Part shown: one piece after another, positions 1 through 64,000 of the stretch | Position numbering within the stretch: the first letter of the stretch is position 1 | Layout: each line of letters opens with the position of its first letter | NCBI RefSeq assembly: GCF_004300825.1 | Contig: NZ_CP036250.1 | Coordinates: forward strand, 1,116,001-1,180,000 | Source of the DNA: Egicoccus halophilus | Lineage (GTDB): Bacteria; Actinomycetota; Nitriliruptoria; Nitriliruptorales; Nitriliruptoraceae | Direction: 5' to 3' | Length of the DNA: 64,000 nucleotides | Notes under the pieces: generated by a model | Told to the model about the DNA's origin: nothing | What the model saw: only the letters and a program-made list of their open reading frames with translations | The model's database searches: none | Made by a program: the position numbers and the translations under genes

Positions 1-1
1 C

Positions 2-892
2 TCGAGCATCGAGGCCCACCTCGTCGCGGTCGGGGCCGACGCCGAACGACTCGAGGGCGAGATCGCCGCGCTCGCCCGCCGACGGGCGCAGGAGGCCGCG
101 CAGCGCGAGGCCGAGGAGCAGGCCGCCCGCGAACGCGCCGCCGAGGAGCGGGCGGCCCAGGAGCGCATCGAGCAGGAGCGTCGGGACCGCGAGGCCGCCG
201 AGCGCCGCGAGGCGGCAGAGCGCCGCGAGGCGGCAGAGCGCCGCGAGGCCGAGGCGCGCGCGGCACGCGAGGCCGAGACCAGGAGCGGCTCGAACGCGGG
301 GGGCGGCGGCTCGAGCTCGGGTGGCAGCGGTACGAACGGTGGCAGTGCTTCGAGCGGCGGCTCCGGCTCCGGGTCGGGGAGTGGCTCCGGGTCGGGGAGT
401 GGCGCCAGCGGCGGCAGCGCCGGCGGGGGGAGCGGCTCGGGCTCCGGCGGGAGCGGCGGTGGAGCCGGCAGTGGGGGCGGAGGCCAGGCGAGTCCGCCGT
501 CGACCGGCTCGTCGTGGGGGTGGCCGGCCGCGTGCGGCCGGGTCACCTCGCGATTCGGCACCCGTTGGGGGCGCATGCACCAGGGCGTCGACATCGCCTG
601 CACCAGCCAGCTCGGAGGGACCCCACCGATCCTGGCCAGCCGGGCCGGCGTGGTGCACACCACCAATTGCGGCGGCGGCTACGGCCTGTGCGTGATCGTC
701 GACCACCTCGACGGCGACCTGTCGCTGTACGGCCACATGTCGAGCCTCGCGGTCGGGACCGGCAGCTCGGTCAGCAAGGGCCAGGTCCTCGGCTACGAGG
801 GCTCGACGGGCCACTCGACCGGGCCGCACCTGCACTTCGAGATCTGGAAGGGTGGCAGCCGCACCGACCCGTGCCCGTACCTCGGCTGCTGA
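2..892 (+). CDS. M23-family (LytM-like) metallopeptidase, 5' end outside window
   Basis: Open from the first bases of the window, so the start and any signal peptide lie upstream. The first ~95 visible residues are Arg/Glu/Ala-rich heptad-like coiled coil. About 75 residues of almost pure Gly/Ser linker follow, then a C-terminal M23 domain. Seen in that domain: a zinc-ligand HQGVDI motif, GHMSSL, and the HLHFEIW motif that carries the catalytic/zinc histidines of LytM enzymes. The family hydrolyses peptidoglycan cross-bridges outside the membrane. The coiled-coil plus LytM layout resembles EnvC/NlpD-type division factors, and upstream ftsE/ftsX would be a natural context, but they cannot be seen here. 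The gene ends 45 bp before smpB on the same strand. Confidence 0.85.
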   Translation, partial: SSIEAHLVAVGADAERLEGEIAALARRRAQEAAQREAEEQAARERAAEERAAQERIEQERRDREAAERREAAERREAAERREAEARAAREAETRSGSNAGGGGSSSGGSGTNGGSASSGGSGSGSGSGSGSGSGASGGSAGGGSGSGSGGSGGGAGSGGGGQASPPSTGSSWGWPAACGRVTSRFGTRWGRMHQGVDIACTSQLGGTPPILASRAGVVHTTNCGGGYGLCVIVDHLDGDLSLYGHMSSLAVGTGSSVSKGQVLGYEGSTGHSTGPHLHFEIWKGGSRTDPCPYLGC

Positions 893-937
893 CCGCGGTC
901 GGGACCGCCCGCGCTTCCGCCGCTACGCTCGCCGGTC

Positions 938-1426
938 ATGGCGAAGACGAAGCAGCAGCAGGGCAAGGGCGACGGCACCAAGCTGATCGTCAGCAACCGT
1001 CGTGCCCGTTTCGACTACCACCTCGACGACAGCTACGAGGCCGGCCTGGCGCTCGTGGGCACCGAGGTCAAGTCGCTGCGGGGCGGCAAGGGTTCGCTCA
1101 CCGAGGCGTGGGTCAAGGTCGACCGTGACGGGCAGGCCTGGCTGATGCAGGCCCACATTCCCGAGTACGAGTACGGCAACCGCAACAACCACGACCCGGT
1201 CCGGCCGCGCAAGCTGCTGCTGCATCGTCGTGAGCTCGAACGGTTGCGTTCCGCCGTGGAGACCAAGGGCGTGTCGCTGGTGCCCACCCGGCTGTACTTC
1301 CGCAGTGGACGGGCCAAGCTCGAGTTCGCGGTCGGACGCGGCAAGAACGTCGCCGACAAGCGCCAGACGGCCGCCAAGCGCGACGCGCAGCGCGAGATCG
1401 AGCGGGCGCTCAAGCAGCGGCGTTGA
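938..1426 (+). CDS. smpB: SsrA-binding protein SmpB
   Basis: A 162-residue protein of the normal SmpB length. It has the family core (VSNRRARFDY, GTEVKSLRGG, EYEYGNRNNHDPVRPRKLLLH) and the basic C-terminal tail (DKRQTAAKRDAQREIERALK). It binds the tRNA-like domain of tmRNA and delivers it to stalled ribosomes for trans-translation. The N-terminus is rich in Lys/Gln, as often in actinobacteria. The partner RNA gene ssrA starts 264 bp downstream on the same strand, which is a classic arrangement and supports both calls. The stop codon lies inside the first unit of a 24-bp tandem repeat. Confidence 0.97.
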   Translation: MAKTKQQQGKGDGTKLIVSNRRARFDYHLDDSYEAGLALVGTEVKSLRGGKGSLTEAWVKVDRDGQAWLMQAHIPEYEYGNRNNHDPVRPRKLLLHRRELERLRSAVETKGVSLVPTRLYFRSGRAKLEFAVGRGKNVADKRQTAAKRDAQREIERALKQRR

Positions 1427-1507
1427 TCCCAGCCGCTTCGATGGCGGCGATCCCAGCCGCTTCGATGGCGGCGATCCCAGCCGCTTCGATGGCGGCGATC
1501 CCAGCCG
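1425..1507 (+). repeat. 24-bp tandem repeat, 3 full units plus 11 bp
   Basis: Three consecutive identical 24-bp units at 1425-1448, 1449-1472 and 1473-1496 begin GATCCCAGCCGCTTCGATGG. A partial fourth unit runs 1497-1507. The array starts inside the smpB stop codon, so slippage would change only the 3' untranslated region. It is absent elsewhere in the window as far as I can see. Function unknown. Confidence 0.9.
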
Positions 1508-1602
1508 ACAGGTGCCCCTCGGGTACGGCTCGACCCCCCGTCGCGGCCGCCGCGTCGGTGGCCGTCCGGTCAACAACCGCTGGCGGCCGTGGCGGGGCGA
1601 GT

Positions 1603-1608
1603 TATACT
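1603..1608 (+). promoter_or_regulatory. candidate -10 box for ssrA
   Basis: TATACT stands out in very GC-rich DNA about 80 bp upstream of the mature 5' end of tmRNA. No good -35 match lies 17 bp upstream (CTGGCG). If used, the primary transcript would carry a leader of about 75 nt to be removed by RNase P. This is inference from sequence only. Confidence 0.4.
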
Positions 1609-1689
1609 TCTGGGCCCGGTCGAAGCACCACACGGCCGGTTTGAGAACTGCAGAGCGTCGATCGCGCACCACGACCCTGTTTCACTCCT

Positions 1690-2046
1690 GGGGCTGATTC
1701 GGTCTCGACCGTGGTCAGTCCGTTGCCATGGGAGCGTGCCGAGGGTGCTCACGCGACCTCGACAAAACGCGTGGGAAACCATAACTGCCAAGGACACTGA
1801 CCTGGCCCTCGCGGCCTAAACACCCGCGACGATCCGCCCCTGACGCCTCGTAGGGGGACCGGATCGACATCACGAGGCTCCACCGTGGGTGCTCCGACCG
1901 TCGGGCACCCGTGGGAAATCTTCGACGGTATGGATGCGGAAGCTGTCTGGCCCTGGAGCACCGCATCCGAGATCATCCAGGACCTACGCACGTAGAGCCC
2001 CGAGCTTCGGGACCGCGGGACCCGGGTTCGACTCCCGGCAGCTCCA
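1690..2046 (+). ncRNA. ssrA: transfer-messenger RNA (tmRNA)
   Basis: The 5' end GGGGCTGATTCGG and the 3' end (GGGTTCGACTCCCGG T-arm, then CAGCTCC) form the tRNA-like domain. The seven-base acceptor stem pairs with one G-U. The resume codon GCC at 1787 opens a 10-residue tag, AKDTDLALAA, with TAA at 1817-1819; it has the expected LAA-type degradation end. Length is about 357 nt, normal for the RNA. The base after the discriminator A is CCG rather than CCA, so the terminal A of CCA is not encoded and must be made by CCA addition. The 3' end is also the left edge of the 22-kb island. Confidence 0.96.
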
Positions 2047-2284
2047 CCGCGAGACGTTCGACGGAGGGTGCACCTCCCCGGACGCCTCCCAAGCTCGTGT
2101 GATGAACGCGCCTCCGGATCGGCCACCAAGGGCCGCGCCGAGGGGACGGGCGACCGACCGCCGCTCCACCAAGGGAGCGACGGAACCGGGTCCTGTCCAC
2201 GCCTCCATCGCACGGAACCAGGGCGCGATCGACGCCTGCAGAGACGAGACCCCGCCGAGTATTCGGCGGGGTCTCTGTCGTGTC
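2044..2284 (+). repeat. boundary direct repeat, left copy (structured element 1)
   Basis: The first 232 bp (2044-2275) are identical to 24101-24332, and 240 of 241 bases match through 2284. It contains two short hairpins whose loops are both ACCAAG (stems GGCC near 2122 and GCTCC near 2163), then a strong terminator at 2246-2275. It lies directly after ssrA, so it can serve as the ssrA terminator region. The 3' half recurs, diverged, at 26319-26449. Between 2284 and 2350 I see nothing else. Confidence 0.9.
2246..2275 (+). terminator. intrinsic-type hairpin downstream of ssrA
   Basis: Perfect 13-bp stem GAGACCCCGCCGA / TCGGCGGGGTCTC with a GTAT loop, followed by TGTCGTGT rather than a clean T tract. 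Placed to end ssrA transcription. Confidence 0.75.
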
Positions 2285-2350
2285 CGCTTGCAGGTCTCCT
2301 GGTCGCGGTCGGCTGCCGCTGGCGATGAGCCGGCGTCTGGATTGTGCGGC

Positions 2351-2917
2351 TCAGGCTCGGCGTGAGGGACGTGGGGGGAGGGGGTTGCGCCAGCGTTGGC
2401 GGTGATCGGTGTTGGCTTCGGCCCAGGTGACGGTGAGGGTTCGGTCACGGGTATGCATGGAGGTGGAAGCGATGAAGCTGAGTGCCTCGCCAGGCCCGAC
2501 CTCGTCGGGGTCGCCCTCGAGGGCATGCAGTGGCAGGGTCTCGTCGGTGTCGAGCTCGACGGTGTGTGCGGTGAGATCGCCCTCGTTCGTCAGGCGGTAC
2601 CGGTCGCCTTGTTCGTGGCGCAGCTGCCATCTCACTTTGGATGCCGGTGCGCTGTGGGCGCTGACGCTTCCACTGGCGGCGATCTTCTCGAGGGCGTCCA
2701 CGATGCGCGAGGAGTGCTCTTCGGCCACCTCGGCGGCCCGCTCGGAGCGGGTCGCGGTGGCTTCGGCGACCGCCTGGTCCTGTTCCATGCGCTGACGGGC
2801 CAGTTCTCGGTCTTGGTCAAGCCCCTGTCGCGTCAGTCGATTCGACCGGATGTTGAAGAAGAAGGTCACGACCACACCGAGGAGCGCGGTGATCGTTGCC
2901 ACTGCTTCCCAGTCCAT
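2351..2917 (-). CDS. small membrane-anchored coiled-coil protein, function unknown
   Basis: A 188-residue protein beginning MDWEAVATITALLGVVVTFF. One N-terminal membrane segment (about residues 5-22) is followed by a charged helix/coiled coil (residues 28-80, rich in Arg, Glu, Gln, Ala). The C-terminal part looks like a beta domain (KVRWQLRHEQGDRYRLTNEG and on to about residue 180). Only a weak GA-rich site precedes the ATG. I do not recognise the family. It is the first island gene next to the left boundary repeat and points toward ssrA. The topology suggests a surface or periplasm-facing accessory protein; that is inference. Confidence 0.6.
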   Translation of the reverse strand: MDWEAVATITALLGVVVTFFFNIRSNRLTRQGLDQDRELARQRMEQDQAVAEATATRSERAAEVAEEHSSRIVDALEKIAASGSVSAHSAPASKVRWQLRHEQGDRYRLTNEGDLTAHTVELDTDETLPLHALEGDPDEVGPGEALSFIASTSMHTRDRTLTVTWAEANTDHRQRWRNPLPPRPSRRA

Positions 2918-3378
2918 GACTGCTTCGCCCTTCGTCGGTGCGTCTCAGGATGGCCACCGGAGTGCGGTGATGTTGCCAATCATCGACGTGTTCCGCGACG
3001 GCGACGAGTCCGTTGACAGGGCGATCGGTGTGGAGAGGTTGCCGAGTGTGTGCCAACGCTTCGAGCCGGCCGTCATGGCGTAGGCGGTACGGCCGCGAGT
3101 CACCGGATCAGACGCCACGCATGACCTCGCCCTCGAACTTCGCCGCGACCAGGGTTGTGCCGGGTGCCCGTGGGTGGAGGACCGCCCGTCAGCGCACGCA
3201 CGGCGGTATCGACCCGTTCAGCTGCGCGGCAGTTGCGTGACACCGCGGATGGCGAGGTGTCCGTCCCCAGGGTCTTCAGGTGGTGCTGAGGCTGAGGCGT
3301 CTCGCGCCGTGTGCTGCCCGCCGCGAGAGCGCAGGACACCACTGCGACGACGGTGCAGTGGCGTCCGGGCGTGGTGGA
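2918..3378. other. gene-poor stretch
   Basis: Open frames here are short, lack convincing start signals and look like chance frames of GC-rich DNA. I see no RNA, repeat or terminator. It separates the membrane protein gene from the 3' end of the broken transposase gene. Confidence 0.5.
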
Positions 3379-3669
3379 TCAGGCAGCGTCTTCGAGGGCG
3401 AACTCGGTGGGCGGGTCGAAACTTGCGAACAGTACGTCCGGGAGGTCGAGCCGGTTGCCGGTCTTGAGGTGCCACTTGCGGGCGAGGCGCACGTTGGTGA
3501 CGGCGGAGGACAAGCCGACGTGGAGGAGGCGGAGTCCAAGTGTCGGCGGACATGAGATTCTCCCCGTAGGCGGACAGCGGACCTCCCCGGTGGCGGACAC
3601 GAAAGCTCCCCGCGGACATCAGATCTCCCCGGTGTTGTCCGTTGTGCTCGTCACGGTTGTCGTGAACGA

Positions 3670-5217
3670 GTGATCCCTCCCGGTACGACGGCGGTGCTGA
3701 AGCGTCGCCGACCAGGAGGGATCGGGATCAAGTCTGCCGGAGAGATCATGGAGATTTTGGAGGCCTACGACCTCGTGGGCACCTACCGCGGCGCGTCCAG
3801 GTTGGCTGGCTGCGACCACCACACCGTCAAGCATTACGTCGAGCGCCGTGCCGCGGCTGCCGACCCGTCGGCCAGCGTGCCGCGGCCGTCGATGATCGAC
3901 GGCTACCGGGCCAAGATCGAAGAGCTCGTCGAACGTTCCGAGGGCGACATCCGGGCCGATGTCGTGCACGAGCGGCTGACCGCGATGGGGTTTGACGGCA
4001 CCGACCGCACGACGCGCCGGGCGGTTGCCGAGGCCAAGTACCACTACGCGGCGGGACGACGTCGGGTGTATCGGCCCTGGATCACTGAACCGGGCGGCTG
4101 GTTGCAGTTCGACTGGGGCACCGGACCGAGGATCGCCGGGCGGGCGACGCTGCTGTTTTGTGCCTGGCTGGCGTGGAGCCGTTTCCGGGTGGTGATCCCG
4201 GTGTGGGACCGCACCCTGCCGACCGTGCTGTCGTGCCTGGACGAGACGTTCCGTCGGGTGGAGGGCATCGCGACCTACACGTTGACCGACAACGAGAAGA
4301 CCGTCACGGCCGAGCATGTCGCCGGGATCCCGGTCCGCCATCCCGACATGGCCGCCGCGGGCCGCCACTACGGCACCCAGATCACCACCTGCGTGCCGGC
4401 CGATCCGGAGTCCAAGGGCGGCTCGGAAGCGACTGTGCGGATCGCGAAGGCGGATCTGGTCCCGACCACGGCGAACCTGCGCGACGCCTACCACAGCTTC
4501 GCCGAGCTGCGGGCTGAGGCCGCCATGTGGTGTGAGCACATCAACGCCCGCCCGCATCGTGAGACCGGCCGGCCCCCGGTCGACATGCTCGCCGAGGAAC
4601 AGGCACGGCTCCACCCGGTGCCCCGTGACCCCTACGTGGCCGCGTTGGGCGAAACCCGGGTGGTGTCGCGCAGTTCGGTGATCTCGCTGGGTGGGGTGCG
4701 CTACTCGGTCCCACACCAGCTGATCGACCAGACCGTGTTCGTCCGCGTCGACGGCGACGAGGTCGTCATCGCCCACCAGGGCCGTGACGGCGTGACCGAG
4801 GTCGCCCGCCACCTGGTCTCCACCCCCGGCACGCCGCGGCTGGATCTATCGCACTACCCGCCCCGGTCGGCGTCGAAGATTCTCGAGCACCGCCCGGCGC
4901 CTCGCACGCCGGGCGAGGCCGCGTTCCTCGCGCTCGGGCCGGGAGCGGCGGCCTGGTTGACCGCCGCCGCTGCGGCCGGGACCGCGCGGGTTCGGATGAA
5001 GATGAACCAGGCGGTCGAGTTCGCCGCGGTCTACGACCAGGCCGAGGTCGACGCCGCGCTGGCTGCCGCCGCGCAGGCCGGCCGGTTCGCCGAAGGCGAT
5101 CTCGCCTCGATCCTGCGGCATCGGCGTCGCAGCAACGGTGACGGGGTCGTGGTCCCGCTCGTCGAGGGCCACTCGCTGCAGACCGGCACGTCGCGTTGGG
5201 CGGAGGTCGGCCGATGA
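3670..5217 (+). CDS. istA: IS21 transposase IstA
   Basis: 515 residues from GTG 3670. ATG 3748, after a GGAGAG site, is an alternative start that keeps the helix-turn-helix. The N-terminal HTH reads MEILEAYDLVGTYRGASRLA and is followed by a DDE integrase core: Asp148 in QFDWG, Asp207 in LTDNEK and Glu253 in GGSEATV. A C-terminal beta domain and tail complete the usual IS21 layout. It cuts and joins transposon ends, working with the IstB ATPase, whose start codon overlaps its stop by 4 bp (ATGA). Confidence 0.93.
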   Translation: MIPPGTTAVLKRRRPGGIGIKSAGEIMEILEAYDLVGTYRGASRLAGCDHHTVKHYVERRAAAADPSASVPRPSMIDGYRAKIEELVERSEGDIRADVVHERLTAMGFDGTDRTTRRAVAEAKYHYAAGRRRVYRPWITEPGGWLQFDWGTGPRIAGRATLLFCAWLAWSRFRVVIPVWDRTLPTVLSCLDETFRRVEGIATYTLTDNEKTVTAEHVAGIPVRHPDMAAAGRHYGTQITTCVPADPESKGGSEATVRIAKADLVPTTANLRDAYHSFAELRAEAAMWCEHINARPHRETGRPPVDMLAEEQARLHPVPRDPYVAALGETRVVSRSSVISLGGVRYSVPHQLIDQTVFVRVDGDEVVIAHQGRDGVTEVARHLVSTPGTPRLDLSHYPPRSASKILEHRPAPRTPGEAAFLALGPGAAAWLTAAAAAGTARVRMKMNQAVEFAAVYDQAEVDAALAAAAQAGRFAEGDLASILRHRRRSNGDGVVVPLVEGHSLQTGTSRWAEVGR

Positions 5218-5987
5218 CCGTCTCGAAGTCCCAAGCCCTCGACGCCGAGGTCGAAGCGCTCGCCCGACGGCTGCGGCTGCCCTACCTGCGCAAGGCCGCC
5301 GTCGACGTGCTGCCCACCGCCAAAGCGCAACGTTGGGAACCTGCCGAGCTCGTCCGGGTCCTGCTCGCCGAGGAAGCGCAAGGCCGGGACGCCGCCACCA
5401 TCCGCAACCGCCGACGCCGGGCCGGGTTTCCGACCGGCAAGACCTTCGACACCTGGCGCGAGACCGCCTCGACGATCCCGGCGGCGACCCAACAGGCGCT
5501 ACGCACCCTCGAATGGGTCCGGCGGGCCGAGAACCTGGCCGTGGTCGGACCGTCCGGGACCGGGAAGTCACACCTGCTCGAAGCCCTCGGTCAGGCCGCA
5601 ATCGATGACGGGCTGATGGTCGCGTGGTTCACCATCGAGTCCCTCGGCCGGCTCGTCACCCGACATCGTGCGGACGACTCGGTCGCCAAAGCCGTCAACC
5701 GGGTGTTGAAGGCCGACCTGGTCGTCATCGATGACATCGGCCTGCTCCCCGTCCCCGCCGAGGCCGCCGAAGCGCTGTTCCGCGTGATCGATGCTGCCTA
5801 CGAACGTCGCTCGGTCGCCATCTCGAGCAACATCCACCCCGGCGGGTTCGACCAGCTGCTGCCCACCACCATCGCCACCGCCGCGGTCGACCGGTTCATG
5901 CACCACGCCCACGTCGTGGTCACCGACGGCGACTCCTACCGGTTCGCCCAAGCCCGCGACGGCAAGGGGGTGACGCCCCTGGCCTGA
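5214..5987 (+). CDS. istB: IS21 helper ATPase IstB
   Basis: 257 residues of DnaA/DnaC-like AAA+ type. The Walker A motif GPSGTGKS is at residues 112-119 and Walker B (LVVIDDIGLLP) is near residue 172. An arginine-rich N-terminal part precedes the ATPase core, as in other IstB proteins. It remodels target DNA and recruits the IstA transposase. Translation is coupled to istA by the ATGA overlap. The length is normal and no lesion is visible. Confidence 0.93.
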   Translation: MTVSKSQALDAEVEALARRLRLPYLRKAAVDVLPTAKAQRWEPAELVRVLLAEEAQGRDAATIRNRRRRAGFPTGKTFDTWRETASTIPAATQQALRTLEWVRRAENLAVVGPSGTGKSHLLEALGQAAIDDGLMVAWFTIESLGRLVTRHRADDSVAKAVNRVLKADLVVIDDIGLLPVPAEAAEALFRVIDAAYERRSVAISSNIHPGGFDQLLPTTIATAAVDRFMHHAHVVVTDGDSYRFAQARDGKGVTPLA

Positions 5988-6928
5988 CCCCGTGGGGAGA
6001 TCTCATGTCCGCGGCTGGGGAGAACTGCTGTCCACCACCGGGGAGGTCTCACGTCCGCCACCGGGGAGATCCCGATGTCCGTTGACACCAAGGCAGTCGC
6101 CTCGGAACGCGTCGCGGCGGAGGTTGCCGACGGAGGCGTCCTTGAGCGTGCCGAAGAACCCTTCGACCCGGGATCGGCGTGCGTAGGACACCTCCCAGTC
6201 GTGACTGCCCCAGTAGTGCTCCTGCTGAAGCTTGGGCTGAAGGTCCTGGTGACGCAGGGTCACGGTTCGCTGCGTGCAGACCTTCGGGAGTGGCGAGAGG
6301 TCTGCCGGTCCCTCGACGACAGGTAGGCCGAGGGGGGTCGCGGCCTCGACCGTTCCAGGTCGGAGCTCGCACCCGAGCTTTCCGGCGGCCGCCGGGCACC
6401 CCCAACGGCTGTCGAGCGGGTTGCCGTTGCCCGGTCCGTGCCGTTCGAGCGCGAACCTCTGGCGAAGCTCGATCTGCTCGCGGAACAGGTTCAGCTTCGC
6501 CATCCGGTCGTCGTAGCGGGCGTCAGCACCGTCCGGGCCACAGAGCGACCTCGGGCGCTTCTCGGCGGGGCCAGGCCGCGCAAGTCGCCCGAGGTGCTCG
6601 GGAGTCGACGGGCAGTGGGGTACGCCGGCGGCGACGCGGGCGTTGTCCGCGTCCTCGAACCCTGTGCAGTCCTCGCTGCGCAGGTCGAGCACCTGGCGGA
6701 CCCCACGCTTGCGGAGTTCCTCGGCCCAGCGCTCGTTACGCTTGTAGCTGTAGTGGCGGTCGACGATGAGTTCGGTGACCTCGCTACCGGCGGCACGCAT
6801 CCCGTCGATCATGGCCAAGGTGGAGCGAACGAGATCCGTAGATGCCGGGGTGAGGTCCAGATACTCGAGCAGTAGCGGTTCGGACTCGTGGGTCTGCCCA
6901 GACTTTGGTTGACGGCGGTTGTGCGGGG

Positions 6929-7807
6929 TCATGCTGCGCGAGCAAGGTCAGTGTTGCCGATGAGGGCTTCGAACTCGACCGGGGTGAGACGGCCAAGTGC
7001 GCGTTGCCGACGGCGACGGTGATAGGTGCGTTCGATCCAGATGATGACCGCGAGGCGCAACTCCTCGCGGGTGGTCCAGGTGTGGCGGTTGAGGACGTTC
7101 TTCTGCAGCAGCGCGAAGAAGCTCTCCATCGCGGCGTTGTCGCCCGCGGAGGACACCCGGCCCATCGATCCGATCAGCCCGTGGGCCCGCAGGGTTCGCT
7201 GGTAGCGGCGTGATCGGAACTGACCGCCCCTATCGGAGTGAACAACGACGGTGCCGGTCGGTCGGCGTCTGGCGATCGCGGTGCGCAGCGCCGCGTCGGC
7301 CAGCTGAGAGGTCATGCGCGGCCCGATCGCATACCCCACGATGCGGCGGGAGCAGACGTCTTTGACCGCGCAGATGTAGAGCTTGCCCTCACCCGTGGGG
7401 TGCTCGGAGATGTCGGTCAGCCAGATCTGATCGGGCCGCTCGGCGTGAAAGATCCGGTTGACGTGGTCGTCGTGGACCGGCGGCCCGGGGGTCTTGCCGG
7501 ACCCGCGCTGCTTGCGCAGGATGGACGAGGCGACCTTTTGCAGCGAACACAGCCGGTGCACCCGGTTCTCCGACGCGACGTGGCCGGCGGCTTCGAGTTC
7601 GTCGGCGATGAACCGGTAGCCGAACTCGGGATCGTCGGCGTGGATGTCGATGATGGCGTTGATCAGGTGGGCGTCATCCCAGTCACGGTTCGAGATCGGG
7701 TTGGCGCGCCACTTGTAGAACCCTGCGGTGGAGAAGCCCACCACCCGGCAGGTCACCGTGACGGGGATCCCGTCGTCGGCGAGGTCGAGGACCAGCGGGT
7801 AGGTCAT
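6929..7807 (-). CDS. IS3-family transposase OrfB (rve integrase core)
   Basis: 292 residues with an N-terminal HTH_21-like region (FYKWRANPISNRDWDDA) and an rve catalytic core. The acidic triad is visible: Asp in WLTDISEHPTGEGK, Asp in VVHSDRGGQF and Glu in DNAAMESFFALLQ. The C-terminus YHRRRRQRALGRLTPVEFE is typical of IS3 enzymes. The gene overlaps orfA by 4 bp. IS3 elements usually express OrfAB by -1 frameshifting at such an overlap, which I infer here. Confidence 0.92.
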   Translation of the reverse strand: MTYPLVLDLADDGIPVTVTCRVVGFSTAGFYKWRANPISNRDWDDAHLINAIIDIHADDPEFGYRFIADELEAAGHVASENRVHRLCSLQKVASSILRKQRGSGKTPGPPVHDDHVNRIFHAERPDQIWLTDISEHPTGEGKLYICAVKDVCSRRIVGYAIGPRMTSQLADAALRTAIARRRPTGTVVVHSDRGGQFRSRRYQRTLRAHGLIGSMGRVSSAGDNAAMESFFALLQKNVLNRHTWTTREELRLAVIIWIERTYHRRRRQRALGRLTPVEFEALIGNTDLARAA

Positions 7808-8088
7808 TTTGGGGCCGCATCCTTGGCAAAGTACGCCGTCGCGCGACGCAGGATCTCGACCTCTTGCTCGAGCACCCGGTTGCGACGCTTCAACGCGTTC
7901 AGCTCGTCCTGGGCAGCGGTGGTGGTGCCCTCGGTGATGCCGTCGTCGACGTCGGCCTGCTTGACCCAGCGCTGGACCGAGTGGGTCGAGATCCCGAAGT
8001 CTCGGGCGATCTCCTCCTGGGTCAGGCCGCTGGTGCGGGCGACCGCGACAACGTCACGCTTGAACTCGGGCGGGTAGTGCTTCGGCAT
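7804..8088 (-). CDS. IS3-family OrfA (HTH_Tnp_1)
   Basis: 94 residues. The N-terminal helix-turn-helix reads EFKRDVVAVARTSGLTQEEI and continues RDFGISTHSVQRWV. A C-terminal leucine zipper follows (LKRRNRVLEQEVEILRRA). It binds the terminal repeats and partners with OrfB. Start ATG 8088 lies about 60 bp inside the right terminal repeat. Confidence 0.92.
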   Translation of the reverse strand: MPKHYPPEFKRDVVAVARTSGLTQEEIARDFGISTHSVQRWVKQADVDDGITEGTTTAAQDELNALKRRNRVLEQEVEILRRATAYFAKDAAPK

Positions 8089-8841
8089 TGCGACATCCTT
8101 CCCGTGGACCGTCGGCCCACGTTAGATGTCAACCAAAGCCGGGGCAGTCCCCGTAGCCGGTATCGAGCCTCGGTGCGCGCACCATCCCGTGCATCGAGTA
8201 GCCGAAGAAGGCCTCGCTACCTCCGGCCTTCTTCGTCTTGCGCCCCCACGCGCCGTCGGGGTCGACCGACCTGCGCGCCTGGGCCTTGCGGACCTCCTCG
8301 ACGGTGATGTCGTCTTCGAGGTACTCGGGACGGTCCTTCACCGCCTTTGGCACCTTGCGTCCCTTGTTCCAGGCCCAAACGCCGGTCTCGTCGACGCAGT
8401 AGGCGCTGGAACCGTCCGGGCGGGTCGGCAGCGTCGCTCGGATGATGCGGTTGACGACGTCGAGCAGCGCATCCTTGGTGGCAGGCTCGATCGCTTGCCC
8501 ATCTGCACGGCAACGCTTCCGAAGGAGCCGGGTGAAGTTGTAGAGGTGGTCCTGCGTCAGGCAGACGCGAGCCACGCGGGGCCCGTCCTCGTGACGGTCG
8601 GCCACGGCGACGCCGAGTTCGACCATGGCGAACGGCGGGATCGCCGTCGTGAGTACGGCGTGGACGTCGTTGTAACGCATGCTGCCGTTGGTCTGGATGC
8701 TCAGCAGGCTGCCGATCAGGAACGTCCGCGGAGACAGATTTCGCCGCCCCTGCTTGGCCGGGTAGCAGAAGGCTTCGAACCGCTCGGCGGCCCCGTGGGC
8801 GTCTACGAGGTGGCAGGCGACGAGGTACTGGCCGATGGTGA

Positions 8842-9813
8842 TCATCGGTCGCTCTCCTGCTCGCGCAGGTAGCGGGCGATGTCCACGAGTGTCTGCACGG
8901 ACTTCAGCCCGGCGATGTCGAGAAGGTCGAGCAACGGAAGGTTGATCTGGATCAACTCCGCGAGGTAGGTCGCCCGCAGCCGGGTCTGCTCGACGTGCGG
9001 GCACGTGGAGGGGATGACCGCCTGAGCCACAACCCGGTTGACCACGTCCTTGCGGTCCTCGTTGCGTCCGATCACCAGATCGTTCGGGCGAAGTCCCGTG
9101 AGCCCGTCTCGCACGAGATCGACGTACCGATTCCGGACCGGAACGATGCGGGGGCGGCGACCCGACACGTGCACGTCGAGCTGGTTGGTGTCCACCTCGA
9201 CGACGTGGCAGCGACGCAGTGGCTTGATGTCGGTCGAGTCGAGCCCAGCGCCGAGACCGAGGCCGACGACGGCGCACATGCTCTGTCGCCGGACAGCCGT
9301 CTTCTGGTTGCGAGCGACCCGGACGATCGTGGCGGCCTCGGCGGGGAGATACGGCGGCTTCACCCGTGGCCGCGCGATGGGTTGGGCGCGTCTGATGCCG
9401 TCGTAGGCCGGGTTCGCCTGCTTGGCGATCTCGAGCAGGTCGCTTCGCAGGTCGGCGCGGGACGCGTCGCTGAGGTGTGCGCACCTCGGCGAGGCGATGA
9501 ACGTAACGATGCGTCCGACCGTGAGCAGCAGCTCCGGCTCGAGTGACAGGCCGTGTTCGTGGCTCCACGCCGCCAGCTGCGCGACGTACTGGCGCTGTTG
9601 GCGGAACTTCTCCGGGCCGGTGGTGGTGGTGCGCCGCATGATCTCGTTCATGGTCGGCTTGACCGACTGGTAGGTCTGCGGTGCGATGCTTGCCGGGGTG
9701 TATCCGTCGAGCAGCAGCTGCAGTTCGCGCGGGAGCTGCCGGCCCTGGTGGCGGCTGTTGATCTCCTGCGCCAGCCGTCGGACGGCAGCCTTGCTGACCT
9801 TCTTGTTTGTCAC
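8842..9813 (-). CDS. tyrosine-recombinase-like protein with altered catalytic motifs
   Basis: 323 residues from GTG 9813, chosen because an AGGAG site lies 6 nt upstream. The N-terminal helical half looks like a core-binding domain (EKFRQQRQYVAQLAAWSHEH). The C-terminal half follows the tyrosine recombinase layout: VVGLGLGAGLDSTDIKPLRR at box I, a beta sheet ending RIVPVRNRYVDLV, RLRATYLAEL at the box II position, and a final DIAGLKSVQTLVDIARYLRE. The box I arginine is not where expected (GAGLDSTD in place of GLRxxEL), and HxxR and the final tyrosine are uncertain. It sits between the 258-residue gene and the DDE transposase, overlapping the latter by 4 bp, so the three form one operon-like module. 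Confidence 0.6.
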   Translation of the reverse strand: MTNKKVSKAAVRRLAQEINSRHQGRQLPRELQLLLDGYTPASIAPQTYQSVKPTMNEIMRRTTTTGPEKFRQQRQYVAQLAAWSHEHGLSLEPELLLTVGRIVTFIASPRCAHLSDASRADLRSDLLEIAKQANPAYDGIRRAQPIARPRVKPPYLPAEAATIVRVARNQKTAVRRQSMCAVVGLGLGAGLDSTDIKPLRRCHVVEVDTNQLDVHVSGRRPRIVPVRNRYVDLVRDGLTGLRPNDLVIGRNEDRKDVVNRVVAQAVIPSTCPHVEQTRLRATYLAELIQINLPLLDLLDIAGLKSVQTLVDIARYLREQESDR

Positions 9814-9861
9814 GTCCAACTCCTGTGTTCGGTGGACGTGATGGACCGTGAGGACGTGCTT

Positions 9862-9935
9862 GGTGCGGGCATTCGCCCGCACCGAACGGGTCCTGGGTGT
9901 GCGAAAGATGCGCGCCCCCGCTGAGCGGGGGCGCG
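9862..9935 (-). terminator. two consecutive hairpins between module genes
   Basis: GGTGCGGGC-ATTC-GCCCGCACC at 9862-9883 and CGCGCCCCCGC-TGA-GCGGGGGCGCG at 9911-9935, both perfect. They lie between the end of the 258-residue gene (9952) and the recombinase-like gene start (9813) and could attenuate transcription. Neither has a T tract. Confidence 0.5.
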
Positions 9936-9951
9936 ACCTGGATGCGTAGGT

Positions 9952-10728
9952 TCAGAAGTGGCGCAGTGCAGCGCGGCTTGCGCGCCCGTCGGTGGGGAGG
10001 TGGTCACGCAGTCGGTCGATCTCGGCACCCGTCAGACCGATACTCACCGCCTCGAACAGCGAGGTCCGCCGCATGATCGCGAAGGTCCAGGCGCGTCGCA
10101 GCTCAGCCGCGTCCAGTGGCGGCAGCCGGTGCTCGCGCAGCCACCCCTTTGCTTCCTTCCACGCCGCCTGGTCAAGACCGTGCTCGAATGCCTCCGGCTC
10201 GATCACACCGCGCTCGTGCAGGGTGATCGCGCACTCGAGCGCAGCCGCGATGTGGTCGGGGGCGTGAGCCGCGGCGGCACGAATGGCCGAGAACTCGGGT
10301 GGGCCGTAGGGGACCGGGGTCCGGGCACCCGACTGGTCGGTCCGGTTCTTGCGCCGCGAGCCGTCTTCACCGTTCAAGGTGCGCTGGAGGCGGTGCAGTG
10401 CCGAGAGGTGATTGCGCAGGCTGTTGTCCGACCGGCCCTGGCGGCGCCAGGTCACGGCGAAGCGCTCGACCCATGAGCCGGTCAGCAGCTGCGCGAGGCT
10501 GGCGTCCGGCAGCTGCGGCGCAGCCCACGCCATCAGGGCCACGGCGGCGCCCAGCAGTGCGCGGGCATCGTCTTCGTCCGCCGGAGGTGCGGCGGCGACG
10601 AGGGCGATGACCTCACCGCGACAGGCGGTCCAGTGCGGTTCGGTGAGGCAGCGCGGCCGGTAGCTGGTCAGCAGCTGGCCGATAGCGGTCGGGAGCGGAT
10701 GGAGGGCGGGAGCGTGTGTGGTGTCCAT
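9952..10728 (-). CDS. unknown protein of a recombinase/transposase module
   Basis: 258 residues from ATG 10728 (MDTTHAPALHPLPTAIGQLL). It is mostly alpha-helical, with a segment WVERFAVTWRRQGRSDNSLR continuing NHLSALHRLQRTLNG that resembles the SAM-like N-terminal (arm/core-binding) domain of tyrosine recombinases. No catalytic C-terminal domain is seen. It is the first gene of a co-directional set (this gene, recombinase-like, DDE transposase). I infer a DNA-binding accessory factor for that set; the family is not recognised. Confidence 0.55.
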   Translation of the reverse strand: MDTTHAPALHPLPTAIGQLLTSYRPRCLTEPHWTACRGEVIALVAAAPPADEDDARALLGAAVALMAWAAPQLPDASLAQLLTGSWVERFAVTWRRQGRSDNSLRNHLSALHRLQRTLNGEDGSRRKNRTDQSGARTPVPYGPPEFSAIRAAAAHAPDHIAAALECAITLHERGVIEPEAFEHGLDQAAWKEAKGWLREHRLPPLDAAELRRAWTFAIMRRTSLFEAVSIGLTGAEIDRLRDHLPTDGRASRAALRHF

Positions 10729-10910
10729 ACCGATCACGGTCCGCCGAGCTCGAGAGCGTGCAACCGTCCCGGCCCGCGACCGTGGGTGTGAGCCGCCCAG
10801 TCGAGAATCGCGTCCACGGCTCCGGGAGAACGGCAGCCGGCTTGTTGTTGCCGGCTGCGGGAAGTCGGCACGTCGTCACGGTCTTGCGGTTCCACCGACA
10901 AGGAGACGAC

Positions 10911-11438
10911 ATGTTCAACGTCAACAACGCCCCCGTCAGCCACGCTGAGCTCGAACGCTTCACCCAGCTCGTCGCCAGCTCGGTCGACCGTTTCGGGTCC
11001 GACCCTGCCGAGTACGACATGGCCATCGCCGTGGACGACCGGGGCGACGCCCTGCTGCTGCCATGTAGCCCGCAGACGCGAGCGGCCATGACCGCCAAGC
11101 TGGACCAGCTGCTGGCAACCCCACGCAGGATGGCGGCGATGGTCTCGCTGATGGGATGGTCTCCCGATGCCTCGCCGACGGTTGCCGCATGGGTCGTCGT
11201 CGCGGTCGGACGCGGCAGCCTGCCGGCGCTCGTCTGCGTCCGTCGACTCGAGCAGGACGACCGGTGGACGCTGCTCAACATCAGCGACATGCCCTGGCTC
11301 ATCCTCTCCAGCGCAGCCGGCCTGAGGGCAGCCTTGTCCGGCCAGCCGCTGCGTCTCAAGGTCGCACGTACGAAGGCGCTGTTCCAGCGGCCCGACCAGG
11401 TGCCGAACCCGCCTGTCGACGAGCGCGGAGCACTCTGA
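10911..11438 (+). CDS. hypothetical cytoplasmic protein
   Basis: 175 residues from ATG 10911, chosen for the AAGGAGACGAC ribosome site just upstream. It begins MFNVNNAPVSHAELERFTQL. There is no signal peptide or membrane segment. The middle region is alternating hydrophobic (VAAWVVVAVGRGSLPALVCV), suggesting a beta sheet. I do not recognise the family. It reads divergently from the recombinase module and is followed by a perfect 30-bp palindrome. Codon use and GC match the island. Confidence 0.6.
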   Translation: MFNVNNAPVSHAELERFTQLVASSVDRFGSDPAEYDMAIAVDDRGDALLLPCSPQTRAAMTAKLDQLLATPRRMAAMVSLMGWSPDASPTVAAWVVVAVGRGSLPALVCVRRLEQDDRWTLLNISDMPWLILSSAAGLRAALSGQPLRLKVARTKALFQRPDQVPNPPVDERGAL

Positions 11439-11532
11439 CCAGCCGCAGCCCCGCTGCCGCGCCCACCTGACCGGACACGCGTGCGTGCACGGTCGCGCAG
11501 GGAAGCTTCGCCGAGCGGCTGTGAGGCAACGC

Positions 11533-11562
11533 CGCGCCACGGCCCGTACGGGCCGTGGCGCG
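11533..11562. repeat. perfect 30-bp palindrome (possible terminator)
   Basis: The arm CGCGCCACGGCCC, a GTAC centre and the exact complement. It lies 95 bp after the preceding gene's stop with no T tract, so it may be a terminator or a protein site. Confidence 0.6.
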
Positions 11563-11647
11563 ATTGCATCTCGACAGGAGCCACGGACGGTTCTCGACGC
11601 AGCTCACCAACGAGGCTGCAGACCGACAGCTACCGGAGACAAACGAC

Positions 11648-11959
11648 GTGATCTTCCTACTTTTCGACAACTACGACGACCCGTTCGACGACCCGTCCGA
11701 GTGGACCTGCTACCGGCTCCGAGTGCCCGGCCGATGGACCTCGCTCGAGTTGGCCCTACGGGCAGCGGCCGAGCGTGCGCTCCAGTTCGCCGGCGACTCC
11801 GCGGCCGGCGTCTACGCCGTCGACGTCTCGATGCACCGCGAATCGGAGGGGGGTATGACGGTCGCCAGCATCCACGTCTGGCACGACCATGCCGCTGGGG
11901 ACCCTTGGATCCCAGCGCTACGCACTCATCTCGATGTCGGCGAACCTCATCACGGCTGA
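11648..11959 (+). CDS. small hypothetical protein
   Basis: 103 residues from GTG 11648 (VIFLLFDNYDDPFDDPSEWT), chosen because a GGAG site lies about 9 nt upstream. An in-frame upstream start at 11555 is possible. The composition is acidic, with a helix LELALRAAAERALQFA and a beta-like SIHVWHDH. Not recognised. It lies between the palindrome and the restriction operon. Confidence 0.45.
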   Translation: MIFLLFDNYDDPFDDPSEWTCYRLRVPGRWTSLELALRAAAERALQFAGDSAAGVYAVDVSMHRESEGGMTVASIHVWHDHAAGDPWIPALRTHLDVGEPHHG

Positions 11960-12158
11960 CACGCAGCGTGCTCGTCCGGCGTAGCGAAGAGGCGATCCAC
12001 CTTGTCGCGGCCGGTTGCCCCTCGGCTGACAGTGGACACCCTGACCGCCCAAACACGGTTCCGGCCCACCGACGGCCAACGCCTACAGTGGCGTTGGCCG
12101 CAGGCTGGCCAGCTGGGACAGCGGGGGCGGGGTGCAGTCGGCAACGCGAGGAGTAACA

Positions 12159-14195
12159 GTGGCGGCGTACACGCATGGGGAAGCGGTCGGGCTGATCTGG
12201 GCAATCGCAGACCTGCTGCGAGGGACCTACAAGGCTCACGACTACGGCGACGTCATCCTCCCGCTCGTGGTCCTACGTCGTCTCGACCAGGCGTTGCTCG
12301 ACACCAAGCAGGCGGTGCTCGAGCGCGACACGAAACTGGCCGAGCAAGGCATCGAGAACCGCGAACCGGTCCTCCGGTCCGTCTCAGGCCGGTCGTTCTA
12401 CAACACCCACCAGCTGACCTTCGACCGGCTCATCGACGACGAGGACAACGTCCCGGCCAACTTGCGTGCCTACATCGAGGCGTTCTCGCCCAACGCCCGT
12501 GACGTGATCGAGAAGTTCGGGTTCGACACGCAGATCGACAAGCTGCACGGCGCCAACCTGCTCTACCCGATCCTCGCCCGATTCGTTGACATCGACCTGC
12601 ACCCCAACCGGGTTTCCAACCTCGACATGGGCTACCTGTTCGAGGAGCTCATCCGCCGGTTCGCTGAGCAGTCCAACGAGACCGCAGGTGAGCACTTCAC
12701 ACCCCGTGAGGTCATCGCGCTGTGCGTCGAACTTCTCGCGGCAGCCGACTGGGACCGGCTCGCCCAGCCTGGCGCAATCGTCACCATGCTCGACAGCTGC
12801 GCCGGCACCGGTGGTATGGCGTCGGTGTTCGAGGAGCACCTGCGGTCGCGCAACAGCCAGGCACGGCTGATCCCACACCTGCAGGAGATCAACGACGAGT
12901 CGTACGCCATCTGCAAGGCCGACCTGCTCATCAAGGGGCAGGATGCCGACAACGTCGCGTTCGGTAACAGCCTCACCGAAGACGCCTTCCCGACGCTCGC
13001 AGCCGACTACGCCATCACCAACCCGCCGTTCGGGGTCGACTGGAAGGGCTACGCCGCCCCGCTCGAGCGCGAACACGCCGAGCTCGGTCACGATGGCCGG
13101 TTCGGACCGGGCCTGCCCGCCAAGGGCGACGGACAGCTGCTGTTCCTGCTGCACCTGCTGTCCAAGCTCAAGCCCTACGACCACGCCACCGGCACCGGCG
13201 GCGGACGGCTCGCGATCATCATGAACGGCTCGCCGCTGTTCTCCGGCGCTCCCGGCGGTGGCGAATCGGAGATCCGCCGCTACCTGATCGAGAACGACCT
13301 GCTCGAGGCAATCGTCGCGCTGCCCGACCAGCTGTTCTACAACACCGGCATCTCGACCTACATCTGGATCATCACCAACCGCAAGGCACCCGAACGCACC
13401 GGGAACGTCCAGCTCATCGACGCCCGCCAGCAGTTCCGCAAGATGCGCAAGAGCCTCGGCGCCAAGCGCAACGAGCTCGCCGATGAGCACATCGAACGCA
13501 TCGTCGCCCTCTACCACGGCCTCGACGCCGATGGGGAGCAAGCCAAGCTCATCCCCAATCACCGGTTCGGGTTCCGCCGCGTCACCATCGAACGACCGCT
13601 ACGGGCCCGCTACGAGGGGGGTGCTGCAGCCGTCGAACGGCTCCGCACCTCACCCGACTGGAACGCCGCACAGGTCCGCAAGTCCGACGCCGACCGCGCC
13701 GAGGACATCCTGGCCGGCATCGAACAGACCGTCGCCGACCTGCCGGCGAACGGGCTCACCGCGGCCGACGCCATCACCCGCGTCAAGAAGGCCGACGGCT
13801 TCACGGCACTGCTGAAAAAGGCCAAGGACGCCATTGCCGCCGCGCTCACCGTCCCCGACCCGGACGCTGAGCCAGTCGTCGACGCCAAGGGCCGTCCGCA
13901 GCCCGACCCAGACCTGCGCGGGCAGGAAGCCGTCCCGCTGCCAGACACCTACCAGCCCGACGACGACACTATCGACGTGCTCACCGACGGCGTCGATGAC
14001 CACCTCAAGGCCGAGGTCCTCCCACACGCCCCCGACGCCTGGGTCGACCACACCAAGACCAAGCTCGGCTACGAGATCCCCTTCACCCGCATCTTTTACC
14101 GCTACCAGCCGCCCCGCCCCCTCGCCGAGATCGACGCCGATATCAAGCAAGTCGAAGCCGAAATTTTTCAGCTTCTCGCCGAGGTCACCGAATGA
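12159..14195 (+). CDS. hsdM: type I restriction-modification system methyltransferase subunit
   Basis: 678 residues from GTG 12159, preceded by GAGGAG at a good spacing. The N-terminal HsdM helical domain (ADLLRGTYKAHDYGDVILPL) is followed by an N6-adenine methyltransferase domain. That domain has the SAM-binding DSCAGTGG motif near residue 211 and the catalytic NPPFG motif at about 288-292. The C-terminal ~200 residues are a helical extension with many charged residues. It forms the M2S methylase with HsdS and the R2M2S nuclease with HsdR, protecting host DNA. The stop overlaps the hsdS start by ATGA. Confidence 0.95.
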   Translation: MAAYTHGEAVGLIWAIADLLRGTYKAHDYGDVILPLVVLRRLDQALLDTKQAVLERDTKLAEQGIENREPVLRSVSGRSFYNTHQLTFDRLIDDEDNVPANLRAYIEAFSPNARDVIEKFGFDTQIDKLHGANLLYPILARFVDIDLHPNRVSNLDMGYLFEELIRRFAEQSNETAGEHFTPREVIALCVELLAAADWDRLAQPGAIVTMLDSCAGTGGMASVFEEHLRSRNSQARLIPHLQEINDESYAICKADLLIKGQDADNVAFGNSLTEDAFPTLAADYAITNPPFGVDWKGYAAPLEREHAELGHDGRFGPGLPAKGDGQLLFLLHLLSKLKPYDHATGTGGGRLAIIMNGSPLFSGAPGGGESEIRRYLIENDLLEAIVALPDQLFYNTGISTYIWIITNRKAPERTGNVQLIDARQQFRKMRKSLGAKRNELADEHIERIVALYHGLDADGEQAKLIPNHRFGFRRVTIERPLRARYEGGAAAVERLRTSPDWNAAQVRKSDADRAEDILAGIEQTVADLPANGLTAADAITRVKKADGFTALLKKAKDAIAAALTVPDPDAEPVVDAKGRPQPDPDLRGQEAVPLPDTYQPDDDTIDVLTDGVDDHLKAEVLPHAPDAWVDHTKTKLGYEIPFTRIFYRYQPPRPLAEIDADIKQVEAEIFQLLAEVTE

Positions 14196-15400
14196 CCGCC
14201 ACTCCGACGGTCCCGCTGGGACATCTTGCACTTGTGCGACCGAGCAGCGTCGACAAGGTTGCCAACGAGAGCGAGACACCGGTGCGCCTCTGCAACTACA
14301 CCGACGTTTACTACGGCGACCGCATCACGAACGAGCTGTCGTTCATGCAAGGCACAGCCACAGCTGGCGAGATCAGACGCTTTGAACTACAGCGTGACGA
14401 CGTCCTCATCACCAAAGACTCCGAGACCGCAGACGACATCGCAATCGCCGCCTGGGTCGCCGAGGACCTCCCGGGAACGGTGCTCGGGTACCACACAAGC
14501 CTTCTCCGTCCACGCGCAGGAATCGACGGTCGGTTCCTCTACTGGGCCCTCCAGGCGCATCCACTGCGCGACTACTTCGAACAGCACGCCCGCGGCGTGA
14601 CGCGGCACGCCCTACGACAGCAGGATGTGACCCAAGCGCCCGTCCCGCGCCCTTCGCTTGCCGTGCAGCGGCGCATCGCGGATTACCTCGACACCGAGAC
14701 CGCCAGCATCGATCGGCTGCTCGAGAGGAACGCAGACCTGCAACAACTGGTCTTGGAACGCCTTGAGGCGTTCATCGAGTACCGGATATGGGGATCCAGC
14801 CCCGAGTTGGTGCCCCTGCAGTACAGAACTACACGGCTCACGGTGGGAGTCGTAGTCCGTCCCGCAGAGTTGATGGCGCCGGCAGGGCCGCCGTTTCTGC
14901 GAGGCGTCAACATCGAACGCAACCACGTTCTGCCGAGCAATCTGGTCCACATCGACGCGGACGCCAACAAGGCGAACTCCAAGAGCATGCTTGAGCCCGG
15001 CGACGTATTGATGGTTCGTACGGGAGATGCTGGCGTTTCCGCTGTCGTCCCTGAGTGGGCGATCGGAGGCAACAGCTCAGGTTTGCTGCTCATCCGTCCG
15101 GATCGTCGCCTCATTGATCCCGTCTTCTTGGCTTACACGTTGAACTCCGGCCTTGCAAGGGAACACATCCGCTTGCGTACTCAGGGGGCCATTCAGCAGT
15201 CGTTCCCGACCTCCGAGTTGGGGGGGATCCCGGTCCCGAACATCCCGCTTGAGGCTCAGGGAGCTGTTGTCGAAGAGGTCTCGTCCCTGGCGGCTCGAGT
15301 CCGGGACGGTGTTGATCGACTCCGGCGTCAGGCCGAACTGCTTTGGGAGCGTCGCCGCGCCCTGATCACGGCGGCGGTGACGGGCGAGTTGGAGGTGTGA
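14192..15400 (+). CDS. hsdS: type I restriction-modification specificity subunit
   Basis: 402 residues with two target-recognition domains, roughly 1-165 and 200-355. Each is followed by a conserved helix: IADYLDTETASIDRLLERN in the centre, and a matching C-terminal helix near RVRDGVDRLRRQAELL. The first recognition domain ends with VTRHALRQQDVTQAPVPRPS, a characteristic HsdS boundary. The two halves determine a bipartite DNA target. It is coupled to hsdM by a 4-bp overlap and is followed after one base by the GIY-YIG/RAMA gene. Confidence 0.92.
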   Translation: MTATPTVPLGHLALVRPSSVDKVANESETPVRLCNYTDVYYGDRITNELSFMQGTATAGEIRRFELQRDDVLITKDSETADDIAIAAWVAEDLPGTVLGYHTSLLRPRAGIDGRFLYWALQAHPLRDYFEQHARGVTRHALRQQDVTQAPVPRPSLAVQRRIADYLDTETASIDRLLERNADLQQLVLERLEAFIEYRIWGSSPELVPLQYRTTRLTVGVVVRPAELMAPAGPPFLRGVNIERNHVLPSNLVHIDADANKANSKSMLEPGDVLMVRTGDAGVSAVVPEWAIGGNSSGLLLIRPDRRLIDPVFLAYTLNSGLAREHIRLRTQGAIQQSFPTSELGGIPVPNIPLEAQGAVVEEVSSLAARVRDGVDRLRRQAELLWERRRALITAAVTGELEV

Positions 15401-15401
15401 G

Positions 15402-16241
15402 GTGGCGGTGACGGGGGATGCGTTGCCGGTGACGGCGCTGCTTGCGTCGGAGCCCGGGGTGCCGGTGGTGGTGTTCGATTCGAACGCGGCGCTGCGGATG
15501 GCCGTGGTGGACCGGCAGTCGGTGCATGGGGTGGACGAGTCGTGGGACGCCCCGGGGGTGTACCTGCTGCTCGATCCCGTGGCGCTGGACGGGGCGTTCG
15601 GTGTGTACGTGGGGAAGGCGCCGGCGGGCCTACGAACGCGGCTGAAGCAGCACCTGAAGGGCAAGGACCACTGGGCGCGGGCGCTGATGGTGGTGCGGGA
15701 CACGACGCACGGGTGGCACTCGGCGCAGGTCGGCTGGCTTGAGGGCCGGCTGTACGACCTGCTTGATGGCGCGTCGCTCGCCAAGCTGTCGAACGGGAAC
15801 CGGCCGCAGGACGAGACGCTGCCGGCCTACGACCGGATCGCGTTGGAGGCGGCGGTGACGCCGATCTCGGCGGTGATGCGGTTGCTGGGTTGTTCGCCCG
15901 ATGCCTTCGACGAGGACGCGCCGTCGGAGTCACCGGTGCGGCCCGCGCCACGTCAGTACAACGTGACGATTGCGGACCTCGTCGCCGCCGGTGACCTCGT
16001 CGTAGAGGAGCGTGTGAGCTCGACGCAGGCATCAGCCCCGGCGACGGCGGTTGTCGGCAGCGACGGCGGCCTGACCATCGACGGGCAGCGGTTCGCAACA
16101 CCGTCGGCGGCCGGGTCGCACGTCCGGGCCGGCAAAGCTACCAATGGGTGGGCGTTCTGGGCGGTCGAACGGGACGGGACGACAGTGCCGCTTGCCACCG
16201 TCAGGGCGCGCTACCTGCGGCGGGTCACGGAGACAGGCTGA
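15402..16241 (+). CDS. GIY-YIG-like nuclease domain fused to RAMA (DUF4357) domain
   Basis: 279 residues from GTG 15402, one base after the hsdS stop. The middle part reads GVYLLLD...VYVGKAPAGLRTRLKQHL, the GIY-YIG pattern in divergent form, followed by WHSAQVGWLEGRLYDLL with a glutamate at the position expected for the metal ligand. The C-terminus (about 190-275) matches the RAMA/DUF4357 pattern: TIADLVAAGDLV, DGQRFATPSAAGSHVRAG and NGWAFWAV. RAMA modules are known in restriction-associated proteins and are thought to recognise DNA. Its position between hsdS and hsdR ties it to the restriction system; the exact role is inference. Confidence 0.75.
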   Translation: MAVTGDALPVTALLASEPGVPVVVFDSNAALRMAVVDRQSVHGVDESWDAPGVYLLLDPVALDGAFGVYVGKAPAGLRTRLKQHLKGKDHWARALMVVRDTTHGWHSAQVGWLEGRLYDLLDGASLAKLSNGNRPQDETLPAYDRIALEAAVTPISAVMRLLGCSPDAFDEDAPSESPVRPAPRQYNVTIADLVAAGDLVVEERVSSTQASAPATAVVGSDGGLTIDGQRFATPSAAGSHVRAGKATNGWAFWAVERDGTTVPLATVRARYLRRVTETG

Positions 16242-16867
16242 TGGCAATCAACATGAGTGCTATTTCGTCGGGGCCGAGCCCTGACGAACTGCGCCAGTCG
16301 GTGGCATGGGCCGGTGCATATCTGGACATGATCGGGCGTGAAGGGGTGCGACGCTTCCTTGCCGGCGACCAGCACAGCCCGCCGCACACGGACGTGCCGC
16401 CGCCGGCGGCCCTGCTCGCGACGGCGCATCGGTCGGGTGGCCCGGCGGATGCGCTGGCCATCGCCGTCGTGGCGCTTCGGGTTACGACCGGGATGGCCTG
16501 GCGCTGGATCGGCGCCCGCTACCTGATGGTCGACTGCCCGTTGGCACCGGACCTCGAGGACCTGCGCGGCGATGGCAAGAAGGTCACGGGCAAGCCGTAC
16601 GCCGAGGCTGCACGCGATGCAATGACGCAGCTCGTGAGATCAGCCAAGGCGGTCGGGAACGACCTCGCGCCCGGGAACGCACCAGGTCTCGGCTTCGACG
16701 ACATCGCGCGACGGTGGGACGTTTCCGCCGACTTGATCGGTGCGACCGTCGGTCCCGGAGCCGCCCGCTGGCTGCCACCCTCGGCGACGCAGACCCTGAC
16801 TCACGGCAGTGGACGCTACTTCCGAGTCGTGGCCGAACATGCTGCCTGGTCTCGGGCGGAGGTCTGA
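16241..16867 (+). CDS. unknown gene within the type I restriction operon
   Basis: 208 residues from ATG 16241, which shares one base with the preceding stop (TGATG). It is alpha-helix-rich, beginning MAINMSAISSGPSPDELRQS. It contains a Trp-rich segment GMAWRWIGARYLMVD and a C-terminal RRWDVSADLIGATVGPGA that could be a winged-helix or HTH. No catalytic motif is recognised. The hsdR start lies 4 bp after its stop. The tight packing argues that it is translated with the restriction subunits. Confidence 0.7.
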   Translation: MAINMSAISSGPSPDELRQSVAWAGAYLDMIGREGVRRFLAGDQHSPPHTDVPPPAALLATAHRSGGPADALAIAVVALRVTTGMAWRWIGARYLMVDCPLAPDLEDLRGDGKKVTGKPYAEAARDAMTQLVRSAKAVGNDLAPGNAPGLGFDDIARRWDVSADLIGATVGPGAARWLPPSATQTLTHGSGRYFRVVAEHAAWSRAEV

Positions 16868-16871
16868 AGGC

Positions 16872-19800
16872 ATGCCGATGCACGACGAGGGACAGTTCCA
16901 GCGCGACATCGCTGTCGAGATGGTCGCGGGCTCAGGTTGGCAGCAGCGTCCAGCGGCCGAAGTCGACCGGGCGACGCGGCTGCTGGTCGACGACCTGGTC
17001 GGCTATCTCGAGGCGACGCAGCCGGCGGCGGTCGAGAAGTTCGCGTCGGTCGCCGGCGCTGGCTGGCAGCAGCAGTTGGCGGACATCGTCGCCAAGGACC
17101 TCGACAAGGAACCTGGTCGGGCGCTCGGGCTGCTGCGTGGCGGGAAGAAGGTCCGGGGCGGGGCGCGGTTCTCGTTCTGTCAGTTCAAGCCCGCCAACGA
17201 TCTCAACGCCGACCTGGTCGCCGCCTACGAAGCGAACCGGCTGACGGTCGTGTTGGAGGCACCGGTCCGCAAGCCCGACGGCACCTGGGGCGAGGTCGAC
17301 CTGGCGCTGTACGTCAACGGGATCCCGGTCGCGGACGCGGAGTTGAAGAACTCGCTGACGGGCCAGTTGGTGAAGCAGGCGGTGCGCCAGTACCGCCACG
17401 ACCGTGACCCGTCCGACACGCTGCTGGGGTTCCGGTCGGTGGTGCACTTTGCGGTCGACACCGACGCGGTGATGATGGCCACCCGCCTGACGGGGCCGAC
17501 GACGAGGTTTCTGCCGTTCAACCGCGGCTCGTCGCCCGATGGGGCCGGCGGCGCGGGGAACTACGACCCGGGCGACGGGTCGCACAAGACGTCCTATCTG
17601 TGGCGGCAGGTGTGGCAGCGGGACAACTGGCTCGATCTGCTGCACCGGTTCGTGCACGTCACCCCGGCCGATCCGGCCGACCCGGGCTCGACGACACGGA
17701 TGATCTTCCCGCGGTTTCATCAGTGGGACGCGGTCCGCAAGCTCGAAGCGCACGCCCGCACCCACGGAGCTGGCCAGTCCTACCTCGTCGTCCATTCGGC
17801 CGGATCGGGCAAGTCGAACACCATCGGCTGGCTCGCTCACCGGCTGACCGGGTTGACCGACCCGGCCGGGACGGACCGGGTCTTCGACAAGGTCATCGTG
17901 ATCACCGACCGGCGGGTGCTCGACGCGCAACTCTCGGCCACGGTGGCGCAGTTCGAGCACGCGTCGGCTGCTGGGAAGGTCGTGTCGGTCGACTCGTCGC
18001 GTGAGCTGGCGGATGCGCTGTCGCGTCCGTCGACCCGGATCGTGGTTTCCACGTTGCAGAAGTTTCCGTTCGCTGCGCAGCTCGAAGCGATCCGCGACGC
18101 CGGCGGGGGCCGGTACGCGGTGCTGATCGACGAGGCGCACTCGTCGCAGTCGGGGGAGTCGGCCAAGCAGCTCAAAGAGGTCTTGCGGCCGGCGGACCTC
18201 GGCGCGGGTGAGGAGGTCGCGCTCGCGGCGGAGGAGTGGGCGGTCTACGACGACGCGGACCCGGTCGCTGAGGCGGTGGCGGCGTCGGCCAAGGCGCGGG
18301 GGCGGCCGGACAACGTGTCGATGTTCGCGTTCACGGCCACTCCGAAGGGTAAGACGCTCGAGCTGTTCGGAACCCGACATCCGGACGGCAAGCTGCGACC
18401 GTTCCACCTGTACTCGATGCGGCAGGCCATCGAGGAGGGATTCATCCTCGACACGTTGCGCAACTACACCACCTACGCGACGTTCTGGAAGGTCACCACC
18501 GAGTCGGGCGCCGAGGTCGAGAAGTCCAAGGCCTCCTCGGCGGTCACCAAGTACGCGGTTCTGCACCCGGCGATGATTGCCGAGAAGGCCCAGGTCATCG
18601 TCGAGCACTACCGGCAGCACGTCCGTCACCGCATCGGCGGGCAAGCCAAGGCGATGGTGGTCACACGCAGCCGGCTCGCTGCGGTCCGCTACAAGCAAGC
18701 CCTCGACCGCTACATCGCCGAGCAGGGCTACGACCTTGGCGTCGTGGTTGCCTTCTCCGGCAAGGTCCAAGACCCCGACGCGCCGGAGGTCGAGCACACC
18801 GAAGCGTCCATGAACGGCTTCGGTGAGACTCGGACCGTCCGCCGCTTCGACGGCGATGACATGCACCTGATGGTCGTGGCCGAGAAGTACCAGACTGGGT
18901 TCGACCAGCCGAAGCTGCACACGATGTACGTCGACAAGAAGCTCGACGGCGTCGCCGCGGTGCAGACGCTCGGCCGGCTCAACCGCTCCCGCGATGGCAA
19001 AGACGACACCTTCGTCCTCGACTTCGTCAACGACCGCGACGACATCGCCGCCGCGTTCGAGCCGTTCTACGACGGCCCCGTCGGCGTCCCCACCGACGAC
19101 CAGACGCTGTATGAGGTGTGGCAGCGGCTCGAGGACCACCACGTGCTCGACGAGGCCGACCTCGACACGTTCGCGCAAGCCTGGTTCACCTCCACCCCTG
19201 ACGACCGCACCGCCCACCCGCTGCTGCACGCCGCGCTCGCCCCAGCCGAAGGCCGGTTCGAGGCACTCGACGAGGAACAGCAGGAGACCTTCCGGACCGC
19301 GCTGGCGCAGTTCACCCGCATGTACGCCTTCCTGGCTCAGGTCCTGCCTTACGCCGACGAGGAGTTCGAGAAGGCCTACCCCTACGCCAAAATGCTGCTC
19401 CGGCGCATCGGCGCCCGCGCCGGCACTGCGCTGGACCTGTCCGACGAGCTCGAGCTCACCCACCTCAAGCTCGCCGAGCGCGGCACCGAGGACATCCACC
19501 TCGAGGGCGGCGAACACGACCAGACTGCCTTCACCGGCACCGGCCAAGGCAGCCTCACCGACGACGAGGTGGCCCTGCTGTCCGAGGTCGTCGACGCGAT
19601 CAACGACCGGTTCGGCGCTGAGGTCACCGACGACGACAAGATCTTCTACCAAGCTGTCGGCGAACGGATGTCGGCCAACCCGGAGCTGCAGCAGCAGGCC
19701 GCCGTCAACGACGAGCAGACCTTCCAGTACGCGTTCAACGACGCGTTCATGGAAGCCGTCATCGACGCCATGGAGCACAACACCGACCTCGGCAAACGCC

Positions 19801-19922
19801 TTCTCGACGACCCCGCCTACGCCAACATCGTCAAGACCTGGATGCTGCGCTACGTCCACCGCCGTGCCGCCGAACGTCACGACACCCCCGAACTCGACCT
19901 TGAGACTCCTCATGGACGTTGA
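16872..19922 (+). CDS. hsdR: type I restriction-modification system endonuclease/translocase subunit
   Basis: 1016 residues from ATG 16872 with a GAAGG site. The N-terminal PD-(D/E)XK nuclease region has EVDLALYVNGIPVADAELKN, then the SF2 motor: Walker A AGSGKS near residue 310, DEAH box LIDEAHSSQSGE near 418 and motif III FAFTATP. The second RecA lobe includes YQTGFDQPKLHTMYVDKKL and QTLGRLNRS. A C-terminal helical region binds the methylase. It cleaves unmodified DNA after ATP-driven translocation. The last 11 bp overlap the next gene. Confidence 0.96.
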   Translation: MPMHDEGQFQRDIAVEMVAGSGWQQRPAAEVDRATRLLVDDLVGYLEATQPAAVEKFASVAGAGWQQQLADIVAKDLDKEPGRALGLLRGGKKVRGGARFSFCQFKPANDLNADLVAAYEANRLTVVLEAPVRKPDGTWGEVDLALYVNGIPVADAELKNSLTGQLVKQAVRQYRHDRDPSDTLLGFRSVVHFAVDTDAVMMATRLTGPTTRFLPFNRGSSPDGAGGAGNYDPGDGSHKTSYLWRQVWQRDNWLDLLHRFVHVTPADPADPGSTTRMIFPRFHQWDAVRKLEAHARTHGAGQSYLVVHSAGSGKSNTIGWLAHRLTGLTDPAGTDRVFDKVIVITDRRVLDAQLSATVAQFEHASAAGKVVSVDSSRELADALSRPSTRIVVSTLQKFPFAAQLEAIRDAGGGRYAVLIDEAHSSQSGESAKQLKEVLRPADLGAGEEVALAAEEWAVYDDADPVAEAVAASAKARGRPDNVSMFAFTATPKGKTLELFGTRHPDGKLRPFHLYSMRQAIEEGFILDTLRNYTTYATFWKVTTESGAEVEKSKASSAVTKYAVLHPAMIAEKAQVIVEHYRQHVRHRIGGQAKAMVVTRSRLAAVRYKQALDRYIAEQGYDLGVVVAFSGKVQDPDAPEVEHTEASMNGFGETRTVRRFDGDDMHLMVVAEKYQTGFDQPKLHTMYVDKKLDGVAAVQTLGRLNRSRDGKDDTFVLDFVNDRDDIAAAFEPFYDGPVGVPTDDQTLYEVWQRLEDHHVLDEADLDTFAQAWFTSTPDDRTAHPLLHAALAPAEGRFEALDEEQQETFRTALAQFTRMYAFLAQVLPYADEEFEKAYPYAKMLLRRIGARAGTALDLSDELELTHLKLAERGTEDIHLEGGEHDQTAFTGTGQGSLTDDEVALLSEVVDAINDRFGAEVTDDDKIFYQAVGERMSANPELQQQAAVNDEQTFQYAFNDAFMEAVIDAMEHNTDLGKRLLDDPAYANIVKTWMLRYVHRRAAERHDTPELDLETPHGR

Positions 19923-20613
19923 CGACACCACCCGCGCTGCTCTCGCCGACGCGTTCGAGTCGTTCTGCCCGGCTCCCGACGGGTTGCAGATCCCCGACGG
20001 CTACCGCGACTCCGGGCTCGCCGTCGTCGACGCGGTCTTCTCGATCCAAGCCCGCTACGAAGGCGTCACCCGCGTTGTGTCCAGCTACGCCGAGTGGGCC
20101 GACCTGACAGAAATCGCGCCTCTTCCCGTCGAGCGAGACGCACCTGACCATCACGACGTGTCGATGTTGGCGAACCGTCTCTCCGCGGTGAGCGGCGAAG
20201 CGGCCGCGAACGACGTGTTCGACAACCGCTCCGGGACTCACCGTCTCAAGGCGGAACTCGTGATCGACGCGGCGCAGGCACTCGTCGCCGCAGGCGTACG
20301 GCGACGCCAGGATGTCGCGCTGACCCCGAACGACGAAACCTACGAGACCCAGAAGCTCGCATGGACCAGTGTCGATGGCCTCGGCCCCGTGACCTTCGAG
20401 TACTTCCGGATGCTGTGCGGCGCCGAGTCCAGCAAGCCAGACGTCATGGTCATCGCCTGGCTCCACGAGGTTCTCGGACAAGACTTCGGCTGGCGTGACG
20501 CGCTTGACCTGATGAGCGCGCTCCGCGACGAGCTCACACGCCGCTGGGGGGTCGACGTGTCCCTGCGCGCCGTCGATCACACCGTCTGGCGCCACCAGTC
20601 CGGACGCGCGTGA
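19912..20613 (+). CDS. helix-hairpin-helix-like protein of the restriction operon
   Basis: 233 residues from ATG 19912, overlapping hsdR by 11 bp. The first half is a helical domain (DDTTRAALADAFESF). A signature GLGPVTFEYFRMLCG followed by KPDVMVIAWL resembles the HhH element of the endonuclease III/DNA-glycosylase superfamily, where GxGxxT contacts the DNA backbone. No catalytic Lys/Asp pair is clear. I infer DNA binding rather than a glycosylase. It is followed by a gene starting at its own stop codon. Confidence 0.65.
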   Translation: MDVDDTTRAALADAFESFCPAPDGLQIPDGYRDSGLAVVDAVFSIQARYEGVTRVVSSYAEWADLTEIAPLPVERDAPDHHDVSMLANRLSAVSGEAAANDVFDNRSGTHRLKAELVIDAAQALVAAGVRRRQDVALTPNDETYETQKLAWTSVDGLGPVTFEYFRMLCGAESSKPDVMVIAWLHEVLGQDFGWRDALDLMSALRDELTRRWGVDVSLRAVDHTVWRHQSGRA

Positions 20614-21017
20614 TGTCCCGCCCATCTGCACCGGGGCCGGTGGAACGCGCCCTTCGCGACCACCTCGCAGCCGGCACGCAGCTCCAAACGCCGACCGGCG
20701 CCATCTTCACTCTTGCAACACTCGATGAGCGCGGCATCGTGCTGCTGCTCGGTCAAGGACAGTCGCACACCCGCCTGCCCTGGGAGGCGCTCGAGGAGAT
20801 CCCCGGGGTCTTCGACGGTCGCGGCTGGCTGCTCACGACGGGGACCTTCGACACCGAGTCCGAGAAGGGCTCCCTCAGCGCCCACCTGAAGCGCTACGTG
20901 AAGCGTGAGACCGCGAACTGGGTTGCTGTCGTCCTCGAGGAGGCAGGTGTGCTCGAGCTCGACCGGAGCCGACCCGTCCGGGCCCGGTTGCGCGACGACT
21001 TCGTCACCGGACCGTAA
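20613..21017 (+). CDS. unknown last gene of the restriction operon
   Basis: 134 residues from ATG 20613, sharing one base with the preceding TGA (TGATG). Short beta-strand-like segments (GAIFTLATLDERGIVLLLG, then TRLPWEALEEI) resemble a small SH3/barrel-like domain. A helical LKRYVKRETANWVAVVLEEA and a terminal beta piece follow. Similar small domains accompany nuclease-associated genes, but I cannot name a family. The tight overlap makes it part of the operon. Confidence 0.6.
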   Translation: MSRPSAPGPVERALRDHLAAGTQLQTPTGAIFTLATLDERGIVLLLGQGQSHTRLPWEALEEIPGVFDGRGWLLTTGTFDTESEKGSLSAHLKRYVKRETANWVAVVLEEAGVLELDRSRPVRARLRDDFVTGP

Positions 21018-21120
21018 ATCTGCAGTGCGGCCCGAGCCGTCGACCCGAGCGCCGGCGGGTCACGTCACAGCCCGCAGCGACACTGCGCCACGACAGGGCG
21101 GTGCGGGAGGGACCGGGTCG

Positions 21121-21489
21121 ATGAACGAAGAAGCGAGCGAGGCGCCAACCCTCGAGGAGGCGGTGCAGCGCATCGCGATCTACGCCGAGCGCATGACGCA
21201 GCACCACGAGCGGCAGGGGTTCGGTGAGGCCCGCAGCTGGCGCGTGGTCGTCCACGAAGCGCGACGAGCCCTCGGACTGGACCCGGTCCTCACCGCGCCG
21301 GCGGGCGAGCCACTCGAGCGCCGGCCCGACAACGACGAGCTCGAGCGGCTCATCCGTCGCAGCCGGCTCGTACGCCAGGGCAGCACCGACCTCGCGCTCG
21401 ACCCGCTCGACGCACACGGGCTCCTCGGGCAGCTCGCTGCCGAGCTGTTGCTGTGGCGCCACAGTCACCCGACCGACCTGCCCGGTTGA
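21121..21489 (+). CDS. small helical hypothetical protein
   Basis: 122 residues from ATG 21121 (MNEEASEAPTLEEAVQRIAI), with GGGAGG about 13 nt upstream. The protein is almost wholly helical and highly charged, with no membrane segment. It is 103 bp downstream of the restriction operon, possibly in the same transcript. Function unknown. Confidence 0.5.
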   Translation: MNEEASEAPTLEEAVQRIAIYAERMTQHHERQGFGEARSWRVVVHEARRALGLDPVLTAPAGEPLERRPDNDELERLIRRSRLVRQGSTDLALDPLDAHGLLGQLAAELLLWRHSHPTDLPG

Positions 21490-21622
21490 CGTAAGGCTGG
21501 ATTATCGGGGCGCACCCTCCACACTCGCTGGGGCGCCGCACAACCTGACCCTCCGCACCGACAGGCGGGCCGGATCCTTTCCATGCCAGCCGATCGTCGA
21601 TGCGCCGAGAGGAGACGACGCC

Positions 21623-21874
21623 GTGAACCACCTCTTCACCATGAGCAAGCTCACCGACGGACAGGTCGCGGCGCTCTACGCCCTCGCCGAGAAGTGCAAG
21701 GTCGGCATTGTGCTGTGGCAGGACACTCCCTCGCCTGTTCGAGCCCCGTCCACCTGGGGCGGCCAACGGCGGCGTCTTGCGCATCGTCCGGTTCTTCTGG
21801 CACCTCCGGGCGATGCGGTAGCGTCGCTGCGCTTACCCGACGATCGCAGGCTACAAGCCTTCAGTTGCGGATGA
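21623..21874 (+). CDS. short hypothetical or decayed reading frame
   Basis: 83 codons from GTG 21623, after a convincing AGAGGAGACGAC site. The first ~35 residues (MNHLFTMSKLTDGQVAALYA continuing LAEKCKVGIVLWQDT) look protein-like, and the rest looks like random GC-rich translation. A frameshifted remnant is likely. It overlaps the 3' end of the opposing toxin-like gene. Confidence 0.3.
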   Translation: MNHLFTMSKLTDGQVAALYALAEKCKVGIVLWQDTPSPVRAPSTWGGQRRRLAHRPVLLAPPGDAVASLRLPDDRRLQAFSCG

Positions 21875-22369
21875 GCCGGCATCATTCTGGAAGAGACCTC
21901 CGTCGGCTGCAGGTCGTTGCCTTCGCATCTCGCGACGCCGCCTCTTGCCCCGCTCCAAGGCCCGGCGACGAGCGACCTCCAACGGGATGGCTTCGCAGCT
22001 GGTCTTCCTCGCCACGATGCACACAGGTCCGTCGGCGTCATCAAGCAGATGTTGCCACGCGTTGATCTGGCTGAAGCAGAGGACCACCATCGCCTCGCGC
22101 CTGAGGTCCTTGTCCCGTGGGTCCAGCCAGACGACCGGTGCGGACTCATCTGCGCAGAGCACCAGCATGTCGTGGTTCTGGGTGACGATCACCTGATTGG
22201 TGGCCTGAGCCTGACGCAGAACCGTCTCGTCGTCGGAGCCACGGACAGGTTGACCCTCGGCTCCCACGTGCGAGACGCGCAGCTTCAGTGCCGCGAGCGC
22301 CTTGGCGACCAGGGGGCTGGCCTGCTCGTCGAAGAGCAGGCGGGTTCTGTTCCGGGGTGTGGGGGCCAG
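21851..22369 (-). CDS. PIN-like (DUF5615) toxin
   Basis: The conserved start of the domain, LLFDEQASPLVAKALAALKL, is followed by VSHVGAEGQPVRGSDDETVL and VIVTQNHDMLVL. This is the pattern of DUF5615 PIN-like proteins of VapC45 type, with acidic residues at the metal site (FDE, DDE, QNHD). No ATG, GTG or TTG lies in frame between the stop of the upstream antitoxin-like gene and the domain start. The start is therefore uncertain; CTG 22369 is the coordinate given. It could be translated by coupling. The basic C-terminal tail (RRRALERGKRRRREMRRQRP) is unusually long. Predicted RNase. Confidence 0.7.
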   Translation of the reverse strand: MAPTPRNRTRLLFDEQASPLVAKALAALKLRVSHVGAEGQPVRGSDDETVLRQAQATNQVIVTQNHDMLVLCADESAPVVWLDPRDKDLRREAMVVLCFSQINAWQHLLDDADGPVCIVARKTSCEAIPLEVARRRALERGKRRRREMRRQRPAADGGLFQNDAGSSATEGL

Positions 22370-22386
22370 TCCGGCAACCGATCGAC

Positions 22387-23025
22387 TCAGGCAGCAGCCA
22401 GTTGGTGCTCGTAGGCAGCTGCCGTCAGGACAGTTGCGACGTCCAGTTCGTAGTTGTCGGCTACGTCTTCCGGCGACTCACCCAACGCCACCGCTCGCGC
22501 CAGGACTTCGGTCGGCACCCGCGTGCCGTCGATGCAGGCGGAACCAGCCTGTACTCGCGGGTTCAGCCAGACACCCTTGCGAGGGCGCCAGATGGCCGCG
22601 AAGTGGTCGTCGCCGTACTCGACCTGCTTGAGGGCCGGAAGGACGACTTCAGGGAACGCTCGCTGCCCACCCCGACCCACGTCGACCCACTCGCCGCGAA
22701 GGCGCGCGAAGAATGCCCGTCCCATGGTTGCGATGTTGTCGCGCAGTTCCTCGCGCGCCAAGGGGCGATCGGTCCCCAGCTCCGCTGAGAGCGTGGCTAC
22801 ACCGTCGGCCAACTGTTCATTGCTCACCTGTCGCTCGACGAGCTTGGCGACGACGAGCAGGCTGATGAGGTCGTGGAACGTGAACAGGGGGTCGAGCGCG
22901 GGTGGAACGATCGCCGCGCGGGAACGTGTCGGCGTTGACCACCTCACGACCCGATCTGGATCAACGCCGAGCAGGTGTGCGACCTCGACGAGGTCGTACA
23001 TGCCACGGTTCAGGTACTTCCCCAT
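22387..23025 (-). CDS. DUF433 antitoxin with N-terminal HTH
   Basis: 212 residues from ATG 23025 (MGKYLNRGMYDLVEVAHLLG), with GGAG five nt upstream. The N-terminal MerR-like HTH (YDLVEVAHLLGVDPDRVVRW) is followed by a helical middle region. The C-terminal DUF433 domain carries GSACIDGTRVPTEVLARAV and ESPEDVADNYELDVATVLTA. DUF433 proteins pair with DUF5615 toxins (VapB45/VapC45), and here the toxin-like gene follows directly. It probably neutralises the toxin and represses the operon. Confidence 0.78.
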   Translation of the reverse strand: MGKYLNRGMYDLVEVAHLLGVDPDRVVRWSTPTRSRAAIVPPALDPLFTFHDLISLLVVAKLVERQVSNEQLADGVATLSAELGTDRPLAREELRDNIATMGRAFFARLRGEWVDVGRGGQRAFPEVVLPALKQVEYGDDHFAAIWRPRKGVWLNPRVQAGSACIDGTRVPTEVLARAVALGESPEDVADNYELDVATVLTAAAYEHQLAAA

Positions 23026-23136
23026 GAACTCCACCCTACGGCAGCCGCAAGGAGTCGGCGCACCATACGGTCACGAGTGACACGCAGGCTGCTGATCGAT
23101 TCGAGAAGGCTAACCGGGCGACCGGCGGGGGCGCGC

Positions 23137-23973
23137 ATGAGTGATCAGTTCCCGTTCGGCGCTTCGTCAACCAGACGCATCAGCCGACTGCCGAAGCAGG
23201 CACCAGCGGCGGTCGCCGTAGTCGGCGTCTACCCGAGCGCGCTGCACGTGCGGTGGGACCTACCGTCATGGGCCACCGAGTCGCACGGTCTGCCAGTTCG
23301 CGTTGGTGCACTCGCAGTCGATGTCGAACCCACTGTGTTCTGGGACGGGGTGAACCCCGACCCGGTGCCCCTCGTTGCGGACTGGCAACAAAGGGTCGGC
23401 TTTGTGCCCGGGGACGAACCGGGGCAGCACGGGCACGTTCGCGAGACGATGAACGGCACTTCGGGACGCTCCGTCGTCGACAGAGTCCTCGGTCCCCTGG
23501 GCGTCGACTCGCAACGAACGATGTTCACCGACCTCATACCCCGCTTCTTTGTGAAGTCAGGTACCGGCGGCCGCGCCGAGCAAGCCGACCGCATCCGCGA
23601 CGTGTACGAGCCGTTCGCCGTGTTGGCCGGCCTCCCCCCGGCGAACCTGCCGGCTCGCCCGACACCGCGCCAACTCGTCTCGACGGTGGTATCCGAGGAG
23701 CGAGGCCGACTGCGGGCTGAGTTGACTGCGACCGACGCGGCGACGGTCGTGTCGCTGGGCAGGGAGGCACAAGCCGCCCTGCGCCAGATCGTCGATGGTG
23801 CCGACGGGGTCCCGGCGCGCGGCCTTCGCCTCGAGGGCTACGGCCAGCCCGGCACCTTGCGCGTCGGTGAGTACCGCGCACGGTGGTACGCGCTCACCCA
23901 CCCGGGCAACCGCTCTGCCGAGTGGCGACGGGTCCACAGCGACTGGGAGCACGCGGTGCGGCCGGTCGGGTGA
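23137..23973 (+). CDS. uracil-DNA-glycosylase-superfamily-like protein
   Basis: 278 residues from ATG 23137. The pattern is VAVVGVYPSALHVRW near residue 25 (a position like UDG motif 1), then VVSLGREAQAALRQI and ARWYALTHPGNRSAEWRRVH near the C-terminus. The second and third segments resemble the ALGR and HPS motifs of UDG-like proteins. The usual GEAPG loop is replaced by GVYPSA, so glycosylase activity is not assured. It is divergent from the toxin-antitoxin pair and is the last island gene before the right repeat. It could be a base-excision or defence nuclease-like factor. Confidence 0.5.
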   Translation: MSDQFPFGASSTRRISRLPKQAPAAVAVVGVYPSALHVRWDLPSWATESHGLPVRVGALAVDVEPTVFWDGVNPDPVPLVADWQQRVGFVPGDEPGQHGHVRETMNGTSGRSVVDRVLGPLGVDSQRTMFTDLIPRFFVKSGTGGRAEQADRIRDVYEPFAVLAGLPPANLPARPTPRQLVSTVVSEERGRLRAELTATDAATVVSLGREAQAALRQIVDGADGVPARGLRLEGYGQPGTLRVGEYRARWYALTHPGNRSAEWRRVHSDWEHAVRPVG

Positions 23974-24100
23974 CTGCAACTGTTCGTTGAAAGGCCGTGT
24001 GATGAATGCGGGGTTCGGCGTGTGGAGGCCCCCCGGCACCACCTCGGAGACACCTGCCCTGTGATCCCGTAGCCATGGCTGCGGGCTTTCACCGAACACC

Positions 24101-24341
24101 CCACCGCGAGACGTTCGACGGAGGGTGCACCTCCCCGGACGCCTCCCAAGCTCGTGTGATGAACGCGCCTCCGGATCGGCCACCAAGGGCCGCGCCGAGG
24201 GGACGGGCGACCGACCGCCGCTCCACCAAGGGAGCGACGGAACCGGGTCCTGTCCACGCCTCCATCGCACGGAACCAGGGCGCGATCGACGCCTGCAGAG
24301 ACGAGACCCCGCCGAGTATTCGGCGGGGTCTCCGTCGTGTC
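24101..24341 (+). repeat. boundary direct repeat, right copy (structured element 2)
   Basis: 240 of 241 bases identical to 2044-2284 (mismatch at 24333). It marks the right edge of the island. It lies 127 bp after the glycosylase-like gene and 260 bp before the SLH gene. The rest of 23974-24601 shows no gene I can support. A short frame ending at 24439 with a protein-like tail (LLNQPHVDIGAIEVDSCVDG) could be the remnant of a gene cut by the rearrangement. Confidence 0.9.
24303..24332 (+). terminator. intrinsic-type hairpin of the right repeat
   Basis: Same 13-bp stem and GTAT loop as at 2246-2275, upstream of the SLH gene. Confidence 0.65.
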
Positions 24342-24601
24342 GAGGTGCGGTCCCAGACCGCGCGGCCGCGTTGCTGAACCAGCCGCACGTCGACATCGGG
24401 GCCATCGAGGTCGACTCGTGCGTCGACGGTCTCCGCTGACCGATCGTCTGCGTCCTGGAGGCCGGCCGACGACCTCGGAGCGCGTCCCGCGCGCAGGTCA
24501 GCGGCCGGGGGTCGGACCGGCGGATACCGGGCGGTCCGCCGCTTAGGGTCCGCGGCGCATCGACCGCACCGGCGGCCGAGCGATCAACGGGGGAACGCCG
24601 C

Positions 24602-26317
24602 ATGCGTCCGCACCGCCGCCTGTCCACCGCCACCGCCGTGACGCTCGCGGCCGCCTCGTTCTTCCCGACCGCCGCGGCTGCCGCGGCACCCGACCCGGCC
24701 ACCGCAGCGATCACGGCCACGTCGACGACCGCCATGGCGGTCGCCGCACCGAGCGTGACGATCCCGGGTGCCGACCGACGCGGGCCCGACACCTGGGCCC
24801 TGCCGGTCGACGCGTCGACGACGCTCGGGATCACCGGGTTGACCGACCGTTCGGGTGCGCCGCTCGACGGACGCGTCGACCTCGTCGTCGACGATGTCAC
24901 GCTCGATCGTGCCGCGTTCGCCACCTGGCTCGTCCGTGCCTCGATCACGGCCGGCATGATCGCTCCGGACGACTTCCCGAGCCCGGCGCAGGTCCGGGAG
25001 GTGCTCGGGCGGTACGAGGACCTCGACCCCAGCCATCCGGTGGCCCGGGACCTGGCGTTCGTCATCGACCGGCAGCTGATGAGCGGCCAGGGGGACGGGA
25101 CGTTCCGACCCGAGGGGGCGGTCACCCGAGCGCAGGCGGCGACCATGCTGCGGCGCATGCTCGAGACCGTACGACCGTTGCCGGACGTGGCTGGTGGTGT
25201 CTTCGAGGACGTCCCGGTCCACAGCGCCCAGGCTGCCAACATCGATGCGCTCGTGGCGAGCGGCGTCATCGTCGCCGACGGACCCCGGTTCTTCCCCGCG
25301 AACCAGGTGAGCAGCGGCGCGATGACCGCCTGGATCCAGGGCATCGGCTCCGTCATCGATGACCCCGTCGACGCGGGGCCACGAGAAGATCTGCGGTCGG
25401 GCACCGCGCTCGCCGGGACGGTCGGCATCGAGCTCGACCACACCGATACCCAGCGCGGCGGCACCCGTGGGGTCGGGCCGCACGAGTACCAGGTGGTCGC
25501 AGCGGGCCTTCCCGCCACCAGCTTCACGGTGGTGTGGGAGGGCACGGGCCCATCCCCGGCGCGCTTCACCACCGTGCCCCGTGCGGTCACCATCTCGCCG
25601 TACGCGGACCTGTCGTGGGAGGCCGATGCGGCGGTCGCGACACTGAGGTGCCGGTTCGGGACGTGGGAATCGGCGTGTCCCGCATCGGCCCGGTACGGCG
25701 GGCTCCCGGTCGGTGACCATCGCTTCGAGGTCCGCGGGTACGCCGCCGACGGCCGACACCTCGTGACGCTCGTGCACCGCTGGACCATCAGCCCGCCGTT
25801 CGACGTCCTCGCGGAGGTCGACCTGACCGACGTCACGGGCACCCACGCGGACAACATCTTCCGCGTCGCCGGCGCACGCATCGCCGCGGGCTACCGGGAC
25901 CGCACCTTCCGGCAGGACGAGCACGTCACGCGAGCCCAGATGGCGAGCTTCCTGCACCGGGCGTTGGAGTTGCCGGCCGGGCCCGCCGGACGCTTCTCCG
26001 ACGTGACCGGTACGCACGCCGCGGCCATCGACGCGGTCGCCCACGCCGGCATCGCACAGGGCTACGAGGGCGGCACCTTCCGTCCCGACGCCGCCGTCAC
26101 CCGCGGCCAGATGGCGGCCTTCCTCCAACAGGCCTTCCAGTACCCGGCCGGGCCGCAGGTCTTCCGCGACATCCGGGGGACGACGCACGAGAACGCCATC
26201 CGGGCGATCGCCGCGGCAGGCGTCGCCCGAGGATACGAGGACGGCAGCTACCGGCCCAACACCCCGGTGACGCGTGGGCACATGGCGACGTTCCTGCACA
26301 ACGCCATGGATCGCTGA
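24602..26317 (+). CDS. secreted SLH-domain surface protein
   Basis: 571 residues. The signal peptide (MRPHRRLSTATAVTLAAASF, Ala-rich to about residue 29) directs export. Five SLH-like modules: one at about 150-195 (GQGDGTFRPEGAVTRAQAAT), a weaker one at about 200-240, and three consecutive C-terminal modules (about 415-571) with FSDVTGTHAAAIDAV, GGTFRPDAAVTRGQMAAFL and RPNTPVTRGHMATFLHNAM. Between them, about 260-410, is a beta-rich region with WRCRFGTWESACP-type sandwich character. SLH modules bind secondary cell-wall polymers. A copy of the terminator element follows its stop. Confidence 0.88.
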   Translation: MRPHRRLSTATAVTLAAASFFPTAAAAAAPDPATAAITATSTTAMAVAAPSVTIPGADRRGPDTWALPVDASTTLGITGLTDRSGAPLDGRVDLVVDDVTLDRAAFATWLVRASITAGMIAPDDFPSPAQVREVLGRYEDLDPSHPVARDLAFVIDRQLMSGQGDGTFRPEGAVTRAQAATMLRRMLETVRPLPDVAGGVFEDVPVHSAQAANIDALVASGVIVADGPRFFPANQVSSGAMTAWIQGIGSVIDDPVDAGPREDLRSGTALAGTVGIELDHTDTQRGGTRGVGPHEYQVVAAGLPATSFTVVWEGTGPSPARFTTVPRAVTISPYADLSWEADAAVATLRCRFGTWESACPASARYGGLPVGDHRFEVRGYAADGRHLVTLVHRWTISPPFDVLAEVDLTDVTGTHADNIFRVAGARIAAGYRDRTFRQDEHVTRAQMASFLHRALELPAGPAGRFSDVTGTHAAAIDAVAHAGIAQGYEGGTFRPDAAVTRGQMAAFLQQAFQYPAGPQVFRDIRGTTHENAIRAIAAAGVARGYEDGSYRPNTPVTRGHMATFLHNAMDR

Positions 26318-26318
26318 C

Positions 26319-26449
26319 GCGACCGTCCGCCGCTCCGCCGAGGGGGCGACGGGAGCGGGTCCTGTCCATGCCTCCGTCGCACGGAACCACCCGCGCGATG
26401 CGACGCCTGCAGGGACGAGACCCCGCCGAGCACTCGGCGGGGTCTCGTC
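26319..26449 (+). repeat. diverged third copy of the structured element, with terminator
   Basis: Aligns with the 3' half of the boundary repeat (from about 24210) at roughly 85% over about 125 bp. Differences fall in all codon phases, arguing against coding. Within the GCTCC hairpin one change is compatible (A to G, giving G-U) and two lie in the loop. It ends in a 16-bp stem at 26414-26449 (GACGAGACCCCGCCGA, loop GCAC). It is placed to terminate the SLH gene or to precede the gas-vesicle-type operon. Confidence 0.75.
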
Positions 26450-26597
26450 CTGCCGCAGGAGCGATCGTTCCGCATGTCGGGACCGGCCGTTCGTGCACGG
26501 TCTCCGGTTGTGGCCTGTCCCGGGGACCGCGAGGATGGGTCGCGAACGTCCGGCGTCGCAGGGGCGCCAGTCCGCCACCTTCCGGGGAGAGTGCGTC

Positions 26598-27062
26598 GTG
26601 GTCAACGCCGCCGTCCAACCGCACCGAGACCGTGAGGGGAGCCTGGTCCACGTCATCGAGACGTTGCTCGACAAGGGCCTGGTCCTCAACGCCGACATCA
26701 TGGTGTCGGTGGCCGGCGTCGAGTTGCTGGGGGTGAAGATCCGTGCGGCCCTCGCCTCGTTCGACACGGCCGCCCGCTACGGGCTCGAGTTCCCCTCCGG
26801 GACCAACACCTCGACGCTGGCCTGGCAGGAGACGCTCATCGCCAAGGAAGCGTGCCCCGACTGCGGCAAGCGGGTCCCCACCGAGGAGCTGCTGCGCGAG
26901 TCGTGCCCGTGGTGTGGCTGGCAGAGCGCCCGCGCCCTGGCCCAGGGACAGGCGTCGACGCCCGAACTCGACGAGGGCGGGGACCGCGACGCCGAGCGTA
27001 CGACGTCGGACGACCGTGGCGCACCGCGCGAATCGGCCGCAGGCGCCGAGCAGGATGGATGA
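26598..27062 (+). CDS. GvpA/GvpJ-family protein with C-terminal zinc ribbon
   Basis: 154 residues from GTG 26598, after GGGGAGA. Residues about 10-65 are a gas-vesicle GvpA/J domain (VIETLLDKGLVLNADIMVSV continuing AGVELLGVKIRAALASFDT). Then comes ACPDCGKRVPTEELLRESCP with CGW: four cysteines, CX2C-X13-CX2C, a zinc-ribbon pattern. An acidic, disordered tail follows. GvpA and GvpJ form or cap the protein shell of gas vesicles. The zinc ribbon is not part of the canonical shell protein, so a minor or regulatory member is more likely. It overlaps the next gene by 8 bp. Confidence 0.8.
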   Translation: MVNAAVQPHRDREGSLVHVIETLLDKGLVLNADIMVSVAGVELLGVKIRAALASFDTAARYGLEFPSGTNTSTLAWQETLIAKEACPDCGKRVPTEELLRESCPWCGWQSARALAQGQASTPELDEGGDRDAERTTSDDRGAPRESAAGAEQDG

Positions 27063-28020
27063 GCCCGCTGCCCTCGAGCCGACCCGCGACGTCCGGGCCA
27101 CGCTGCCCGAGCTGATCGAGGTCCTGCTCAACCGCGGTGTCTACCTCGACCTCGACCTGATCATCGCGGTCGCCGACATCCCCCTCATCGGCGTCAACCT
27201 GCGCGCCACGCTGGCCGGTATGCAGACCATGCTCGACCACGGGATGCTGCGCGACTGGGACGCCGCCACCCGCGAGTGGGTGCGCCGCTCGAGCATCCAG
27301 GACGTGCCGTTCGAGGACGGCGAGCAGCTGGCCGTGCACATGACCGGCTCCTACCTGCAGCGCGACTTCGCCGAGATCTGGCGACCCGGCAACCTCTACC
27401 TGACCGACCGGCGCCTGTTCGCCTTCCGGCGCGAACCCCGCGAGCTGCTGTGGCAGGCACCGCTCGAGGCGATCCGGGACGTGCGGCTGCAGATGCAGCG
27501 CACGGTCGGCGGAGAGCCGCGCCCCCGACTCCGGCTCGAGCTCGCCGACGACGACCATGCGCTGCTCACGGCCGCCGATCCGTTGCGGCTGTACACCGGG
27601 CTGCGGGTCGCCCTCGAGCGTCATGGCGTGGCGCTGCCCGAACAACCCATCGAGATCGCCGAGCAGGACGAACGTCCGCTGCTCGAGGGGCACGTCTGGT
27701 ACCAGGAACCGCGCGTAGGGGCGCCACTGTGGCGCGGCGGGACCGGGCGGATCAGTCGTGACGCCGTGCTCAGTTGGATCTCGCCGCACGACGCCCGCGC
27801 CGCCGTCGTGGTGCGTCGGGAGCAGATCCGCGGGGTCGAGCTGGTGAGCGACCGGACCCCGACCGGGTCCGGACGGGTGCTCGTCGTCCACACCGACGGC
27901 GGCAGCATCCGGCTGGCACCCTCGGACCCACCCCGCTGGCAACAGGCGGTGCGTGCCCTGGCGGCACAGGACGTCCCGGCGGTCGACGCAGGAGAAGGCG
28001 ATGGCGCTCACAGTCGATGA
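27055..28020 (+). CDS. GvpJ-like domain fused to two PH/GRAM-like domains
   Basis: 321 residues from ATG 27055. The N-terminal GvpA/J domain reads LPELIEVLLNRGVYLDLDLI continuing IAVADIPLIGVNLRATLAG (about residues 15-60). Two beta-rich modules follow. The first (about 90-200) has GNLYLTDRRLFAFRREPREL, the classic PH/GRAM G-x-LYLTDxRL start. The second (about 210-310) has GGTGRISRDAVLSWI and RIRGVELVSDR-like strands ending VLVVHTDGGSIRL. PH/GRAM domains usually bind lipids or proteins, so this protein may tether a vesicle-like assembly. I know of no standard Gvp with this layout. Confidence 0.75.
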   Translation: MDEPAALEPTRDVRATLPELIEVLLNRGVYLDLDLIIAVADIPLIGVNLRATLAGMQTMLDHGMLRDWDAATREWVRRSSIQDVPFEDGEQLAVHMTGSYLQRDFAEIWRPGNLYLTDRRLFAFRREPRELLWQAPLEAIRDVRLQMQRTVGGEPRPRLRLELADDDHALLTAADPLRLYTGLRVALERHGVALPEQPIEIAEQDERPLLEGHVWYQEPRVGAPLWRGGTGRISRDAVLSWISPHDARAAVVVRREQIRGVELVSDRTPTGSGRVLVVHTDGGSIRLAPSDPPRWQQAVRALAAQDVPAVDAGEGDGAHSR

Positions 28021-28321
28021 ACAGAGCCTCAAGCACGGGGTGCTCTCGCTGGTGGTCACGCTGGTCGAGATCATCGAGGAGGCGCTCGAGTCGCAGGCGC
28101 TGCGGCGCATCGAGCACGGCGACCTGACCGAGGAGGAGCAGGAACGCCTCGGCAACGCCCTGTTGGAGCTCGAGGAGGCCCTCGAGGAGCTCAAGGCGGA
28201 TCACGGCATCACCACCTCGGTGGCCGACCTGCGTCGGGGCCTCGACGACGTCGTGGACGAGGTCATCGACAAGCTGATCAATCCGCAGCGTTGGGCCGAG
28301 GAGAGCGAGCTGCATTCGTGA
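28001..28321 (+). CDS. gvpK: gas vesicle protein GvpK
   Basis: 106 residues from ATG 28001 with GGAGAAGG just upstream, overlapping the previous gene by 20 bp. The sequence LKHGVLSLVVTLVEIIEEAL continuing ESQALRRIEHGDLTEEEQER is the GvpK core. The rest is acidic coiled coil. GvpK is an accessory assembly protein of gas vesicles, of unknown biochemical role. Its stop overlaps the gvpF/L start (GTGA). Confidence 0.88.
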   Translation: MALTVDEQSLKHGVLSLVVTLVEIIEEALESQALRRIEHGDLTEEEQERLGNALLELEEALEELKADHGITTSVADLRRGLDDVVDEVIDKLINPQRWAEESELHS

Positions 28322-29154
28322 GCGCAGACCTGTACGTCTACGCGATCGTGCCCGGTCCGCTGCCCGACGTCGACGACGTCCCCGGCCGCGGGATCGACGG
28401 GGTCGAGGTGGTCGCCGTCGAGGGCCCGCACGGGTTGGTCGCGCTGGTCGCCGAGAACGACACCGGTCCCTACCAGGGGGCCGACGACGACGTGCGGCGC
28501 TGGATCGTCGAGCACAGCGAAGTGATCGAACGGGCCTGGGACGCGATCGGCACGGCCCTGCCGGTCACCTTCAACGTGCTCGTCCGTGGCGACCAGCAAC
28601 CCGCCGTCGAGCGGCTGCTGGCGTGGCTCGACGAGCAGGGTCCGGAGCTGCGCAGCCGGCTCGAGGAGTTGCGCGACCGGGTCGAGCTGCGCCTGGAGCT
28701 CAGTCTCGAGCGGGCCACGGTCGCCGCGGACGCGCCGGAGGTCGTGCGTCTGCAGCAGGAGATGGAAGGCAAGTCGGCCGGCGTGCGGCGACTGCTCGAC
28801 AAGCGGCTCGACCGACTCCGGCGCCAGGTCGCCGACGAGATCGCCGACGCCTGGTACCCGGAGGTCCGACGGCGGATCGTCGCCCTGGTCGAGGACCTCG
28901 ACGAGGCCCGGCGTACGACCGCACGTGACGGCGAGGTGGCGGTGCTCGCGGCCTCGCTGCTCACGCCGCGGGACGGCGTGGACGTGCTCGGACGGGAGCT
29001 GGCCCGCCTGCAGGAGGAACAGCCTGCGGCGCAGGTCCGCTTCCTGGGGCCGTGGCCGCCGTACTCGTTCGTGGATCTCGCGGGGCCCGGAGCCGACGAC
29101 GCCCCCGACGAGGCCCAGGCGCCGGAGACACGCCGCGACTCACCGTCGGTGTAG
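28318..29154 (+). CDS. gas vesicle protein GvpF/GvpL
   Basis: 278 residues from GTG 28318. It begins SADLYVYAIVPGPLPDVDDV, as GvpF/L proteins do. The ferredoxin-like first domain is followed by VERAWDAIGTALPVTFNVLV-type sequence and a long charged helix with DAWYPEVRRRIV. The end FLGPWPPYSFVDL is the family's C-terminal signature. GvpF/L proteins chaperone GvpA during shell assembly. It is the last gene of the four-gene operon and converges on a small membrane protein gene. Confidence 0.88.
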   Translation: MSADLYVYAIVPGPLPDVDDVPGRGIDGVEVVAVEGPHGLVALVAENDTGPYQGADDDVRRWIVEHSEVIERAWDAIGTALPVTFNVLVRGDQQPAVERLLAWLDEQGPELRSRLEELRDRVELRLELSLERATVAADAPEVVRLQQEMEGKSAGVRRLLDKRLDRLRRQVADEIADAWYPEVRRRIVALVEDLDEARRTTARDGEVAVLAASLLTPRDGVDVLGRELARLQEEQPAAQVRFLGPWPPYSFVDLAGPGADDAPDEAQAPETRRDSPSV

Positions 29155-29379
29155 GAACACCCAGGCGCATCCGCCGATCCCGGCCACCGCGAGCGCTGTG
29201 CCGAGCAACGCGAGCCGTCCGGCCACCACCAGCGAGTCGGGGGTGCACGCGCCGGCCCGGGTACAGGGATCGAGCAGGGCCGCCGCCGCGGCGGCCACGA
29301 CGGCGATGCCACCGGCGAGGACCAGCCCCCAGCAGGCCCACATCGCCCGCGACGGGAGTGCGGTCACGTCCTCGGTCAC
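29140..29379 (-). CDS. small two-helix membrane protein
   Basis: 79 residues with two membrane segments: MWACWGLVLAGGIAVVAAAA and an equally hydrophobic one near RLALLGTALAVAGIGGCAWV. Between them is a short loop with CTRAGACTP. It ends HRR, with an Arg-rich cytoplasmic tail. It overlaps the gvpF/L stop region by 15 bp on the opposite strand. Function unknown. Confidence 0.6.
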   Translation of the reverse strand: MTEDVTALPSRAMWACWGLVLAGGIAVVAAAAAALLDPCTRAGACTPDSLVVAGRLALLGTALAVAGIGGCAWVFLHRR

Positions 29380-29740
29380 GCCCGCTCCTCGGCCGCCCGA
29401 ACCTCGACCGCACCGTACCGATTCGCCGCGGGAACGCCTCGGCCGCCGAATGCCAGCAGGCGTGACGTCCGGTGGGGCGTGGCCCGGCGGCCATGGCCGC
29501 CCGTCCGGAGTGGCGGGGTATCAACGACCGCGGTCGTAGGTCAGCATGGGGGTGCCGAACGGGGGCTCCCGCTTGCTGTCCGACCGCGCTCCGGCGGACA
29601 CGGCCCCCCGGCCACCGCCCGTACGCGGGCCAGTGGCCGGAGGGTGGCGGGGATGCGATGCCCTCACCGTCCGGTGAGTGACGCTTCCCCCAGCACCCCG
29701 GCCGCTCCCGGCTGGGACCCCTGACCAAGGAGAACACCAG
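29380..29740. other. intergenic region between divergent genes
   Basis: No supported gene. It must hold the promoters of the small membrane protein (minus) and the lipoprotein (plus); none is clear by eye. AAGGAG at 29727-29732 is the lipoprotein ribosome site. Confidence 0.5.
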
Positions 29741-30097
29741 ATGCTGCTCCGCAAGCGCTTCCTGTCGATCGCTGCCGTCGCTGGTCTCGCACTGGCTGGC
29801 GCTGCCTGTGACGATGGCGGTGACACCGGTACCGACACCACGGACACCACCACCGACACCGGCACCGACGACACCATGACCGACGACACCATGACCGACG
29901 ATGGTGCGACGGACGACACCATGACCGACGATGGTGCGACGGACGACACCATGACCGACGATGGTGCGACGGACGACACCATGACCGACGATGGTGCGAC
30001 GGACGACACCATGACCGACGATGGTGCGACGGACGACACCCTGGAAGACGACACCATGGGTGACGACACCATGGACGACACCGAGACCGAGGGCTGA
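29741..30097 (+). CDS. acidic repeat-rich lipoprotein
   Basis: 118 residues from ATG 29741, with AAGGAG 9 nt upstream. The signal sequence MLLRKRFLSIAAVAGLALAG ends in AAC, a lipobox with a non-standard -3 residue. The mature part is Asp/Thr/Gly only, built on five exact copies of the decapeptide TMTDDGATDD. Such low-complexity acidic tails are seen in halophile or cell-wall-exposed lipoproteins and could bind cations or act as a spacer. A strong hairpin terminator follows. Confidence 0.8.
   Translation: MLLRKRFLSIAAVAGLALAGAACDDGGDTGTDTTDTTTDTGTDDTMTDDTMTDDGATDDTMTDDGATDDTMTDDGATDDTMTDDGATDDTMTDDGATDDTLEDDTMGDDTMDDTETEG
29888..30037 (+). repeat. five exact 30-bp tandem repeats inside the lipoprotein gene
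   Basis: Units at 29888, 29918, 29948, 29978 and 30008, each beginning ACCATGACCGACGATGGTGC. In-frame length change would keep the reading frame. The exact identity of units suggests recent expansion. Confidence 0.95.
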
Positions 30098-30116
30098 GCA
30101 GCACGCTCCAGACCTG

Positions 30117-30156
30117 ACGACGGCACCCACCGCCTCACGGCGGTGGGTGCCGTCGT
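30117..30156. terminator. bidirectional terminator hairpin
   Basis: 18-bp perfect stem starting ACGACGGCACCCACCGCC with a TCAC loop, between the convergent lipoprotein and phosphatase genes. Confidence 0.85.
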
Positions 30157-30194
30157 TGCGTGGAGCCGTTGCCGTGCGGTCTGTGTGGGCGCGC

Positions 30195-31013
30195 TCAGTC
30201 GGGCAGGAGCCGGCGAGCCAGTGCGCGCACGGCGTCGGGATCCGCACCCGCAGCCGTCTGCGCGTGCATCCGGGCGTGGTCGTCGCCGGCGCGCAACGGG
30301 AGCAGCTCGTCACCGTCGAGGGTCACCACCGCGCCACCGGCCTCGCGGACCAGCAGCATCCCCGCGGCGACGTCCCACACGTGCGGGATGGCCGCGACAG
30401 AGGCTGCGGCGACGCCTTCGGCCACGACGGCCAGGTCCAGGGCCGTCGACCCCATGACGCGCGGATTGAGGGCCAGGCCGGCCCCTCGTGCCCGACGGGC
30501 CGTGCCGGTCGTCAGCATCACCGGGACGTGCCCCTGCGACGCGTCGTCCCAGGCCACCGGTCCGCGGACGCGGACGGTCTCGCCGTCGCGGGTGGCCCCC
30601 TCGCCGCGGACCGCCTCGTAGCGGCGACCGAGCGCGGGCGCGTCGATCGTCGCATACACGACCTCGCCGCCGTGGGTCAGGGCGACGGACACGCACCACC
30701 ACGGCAGTCCTGCGGTGAAGTTCGACGTGCCGTCGATCGGGTCGACGACCCAGCACCACTCGGTGTCCGGGACGACGGTGTCGTGCTCCTCGCTGAGCAC
30801 CCCGTGGTCGGGCAACTCGCGCTCGAGCACCGTGCGGAGCCGGTCGTCGACCTCGTGGTCGAGCGCGGTGACCGGCGTGCCGTCGTCCTTCGCGGTGGGC
30901 GTGACCCGGCCACTGGCACGGCGCAGTTCGTCGGCGAGCCCGTCGAGCGCCGGATGCAGCAGTGCGCGCGCGCGGGCGACCTCACGGCGCACTTCCTCGG
31001 ACAGCGTCGGCAC
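30195..31013 (-). CDS. inositol-monophosphatase-family phosphatase
   Basis: 272 residues. Metal-site motifs are in order: DDGTPVTALDHEVDDRL, SEEHD (metal-binding Glu), VVDPIDGTSNF (the WxDPIDGT family signature) and HVWDVAAGMLLVREAGG near the C-terminus. The family is Mg-dependent and lithium-sensitive and includes myo-inositol-1-phosphatase, histidinol-phosphatase HisN and 3'-phosphoadenosine phosphatases; the substrate cannot be read here. It is divergent from the desaturase gene. Confidence 0.9.
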   Translation of the reverse strand: MPTLSEEVRREVARARALLHPALDGLADELRRASGRVTPTAKDDGTPVTALDHEVDDRLRTVLERELPDHGVLSEEHDTVVPDTEWCWVVDPIDGTSNFTAGLPWWCVSVALTHGGEVVYATIDAPALGRRYEAVRGEGATRDGETVRVRGPVAWDDASQGHVPVMLTTGTARRARGAGLALNPRVMGSTALDLAVVAEGVAAASVAAIPHVWDVAAGMLLVREAGGAVVTLDGDELLPLRAGDDHARMHAQTAAGADPDAVRALARRLLPD

Positions 31014-31171
31014 ACGGCTCCTCGGACGCGTGAGGGCGACACCCTATCGACCCCGCCCGCGCTCCCGGACGGGCGGTGGTGGTCCGCCGTTCGCGCGGCC
31101 GCCTACGGCACCGTAACTTCCTCTTCCGTAGCTGGTTCCGTAGCCGGACCCGCCGAACGCTGGGAGATCGC

Positions 31172-32146
31172 GTGTCCTCCACCTCCGCTTCCGCCTCTTC
31201 CGTGCCACCTCGGTCCGGGCCGGCGCCCGTCCGCGGGGTCGAGCTGGCCTCGCCCCGGGCGCTGCGGTGGCAGCGCTTCGCGATGTCGGTCGCCGTGGTG
31301 CTGCCCCTGGCCGGTGTCGCCGCCGCACTGTGGTGGGGATGGGGCCGCGGGGTCAGTGGTGTCGACGTCGGCCTGCTGCTCGGGTTCTACTTCTTCACCG
31401 GGCTCGGCATCACCGTCGGTTTCCACCGACTGTTCACCCACCAGAGCTTCCGGGTCCCACAGTGGGTGCGGGTGCTGTTCGCCGTGGCCGGATCGATGGC
31501 CATCCAGGGCGCCGTGATCGACTGGGTCGCCACCCACCGTCGTCACCACGCCTACTCGGACCGGCCGGGCGACCCGCACTCCCCGCACGTCGCCGCCGGT
31601 GACGGGTTGCGTGGCATGCTCAAGGGGCTGTGGTTCGCCCACACCGGCTGGATGCTCGGGCCGGAGAAGACGGTCCAGCAGGCCTGGGCGCCCGACCTGC
31701 TCAAGGACCGCGCGATCGTGCGGGTCAGCCGCGCCTTCCCGTGGCTGATCCTGGCGTCGTTCGCGCTGCCGGCCCTGCTCGGGGGGCTGCTGACGATGTC
31801 CTTCGCCGGTGCGCTGACCGGGTTCCTGTGGGGCGGGCTGGTGCGGGTCTTCCTGCTGCACCACGTCACCTGGTCGATCAACTCGATCTGTCACGTCTTC
31901 GGCACGCGCCCGTGGGCCGCGCACGACGAGAGCCGCAACAACCCGGTGATGGCCCTGATCGGGTTCGGTGAGGGTTGGCACAACGGTCACCACGCCTTCC
32001 CCGCCTCCGCGCGACACGGGTTGCGCTGGTGGGAGTTCGACATCTCCTGGGTGGTCATCCGCGGGATGCAGAAGCTCCGACTGGCTCGCGACATCAAGCT
32101 GCCCTCGTCCACGCAGTTGGCGCGACGGACCCGCTCGCGCGCCTGA
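31172..32146 (+). CDS. membrane acyl-CoA/acyl-lipid desaturase
   Basis: 324 residues from GTG 31172 with GGGAG upstream; ATG 31283 is an alternative. Three histidine boxes are visible: HRLFTH, HRRHH and HNGHH, the di-iron ligands of the delta-9 desaturase family. Four hydrophobic segments include MSVAVVLPLAGVAAALWWGW and WLILASFALPALLGG. It inserts a double bond in fatty-acyl chains in the membrane. A TetR gene starts 95 bp downstream, but the desaturase is not clearly in its operon. Confidence 0.92.
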   Translation: MSSTSASASSVPPRSGPAPVRGVELASPRALRWQRFAMSVAVVLPLAGVAAALWWGWGRGVSGVDVGLLLGFYFFTGLGITVGFHRLFTHQSFRVPQWVRVLFAVAGSMAIQGAVIDWVATHRRHHAYSDRPGDPHSPHVAAGDGLRGMLKGLWFAHTGWMLGPEKTVQQAWAPDLLKDRAIVRVSRAFPWLILASFALPALLGGLLTMSFAGALTGFLWGGLVRVFLLHHVTWSINSICHVFGTRPWAAHDESRNNPVMALIGFGEGWHNGHHAFPASARHGLRWWEFDISWVVIRGMQKLRLARDIKLPSSTQLARRTRSRA

Positions 32147-32240
32147 AGCCGGCGCGCCGCCGGCCCGGCCAGCAGACGCTCGCCGTCTCCGGCGCACGGT
32201 AGGTTGGCCGGCACGCAACCAACGGGCGTGAGGAGCCGGT

Positions 32241-32900
32241 GTGACCACCGTCAGGCGGGTGCGGATGGCCGCCCCCGAACGACGTGAGCAGCTGATCGAC
32301 GTGGCCCGGTCCGTCTTCGCCGAGCGTGGGTACCGGGGGGCGGCGATCGAGGAGATCGCCGACCGCGCCGGGGTCTCCAAGCCGGTCGTGTACCAGCATT
32401 TCGGGGGCAAGGAAGGCCTGTACGCCGTGGTCGTGGACCGCGAGGTGCAGCGGCTGACGCGGGCGATCGCGGGTTCGTTCGAAGCCGTCCATCCCCGACT
32501 GGTCGCCGAGTCCGCCGCCGAGGCGTTCCTCACCTACATCGAGGACCACGAGGACGGCTTCCGCGTGCTGGTGCGCGACGCGCCGGTCGGCGCCAGCGAC
32601 GGCACGCTCGCCTCGGTCCTCGACGACGTCGCCGTGCGCGCCGAGCGACTGCTCGTCGACGAGTTCGGCGAGCGGGGCTTCGACGAGGACACCGCGCCGA
32701 TGTACGCCCGCATGCTCGTGGGGGCCGTGGCCCTGGTCGGGGAGTGGTGGCTCGAGGTGCGCGAACCGCCCCGTGAGGTCGTCGCCGCCCACGTGGTCAA
32801 CCTGCTGTGGAACGGCCTGCGTCATCTCGACGCCACGCCGGCCCCCGACCGACGGGTCCCGCGCACGCACCAGGTCGGTGAACAGGAGCGTCCGGCATGA
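32241..32900 (+). CDS. TetR-family transcriptional regulator
   Basis: 219 residues from GTG 32241 with AGGAG. The N-terminal HTH has GYRGAAIEEIADRAGVSKPV and VYQHFGGKEGLY, typical of TetR. A C-terminal ligand-binding helical domain follows. The stop overlaps the aminotransferase start by ATGA, so the regulator is coupled to the two downstream enzymes and probably controls them, possibly also the upstream desaturase. Confidence 0.92.
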   Translation: MTTVRRVRMAAPERREQLIDVARSVFAERGYRGAAIEEIADRAGVSKPVVYQHFGGKEGLYAVVVDREVQRLTRAIAGSFEAVHPRLVAESAAEAFLTYIEDHEDGFRVLVRDAPVGASDGTLASVLDDVAVRAERLLVDEFGERGFDEDTAPMYARMLVGAVALVGEWWLEVREPPREVVAAHVVNLLWNGLRHLDATPAPDRRVPRTHQVGEQERPA

Positions 32901-34084
32901 GTGAGCGTCCGACCGCGCCACTGGTCGCCCGCATGCGCGGGTTCGGCACCACCATCTTCGGCGAGATGACCGCGCTGGCCCTCGCGCACGACGCGGTCAA
33001 CCTCGGCCAGGGGTTCCCCGACGAGGACCCACCGGCGCTGATGGTCGACGCGGTCGTCGACGCCATGCGGGCGGGCCACCACCAGTACGCCCCCGGGCCG
33101 GGGGTGGCGGCGCTCCGACGGGCCGTCGCCGACCACCAGCGCCGGTGCTACAGCCTCGAACTGGACCCCGACACGGAGATCAGCATCACCTTCGGCGCCA
33201 CGGAGGCCGTCGCGGCGAGCCTGCTCGCACTGTGCGAGCCCGGCGACGAGGTGCTCGTGCTCGAGCCGACCTACGACGCCTACACCGCCGTGCTGACGCT
33301 GGCCGGCGCGGTCGAGGTACGGGTGCCGCTGCGAGCGCCGGACTTCGCCCTCGACCTCGACGCGCTGCGCGCCGCGGTGACGCCGCGCACCCGCCTGGTG
33401 CTCCTCAACACCCCGCACAACCCCACCGGCACGGTGCTGTCCGACGCCGCGTTGGCGGCGGTCGCCGAACTGTGCCGCGAGCACGACCTGCTCGCCGTGA
33501 CCGACGAGGTCTACGAACATCTCGTCTACGACGGCCGACACCGGCCGCTGGCGACGTGGCCGGGCATGCGCGAGCGCACCGTCACCGTCTCCTCGGCCGG
33601 CAAGACGTTCTCGTGCACCGGCTGGAAGGTCGGCTGGGCCTGCGCGCCGCCACCGCTGACCGCGGCGCTGCGCACGACCAAGCAGTTCCTGTCCTTCTCG
33701 GGCGGGACGCCCCTGCAGTACGGCGTGGCCGCCGGCCTCGACGCCGGGGACGCGTGGTTCGACGCGCTCCGCGAACGCCACCGACGTCGCCGGGACCTCG
33801 TCGTCGACCGGCTGCGTGCCGGTGGTGCGGCGGTGCACTCGCCGGCCGGCGGGTACTTCGTCACCCTCGACGTGCGCTCGCTCGGACACGAGGACGGCGA
33901 GGCGTTCTGCCGCTGGGCACCCGCCGCGCTCGGGGTCGCCGCCGTCCCGGTCGCGGCCTTCGTGCGCGACCCCGCCCCGGTCCGCTCGCTGGTCCGCCTG
34001 GCCATCTGCAAGCCCGAGCCGGTCCTCGCCGAGGGCGTGGACCGGCTCCTGCACGCCCGTGACGTCGCAGGAGCACGACCGTGA
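32897..34084 (+). CDS. class I/II PLP-dependent aminotransferase
   Basis: 395 residues. Fold-type I motifs: NLGQGFPDEDPP near residue 36, NTPHNPTGTVL, TDEVYEHLVYDG and the Schiff-base Lys236 in SSAGKTFSCTGWKVGW. The NxGQGFPD start is shared with kynurenine/glutamine/methionine aminotransferases (YbdL/KAT type). The nitrilase-like gene coupled downstream by GTGA supports a glutamine transaminase/omega-amidase pathway, in which the resulting alpha-ketoglutaramate is hydrolysed. Confidence 0.9.
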   Translation: MSERPTAPLVARMRGFGTTIFGEMTALALAHDAVNLGQGFPDEDPPALMVDAVVDAMRAGHHQYAPGPGVAALRRAVADHQRRCYSLELDPDTEISITFGATEAVAASLLALCEPGDEVLVLEPTYDAYTAVLTLAGAVEVRVPLRAPDFALDLDALRAAVTPRTRLVLLNTPHNPTGTVLSDAALAAVAELCREHDLLAVTDEVYEHLVYDGRHRPLATWPGMRERTVTVSSAGKTFSCTGWKVGWACAPPPLTAALRTTKQFLSFSGGTPLQYGVAAGLDAGDAWFDALRERHRRRRDLVVDRLRAGGAAVHSPAGGYFVTLDVRSLGHEDGEAFCRWAPAALGVAAVPVAAFVRDPAPVRSLVRLAICKPEPVLAEGVDRLLHARDVAGARP

Positions 34085-34845
34085 GGATCGCTGCCGTCCA
34101 GCACGACATCGTCTGGGAGGACCGCGAGGCGACGCTGCGCGCCCTCGACGGCCGCGTCGCCGCGGCCGCCGCCGGCGGCGCGCGACTGGTCGCCTTCTCG
34201 GAGATGTTCGCCACCGGGTTCTCGATGAACACCCACACCACCGCGGAGCCCCTCGACGGGCCGATCGCGACGTGGATGGCGGAGCAGGCCAGTCGCCACG
34301 ACGTGTGGGTGGCCGGCTCGCTGGCGCTGCAGGCCGAGGAGCACGACCTGCCGGTCAACGCGCTGCTGCTGGTGTCACCCGACGGCCGGCACCACCGTTA
34401 CGACAAGATCCAACCGTTCCGCTACGCCGGGGAGCACGAGCGCTTCGCCGCCGGCAAGGCGCCGCTCACGGTCGACGTCGAGGGCGTCCGCCTCGGCCTG
34501 TTCGTCTGCTACGACCTGCGGTTCGCCGACGAGTTCTGGGCCGTCGCCCGCGACACCGACGCCTACCTGGTGGTCGCCAACTGGCCGGCCGCGCGCCGCC
34601 ACCACTGGCGGACCCTGCTCGACGCGCGCGCGATCGAGAACCAGGCCTATGTCGTCGGCGTCAACCGCGTCGGCGAAGGGGGCGGGCTGCGCTACACCGG
34701 CGACAGCCGGGTGGTCGACCCGCTGGGGGAGACGCTCGTGTCGGCGGCGGGGAGCGAGACGGTGCTGTTCGCCGACCTCGACCCGGCCGTGGTCGCCCGC
34801 GTGCGCACCGACCTGCCGTTCCTTCCCGACCGCCGCACCGGCTGA
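34081..34845 (+). CDS. carbon-nitrogen hydrolase, omega-amidase-like
   Basis: 254 residues from GTG 34081. The nitrilase catalytic triad is seen: Glu41 in AFSEMFATGFSM, Lys109 in YDKIQPF and Cys143 in FVCYDLRFADEFW. FSMNT after the Glu and the YDLRFP-like context are characteristic of omega-amidase (NIT2/YafV). Predicted to hydrolyse alpha-ketoglutaramate or alpha-ketosuccinamate formed by the coupled aminotransferase, making transamination irreversible. Cytoplasmic. Confidence 0.88.
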   Translation: MRIAAVQHDIVWEDREATLRALDGRVAAAAAGGARLVAFSEMFATGFSMNTHTTAEPLDGPIATWMAEQASRHDVWVAGSLALQAEEHDLPVNALLLVSPDGRHHRYDKIQPFRYAGEHERFAAGKAPLTVDVEGVRLGLFVCYDLRFADEFWAVARDTDAYLVVANWPAARRHHWRTLLDARAIENQAYVVGVNRVGEGGGLRYTGDSRVVDPLGETLVSAAGSETVLFADLDPAVVARVRTDLPFLPDRRTG

Positions 34846-34887
34846 GCCGCCCTCCCCGCCGCCATCCGTCCCGACAGGACTCGTTGC

Positions 34888-35784
34888 ATGCACGTCGCTC
34901 TCGTCACGGCCGCCGTCGACCTCGACTTCCTGGAGGCGGTCGACGACGCGCTGGTCACCGCACTCGAGGACCGTGGGGTGCGGGTGACCGAGCCCCGGTG
35001 GGACGACCCGGCGGTGGACTGGTCGACGTTCGACCTCGCCCTGGTGCGCACCACCTGGGACTACCCGGGACGGCGCGACGAGTTCGTCGCCTGGGCCGCG
35101 GCCGCCGGCGAGCGCACCCGCCTGTTCAACCCGCCCGACGTGCTGCGCTGGAACACCCACAAGTCCTACCTGCTCGAGCTCGAGGAGCGCGGGGCTCCCG
35201 TGGTGCCGACGGCCTGGCTCGGTCAGGGGGACCGCGTCGTGCTCGACGAGCTGCTCGTGGCACGTGGCTGGCGCACCGCCATCGTCAAGCCGGCGGTCGG
35301 TGCGGGCGCGAGCGGCCTGGCGCGCGTCACGGTCGGGGACCCGGACGCGCAGGCGCATCTCGACGCCGAGCTGGCGGTCGGTGACGTCCTCGTGCAGCCC
35401 TACCTCGCCGCGGTCGAGACCCGCGGTGAGCTGTCGGTGGTCGTGGTCGACGGGGCGGTCAGCCACGCGGTGCGCAAGGTGCCCAGTGGCGGCGAGTTCC
35501 GCATCCAGGAGGAGTTCGGCGGCCGCTACGCCAGCGAGACGCTGGACGTCGACACCGAGGCGCTGGTGCGCTGGATCGTCGAGGCCACGGGCCACGACCT
35601 GCTGGTGGCGCGGGTCGACCTGCTCGAGGACGAGGTCGGCCAGCTGCAGTTGGCGGAGCTCGAGGCGACCGAACCCGACCTGTACCTGCGCACCGAGCCG
35701 GCCGCGGCCGGTCGCCTGGCCGACGCGGTGGTGCGTCGCCTCGGCTCCCCGGCCGGGGAGGACACCCGTCCGCCTGCCGGCTGA
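34888..35784 (+). CDS. ATP-grasp domain protein (RimK/glutathione-synthetase-like)
   Basis: 298 residues. It has an N-terminal pre-grasp domain with VRTTWDYPGRRDEF and NPPDVLRWNTHKSYLLELEE, then the ATP-grasp core: AIVKPAVGAGASGL (nucleotide-binding lysine), VLVQPYLAAVETRGELSVVV and a metal site near VARVDLLEDEVGQLQLAELE. Close relatives are annotated as uncharacterised ATP-grasp ligases, so the acceptor substrate is unknown. It begins 42 bp after the amidase gene on the same strand. Confidence 0.85.
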   Translation: MHVALVTAAVDLDFLEAVDDALVTALEDRGVRVTEPRWDDPAVDWSTFDLALVRTTWDYPGRRDEFVAWAAAAGERTRLFNPPDVLRWNTHKSYLLELEERGAPVVPTAWLGQGDRVVLDELLVARGWRTAIVKPAVGAGASGLARVTVGDPDAQAHLDAELAVGDVLVQPYLAAVETRGELSVVVVDGAVSHAVRKVPSGGEFRIQEEFGGRYASETLDVDTEALVRWIVEATGHDLLVARVDLLEDEVGQLQLAELEATEPDLYLRTEPAAAGRLADAVVRRLGSPAGEDTRPPAG

Positions 35785-35827
35785 CCTGCGAACCTCGGGC
35801 GAACGCGTCGAGACAGGAGCAGCGCAG

Positions 35828-36730
35828 GTGAGGATCGCGATCACGGGTGCCACCGGACTGATCGGTCGGGCGCTGACCGAGGACCTGCAGGGCGACGGCC
35901 ACCAGGTGGTCGCGGTCACCCGCGACCCGTCGGCGGCCGCCGCCGGGGACGTGGTGTGGGACCCCGCCGCCGGTCACATCGACGCTGCGGGGCTCGAGGG
36001 GCTCGACGGGGTCGTCCACCTCGCCGGTGAACCGATCGGCGACGCGCGCTGGAGCGAGGACACCAAACGACGCATCCACGACAGCCGCGTGCAGGGCACG
36101 ACGCTGCTGGCCCGGACGCTGGTGGGGCTGGACGCACCGCCCCCGGTGCTGGTGTCGGGCTCGGCGGTCGGGTTCTACGGGGACCGCGGCGACGAGGTGC
36201 TCACCGAGGTGTCCACGCCCGGCGACGACTTCCTCGCCGGCGTGTGCGCCGACTGGGAGGCGGCGGCCGAACCGGCCCGGGCTGGCGGGATCCGGGTCGT
36301 GCATCCGCGCACCGGCGTCGTGATCGCGGCCGACGGTCCCCTGATCGACAAGATCGAACTGCCGTTCAAGCTCGGCGTCGGCGGCAAGGTCGGCTCCGGT
36401 CGGCAGTACGTGCCGTGGATCTCGCTGACCGACGAGGTCCGGGCCCTGCGGTTCCTGCTCGAGCACGACCTCGAGGGGCCGGTGAACCTGACCGGGCCCG
36501 AACCGGTGACCAACGCGGAACTGACCCGCCTCCTCGGTGAGGTCCTGCGCCGACCGACCGTGCTGCCCATCCCGACCTTCGCCGTCACGGCGCTGTACGG
36601 CGAGATGGGCCGGACGCTGGCCAGCGTCAGCCAGCGGGCGGTCCCGCAGCGGCTGCTCGACGCCGGGTTCCGCTTCGTCCACGGCGAGCTGCGTGGGGCC
36701 CTGCGGGAGGCGCTGCGCCCCGCGGCGTGA
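35828..36730 (+). CDS. TIGR01777-family NAD(P)-dependent epimerase
   Basis: 300 residues from GTG 35828. Rossmann motif GATGLIGRAL at residues about 6-15. HLAGEPIGDARWSEDTKRRI and SGSAVGFYGDRGDEVLTE are hallmarks of TIGR01777 (YfcH-type) proteins, followed by SLTDEVRALRFLLEH and the family C-terminus RFVHGELRGALREAL. The physiological substrate is unknown. It starts 43 bp after the ATP-grasp gene. Confidence 0.88.
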   Translation: MRIAITGATGLIGRALTEDLQGDGHQVVAVTRDPSAAAAGDVVWDPAAGHIDAAGLEGLDGVVHLAGEPIGDARWSEDTKRRIHDSRVQGTTLLARTLVGLDAPPPVLVSGSAVGFYGDRGDEVLTEVSTPGDDFLAGVCADWEAAAEPARAGGIRVVHPRTGVVIAADGPLIDKIELPFKLGVGGKVGSGRQYVPWISLTDEVRALRFLLEHDLEGPVNLTGPEPVTNAELTRLLGEVLRRPTVLPIPTFAVTALYGEMGRTLASVSQRAVPQRLLDAGFRFVHGELRGALREALRPAA

Positions 36731-36799
36731 GGGTCCGCGGCCCGGCCGCCGGACCGACCGGATGCGAGGGACGGTCGGCGGCCGTGGCACGCTTGCGGC

Positions 36800-38098
36800 A
36801 TGCGCGTCCTGATGCTGACCTGGGAGTACCCCCCACACGTCGTCGGTGGGCTCGGCCGCCACTGCGCGGCGCTCGCCCGCAACCTCGTCGCGCAGGGCCA
36901 CGACGTCCACGTCGTCACCCGCGGCCCGTCGTCGCACGCGGCGGCCGCCGGCGGCGAGGTGGGCGACGTCCCGCTCGAGGAATGGCGCGAGGGCGTCCAC
37001 GTCGTGCGGGTGCCCGAGGCGCCCCCGGTCATCCCGTTCGAGGACCTGGTGCCGTGGGTGCTCGCGTTCAACAACCGGGTCCAGGCCGCCGCGGCCGGTC
37101 TCGCCCGCCGCTACGACGTCGACGTGGTGCACGCCCACGACTGGTTGGTCGCCTACGCCGCGGCCGGCATCAAGGAGGCGTTCGGGCTGCCGCTGGTGGC
37201 GACCGTCCACGCCACCGAGTACGGCCGCCACCAGGGCTGGCTGCCGGGCCCCATGAACAAGCTCATCCACCAGGTCGAGTGGTGGCTGACCTACGAGGCC
37301 CGCCGGGTCATCACCTGCTCGACCTACATGCGTGAGCAGGTGGAGGACATCTTCGCTCTTCCCGACGACAAGGTGGACGTGGTCCCCAACGGGGTCGCCG
37401 TGCGCGACTTCGCGCTCCCGGCCGACGAGGTGGCCGACTTCCGTCGCACCCTGGTCGGACCGCGCACCCGCATGGTGCTGTTCGCCGGGAGGCTCGAGTA
37501 CGAGAAGGGGGTGCAGACGGTGCTGGAGGCCCTGCAGGAGGTGCGGGCGGCCGTCGGTCCGGTCAAGTTCTTCATCGCCGGGATCGGGACCTACTCGGCG
37601 ACGCTGCGGCGTCGGGTCCGCGAACTCGGGCTGCGCCGCCACGTGCACTTCACCGGCTTCCTCGCCGACCACGAACTCCGCCTGCACTACGCGGCCGCCG
37701 ACGTCGCGGTGGCGCCCAGCATCTACGAGCCGTTCGGCCTGGTCGCGGTCGAGGCGATGGCGTGCGGCACCCCCGTGGTGGCCGGCGACACCGGCGGGCT
37801 GCGCGAGATCGTCGCGGGCGGCTCGGGACTGAGCTTCCCGCCCCAGGACGCGGGCGAGCTGGCCGGTGCGCTGACCCGGGTGCTGGCCGACCGTGAACTG
37901 GCGCAGGGCATGGTGGCCCGCGCGCACGCACGCATCCGGGACCGCTACGACTGGGCGTCGGTGGCGGCCGCGACCGTCGGCGTCTACCACCGGGCGGTCG
38001 CGGAGGAGGCCGAACTCGCCGGTGGGGAGCAGCGACCCGCGCTGCGGCCGATCCTGCGGGCGGCCCCCATCCTGGCACTCGACGAGGCTGCCGGGTGA
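36800..38098 (+). CDS. GT4-family glycosyltransferase
   Basis: 432 residues starting MRVLMLTWEYPPHVVGGLGR, the GT-B N-terminus shared with GlgA-like actinobacterial enzymes. VVHAHDWLVAYAAAG, VPNGVAVRDF, LFAGRLEYEKGVQTVLEAL and the C-terminal EPFGLVAVEAMACGTPVVAG motif (the E-x7-E phosphate/ribose site) follow. The donor is probably an NDP-sugar. Its neighbourhood (trehalose/glycogen genes 20 kb away, mannan locus next door) fits either glycogen/maltose-1-phosphate synthesis or a surface glycan; sequence alone cannot decide. Confidence 0.85.
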   Translation: MRVLMLTWEYPPHVVGGLGRHCAALARNLVAQGHDVHVVTRGPSSHAAAAGGEVGDVPLEEWREGVHVVRVPEAPPVIPFEDLVPWVLAFNNRVQAAAAGLARRYDVDVVHAHDWLVAYAAAGIKEAFGLPLVATVHATEYGRHQGWLPGPMNKLIHQVEWWLTYEARRVITCSTYMREQVEDIFALPDDKVDVVPNGVAVRDFALPADEVADFRRTLVGPRTRMVLFAGRLEYEKGVQTVLEALQEVRAAVGPVKFFIAGIGTYSATLRRRVRELGLRRHVHFTGFLADHELRLHYAAADVAVAPSIYEPFGLVAVEAMACGTPVVAGDTGGLREIVAGGSGLSFPPQDAGELAGALTRVLADRELAQGMVARAHARIRDRYDWASVAAATVGVYHRAVAEEAELAGGEQRPALRPILRAAPILALDEAAG

Positions 38099-38131
38099 GC
38101 ACGGCCCGCGGGCCGCAACGCACGACGTCGT

Positions 38132-38160
38132 TTGACGCGAACCGGGGAACGCGCTTTCGT
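38132..38160 (+). promoter_or_regulatory. lacI promoter with overlapping LacI-type operator
   Basis: TTGACG (38132-38137), 17-bp spacer, TTTCGT (38155-38160). GAACGCGCTTTC at 38147-38158 matches the LacI-type palindrome GAAAGCGCTTTC at 11 of 12 positions and overlaps the -10 box, suggesting autoregulation. Confidence 0.55.
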
Positions 38161-38266
38161 AACCGGGCGGAACGGGGCGCCGCGGCGCTCGCCGTGCCCG
38201 CACGTCCCGCGCCGTCCGTCGGCCCCGCGGCCGTTGTCGTCCGTCGCCAGACCCCCGGGGGCTGCC

Positions 38267-39439
38267 GTGAGCACCGATCAGGCCCCGCCCGGGGCGCCTC
38301 CGACAGACGGGACACCTCCGACACCCGGGGCGCCGGCGACCGACGGGGCGCCTCCGGCCCACGGGGCGACACCGGTGACGCCACGACCGGGTCGCATCAC
38401 CATCGCCGACGTCGCCCGCGCCGCCGGCGTGTCGCGCAGCGCGGTGTCCTTCGCGCTCAACGACCGGCCGGGCATCGGGACCGACACCCGCGCCCGGATC
38501 CTGCGCGTCGCCGACGAGTTGGGCTGGCGTCCCAGCGCCCGGGCGCGGGCACTGGCCAGCGACCGGGCCAACGCCGTGGGCTTCGTCTTCGCCCGCCCGG
38601 TCGAGCTGCTCAGTGCCGACCCGTTCTTCAGCCAGTTCCTCGCCGGACTGGAGATGGTGCTCTCACCGCTCGACCAGGCACTGGTGCTGCAGGTCATCAC
38701 CGGCGGGCAGGAGGCCGAGGCGGCCGCCTACCGCCGTATGGCGCACGCCGGGCGCGTCGACGGCTTCGTGCTCACCGACGCCCGTGAGGACGACCCGCGC
38801 TTCGCGGTGCTCGAAGGGACCGGGCTGCCGGCGGTGCTCGCCGGTGACGCGACGGCCCAGACCCCCTACCCGACGCTGGGGCCCGACGAGTCGGCCGGGA
38901 CCACCATGGCCGTGCGCCACCTGCTCGAGCTCGGCCATCGTCGCATCGCCTACGTGGCCGGCCCGTCCAACATGCAGCACGCCCGGCGGCGCCGCGACGC
39001 CTGGCACGACGCCATGGTGGCCGCCGGGCACGAACCGGACCTGCTGGTCCACAGCGACTTCACCGGTCCCGGTGGCGCTGCCGCGACCGAGCAGCTGCTG
39101 GACGGCCCGCAGCCACCGACGGCGATCGTCTACGCCAACGACCTGATGGCGACCGCCGGCATGGCGAGCCTGCACCGCGACGGCTGGCGGATCCCCGACG
39201 AGGTGTCGGTGATCGGCTACGACGACATCACGCTGGCCGCCCACACCTCGCCGCCGCTGACCACCGTGCGTCAGGACGTCGTCGGCATCGGCCGGCTGGT
39301 CGCCGCCGAACTGCTGGCGCGGATCGGGGGCGTGCCCGTCGCCACCCCACCGCTGCGCAACCCCGAGCTGGTCGTGCGTGACACCACCGCCCCGCCGCCC
39401 TCCGGACCCCCGCGGGCGCGCCGCAGCCGCGGCCGCTGA
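38267..39439 (+). CDS. LacI-family transcriptional regulator of the mannan locus
   Basis: 390 residues from GTG 38267; a later GTG near 38373 would remove a Pro/Gly-rich leader of about 36 residues. The HTH reads ITIADVARAAGVSRSAVSFA with hinge helix LNDRPGIGTDTRARIL. The periplasmic-binding-like ligand domain contains GRVDGFVLTDA, GHRRIAYVAGP and VSVIGYDDITLAAHTSPPLT, then TTVRQD. It is convergent with the alpha-galactosidase and 2.5 kb from the transporter operon, whose promoter carries a LacI-type site. The likely inducer is a manno- or galacto-oligosaccharide. Confidence 0.9.
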   Translation: MSTDQAPPGAPPTDGTPPTPGAPATDGAPPAHGATPVTPRPGRITIADVARAAGVSRSAVSFALNDRPGIGTDTRARILRVADELGWRPSARARALASDRANAVGFVFARPVELLSADPFFSQFLAGLEMVLSPLDQALVLQVITGGQEAEAAAYRRMAHAGRVDGFVLTDAREDDPRFAVLEGTGLPAVLAGDATAQTPYPTLGPDESAGTTMAVRHLLELGHRRIAYVAGPSNMQHARRRRDAWHDAMVAAGHEPDLLVHSDFTGPGGAAATEQLLDGPQPPTAIVYANDLMATAGMASLHRDGWRIPDEVSVIGYDDITLAAHTSPPLTTVRQDVVGIGRLVAAELLARIGGVPVATPPLRNPELVVRDTTAPPPSGPPRARRSRGR

Positions 39440-39506
39440 CCGCCGGCACCCGGAGCCGCCGACAGCGGCGTCGCGGCCGCTGACCGCCGACGCACCGCGC
39501 TGGTGC

Positions 39507-41699
39507 TCAGGTGACGGTGTCGCACGCGGTGACGGCGAGCACGGTGGCGGTCTGCGGGTGGTGGGCGTGGAGGGCGACGCCGTGCCCCGCGAGGTGGGCG
39601 CCGCTCGCCGTCACGTGACCCTCGGCGTACCAGGCGGGGGGGCGGCCGCCGGCCGGGGGATCGGTCAGCTCGTCGACCAGCTCGACGCGGTAGCGACGCT
39701 CGGCGACGAGCCCGGGCAGCCGCACCGCACTCGCGCGCGCCCAGGCCGAGCTCGTCGCCTGGACGTGACAGAACAGCGCGCGCTCCGGCGTCACCACGCC
39801 GTGCACGAGCGCGTGCTCGTCGGGGTGGTCGACCCGCACGACCCGCCCCCCGTGCAGCACGGGACGCCACGCGCGGTAGCGGGTGATCGCGCGTCGCAGC
39901 TGGTCGCGCTCCTGCTCGCTGGTGCGGGTGAGGTCCCACTCGATGCCGAGGTGCCCGAAGAACGCCGTCGCGAGCCGCAGCGAGAGGCTGGTGGTCCGTG
40001 CGGTGGTGTGGGCCGTGGCGGGCCCGACGTGCGATCCGACCAGCTCCGGGGGCAGCAGCAGCGAGAGCGTGCGCTGGATCGCCTGCCGCTCGACCGGGTC
40101 GTTGGTGTCGGAGGCCCACACCCGGGAGGTGCGGGCGAGGATGCCGAGGTCGACGCGCCCGCCGCCGCCCGAGCAGCTCTCGATCTCCAGGCCGTCGTGG
40201 CCGGCCAGCACGTCGTCGATCAGGTCGTACAGGGCGTGCACGTGGGCGGAGGTGGCGGCGATCCCGTCACGTTCCGCGGCGACGTGGTCGCGGTTGTAGT
40301 CCCACTTGAGGTAGGCCGCGCCGGTCTCGTCGATCAGCGCGTGCAGCCGGTCGCGCAGCAGGGCGGCCAGGTCCTCGCGCGCGATGTCGAGCACGTGCTG
40401 GTTGCGCGTGGTCGGCCCCGAGGTCCGCGACAGCGCGACGGAGGGGTCGGCGCGGAACAGCTCCGAGTCGGGGTTGACCATCTCCGGCTCGAACCACAGC
40501 CCGAACTGCATGCCACGTTCCCGCACGCGCCGTGCCAACGGCGCGAGGCCCTCGGGGTGCACCTGTGGGTCGACGTACCAGTCGCCGAGACCGGCGGTGT
40601 CGTCGCGCCGGCCGAGGAACCAGCCGTCGTCGAGCACGAAGCGTTCGACGCCGAGCTCGGCGGCGACGTCGGCCAGCCGCTCGAGCGTGTCGGCGTCGTG
40701 GTCGAAGTACACCGCCTCCCAGGTGTTGAGGGTGACCGGGCGGGGCGTGCGGGGGTGCGAGGGGCGGGCGCGCACGAACGCGTGGAAGGCGTCGGAGACG
40801 CCGTTGAGGCCGCTGGCCGACGCGACCGCGTACACGGCGGGGGTGACGTAGGTCTCGCCGGGGGCGAGCAGGATCTCGCCCGGGTGCAGGTGCTCACCCA
40901 GCTGCAGCAGGGCGAAACCGTCGGCGGTGCGCTCGGCACGCAGCTCGCTGTTGCCCGACCAGGCGAGGTGGGCCGCCCACACCTGGCCGGCCTCGTCGCT
41001 GCAGCCGGTGCTGCCGGCGAGCAGCAGCGGCGGGTCCTCGTGCGAGGTGCGCCCCCGGACGTTGACCCGTTCGATGCGCCCCACCTGCCACGGGTGGCGT
41101 TGCAGGGAGAACTCGCGGACCCAGCGGCCGGCGACGTCGAGGACCTCCCGCGCGCGGTCACCGACGGGCAGCGTGACCCGCAGCGCGTCGAGCCGGTAGT
41201 CGTCGGGGCCGGGGGGCGCGGGGCGCGGTCGGCCCAGTCCCGGGGTGCGCGAGGGGAACGACGTCCCGCTGGGCGTGGCACCGCCCCGCAGGTTGGTCAC
41301 CGCGGCGCGCGCCCGGACGACGTCGTGGTCGTCGATGCGCAGCTCGACGTGCAGTCGCAGCCCACGGGTCGTGTCGTCGGCGACGGTGACCAGTCCGTCG
41401 GGCGACCAGATCGTGGTCACCGCGTCGAGGTCGGGTGCCCAGCCGGTGCCGTCCAGGAACGCGCCGCGCAACGCCGGCGAGCCCTGCCATCCGGTGGCGT
41501 GCATGGGCAGCAGGTCCAGGGGCAGCGGGGCGTCGACGGTCGCCTGGGTCTGGGCCGGGGTGCTGGCGGCGACGGCTCCGGCGGCGTCGTCGTCCACCGG
41601 CGCGGGTCCCCACGCCCGCACGATCGGGACCCGTCCCTCGGGCGCCTCGACCAGCAGGGCGCTGCGGGTCCCGGTCAGCCAGCGCATCTCGTTCGTCAT
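39507..41699 (-). CDS. alpha-galactosidase, GH36
   Basis: 730 residues from ATG 41699. The N-terminal beta-supersandwich precedes a TIM barrel with FVLDDGWFLGRRDDTAGLGD, then the nucleophile Asp467 in YLKWDYNRD, ESCSGGGGRVDLGI and acid/base Asp531 in WASDTNDP; the 64-residue spacing is as in GH36. It has no signal peptide and is therefore cytoplasmic. It removes alpha-1,6-galactose side groups from imported galactomanno-oligosaccharides. It is divergent from the transporter operon and shares the intergenic control region. Confidence 0.93.
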   Translation of the reverse strand: MTNEMRWLTGTRSALLVEAPEGRVPIVRAWGPAPVDDDAAGAVAASTPAQTQATVDAPLPLDLLPMHATGWQGSPALRGAFLDGTGWAPDLDAVTTIWSPDGLVTVADDTTRGLRLHVELRIDDHDVVRARAAVTNLRGGATPSGTSFPSRTPGLGRPRPAPPGPDDYRLDALRVTLPVGDRAREVLDVAGRWVREFSLQRHPWQVGRIERVNVRGRTSHEDPPLLLAGSTGCSDEAGQVWAAHLAWSGNSELRAERTADGFALLQLGEHLHPGEILLAPGETYVTPAVYAVASASGLNGVSDAFHAFVRARPSHPRTPRPVTLNTWEAVYFDHDADTLERLADVAAELGVERFVLDDGWFLGRRDDTAGLGDWYVDPQVHPEGLAPLARRVRERGMQFGLWFEPEMVNPDSELFRADPSVALSRTSGPTTRNQHVLDIAREDLAALLRDRLHALIDETGAAYLKWDYNRDHVAAERDGIAATSAHVHALYDLIDDVLAGHDGLEIESCSGGGGRVDLGILARTSRVWASDTNDPVERQAIQRTLSLLLPPELVGSHVGPATAHTTARTTSLSLRLATAFFGHLGIEWDLTRTSEQERDQLRRAITRYRAWRPVLHGGRVVRVDHPDEHALVHGVVTPERALFCHVQATSSAWARASAVRLPGLVAERRYRVELVDELTDPPAGGRPPAWYAEGHVTASGAHLAGHGVALHAHHPQTATVLAVTACDTVT

Positions 41700-41769
41700 G
41701 TCGTCTCCACGGGCTCGTCCGTCGGACCCTAGTGCTGCGGGGCAGAGGTCCCCACTTGCTGCCTTGCGG

Positions 41770-41798
41770 TTGACATGGGGTAACTGAATCGGTTTAGT
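41770..41798 (+). promoter_or_regulatory. transporter-operon promoter with overlapping operator
   Basis: TTGACA (41770-41775), exactly 17 bp, then TTTAGT (41793-41798). CTGAATCGGTTTAG at 41784-41797 is an imperfect dyad in which every mismatch is a transition, with the central CG of LacI-family sites. It overlaps the -10 box, a repressing position. Confidence 0.65.
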
Positions 41799-41932
41799 GG
41801 GTTCGGGCGGGAGAGGGATCGCCCAGGCCACCGGCCACGTCGTACGTCGCAGGCACCTCCTGGCGGAGGGCCGTGCTCGGCGTACCCGCGGACCTCTTCT
41901 CCCACAGGCTGACGACGAGGGAGAGCAGCATC

Positions 41933-43723
41933 ATGGGACGATGGGTACGACGCGCGAGCGCCGGGCTCGCCGTGGCGACGCTGGTCGCCGCCTGCGGCGG
42001 CGGCGGTCAGACCACCACGGACGACGGAGCCGCTCCGGCGGGTGGCGAGGACGGCGACGCCGCCGCACCTGCCGAGGACGTCGAGGGCATGCAGGAAGCG
42101 GAGGCGCTCGTCGGCGAGTACCCCCGCGAGGAGACCTTGTTCACCAGCGGCACCCAGTGGGGTCCGCCGTCGAGCTGGAACCCGATCCCGGAGTCCGGCG
42201 AGGCGACCGGTGTCCGCGGGGCACTCTACGAGCCGCTGTTCATCTTCGACCCGCACACGGTCGAGCTCGAGCCGTGGCTGGCCGAGAGCGGCGAGTGGAC
42301 CTCGGAGGACGTCTACGAACTGACCCTGCGCGACGGCCTGACCTGGCAGGACGGTGAGTCGCTCACCGTCGACGACGTGCTGTTCACGGTCGGCATGGGC
42401 CAGGAGACCGAGACCGTCGGCACCGCGAACCTGTGGAACTGGCTCGAGAGCGCCGAGGCCACCGGTGAGCAGACCATCGAGTTCACCTTCTCCGACCCGC
42501 GCTACCAGGAGTGGGACAACTTCCTGTACGGCACCATGATCGTCCCCGAGCACATCGTCGGGGAGTGGGCGCCAGAGGAGTACGTCGCCAACGCCAACGA
42601 GGACCCGATCGGTTCGGGTGCGTTCCGCTACTCCAGCCACGGCGCCGACCGCATGGTCTGGGAGCGCAACGACGACTGGTGGGGCATCGAGGCGCTCGGC
42701 CTCGAGATGCCGATGCGCTACATCGTCGACATCGTCAACCCCTCCAACGAGGTCGCCCTGGGTCTGCTGCTGCAGAACGGCCTCGACCTGTCCAACAACT
42801 TCCTTCCCGGCATCACCCAGCTCGTCGAGCGGGGCCAGGTCGAGACCTACTTCGACGAGCCGCCCTACATGCTCTCGGCGAACACCGCGATGCTGGTCGC
42901 CAACACCACGCAGGAACCGACCGACGACGCCGAGTTCCGTCGGGCGCTGGCGTTCTCGATCGACGTCGACCGGATCGTCAACGGGGCCTACGGCAACATC
43001 GTCCAGGCGGCCCACCCGTCGGGGCTGCTGCCGGTGTTCAGCGACTACTACGACGAGCAGGTCGCGCAGGAGCACGGCCACAGCTACGACCCCGAGCAGG
43101 CGCAGCAGATCCTGGCCGACGCCGGCTACGAGGACTCCGACGGTGACGGCTTCGTCGAGACCCCCGGTGGGGACGCGATCGAACTGTCGCTGATCGTGCC
43201 GGCCGGGTGGACCGACTGGATGGAGGCCGCCCGCGTCATCGCCGAGAGCGCGCAGGCGTCCGGGATCAACGTCGTCGCCGAGTTCCCCGACGCGGGTGCC
43301 CTCGACGACGCCCGTACCACCGGTGACTTCGACCTCGTGATCAACAACTGGACCACGCTCAGCAACACGCCGTGGAGCTACTACAACTACCTGTTCTACC
43401 AGCCGATCACCGAGCAGATGTTCTCCGGCAACTTCGGTCGCTACGAGAACGACGAGGCCTGGGACCTGGTGCAGGAGCTCTCGCGCACGGAGACCGGCAC
43501 GCCGGAGTTCCAGGAGACGCTCTCGCAACTGCAGGAGCTGTCGCTGACCGAGATGCCCATGATCCCGCTCTGGTACAACGGCCTGTGGGCCCAGTACAAC
43601 CCGGTGCAGTGGACCAACTGGCCGACCGACGGCGGTGACAACGACATCTACCCCAGCACCTGGGGTGGGTTCTGGGAGTTCGGCACGGTCGAGATGCTCG
43701 CGCAGCTCGAGCCCGCGAACTGA
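41933..43723 (+). CDS. ABC transporter substrate-binding lipoprotein (family 5)
   Basis: 596 residues from ATG 41933 (GAGGGAG upstream). Signal peptide with lipobox LVAAC, then an acidic linker. The SBP_bac_5 fold shows YEPLFIFDPHTVELEPWLAE, the signature YELTLRDGLTWQDGESLTVD and FRRALAFSIDVDRIVNGAYG. This family binds peptides but also cellobiose, manno- and xylo-oligosaccharides. Because it is followed by glycosidases, I infer beta-manno-oligosaccharide binding outside the membrane. Confidence 0.9.
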   Translation: MGRWVRRASAGLAVATLVAACGGGGQTTTDDGAAPAGGEDGDAAAPAEDVEGMQEAEALVGEYPREETLFTSGTQWGPPSSWNPIPESGEATGVRGALYEPLFIFDPHTVELEPWLAESGEWTSEDVYELTLRDGLTWQDGESLTVDDVLFTVGMGQETETVGTANLWNWLESAEATGEQTIEFTFSDPRYQEWDNFLYGTMIVPEHIVGEWAPEEYVANANEDPIGSGAFRYSSHGADRMVWERNDDWWGIEALGLEMPMRYIVDIVNPSNEVALGLLLQNGLDLSNNFLPGITQLVERGQVETYFDEPPYMLSANTAMLVANTTQEPTDDAEFRRALAFSIDVDRIVNGAYGNIVQAAHPSGLLPVFSDYYDEQVAQEHGHSYDPEQAQQILADAGYEDSDGDGFVETPGGDAIELSLIVPAGWTDWMEAARVIAESAQASGINVVAEFPDAGALDDARTTGDFDLVINNWTTLSNTPWSYYNYLFYQPITEQMFSGNFGRYENDEAWDLVQELSRTETGTPEFQETLSQLQELSLTEMPMIPLWYNGLWAQYNPVQWTNWPTDGGDNDIYPSTWGGFWEFGTVEMLAQLEPAN

Positions 43724-43731
43724 CCGCTCCC

Positions 43732-43813
43732 GTCCCCGTCCCGCGCCTGCCGCGGGGCGGGGACGGCGGGAAGCGCCTCCGTCGACACCCTCCAGTCGTC
43801 GGAGGCGCTTCCC
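43732..43813 (+). terminator. two stem-loops between binding-protein and permease genes
   Basis: The first stem, 43732-43764, is 14 bp with one mismatch (GTCCCCGTCCCGCG arm). The second, 43768-43813, is a perfect 14 bp (GGGAAGCGCCTCCG arm, 18-nt loop). Such structures commonly lower permease expression relative to the binding protein; no T tract. Confidence 0.55.
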
Positions 43814-43892
43814 CACCAGGCTCCCGCGCAGGAGCCGCCGCCGCTCGGTGCCCGTGTGCTCGGCGCCGGGCCGACCAAGGGGAGTGGTCGCC

Positions 43893-44888
43893 ATGGGCAA
43901 GTACTTCGCCCGCAAGTCACTGATCTACGGCCTGACGTTCTTCGTCGCCGTCACGCTCAACTGGGTGATCCCGCGGCTGATGCCGGGTGACCCCGTGCAG
44001 CGGATGCTGACCCGCGCGGCGGTGTCGCACCCGCAGTCGATCGAGCCGATGCGCGACTACTACAACAACATCTTCGGTTTCGACCTGCCGGTCTGGCAGC
44101 AGTACCTCAACTACTGGACCGAGATCCTGCAGGGCAACCTCGGCGTGAGCATCTGGTTGTTCCCGACCCCGGTCGGCGAGGTGATCATGCGCGCCGTGCC
44201 CTACACGCTCGCGCTGATGCTGCCGGCCATCCTGCTCAGCTGGATCGTGGGCAACAAGGTCGGCGCCATGGCGGCGCGCAACAAGTGGTTGGACAACACC
44301 GCCCTGCCGGTGGGCTACCTGCTCACGGCCACGCCCTACATGTGGCTGGCGATCCTGCTCGCCTGGAGCCTCGGGGTCGTCGGCGGCTTCTTCCCCGTAG
44401 CCGGCGGCTACAGCTTCGGCCTGCGTCCCTCGCTGAGCTGGGCATTCGTCTGGGACCTGCTCCAGCACTGGTTCCTGCCGTTCCTGTCGCTGTTCCTGGT
44501 GGCGCTCGGTGGCTGGGCGATCGGCATGCGCAACCTCGTGATCTACGAGCTCGAGGCCGACTACGCCAACTACCTCGACGCGCTGGGCGCGCCGGCCAAG
44601 CTCGTGCGGCGCTACGCGTTCCGCAACGCGCTGCTGCCGCAGATCACCGGGCTCGCGTTGCAGCTCGGCGTCATCATCGGTGGCGCACTGGTCACCGAGG
44701 TCGTCTTCGCCTACCCGGGCATCGGCAACCTCATCCTGCAGGCCATCAACAACCAGGACTTCTTCCTGCTGCAGGGCACGCTGCTGTTCGTCGTGATCGG
44801 CGTGCTCGCGGCCAACTTCGTCATCGACATCGTCTACGTCCTGGTCGACCCACGGACCCGGACCGGACTGCAGGGGGCGACCGCATGA
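43893..44888 (+). CDS. ABC transporter permease, DppB/OppB type
   Basis: 331 residues from ATG 43893, with AAGGGGAG upstream. Six membrane segments are expected. The N-terminus RKSLIYGLTFFVAVTLNWVI is followed by PRLMPGDPVQRML, typical of DppB. The EAA loop is LEADYANYLDALGAPAKLVR. It pairs with the DppC-like permease, whose ATG overlaps its stop. It forms half of the membrane channel for the imported oligosaccharide. Confidence 0.92.
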   Translation: MGKYFARKSLIYGLTFFVAVTLNWVIPRLMPGDPVQRMLTRAAVSHPQSIEPMRDYYNNIFGFDLPVWQQYLNYWTEILQGNLGVSIWLFPTPVGEVIMRAVPYTLALMLPAILLSWIVGNKVGAMAARNKWLDNTALPVGYLLTATPYMWLAILLAWSLGVVGGFFPVAGGYSFGLRPSLSWAFVWDLLQHWFLPFLSLFLVALGGWAIGMRNLVIYELEADYANYLDALGAPAKLVRRYAFRNALLPQITGLALQLGVIIGGALVTEVVFAYPGIGNLILQAINNQDFFLLQGTLLFVVIGVLAANFVIDIVYVLVDPRTRTGLQGATA

Positions 44889-45922
44889 GCAGGTCCGAGA
44901 CCTCTTCCGGCCGTACGACCAACGGCAGCCAGCCGGTCTCCGGCGACCAGCAGAGCGACCGCGACCAGCCCGTCGAGGGCGAGCACGTCGAGGGTGGCTC
45001 GGATCTGCCCGAGTCGCCCCAGGCGGCGCCGGACCCGGCCTACCCGGGCGCGCTCAGCGACGGGGTGGTCGTCGCGGGGCGGAAGCGCGAGACGCTGTAC
45101 TTCGCGCTGCGCAACCCGAAGGTGATCGGCGCGCTGATCGTCGTGTTCGGTCTGCTGGTGCTCGGTCTGGTCGGACCGGCGATGTTCGACCACGGACCGA
45201 CCGACTACGTGGCCGCACCGCAGCTGCCGCCGTCGGCCGAGTACTGGTTCGGCACCACGATGTTCGGCCAGGACGTGTTCGTGCAGTTCGTCGCCGGTCT
45301 GCGCTCGACCTACGTCGTGGGCCTGCTCGGCGGCGGGGTCGCGGCAGCCGTCGGGATGACGATCGGCTTCGTGGCCGGCTACCGCGGCGGGTGGATCGAC
45401 GAGCTGCTGAGCATGCTCACCAACATCGTGCTCGTCATCCCGGGCTTCGTGGTGCTGATCATCATCAACGCCTACCTCGGCGTGCGCAGCGTGCCGATGC
45501 AGGCGCTCTACATCGGCCTGTTCAGCTGGCCCTGGGTCGCCCGCGCCGTGCGGGCCCAGACCTTCTCGCTGCGCAGCCGCGACTTCGTCGACCTCGCCAA
45601 GTTGTCGGGGCTGCCCACCCGCACCGTCATCCGGCGCGAGGTCGCGCCGAACATGTACTCGTACCTGTTCATGACCTTCGTGCTGCTGTTCGGCGGGTCG
45701 ATCCTGACGGCTGCGGCGCTCGACTTCATCGGGCTCGGACCGACCAACGCGATCTCGCTCGGGTTGATGATGAACCAGGCCATGCAGTGGAGCTCGCTCT
45801 ACCTCGGCCTGTGGTGGTGGTTCGTCCCGCCCGGTGCCGGCATCACGGCCATCGTCGGGGCGCTGTACATCATGAACGTCGGGCTCGACGAGGTGTTCAA
45901 CCCCAAGCTGCGGGAGATGTGA
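44885..45922 (+). CDS. ABC transporter permease, DppC/OppC type, long N-terminus
   Basis: 345 residues. The first ~65 residues are hydrophilic and Ser/Asp/Glu/Gln-rich (SGRTTNGSQPVSGDQQSDRD), longer than in most DppC proteins, and then comes the usual core. The OppC_N-like segment RNPKVIGALIVVFGLLVLGL is followed by FGTTMFGQDVFVQFVAGLRS. The EAA loop is RDFVDLAKLSGLPTRTVIRR. It is translationally coupled to the DppB gene (ATGA). Confidence 0.92.
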   Translation: MSRSETSSGRTTNGSQPVSGDQQSDRDQPVEGEHVEGGSDLPESPQAAPDPAYPGALSDGVVVAGRKRETLYFALRNPKVIGALIVVFGLLVLGLVGPAMFDHGPTDYVAAPQLPPSAEYWFGTTMFGQDVFVQFVAGLRSTYVVGLLGGGVAAAVGMTIGFVAGYRGGWIDELLSMLTNIVLVIPGFVVLIIINAYLGVRSVPMQALYIGLFSWPWVARAVRAQTFSLRSRDFVDLAKLSGLPTRTVIRREVAPNMYSYLFMTFVLLFGGSILTAAALDFIGLGPTNAISLGLMMNQAMQWSSLYLGLWWWFVPPGAGITAIVGALYIMNVGLDEVFNPKLREM

Positions 45923-45923
45923 C

Positions 45924-46877
45924 ATGAGCCTCCAGGTCGACGACCTCCGGGTCCACTACCACACCATGCGGGGCAGCGTCCGGGCGCTCGACGGCGCCTC
46001 GTTCCGCATCGACGACGGCGAGATCATGGGACTCGCCGGCGAGTCCGGCTGCGGCAAGACCACGCTCGGCAAGTCGTTGATCCGCTTCGACAGCCGGATG
46101 CGTCACGTCGGCGGCAAGGTGCAGCTCGACGGTCGCGAGCTGCCGATCGGCGACGACAAGGCCATGCGCAAGCACCGGTTCAAGGACGTCTCGCTCATCC
46201 CGCAGTACGCGATGAGCGCCATGAACCCGACCCGCAAGATCGGGCGCATGGTCCGCGAACTGCTCGAGTCGCGCGGCGAGAGCTTCGAGGAGATCCGTCC
46301 GGAGCTCGAACGCCGTGTCGAGCTCGTGGGGTTGTCCACCGACGTCCTCGAGCGCTATCCGATCGAGCTGTCGGGCGGCATGAAGCAGCGCATGGTGCTG
46401 GTGCTCTCGACCCTGCTCGACCCGTCGCTGCTCATCGGTGACGAGGTCACCTCCGCACTCGACGTCTCCAGCCAGAAGGCCGTGGCGCGGGCGCTGGTCG
46501 AGTTCCGCGACCGCGGGTTCGTCCGCTCCATGATCGTGGTCACCCACGACATCTCGGTCCTGTACCAGATCGCCGACACCATCATGGTGATGTACGCCGG
46601 CCACCTCGCCGAGAAGGCGTCGACCGACACCATCATCGAGCAACCGCTGCACCCCTACACCAAGATGCTGATCGGCGCGCTGCCGGAGGTGGGGGTCCGC
46701 TACGAGGAACGCCAGCTCGAGGGCATCCCGGGGCGACCCCCCTCGTTGCTCGATCCACCCACGGGCTGTCGGTTCCGTGACCGGTGTCCGCTGGCGCACG
46801 ACAAGTGCATCGAGACGCCACCCTTCGTCGAGGTCGCGCCCAACCACCAGGTCGCGTGCTGGGCGGTGATCGGCTGA
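45924..46877 (+). CDS. ABC transporter ATPase, DppD/OppD type
   Basis: 317 residues. Walker A GESGCGKTT (about residues 36-44), signature LSGGMKQR, and Walker B LLIGDEVTSALDV, where the residue after DE is Val instead of the usual Pro. The C-terminal oligopeptide/dipeptide extension has CRFRDRCPLAHDKCIETPPF and a further Cys (VACW), the cysteine set of this family. It drives import with the DppF-like partner, whose ATG lies in its stop codon. Confidence 0.92.
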   Translation: MSLQVDDLRVHYHTMRGSVRALDGASFRIDDGEIMGLAGESGCGKTTLGKSLIRFDSRMRHVGGKVQLDGRELPIGDDKAMRKHRFKDVSLIPQYAMSAMNPTRKIGRMVRELLESRGESFEEIRPELERRVELVGLSTDVLERYPIELSGGMKQRMVLVLSTLLDPSLLIGDEVTSALDVSSQKAVARALVEFRDRGFVRSMIVVTHDISVLYQIADTIMVMYAGHLAEKASTDTIIEQPLHPYTKMLIGALPEVGVRYEERQLEGIPGRPPSLLDPPTGCRFRDRCPLAHDKCIETPPFVEVAPNHQVACWAVIG

Positions 46878-47838
46878 TGCTCACCGTCGAACGCGTCAAC
46901 AAGGTCTACAAGGTCGGCACCTTCGGTACCGACGAACTGCACGCCGTACGCGACGTCAGCTTCGACGTCCAGCGTGGCGAGGTGGTCTCGCTCATCGGGG
47001 AGTCCGGTTCGGGCAAGTCCACGCTGGGCCGCATGGTGCTCAAGCTGATCTCGACCACCGACGGGGCCATCCGCTTCGAGGGCACCGACGTCGGCGGGCT
47101 CAAGCGCGGCGCGCTGCGCGAGTACTACCGGCAGGCGCAGGGCGTCTTCCAGGACCCGTTCAGCTCGTACAACCCGATCTTCAAGATCGACCGCACCTAC
47201 GAGACCCTGCGCTCGTCGTACTTCCCCAAGGTCAGCGACGCCGACTGGCGCGCGAAGCTGCACGACGCGATCAAGGCGGTCAGCCTCGAGCCGGCCGACG
47301 TGCTGGGCAAGTTCCCGCACCAACTCTCCGGCGGGCAGCTGCAGCGGCTGCTGATCGCCCGGGCGCTGCTGCTCGACATCGACCTGCTGGTCGCCGACGA
47401 GATCATCAGCATGCTCGACGCGTCGACCCGCATCGACGTGCTCAACCTGCTCGGCGAGCTCAAGGGACGTGGGCTGGGGATCCTGTTCATCACCCACGAT
47501 CTGTCGCTGGGCAACTACGTCAGCGACCGCGTGGTGATCCTCTACCGGGGGCGGGTCGTCGAGAGTGGCGTCACCCAGTCGGTGTTCGGTGACCCGTTGC
47601 ACCCCTACACCCGCAACCTGCTGGCATCCGTGCCCCAGCTCGACAAGCGCTGGGACGAGGTCGAGGCGGTCGAGGCGGCCCGCGAGGCCGAGCTGCGTGG
47701 CCGCTGCATCTACCACGAGCGCGAGGCCACGCCCGGCGACGCGCCCGCCGGGATGGTCGAGGCCTTCCCCGGCCACTACGTCGGCTGCTTCGCCATGGAC
47801 ACCGACGATCCCTGCCCCGCCGCGAAGGAGGCCGTCGC

Positions 47839-47842
<4 letters not shown>
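46877..47842 (+). CDS. ABC transporter ATPase, DppF/OppF type
   Basis: 321 residues. Walker A GESGSGKST, signature LSGGQLQR and Walker B LLVADEIISMLDAST, again lacking the usual Pro after DE. The C-terminal extension has only scattered cysteines (GRCIYHER, VGCF, DPCP) rather than the full cluster. It is second in a coupled pair with the DppD-like gene. The stop overlaps the GH1 gene start by ATGA. Confidence 0.92.
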
Positions 47843-49257
<1,415 letters not shown>

Positions 49258-49308
49258 CCCCCCGTCCCTAGCCCCCCGCCCCGCATTCCTGCCGTTCCCG
49301 AGGCCTCC

Positions 49309-51822
49309 ATGTCGACCGCATCTACCCGAACCCGCACCGAGCTGAGCGACGGCTGGCAGCTGCGCCTGCGCACGCCCGGGAAGGGCACGCCCGCCGGCTT
49401 CGACGACCGTCCGGTCGCCGCGGTCGTGCCCGGCACCGTCCACACCGACCTGCTGCGCGACGGGCGTATCGACGACCCCGTCGTCGGCCTGCGCGAGCAC
49501 GACCAGCACTGGATCGGCCGCTCGACCTGGTCGTACGCCACCACCGTGGCCTGGCAGCCCGACGGGGCCGAGCGGGTCGAGCTCGTGTGCGAGGGGCTCG
49601 ACACGGTCGCCGAGGTGCGGCTCAACGGCGAGCTGCTCGGGGCCACCCGCAACATGCACCGCACCCACCGCTTCGACGTCACGGATCGCCTGCGCGAGGG
49701 CGACAACGACCTCGAGGTGGTGTTCCTGCCCGTCCACGACGAGGTCGACCGGGTCCGCGACGAGGTCGGTCTGCTGCCGGCCACCGAGGCGGTCCACTAC
49801 CCCTACGTGCGCAAGATGGCCTGCAACTTCGGCTGGGACTGGGGGCCGGTGTTCGTCACGGCCGGCATCTGGCGGCCGATCGCGCTCGAGTCGTGGTCGA
49901 CGGCACGACTGGCCTCGGTGCGTCCGCTGGCCACCCTCGTCGACACGACCGGTCACCTCGAGCTCGCCGTGGACGTGGCCCGGACCGGCGGCGAGGCGGA
50001 CCTGCGGGTGCGCGTCACCGTCGACGGCCGCACCGCCGAGGCGCCGGTGGACGCCGAGCACGGCGTGGTCGCCCTCGACGTCGACGACGTGCGCCCGTGG
50101 TGGCCGATCGGCTTCGGTGAGCAGGCCCGCTACGACGTGAGCGTCGAGTTGCTCGCCGGCGACGAGGTGGTCGACCGCGCCGAGCGCCGCGTGGGCTTCC
50201 GCACCGTCGAGGTCGTCGAGGAGCCCGACGCCGTCGGCACCGGCTGGCAGCTGACCGTCAACGGCCAGCGGATCCCGGTGCGTGGCTTCAACTGGATCCC
50301 CGACACGCCGTTCCCCTCCGAGGTCGACGCCGCCCGCTACGCCCGTCGCATCGACCAGGCGATCGCCGCCAACGCCAACCTGCTGCGCGTCTGGGGCGGT
50401 GGCATCTACGAGTCGCCCGACTTCTACGAGCACTGCGACGCGACCGGCGTGCTGGTGTGGCAGGACTTCCTGTTCGCCTGCGCCGCGTACCCGGAGACCG
50501 ACGCGTTCCGCGCCGAGGTCGAGGCCGAGGCGCGCGAGGCCGTCGCCGAGCGGTCCACCCACCCGTCGCTGGTGCTGTGGAACGGCAACAACGAGTGCAC
50601 CTGGGGTTGGCACGACTGGGGCTGGCAGGAGGTCCTCGGCGACCGCCCCTGGGGGAGCACCTACTACTACGAGACCCTGCCGGCGATCGTGGCCGAGCTC
50701 GACCCGACGCGCCCGTACCTGCCGGGCAGCCCCACCTCCGGGGACCTCGCGGTGCACCCCAACGACGACGCGCAGGGCGTGTCGCACATCTGGAACGTGT
50801 GGAACGACGAGGACTACCTGCACTACCGCGACCGGGAGCCGGCGTTCGTGGCCGAGTTCGGCTTCTGTGGTCCGGCCACGCACGCCACGATGCGTCACGG
50901 TGTGCCGGACGGGGAGCTGACCCTGGACAACGAGGCCGTCGTCCACCACCTGCGGGCCGAGAACGGCGTGCACAAACTGCGGCGCGGACTCGCGGAGCAC
51001 TTCCCGGAGGTCGCCTCGGGTGACGACTGGCTGTGGCTCGCGCAGCTCAACCAGGCCCGGGCGCTCACCGTCGGTGTGGACCACCTGCGGGCGCTCGAGC
51101 GGTGCTCGGGCGCGGTCGTCTGGCAGCTCAACGACTGCTGGCCGGTCGTCTCGTGGGCGGCGGTCGACAGCGACGAGCGGCTCAAGCCGCTGTGGTACGC
51201 CCTGCGCGACGCGTTCGCGCCCCGGCGGGTGGTCGTCCAGCCCGACACCGACGGTCTGGCGCTGGTGGCGATCAACGACCAGCCCGAGGACTGGCAGGCC
51301 GGGGTCGTGGTGCGGCGGGTGCGCTTCGACGGCACCGTGCTGGCCGAGTCGAAGGTCGAGCTCGCCGCACCGGCGACCGGGGTCGGTCGGGCCCGGCTCG
51401 CCGACGAGCTCGCCGTGGCACACGACGAGCGGCGCGAGGTACTGCTCGTCGACGCCGACGGCCACGGGCGCACGAGCTGGTACTGGACCCGCGACACCGA
51501 GCTCGCCTACCCGCCCGCCGCGTGGGACACCGAGGTCGAGGTGGTCGACGACGGGCTGCGGCTGCGGATCACGGCCAACAGCTTCGTCCGTGACCTCGCC
51601 GTGTTCCCGGACCGGCTGACCCTCGACGGTCGCCCGCTGCCGGCGGACGCGGTCGCCTCGGACCTGCTGCTGACGCTGCTGCCCGGCGAGACCCGCGAGC
51701 TCACGATCCGCGGCGCGAAGGCCGAGCACGCCGACGCCGTGGTGCGCCGACCCGTGCTGCGCGCGGTCAACGACCTGCCGGAACTGACCGGCGAAGCCGC
51801 AGAGCGCAACGGACACGAGTGA
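49309..51822 (+). CDS. beta-mannosidase, GH2
   Basis: 837 residues. The N-terminal sugar-binding domain has MACNFGWDWGPVFVTAGIWR, a beta-mannosidase signature. The TIM barrel has GFNWIPDTPFPS, acid/base Glu429 in WNGNNECTWGW and nucleophile Glu516 in VAEFGFCG. C-terminal beta domains complete a typical length. There is no signal peptide, so it probably removes terminal mannose from imported beta-1,4-manno-oligosaccharides. It follows GH1 by 51 bp. Confidence 0.93.
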   Translation: MSTASTRTRTELSDGWQLRLRTPGKGTPAGFDDRPVAAVVPGTVHTDLLRDGRIDDPVVGLREHDQHWIGRSTWSYATTVAWQPDGAERVELVCEGLDTVAEVRLNGELLGATRNMHRTHRFDVTDRLREGDNDLEVVFLPVHDEVDRVRDEVGLLPATEAVHYPYVRKMACNFGWDWGPVFVTAGIWRPIALESWSTARLASVRPLATLVDTTGHLELAVDVARTGGEADLRVRVTVDGRTAEAPVDAEHGVVALDVDDVRPWWPIGFGEQARYDVSVELLAGDEVVDRAERRVGFRTVEVVEEPDAVGTGWQLTVNGQRIPVRGFNWIPDTPFPSEVDAARYARRIDQAIAANANLLRVWGGGIYESPDFYEHCDATGVLVWQDFLFACAAYPETDAFRAEVEAEAREAVAERSTHPSLVLWNGNNECTWGWHDWGWQEVLGDRPWGSTYYYETLPAIVAELDPTRPYLPGSPTSGDLAVHPNDDAQGVSHIWNVWNDEDYLHYRDREPAFVAEFGFCGPATHATMRHGVPDGELTLDNEAVVHHLRAENGVHKLRRGLAEHFPEVASGDDWLWLAQLNQARALTVGVDHLRALERCSGAVVWQLNDCWPVVSWAAVDSDERLKPLWYALRDAFAPRRVVVQPDTDGLALVAINDQPEDWQAGVVVRRVRFDGTVLAESKVELAAPATGVGRARLADELAVAHDERREVLLVDADGHGRTSWYWTRDTELAYPPAAWDTEVEVVDDGLRLRITANSFVRDLAVFPDRLTLDGRPLPADAVASDLLLTLLPGETRELTIRGAKAEHADAVVRRPVLRAVNDLPELTGEAAERNGHE

Positions 51823-51832
51823 GGGAGAACAC

Positions 51833-53023
51833 ATGACCCGGGAGAATCGCACGGCACCGACCGGCCGGCGTTGGCTGGCCGCGCTGGCCGCGGCCGCCCT
51901 GCCGCTGACGCTGGCCGCGGGGCCGGCCTCGGCAGCACCACCGGCGCATGCCGGACCGCCGGGCGCCAGCGAACCGGGTGGCGGCTTCACCGTCACCGAC
52001 CAGGGCCGCATCGCCGACGCCAACGGTGACGACGTCCTGCTGCGCGGGCTCAGCTACCCGCACACCTGGTACTCGCACACCTACGACCCGGCCGAGCAGT
52101 TCGCGGCCATCGCCTCGACCGGGGCGAACGCCGTGCGCGTGGTGCTGAGCAACGGACGCCAGGGCTACGGCTACGACGACGTCGACAGCGTCACCGAGGT
52201 CGTGGACGCCTGCATCGCCAACCAGTTGGTCTGCGTGCTCGAGGTCCACGACACGACCGGCTACGGCGACGAGTGGGCGTCGCCGGACGCGTCGACGCTG
52301 GCCGAGGCCGTGGACTGGTGGCTCGAGGTGCAGCCCGCCCTCGAGGGCCGTGAGGACGTCGTCATCGTCAACATCGGCAACGAGCCGTTCGGCAACCAGC
52401 CCGAGGTCGGCGAGGTCTGGGCCGCGGAGACCAGCGAGGCGATCCAGCGGCTGCGAGCAGCCGGTTTCGACCACCTGCTGATGGTCGACGCACCCAACTG
52501 GGGCCAGGACTGGTCCTGGACCATGTTCGAGCAGGCCGACGAGGTCTTCGCCGCGGACCCGCACCGCAACACGGTGTTCTCGATCCACATGTACGGCGTG
52601 TACGCGGACGCGGCGCGGATCACCACCTACCTGGAGGGCTTCGTCGAGCGGCAGCTGCCGCTGGTCGTGGGCGAGTTCGGCCACGACCACTCCGACGGCA
52701 ACCCGGACGAGGACGCGATCCTGGCCGAGACCCGACGGCTGGGCCTGGGCTGGATCGCCTGGTCCTGGAGCGGCAACAGCGGCGGGGTCGAGTACCTCGA
52801 CCTGGTCGAGGACTTCGACGTCACGACACCGACCTGGTGGGGCCAGCGCGTGTTCACCGGTCCCGACGGCTTCGCCGAGACCGCTCGGACCATCGGCGTC
52901 TTCGCCCGGCCCGAGCGGGCGGCGGACTGCCGCAACCGCAACTGGTCGACCTACCGCTACCCGGCCTTCCCCAACCAGGGCCAGTGCGTCGCGTACGTCG
53001 CGACCGGTCGGGGGCGCGGCTGA
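51833..53023 (+). CDS. secreted endo-beta-1,4-mannanase, GH5
   Basis: 396 residues. The signal peptide is twin-arginine-like at best (TGRRWLAALAAAALPLTLAA) with an ASA cleavage site. Catalytic residues are Glu184 in NIGNEPFG and Glu281 in VVGEFGHDH. Sequence such as LRGLSYPHTWY and SIHMYGVYADAARI is of the bacterial mannanase subfamily type. The C-terminus (about 360-396) has DCRNRNWSTYRYPAFPNQGQ and CVAYVATG, a small Cys-paired motif recurrent in secreted actinobacterial proteins. It starts 10 bp after the beta-mannosidase gene and is the only exported hydrolase of the set. Confidence 0.9.
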   Translation: MTRENRTAPTGRRWLAALAAAALPLTLAAGPASAAPPAHAGPPGASEPGGGFTVTDQGRIADANGDDVLLRGLSYPHTWYSHTYDPAEQFAAIASTGANAVRVVLSNGRQGYGYDDVDSVTEVVDACIANQLVCVLEVHDTTGYGDEWASPDASTLAEAVDWWLEVQPALEGREDVVIVNIGNEPFGNQPEVGEVWAAETSEAIQRLRAAGFDHLLMVDAPNWGQDWSWTMFEQADEVFAADPHRNTVFSIHMYGVYADAARITTYLEGFVERQLPLVVGEFGHDHSDGNPDEDAILAETRRLGLGWIAWSWSGNSGGVEYLDLVEDFDVTTPTWWGQRVFTGPDGFAETARTIGVFARPERAADCRNRNWSTYRYPAFPNQGQCVAYVATGRGRG

Positions 53024-53088
53024 CCCAGCGGCACGATGGCCGCCGGTGATCATTCCCTCGGGGCGCTGACCCCGATCACCAGGCGCCA

Positions 53089-53140
53089 GGCGGTGACGCC
53101 GGTCCGGGATCCACCTTCCGGACCCGGCGTCACCGCCTTC
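53089..53140. terminator. long hairpin between convergent genes
   Basis: Stem of about 22 bp (AGGCGGTGACGCCGG arm plus TCCGGGA-like inner part, one bulge) ending in CCGCCTT, between the mannanase and the M36 protease genes. Confidence 0.8.
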
Positions 53141-53148
53141 TGCGTGCG

Positions 53149-55965
53149 TCAGACGAACCGGAACACGGCGCGGTACTGCGTGCCGTCCCGCATCGTCACC
53201 ACCAGCTCACGGCAGGTTCCGACCCACGCCGCCTCGGTCTGCCACAGGTAGTGGTAGACGCCGCGCGCGTTGACCGACAGACCGGTCTTGCCGGGGCTGC
53301 CGGTGGTCACCGGCACGGCACGCGGCGTGACGTGCTCGCCTTGGCTGACGACCTGCCGGGTGTCGCAGTCGACCTGGCGTGAGTACGGCGCGTTGCTCGC
53401 GAACACGTCCAGGCCCTGGTTGCGACCCAGGTCGAAGCGCACCGGCACCGTCGCGCCGGCGTCGCGGTCGTCGAGCGCGGTCGTGGAGACCGGGCTCAGC
53501 AGCGGCCGCAGACAGTCCGGGTGGGTGTCGTACGCCTCGGTGTTGTCGTTGCGGTTGGTCGTGCCCTGCTCGGCGCGGTAGCCGAACCCGCGCCGGGCGA
53601 AGGTCGACCACAGCGTGCAGGCGTTGTCCCCTCCGGTCAGTAGTTCGTCGGCGACGATGATGGCGTCGCGCACGTCGAGCAGACCCGGGTTGCAGCCCTG
53701 GATCTTGAGCCCGTCCATCACCAGCTGCAGCGACAGGTTGTTGCCGCCGGTCGACCAGTCGTCGTACAGGTTCGGGTTGAACCCGTGCACGTCGATCAGG
53801 TCCCAGGTCAGGTCCCACATCACCGCGGCGAACCCGTGACCGATGCCGTGGGGCGCCGAGAGCGACCCGCCGTTCAGCCAGCCACCGCTCTTGATGCTGT
53901 CGTAGGTGAACGGCTGGATCTCCATGTTGCGCGAGTAGGGACGTGGCCGCAGCCCGGCACCGTCGGCCCGCGGCGGCTGGAACACCACGTACGGGAAGAT
54001 CCCGCGCGGGCCCTCGGGGTCGTCGAGTTCGGCGTCGAGCAGCGCGACCAGCGCGAAGAAGTCGCTCCAGCCCTCGCCGGCCTGTTCGTTGCCGCTCAGG
54101 CAGTTCACGCCGGGCCCGCCGGTCAGGCGCAGCGACACGCCGTGGCCGTACTCGTGGATGATGGTCGCGACGTCGAGGTCACCGACCCGCATCGGTGGGC
54201 GGTCGAGGTTGCGGTGCACCGAGCCGGCCACCGGACCGTCGGCGAGCGCGGCCTTGATGGTGGCACCGTCGTTGGCCCCGACGCGGATCGCCGGGATGTT
54301 CACGCGCGGGTTCATCGACCCGGTCATCAGCGCCGGCGTCGCCGCGGTGTGCACGACGACCACCGCCGCGGCACCCGCCGACTCGGCGTTGCGGGCCTGG
54401 GTGTGGTTGGTGCAGGCCGTGGTGGTGTCGACCACGGCGATGGCGCCCGCCGGCAACGTGTACGGCTGGCAGCCGTCGTTGGGTGCGCCGACGCCGTCGT
54501 CGACGAGGTGGAGCGCCCCGGCGGTGCCGGTCGAGGTCGGCGCCGGCGTGAACCGGGCGTACTGGGCGAGGTAGGTGCCCGCGGCCGGTCCGGCGTCGAT
54601 CGTCACCGCGTTGGGCAGCCCCGACCCGAACTCGATCATGGTCTGCATCCGAGGCCGTCCACCGTCGGCGGCCGGGGTGGAGAAGTTGGCGTTGTTCTGG
54701 CCGGAGCCGTCCATGCCCTCGCAGCGCACGTCGTCGCCGCCGACGCCGCCACGGCCGTAGTTGTTGACCTGGAAGTTGCCGGCCGGCTCGTCGAAGCCGT
54801 ACAGATGGAACAGGTCGTGGCTGACGTTGCACCACCAGAACAGGTTGGTGAGCGCCGCCTCGGTGGCGTTCTGCGGGTGCTCGCCGAGGTCGATCGGGTC
54901 GTCGAACGTCAGACCCGGCCCACCGTCGGGCTCGCTGCCCGGGTCGGGCTGGTTGTCGGCGTCGCGGTCGGTGTAGGCGTGCACGTTGTTGCCGCGGGTG
55001 ATGGTGTAGTCCGGCTCGGGCGTGCCCGACACGTCGTGCCACCCGAACGGGGACGCGGTGCCGTCGGCCGGCTCGGTCGACACGACACGGTCGCCGTCGT
55101 CGGGGCTCTCGCCGGGGAAGATCCGGTAGGACGACCCGTCACGGACGGGGTCGCCGGACACGAACGTGGTCGCCCCCGGGCGGTGGCCGGCGGACAGGCG
55201 CGCCGCCGCTGCCGCGGTCTGGTCGGCTGGCTGCTGCAGGCGGTCGGCCAGCTCGTGCTCGTCGTGGACGACGGTCCAGTCGTCGACGTCGAGCAGGTCA
55301 CCGGTCGCGGCGTCGACGGTGGCGTTCCACAGGTGGACGTCGGTGGCGTCGTCGATCACGACCTGCCAGGCCGGACGCAGGCCCTGCTCGGTCGGGTGCC
55401 AGCCGCGCCGCGCCGTGATCGGTTCGTCGGAGATGCCGCCGTCGGTGAGGACCACCTCGGGCGTGTCGCCGCTACGGCGCCGCTGCAGCGTGCGCAGGCC
55501 CTCGGGCTCGTCGAGATCCAGGGCGTCGGCGGCCGCCTCGACGGCCTCCGGGGCGTCGAGGCCGGCGGCGCCCCCCGGCGCCGGGTGCAGCCCGCTGACC
55601 GACGTCCCACCGACGTAGGCCACGGCGCCGTCGGCCGCGATCGTCACGGTCGTGTCGGCGCCGAACACCTCGAGGCCCTGGTGCTGCTGGTTGAGGTTGA
55701 CGTGCGTCGCACCGTTCGCGGCACTGGTGAAGCTCGAGCGGACGGTCAGTTCGGTCAGGTCGGCGGCGGTGAGGCCATAGGTGGCCGCCTCGCGCCGGAG
55801 GTGCTCGATCGCGATGTCGTCCGGGTCGCCGGTGTTGGGTCCGGTGAGGAACGACGTCGCCGGTGACGGGTCCGTCGCCGGGGATGCCGTGACGGGCATC
55901 GCCGTCAAGGGGGAGATGGCCAGGGTGAGCCCGGCCACCAGCCAGTACGGCCGCTTGTGTCGCAT
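53149..55965 (-). CDS. secreted M36 (fungalysin-type) metalloprotease with PA domain
   Basis: 938 residues from ATG 55965. The signal peptide (MRHKRPYWLVAGLTLAISPL) is followed by an FTP propeptide (about 45-210, LNQQHQGLEVFGADTTVTI). The M36 catalytic domain has zinc site IIHEYGHGVSLRLTGG (His604) and third ligand NEQAGEGWSDFFAL. A protease-associated insert precedes the zinc site (AGAIAVVDTTTACTNHTQAR). The C-terminal beta domain has GLDVFASNAPYSRQVD. It degrades extracellular proteins. Convergent with the mannanase, so it is separately transcribed. Confidence 0.93.
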   Translation of the reverse strand: MRHKRPYWLVAGLTLAISPLTAMPVTASPATDPSPATSFLTGPNTGDPDDIAIEHLRREAATYGLTAADLTELTVRSSFTSAANGATHVNLNQQHQGLEVFGADTTVTIAADGAVAYVGGTSVSGLHPAPGGAAGLDAPEAVEAAADALDLDEPEGLRTLQRRRSGDTPEVVLTDGGISDEPITARRGWHPTEQGLRPAWQVVIDDATDVHLWNATVDAATGDLLDVDDWTVVHDEHELADRLQQPADQTAAAAARLSAGHRPGATTFVSGDPVRDGSSYRIFPGESPDDGDRVVSTEPADGTASPFGWHDVSGTPEPDYTITRGNNVHAYTDRDADNQPDPGSEPDGGPGLTFDDPIDLGEHPQNATEAALTNLFWWCNVSHDLFHLYGFDEPAGNFQVNNYGRGGVGGDDVRCEGMDGSGQNNANFSTPAADGGRPRMQTMIEFGSGLPNAVTIDAGPAAGTYLAQYARFTPAPTSTGTAGALHLVDDGVGAPNDGCQPYTLPAGAIAVVDTTTACTNHTQARNAESAGAAAVVVVHTAATPALMTGSMNPRVNIPAIRVGANDGATIKAALADGPVAGSVHRNLDRPPMRVGDLDVATIIHEYGHGVSLRLTGGPGVNCLSGNEQAGEGWSDFFALVALLDAELDDPEGPRGIFPYVVFQPPRADGAGLRPRPYSRNMEIQPFTYDSIKSGGWLNGGSLSAPHGIGHGFAAVMWDLTWDLIDVHGFNPNLYDDWSTGGNNLSLQLVMDGLKIQGCNPGLLDVRDAIIVADELLTGGDNACTLWSTFARRGFGYRAEQGTTNRNDNTEAYDTHPDCLRPLLSPVSTTALDDRDAGATVPVRFDLGRNQGLDVFASNAPYSRQVDCDTRQVVSQGEHVTPRAVPVTTGSPGKTGLSVNARGVYHYLWQTEAAWVGTCRELVVTMRDGTQYRAVFRFV

Positions 55966-56246
55966 GGGCAGGTGCCTTCTCTCGCGGCCGTCTCTCCGAC
56001 CGCCTCGTGGGCCCACCGGGCACTCCCGACCGGTGGTCCCGAGCGACCGTCGGGGACGGCCGCGCTGGCGGGGCGTCGGCCGGGCTCTCCCCCCAGCTCA
56101 TCCCCAGGAAGGCGTAGTTCTTCCGGACGGGGCCGGTGTCGTCAACTGCCCTGTCCGAGTTGTCCGGACCCCGGACGCGCAGCGCACGACCGAACCGCAC
56201 CGGAACGCCGCCGGTGCGCCGTCCCGCGCTTGGACCGCCTGGCGGG

Positions 56247-58217
56247 TCAGTCGCGCGGGGTCCGGCCCGCGGCCTGCGAGCGACCGTGGGACATGGCGGT
56301 GTTCACCGCCTGCACGGTCGGGTGCTCCGGCAGGTCCTCGAGGCGCACCGGCAGGGGCAGTGCCCAGTTCTCCGGCCGGGCGGTGCGGTCCGTGCCCGGC
56401 ACGTTGGGGCGGTGGGGCGCGGCGACCGCGTCGTCGAGCTGCGCCAGCACGAGCTGGTTGGGGGCGGACGCCAGATGACGGTGCAGCGCCACCACGGCCT
56501 CGGCGGCGGAGGCGTCCGCGGGCACGCCCGTCGCCTCGACGATGCGCTCGCGCAGGGTCGCGTGCCATTCCTCGTCGGGTTCGTGCCCCAGTGCGGCCTG
56601 CATGCGGGCGTCATCGCCGCTCCACACGCCCGCCACCGTCGGCAGGTCGTGCGTCGACACCGACGCGAGCGCCTTCTCGCTCCAGTCCTCGAGCGGGTCC
56701 TGTTCGAACCACCACACCTGGTAGCGCAGCACGTCGCGGTCGTCGAGCTCCTCGCGGACCCCCTCGGGGACGGTGCCGAGGTCCTCGCCGACCACGAAGG
56801 CGCCGGCGCGCTGCGACTCGAGCGCGAGGATGTCGAACAGGTCGTCGGTCGGCATCTTGACGTAGGCGCCGTCCGCGGCGGTGCCCTCCGGGGGGATCCA
56901 GAACATCCGGAACAGGCCCAGGACGTGGTCGATCCGCAGACCGCCGACGTGCCGCAGCGCCGCCCGGACGATGTCGATGAACGGTTCGTAGCGGGCAGCC
57001 TCGAGCTTCCAGGGCACGAACGCCGGCAGCGTCCAGTTCTGTCCCTGGGGGCCGAGCTCGTCGGGCGGCGCGCCGACGCTCACACCGGTCGCGAGCACGT
57101 CCTGCCACGCCCAGGCGTCGGCGCCGTCGGGGTCGGCACCGATGGGCAGGTCCCCGAGCAACGCGAGCGGCGCACCGGCGGAGCGCAGCTGCTCGTCGCA
57201 CAACCACTGCAGCCAGCAGTGGAAGCGGACCCGGTCGGCGTGCTCCCGGGAGAACGTGCCGACCGCCTCGTTGGCGGGGTGCCGGTGCTCGGCCGGCCAC
57301 TGGCGCCAGCCGGTCCCGTGGTGCTCCGCGAGCGCACAGAAGGTGGCGAAGACCGCCAGGGCCTCGCCGCGTTGTTGGGCGAAGCGCAGGAACTCGTCCT
57401 CGTCCCCGCACCCGTCACCCTCGCGCCACAACCGCTCGAGCACCTCCAGCTTGGCGGCCATCACCCGGTCGCGGTCGATGGGCCGGTCGTCGGTGAGGGC
57501 GCGCCCGTCGTCCGCGAGCCGGTCGAAGCCCTCGAGGTCGCTCGCCCCGGGCACCTCGTCGAGGCGCAGGTAGATCGGGTCGAGGAACCGGCGGGAGGTG
57601 GGGTAGTACGGGCTCGTCTCGCGCGGGGCGACGGGCGTCACCGCGTCGAGCGGGTTGATCAGCATCGTCGAGGCGCCGAGGTCGGCCGACCAGCTGGCGA
57701 GGTGGCGCAGGTCGGCGAAGTCACCGATGCCCCAACTGCCGGCGGACCGCGCGGCGTACAACTGCACCGACCAGCCCCAACCGACCAGGTCGTCGGGCAG
57801 GTGGCAGCGGCCGGGGCTGACGATGAGTCGCCGCGGCGTGTCCCGGCCCTCGACCACGAGGTCGTGGTAGCCCGTCGGGACGTCGTCGGGGACGCTGCCC
57901 TCGAGCGTTCGCTGCGTGCCGTCCTCCAGGCGCAGTTCCACGGCGCCGGGCACGGACACCGTCTCGCCCACGCGCACGACCAGGACCGCGTCGACCTGCG
58001 GCGGTCGGTCCTCGGCCGGGTCGCCGCCCATGGCCCGGACCAGCGCGTCACGCGTCTCGGCCGGGACCTCGGCCCAGGCGCCGAACGCGTCCTCGTACGC
58101 GGTCACGATGCCCCAGCCGTCGGGCTCGACGGAACGGCCGCCGGTGCGACGCCGCTCCTCGTCGGTGCGGCGCTGCGGGCCGGGGTGCTCCACGTCGTCT
58201 CGGGCGGCATCGGCCAT
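56247..58217 (-). CDS. malQ: 4-alpha-glucanotransferase (amylomaltase)
   Basis: 656 residues from ATG 58217, whose A is shared with the treY stop (TGATG). GH77 motifs are seen: QLYAARSAGSWGIGDFADL, SPYYPTSRRFLDPIYL, VGGLRIDHVLGLFRMF (nucleophile Asp), VVGEDLGTVPEG (acid/base Glu) and STHDLPTVAG. It transfers glucan segments between maltodextrins. It is the last gene of the treZ-glgX-treY-malQ operon and would recycle oligosaccharides left after trehalose release. Confidence 0.93.
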   Translation of the reverse strand: MADAARDDVEHPGPQRRTDEERRRTGGRSVEPDGWGIVTAYEDAFGAWAEVPAETRDALVRAMGGDPAEDRPPQVDAVLVVRVGETVSVPGAVELRLEDGTQRTLEGSVPDDVPTGYHDLVVEGRDTPRRLIVSPGRCHLPDDLVGWGWSVQLYAARSAGSWGIGDFADLRHLASWSADLGASTMLINPLDAVTPVAPRETSPYYPTSRRFLDPIYLRLDEVPGASDLEGFDRLADDGRALTDDRPIDRDRVMAAKLEVLERLWREGDGCGDEDEFLRFAQQRGEALAVFATFCALAEHHGTGWRQWPAEHRHPANEAVGTFSREHADRVRFHCWLQWLCDEQLRSAGAPLALLGDLPIGADPDGADAWAWQDVLATGVSVGAPPDELGPQGQNWTLPAFVPWKLEAARYEPFIDIVRAALRHVGGLRIDHVLGLFRMFWIPPEGTAADGAYVKMPTDDLFDILALESQRAGAFVVGEDLGTVPEGVREELDDRDVLRYQVWWFEQDPLEDWSEKALASVSTHDLPTVAGVWSGDDARMQAALGHEPDEEWHATLRERIVEATGVPADASAAEAVVALHRHLASAPNQLVLAQLDDAVAAPHRPNVPGTDRTARPENWALPLPVRLEDLPEHPTVQAVNTAMSHGRSQAAGRTPRD

Positions 58218-60756
58218 CAGGCGTCCTCGTCTCGGACCAGCAGGGCGACCGGGAAGGCGGTCAGGATCTCGGCCAGGGCGACCGGGCGGCCGCCGTCGAC
58301 GACCTGGCCGGTCAGGCGGCAGCGCCAGGTGCCGGTCGGCAGTGTCAGCGACGTCCCCTGCCAGTCCCAGTTCTCGAACCGGCCCCCGAGCCCCATCACC
58401 AGACGGGGTGCGACGGTCGCGACCCGACCGGCGCGCAGGAAGGCCACCACGTGCCGGTCGCGCGGACCGTCGGCCCACAACGGGGCGTAGTCGCCGTCGG
58501 CACCGAACACCGCCGGCTGCTCGCGTCGGAGTCGCAGCGCCACGTGGGTGACCCACAGCTTCGCGGCGCCCTCGTCCATCCGGCTCAACAGCTCCACCGG
58601 ATGCGCGTCCGCCTGCAGTTCCTTGAGCAGCTCCCGGTGACCGTCGAAGTCCACCGGACGGCGGTTGTCCGGGTCGACCAGCGACAGGTCCCAGCGCTCG
58701 GTGCCCTGGTAGACGTCCGGGATGCCCGGGGAGGTCAGCTTGAGCAGCGTCTGCGACAGGGAGGTCAGCCGGCCGGCGGGACGCACCCGCTCGAGCAGCG
58801 TGTCGAGCGCGGTCGTCACCTCGTCGTCGTCGAGCAGCCCCCGGACGTACGCCTCGAGGTCCGCCTCGTAGGCGGCGTCGGTCTCGATCCAGTCCGTGTA
58901 CTGCTTGCCCTCACGGGCGGCCTTGTGCAGATAGGTGACCGCACGCTCGGCGGTGATCGGCCAGGCGCCCAACAGGGTCTGCAGGGTGAGGTACTCGTGG
59001 ACCGCAGCCGGGCCACGTGCACCGCGGTGCCGTTCGGTGAGGGTGAACCACTCCTCGACCGCACGCACCCACAGGTCGGGCACCTCGGAGAGGACCGCCA
59101 GTCGTGCGCGCACGTCCTCGCTGCGCTTGGTGTCGTGCGTCGACGTGGACAGCATGCTGGTGGGCCAGTCACGCTGGCGTCGTCGGTTGGCCTCGTGGAA
59201 CGCGGCCAGTTCGGTGCCGAGCGAGCTCGGGTCACCACCGACCTCGTTGACCGCCGCGAAGCGCAGGTAGCGGTAGAAGACGGTGTCCTCGACGCCCTTG
59301 GCCATCGCCGGGCCGGTGAGCTGCTGGAAGCGCATGACGAACTCGGTGGTCCCGACCCCGACCTGGTCGAGCAGCAGCACCTCCTCGAGCAGGTCCAGCG
59401 CCTCGTCGAGTTCCGGGTGCCCGGCGCGTGCCCGCGCGACCGCGGCCCGCACGTAGCGGCGATCGAGGTCCGCGACCGAGGCGAGCTCGGCGCGGACGTA
59501 GGTGCGGTAGACCGGGAAGGCGACCACGACCGCACGCAGGGCCGCGGACAGCTCGTCGGGCTCGGCGACCACGCCGGCCTGGCGGGCCAGGTCGGCGAAG
59601 GCGGTGCACAGGCCGTCGAACTCGGCGACGAGCAGGTGATCGAGGACCCGGTGCTTGGCGCGCTGCACGATCGCGGCGTACTCGGTCGCCTCGAGGTCGC
59701 CGTCGCGGGCCGCGAGCCGGCCGTAGAGCTCGTCGAGCACCTCGGCGGCGCCCGGCTCGACGAACAGGCCGAGCACCGCGTTGGCGAACTCGTACCCGGT
59801 GGTGCCGTCCACGGGCCAGTCGGCGCGCAGCGGCTCGTCGGCCTCGAGGATCTTCTCGACCACGATCCAGGCGTCTGGCGCGGCCTCGCGCAGCTGGGCG
59901 AAGTAGCCCAGCGGGTCGTACAGGCCGTCGGGATGGTCGATGCGCAGCCCGGTCACGATGCCGTCGGCGATCAGCTCCAGGGCCCGGCGATGGGCGTCGT
60001 CGAAGACCTGGGGGTCCTCGACCCGCAGACCACCGAGCGTGGTGATGTCGAAGAAGCGGCGGTAGTTGAGCTCGCGGTTGGCCCGCTGCCAGTGCACCAG
60101 TCGGTAGTGCTGCTGCCCGAGCAGGGAGAACAGCCGCCCCCGGTCGCGATCGAAGGCGGCCAGGGTGCCCGCGACGTCGGCCGGGTCGTGACCGACCGCC
60201 GCGAGCGAACCGGGGCGGACCGGCCAGGCGTGCTCGTGGTAGACGACCTGATAGCCGTCCTCGGGGTCGTCGCCGGCCGGCTCGTGGGACAGACGCAGGT
60301 CGTCGGCCTCGGTGAGCTCCACCTCGAGCGGCTGACCGAGGTGGGGGACGAGCACCTGTGGCGGGCCGTCGCCGCGTCGCTGCCATCGGATGTCGAAGTG
60401 GTCGGCGTAGCGGCTGTCGGGACCGTGGCGCAGCACGTCCACCCACCACGGGTTGGCCGGGCTGACCAACCCGACGTGGTTGGGGACCAGGTCGAGCACC
60501 AGGTGCAGGCCGTGGGACCGGCACGCGTCGGCGAGACGCGCGAAGCCGGCGTCGCCGCCGAGCTCGTCGCTGAGCCGGCCGGGGTCGACCACGTCGTAGC
60601 CGTGGGTGCTGCCGGGTGCCGCCTGCAGCGACGGGGACAGGTAGAGGTGCGACACCCCGAGCTCGGCGAGGTAGGGCACCTCGTCGGCTGCCGCGGTGAA
60701 CGGGAAGCCGGCATGGAGTTGCAGCCGGTAGGTGCCGGTCGGAACGTGCCGCCCGC

Positions 60757-60760
<4 letters not shown>
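58217..60760 (-). CDS. treY: maltooligosyl trehalose synthase
   Basis: 847 residues from GTG 60760, overlapping the glgX stop (GTGA). The start [18 protein letters not shown] fits the family, followed by [43 protein letters not shown] (nucleophile region), [12 protein letters not shown] and [17 protein letters not shown]. It isomerises the reducing-end alpha-1,4 bond of maltodextrins to alpha-1,1. Partner TreZ is encoded upstream in the same operon. Cytoplasmic. Confidence 0.95.
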
Positions 60761-62868
<2,108 letters not shown>

Positions 62869-63067
62869 GCGGTCGTCCTCACCATCGATCGCACCGTGGA
62901 ATCACGGAACGCGTCGTCGTCCGACGACGTCAAGCATCTTGACGGGTGCCGGCACGCCGGGACGCCCGGGAAGGCCGCCGAACGTCCATCCGCCCGCCGT
63001 GCCGGTCCGTACGTCCGGGCGCTCCGGCCGGTGCCCAGCGCCGGGCGACGGCCCTCGTGCCCGGTGT

Positions 63068-64000
63068 TCAGGCCCGACGCAGCAGTGCGGTGGCCGTACC
63101 GGGCAGGTGCAGCACACCGTCGCGCACCACGACCCCACCGGGACCGTCGAAACGGGTCTCGGCGGTGTCGAGCACCAGTTCCCACGCCGCGTCGGGCGGC
63201 AGGGGGACCTCGACGGCGTCGTCGCCGGCGTGCACGACGACCATCACGTCGTCGGCCGGGACCGACGCACGGCCGCGTCGCCAGGACAGCGTCTGTGCCG
63301 CGTGCAGTGTCGAGGTGGCCTCGTCGGCGTCGGGCGCGGTCAGCGCCGGAAGCTCCCGCCGCAACCGCAGCAGCTCGCGGTACAGCGCCAGGACGGTCGC
63401 GTGCCCGTCGGCGTCGCGCCGCGACCAGTCGAGCCGGCTGCGCTCGAAGGTCTCGGTCGCCTGCGGGTCGGGTGCCTCGCCCTGGTCGGCGAAGTAGGCG
63501 AACTCGCGGCGCCGGCCGGTGCGGACCGCCTCGACCAGCTCCGGGTCGGTGTGCGACACGAAGTACTGGAACGGGGCGGTCTCGGCGTACTCCTGCCCCA
63601 TCCACAGCATCGGGGTGAACGGCGCGAGCAGCAGCGCGCCGGCGGACGCCCGCAGTTGCCCGGGCTCGAGCAGGTGGCTCTGGCGCTCACCGAGCATGCG
63701 GTTGCCGACCTGGTCGTGGTTCTGCGTGCACGCGACGAAGCGGAAGTAGGGGACGTCGCGCCCGGAGCGCCCGACGGTGCGCTGCCGGTGCGGTGAGTAG
63801 CGGCCGGCCATCACGTAGCGGTCGCGCAGGGCGCGTTGCAGGTCGACCAGGCCGTCGAAGTCCTCGTAGTAGCCGGTCTGTTCGCCGGTGAAGGCGACGT
63901 GCAGGGCGTGGTGGACGTCGTCGAGCCACTGCCCGTCGAGACCGTGACCGCCGAGGTCGGGGGAGCGGACCAGGCGTGGGTCGGCGAGGTCGGACTCGGC
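63068..64000 (-). CDS. treZ: malto-oligosyltrehalose trehalohydrolase, 5' part outside window
   Basis: The C-terminal ~310 residues are present, open to the window edge. The edge region reads SPDLGGHGLDGQWLDDVHHA followed by HVAFTGEQTGYYEDF, a TreZ signature. Then come VACTQNHDQVGNRMLGERQS, MLWMGQEYAETAPFQYFVSH and a C-terminal beta domain. It releases trehalose from maltooligosyl trehalose made by TreY. It is separated from glgX by about 200 bp with nothing recognisable. Confidence 0.93.
   Translation of the reverse strand, partial: AESDLADPRLVRSPDLGGHGLDGQWLDDVHHALHVAFTGEQTGYYEDFDGLVDLQRALRDRYVMAGRYSPHRQRTVGRSGRDVPYFRFVACTQNHDQVGNRMLGERQSHLLEPGQLRASAGALLLAPFTPMLWMGQEYAETAPFQYFVSHTDPELVEAVRTGRRREFAYFADQGEAPDPQATETFERSRLDWSRRDADGHATVLALYRELLRLRRELPALTAPDADEATSTLHAAQTLSWRRGRASVPADDVMVVVHAGDDAVEVPLPPDAAWELVLDTAETRFDGPGGVVVRDGVLHLPGTATALLRRA

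Follow-up and report, generated by a model that had tools for sequence, protein, structure and literature searches.

Gas vesicles are buoyancy organelles, and how the tasks of starting and enlarging a vesicle are divided among their proteins is still being worked out. Homologues of GvpJ, GvpM and GvpS are found in purified bicones, whereas the cylindrical wall lacks them, and GvpK has been implicated in initiation (PMC10903477). GvpJ and GvpM are essential, the tail of GvpJ contacts GvpG, GvpH and GvpL (PMC8716928), and GvpL binds both GvpJ and GvpM (PMC8716928, PMC9501494). GvpN is reported to be conserved in characterized gvp clusters (PMC9501494).

In the window, a 64,000-nucleotide stretch of the Egicoccus halophilus genome, four overlapping, co-directional ORFs occupy positions 26598-29154 of the + strand, and both the ORFs and their Pfam matches agree with a preliminary description of them as genes for a GvpA/J-domain protein, a GvpJ-like protein, GvpK and GvpF/L. 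The first gene, gvpJ-ZnR (26598..27062, 154 aa), begins with a GTG codon, upstream of which GGGGAG was noted by inspection at 26584-26589. Its product matches the Pfam Gas_vesicle model (2.2e-13), with the GvpA domain at residues 15-53 (26640..26756), and carries a C-terminal zinc-ribbon motif, CPDC-x13-CPWCGW (26853..26921). The second gene, gvpM-PH-PH (27055..28020, 321 aa), matches the same model (2.7e-8; GvpA domain at residues 16-54, 27100..27216) and continues into two PH domains, at residues 92-189 (27328..27621) and 210-304 (27682..27966). The NCBIfam models closest to these two genes are those of haloarchaeal GvpJ (halo_gas_GvpJ, 4e-28) and GvpM (halo_gas_GvpM, 5.6e-23), and neither match reaches the cut-off of its model. 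Downstream lie gvpK (28001..28321, 106 aa; Pfam GvpK, 2.9e-22) and gvpL, of the GvpL/GvpF family (28318..29154, 278 aa; Pfam GvpL_GvpF, 1.7e-42; NCBIfam gas_vesic_GvpL, 1.6e-32, under the cut-off).

Both fusions noted in the preliminary description proved to be real. The motif C-x2-C-x13-C-x2-C occurs with identical spacing in 79/79 related J proteins, one of the two search patterns that found them having included part of the cysteine motif, and the four tail cysteines of GvpJ-ZnR are kept in an alignment (A3) with proteins of Streptomyces, Natrinema and Natronococcus. None of the Pfam zinc-ribbon models scored over its cut-off against the window GvpJ. The cysteine motif was also looked for in the canonical GvpJ proteins of the class and of Streptomyces and is absent from them, and Halobacterium GvpJ is devoid of cysteine (PMC8716928). 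The zinc ribbon is thus supported as an invariant sequence motif, with zinc binding as its putative property.

For the GvpM-type protein, Pfam applied to the window sequence alone returned a sub-threshold GRAM match, and among its relatives, L102, from another phylum, exceeded the cut-offs for Vps36-type PH and GRAM, and L096 that for GRAM. A single-sequence AlphaFold model was poor (pLDDT 47.7) and was superseded by an AlphaFold2 model based on an alignment (A4) of 40 proteins, the window protein and 39 relatives, with a mean pLDDT of 83.8 over GvpM-PH-PH. Each modeled PH domain consists of 7 strands and a C-terminal helix, mostly at pLDDT >90; both domains are delimited in this model, and the first is further supported by the Vps36, GRAM and PH matches of homologues and by the Foldseek comparison with the PDB. 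The structures matched by the PH pair in that comparison are tandem-PH or PH proteins, among them centaurin, FARP, BBS5, Rtt106 and archaeal CheF. BBS5, Rtt106 and archaeal CheF resemble the window PH pair in fold but are not gas-vesicle proteins, and no function shared with the window protein is implied. In several deep lineages, the M-PH protein carries a zinc ribbon at its end too. As modeled, the GvpM-type protein contains two PH folds, each with a putative ligand.

The host genome is a single contig of 3.98 Mb, and a whole-genome profile search revealed a second gvp locus at ~3.643-3.645 Mb. It encodes a plain GvpA, the shell protein and the third GvpA-domain gene of the genome (3.6443-3.6447 Mb, 7.6e-14), together with GvpG (7.1e-20), GvpO (4.5e-27) and GvpF, the second GvpF/L protein, so that each of the two loci has one GvpF/L gene. 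The sole GvpK of the genome and both further GvpA paralogues, J and M/S, are those of the window. Thus, the statement in the preliminary description that plain GvpA, GvpG and GvpN are missing holds for the neighborhood and, for GvpA and GvpG, does not hold for the genome. The situation that the preliminary description had named as refuting its reading, canonical genes elsewhere with the window genes as minor components, is in essence what the genome shows, except that the other locus amounts to half a cluster rather than a second full set. Some Streptomyces carry the window-type genes on top of full canonical clusters that already include J, S and K, as would be expected if these genes formed a specialized tip or tether on vesicles able to nucleate without them; in E. 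halophilus, which has no other J, M/S or K, they would not be optional if vesicles form, and we regard such a role as extremely improbable.

Near the gvpA gene of the 3.64 Mb locus, we also observed a small adjoining protein that weakly matches DUF7553 and a pair of proteins with the motif GLPxGPKxTDWSRVAKLGAGAAA in common, one of them with an SRPBCC (Polyketide_cyc) domain (L011:8782-9138, 5666-6430, 9203-10831). These proteins have counterparts around the cluster of the congener.

That congener (G042) has an equivalent second locus with matching flanking genes, in which a J-L-S-L-K block lies between GvpO and the next gene (Z). At the 3.64 Mb locus of E. halophilus, GvpO is followed directly by Z and there is no J-L-S-L-K block, the likeliest history being that the block was lost in this genome. 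We consider it probable that the two loci constitute one two-locus gas-vesicle set, in which an acquired J-M-K-L module for nucleation and bicone formation replaces the lost J-L-S-L-K; the two halves would then cooperate and vesicles would form. Several observations count against this reading, namely, the distance of ~2.5 Mb between the halves, the divergence of the window GvpK from its family model (78.7 bits vs 104-122 in class relatives) and the absence of GvpN, which, as the preliminary description had it for the neighborhood, is missing genome-wide (top match of 39.1 bits vs a cut-off of 266.8). In the actinobacterial clusters compared, GvpN was not convincingly seen either, as judged with a single-sequence model. 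The lost J-L-S-L-K block and a congener that is 98% complete and has no GvpK match would also fit a pair of remnants, with the native locus decaying, the module a passenger and no gas vesicles made. Every gene at both loci is, however, open and complete, and the complementary split recurs in other genera, so that decay of this kind appears unlikely.

To place the two-locus set among its relatives, we turned to wider searches. Scanning genomes for exact short patterns from just the M-PH protein returned no relatives, whereas a scan with the ZnR-J alignment succeeded and yielded at least 538 related stretches, of which the 80 best were annotated with HMMs built for this analysis. An earlier candidate interpretation of the PH-M protein as an orphan, based on a single-sequence search that found the PH region in 1/66 genomes of the class, was overturned by the wider search. 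The ZnR-J/PH-M module is present in Actinomycetota, Desulfobacteraceae, Atribacterota and Methanophagales, and haloarchaea have the zinc ribbon only. The literature search found no paper linking gas vesicles with a zinc ribbon or a GRAM domain, and a single one that mentions both gas vesicles and pleckstrin, each one time, all bioRxiv preprints and most subscription papers being outside its scope; the module is widespread and undescribed in the sense of not found in the literature searched, and its early characterization as a little-described type holds.

Among the best 80 of the at least 538 stretches, A-F-G-O-J(ZnR)-M(PH)-K-L form one cluster in Brevibacterium, Nesterenkonia, Sinomonas, Kocuria, Georgenia, Isoptericola, Brachybacterium and others, and in most Streptomyces, in Micromonospora and in a Gemmatimonadota bin, the stretch examined contains J(ZnR)-M(PH)-K-L and no A-F-G-O. 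An exception is S. albidoflavus (L048), which has A-F-G-O ~3 kb from the module, on the opposite strand. A split like that of the window's genome is seen in Streptomyces megasporus, S. radiopugnans and Micromonospora pattaloongensis, each with exactly one extra GvpA-domain gene, in the separate O/A/F/G half. The gene order J(ZnR)-M(PH)-K-L is kept in relatives, a point on which the preliminary description is borne out; many Actinomycetota have both halves in a single cluster.

To assess co-occurrence with GvpG, 396 genomes were drawn evenly from across the phylum; the PH-M protein is encoded in 9 of them. GvpG exceeded its cut-off in 6/9 of these vs 16/387 of the others (Fisher p ~1e-6, a guide only, the genomes being related), and the 3 PH-M genomes without GvpG are represented by short contigs broken inside the cluster. 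Furthermore, GvpG was found in 28/28 searched genomes of module-bearing loci; these came from 30 loci (L065 and L074 were left out) picked mostly for having an annotated module with no directly adjoining A-F-G-O, and they include that of S. albidoflavus, the exception with A-F-G-O nearby. Among the genomes searched, no module without GvpG was found, save on contigs cut within the cluster.

These data bear directly on the suggestion in the preliminary description that the operon specifies a separate, shell-like, non-buoyancy assembly, that is, J-ZnR and M-PH acting as a shell or sensor without GvpA. Within the stretch examined, the same four genes stand alone on a Streptomyces plasmid and on many Streptomyces chromosomes, and on haloarchaeal plasmids J-ZnR is accompanied by a wHTH-like protein, K, L and M, with no A nearby. 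Yet E. halophilus itself has plain GvpA, F, G and O, full contiguous clusters occur in many genera, and all 28 searched genomes contain GvpG, which makes a stand-alone assembly very unlikely. From the A-F-G-O locus in the genome, the contiguous clusters in relatives and the GvpG co-occurrence, we therefore take the window operon to be one half, J-M-K-L, of a gas-vesicle set. The further notion of a link to the adjoining SLH wall protein was not borne out, since neither of the two congeners compared has the gene for the latter at this place.

A number of other features were observed in these relatives. Several deep lineages that, in a 7 kb view, appeared to be without plain GvpA were dropped from that category once a whole-genome search revealed additional genes with a GvpA domain, either on that contig or elsewhere. 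Deep-lineage gvp clusters contain a second PH-repeat protein with a wHTH-like middle and an Hsp20-like end (L110:11918-13198, L100:4725-5963), and the wHTH-like middle resembles the 'hypothetical protein' located between J-ZnR and K on haloarchaeal plasmids (L036:9443-10015, L037:9677-10000). Some Streptomyces (L126, L127, L128 and L129) have a lone gvpA, with F, G and O not detected in the stretch read.

The two halves of the set differ in ancestry. The window GvpK belongs to the ZnR-J/PH-M clade, with an SH-aLRT of 98 in a large tree and support of 100/100 in a smaller, careful tree, and constraining it to group with the GvpK of its own class was rejected (p-AU 6.2e-5). Its partner GvpF from the 3.64 Mb locus groups with the GvpF of the class (SH-aLRT 97). 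Likewise, the split halves of Streptomyces have a GvpF that falls with the canonical GvpF of that genus (98), apart from the contiguous clusters, and GvpF of the Micromonospora half (L122) groups with the contiguous clusters. The operon abuts a block, starting at 29140, that is conserved in both congeners compared, and the sequence immediately upstream of the operon is not shared at that place with the two congeners. GC content at the operon is similar to that of the backbone, so there is no compositional hint of a recent transfer. Taken together, the foreign GvpK, the native GvpF, the occurrence of the PH-M protein in 1/66 class genomes by single-sequence search and the congener boundary suggest that the module was acquired as a unit, most likely horizontally from other Actinomycetota, and is used with the native A-F-G-O. 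The phylogenies make the module appear to behave like an exchangeable half-cluster.

Elsewhere in the window, GC content is lower in a stretch after a tmRNA gene (1690-2048). This stretch contains a transposase-like ORF (3670-5217) and type I restriction-modification-like ORFs, named from reading the sequences (HsdM-like, 12132-14195; HsdS-like, 14192-15400; HsdR-like, 16809-19922); the 1690-20000 region looks like a genomic island next to the tmRNA gene. A small lipoprotein-like ORF with tandem TDDTMTDDGA-type repeats (29678-30097) separates gvpL from a gene for inositol monophosphatase, and similar sequence is present in both congeners compared.

If the two loci do form one gas-vesicle set, GvpJ-ZnR and GvpM-PH-PH would be low-copy GvpA paralogues that assemble with GvpK and GvpL into a nucleation/bicone complex, and GvpF would deliver GvpA, which would polymerize on this complex. 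The zinc ribbon may take the place of the GvpJ tail that binds accessory proteins, and the PH pair may serve as a docking module at the nascent tip. More tentatively, and as something possible rather than probable, the module may represent a widespread, undescribed class of nucleation modules in which a tandem-PH adaptor on the tip protein GvpM lets nascent vesicles dock to a membrane or signaling partner, with J-M-K-L swapped between lineages as a unit. The apparent exchange of J-M-K-L as a unit while A-F-G-O is kept suggests which proteins must match each other. Furthermore, the zinc-ribbon and tandem-PH tails offer conserved, testable functions for minor paralogues and possible handles for vesicle engineering.

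Among the known systems, the p-vac cluster of Halobacterium salinarum (gvpFGHIJKLM/ACNO) also includes J, K, L and M, and the haloarchaeal models are those nearest to the window GvpJ and GvpM. Its GvpM, however, is an 84-aa protein without PH domains and its GvpJ has no cysteine, and the E. halophilus set is distributed over two loci with no GvpN found. The canonical cluster of the Streptomyces/Nitriliruptoria type (O/A/F/G ... J-L-S-K) has the A-F-G-O half in common with the window's genome and differs in the other half, where J lacks the cysteine tail, S lacks a PH domain and K falls in a separate clade. The contiguous clusters of the Brevibacterium/Nesterenkonia/Sinomonas type, annotated in this analysis and with no published study of them found, match the window operon in all four genes and in their order; there, the two halves are adjacent, whereas in the genome of E. 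halophilus they are far apart and of different ancestry.
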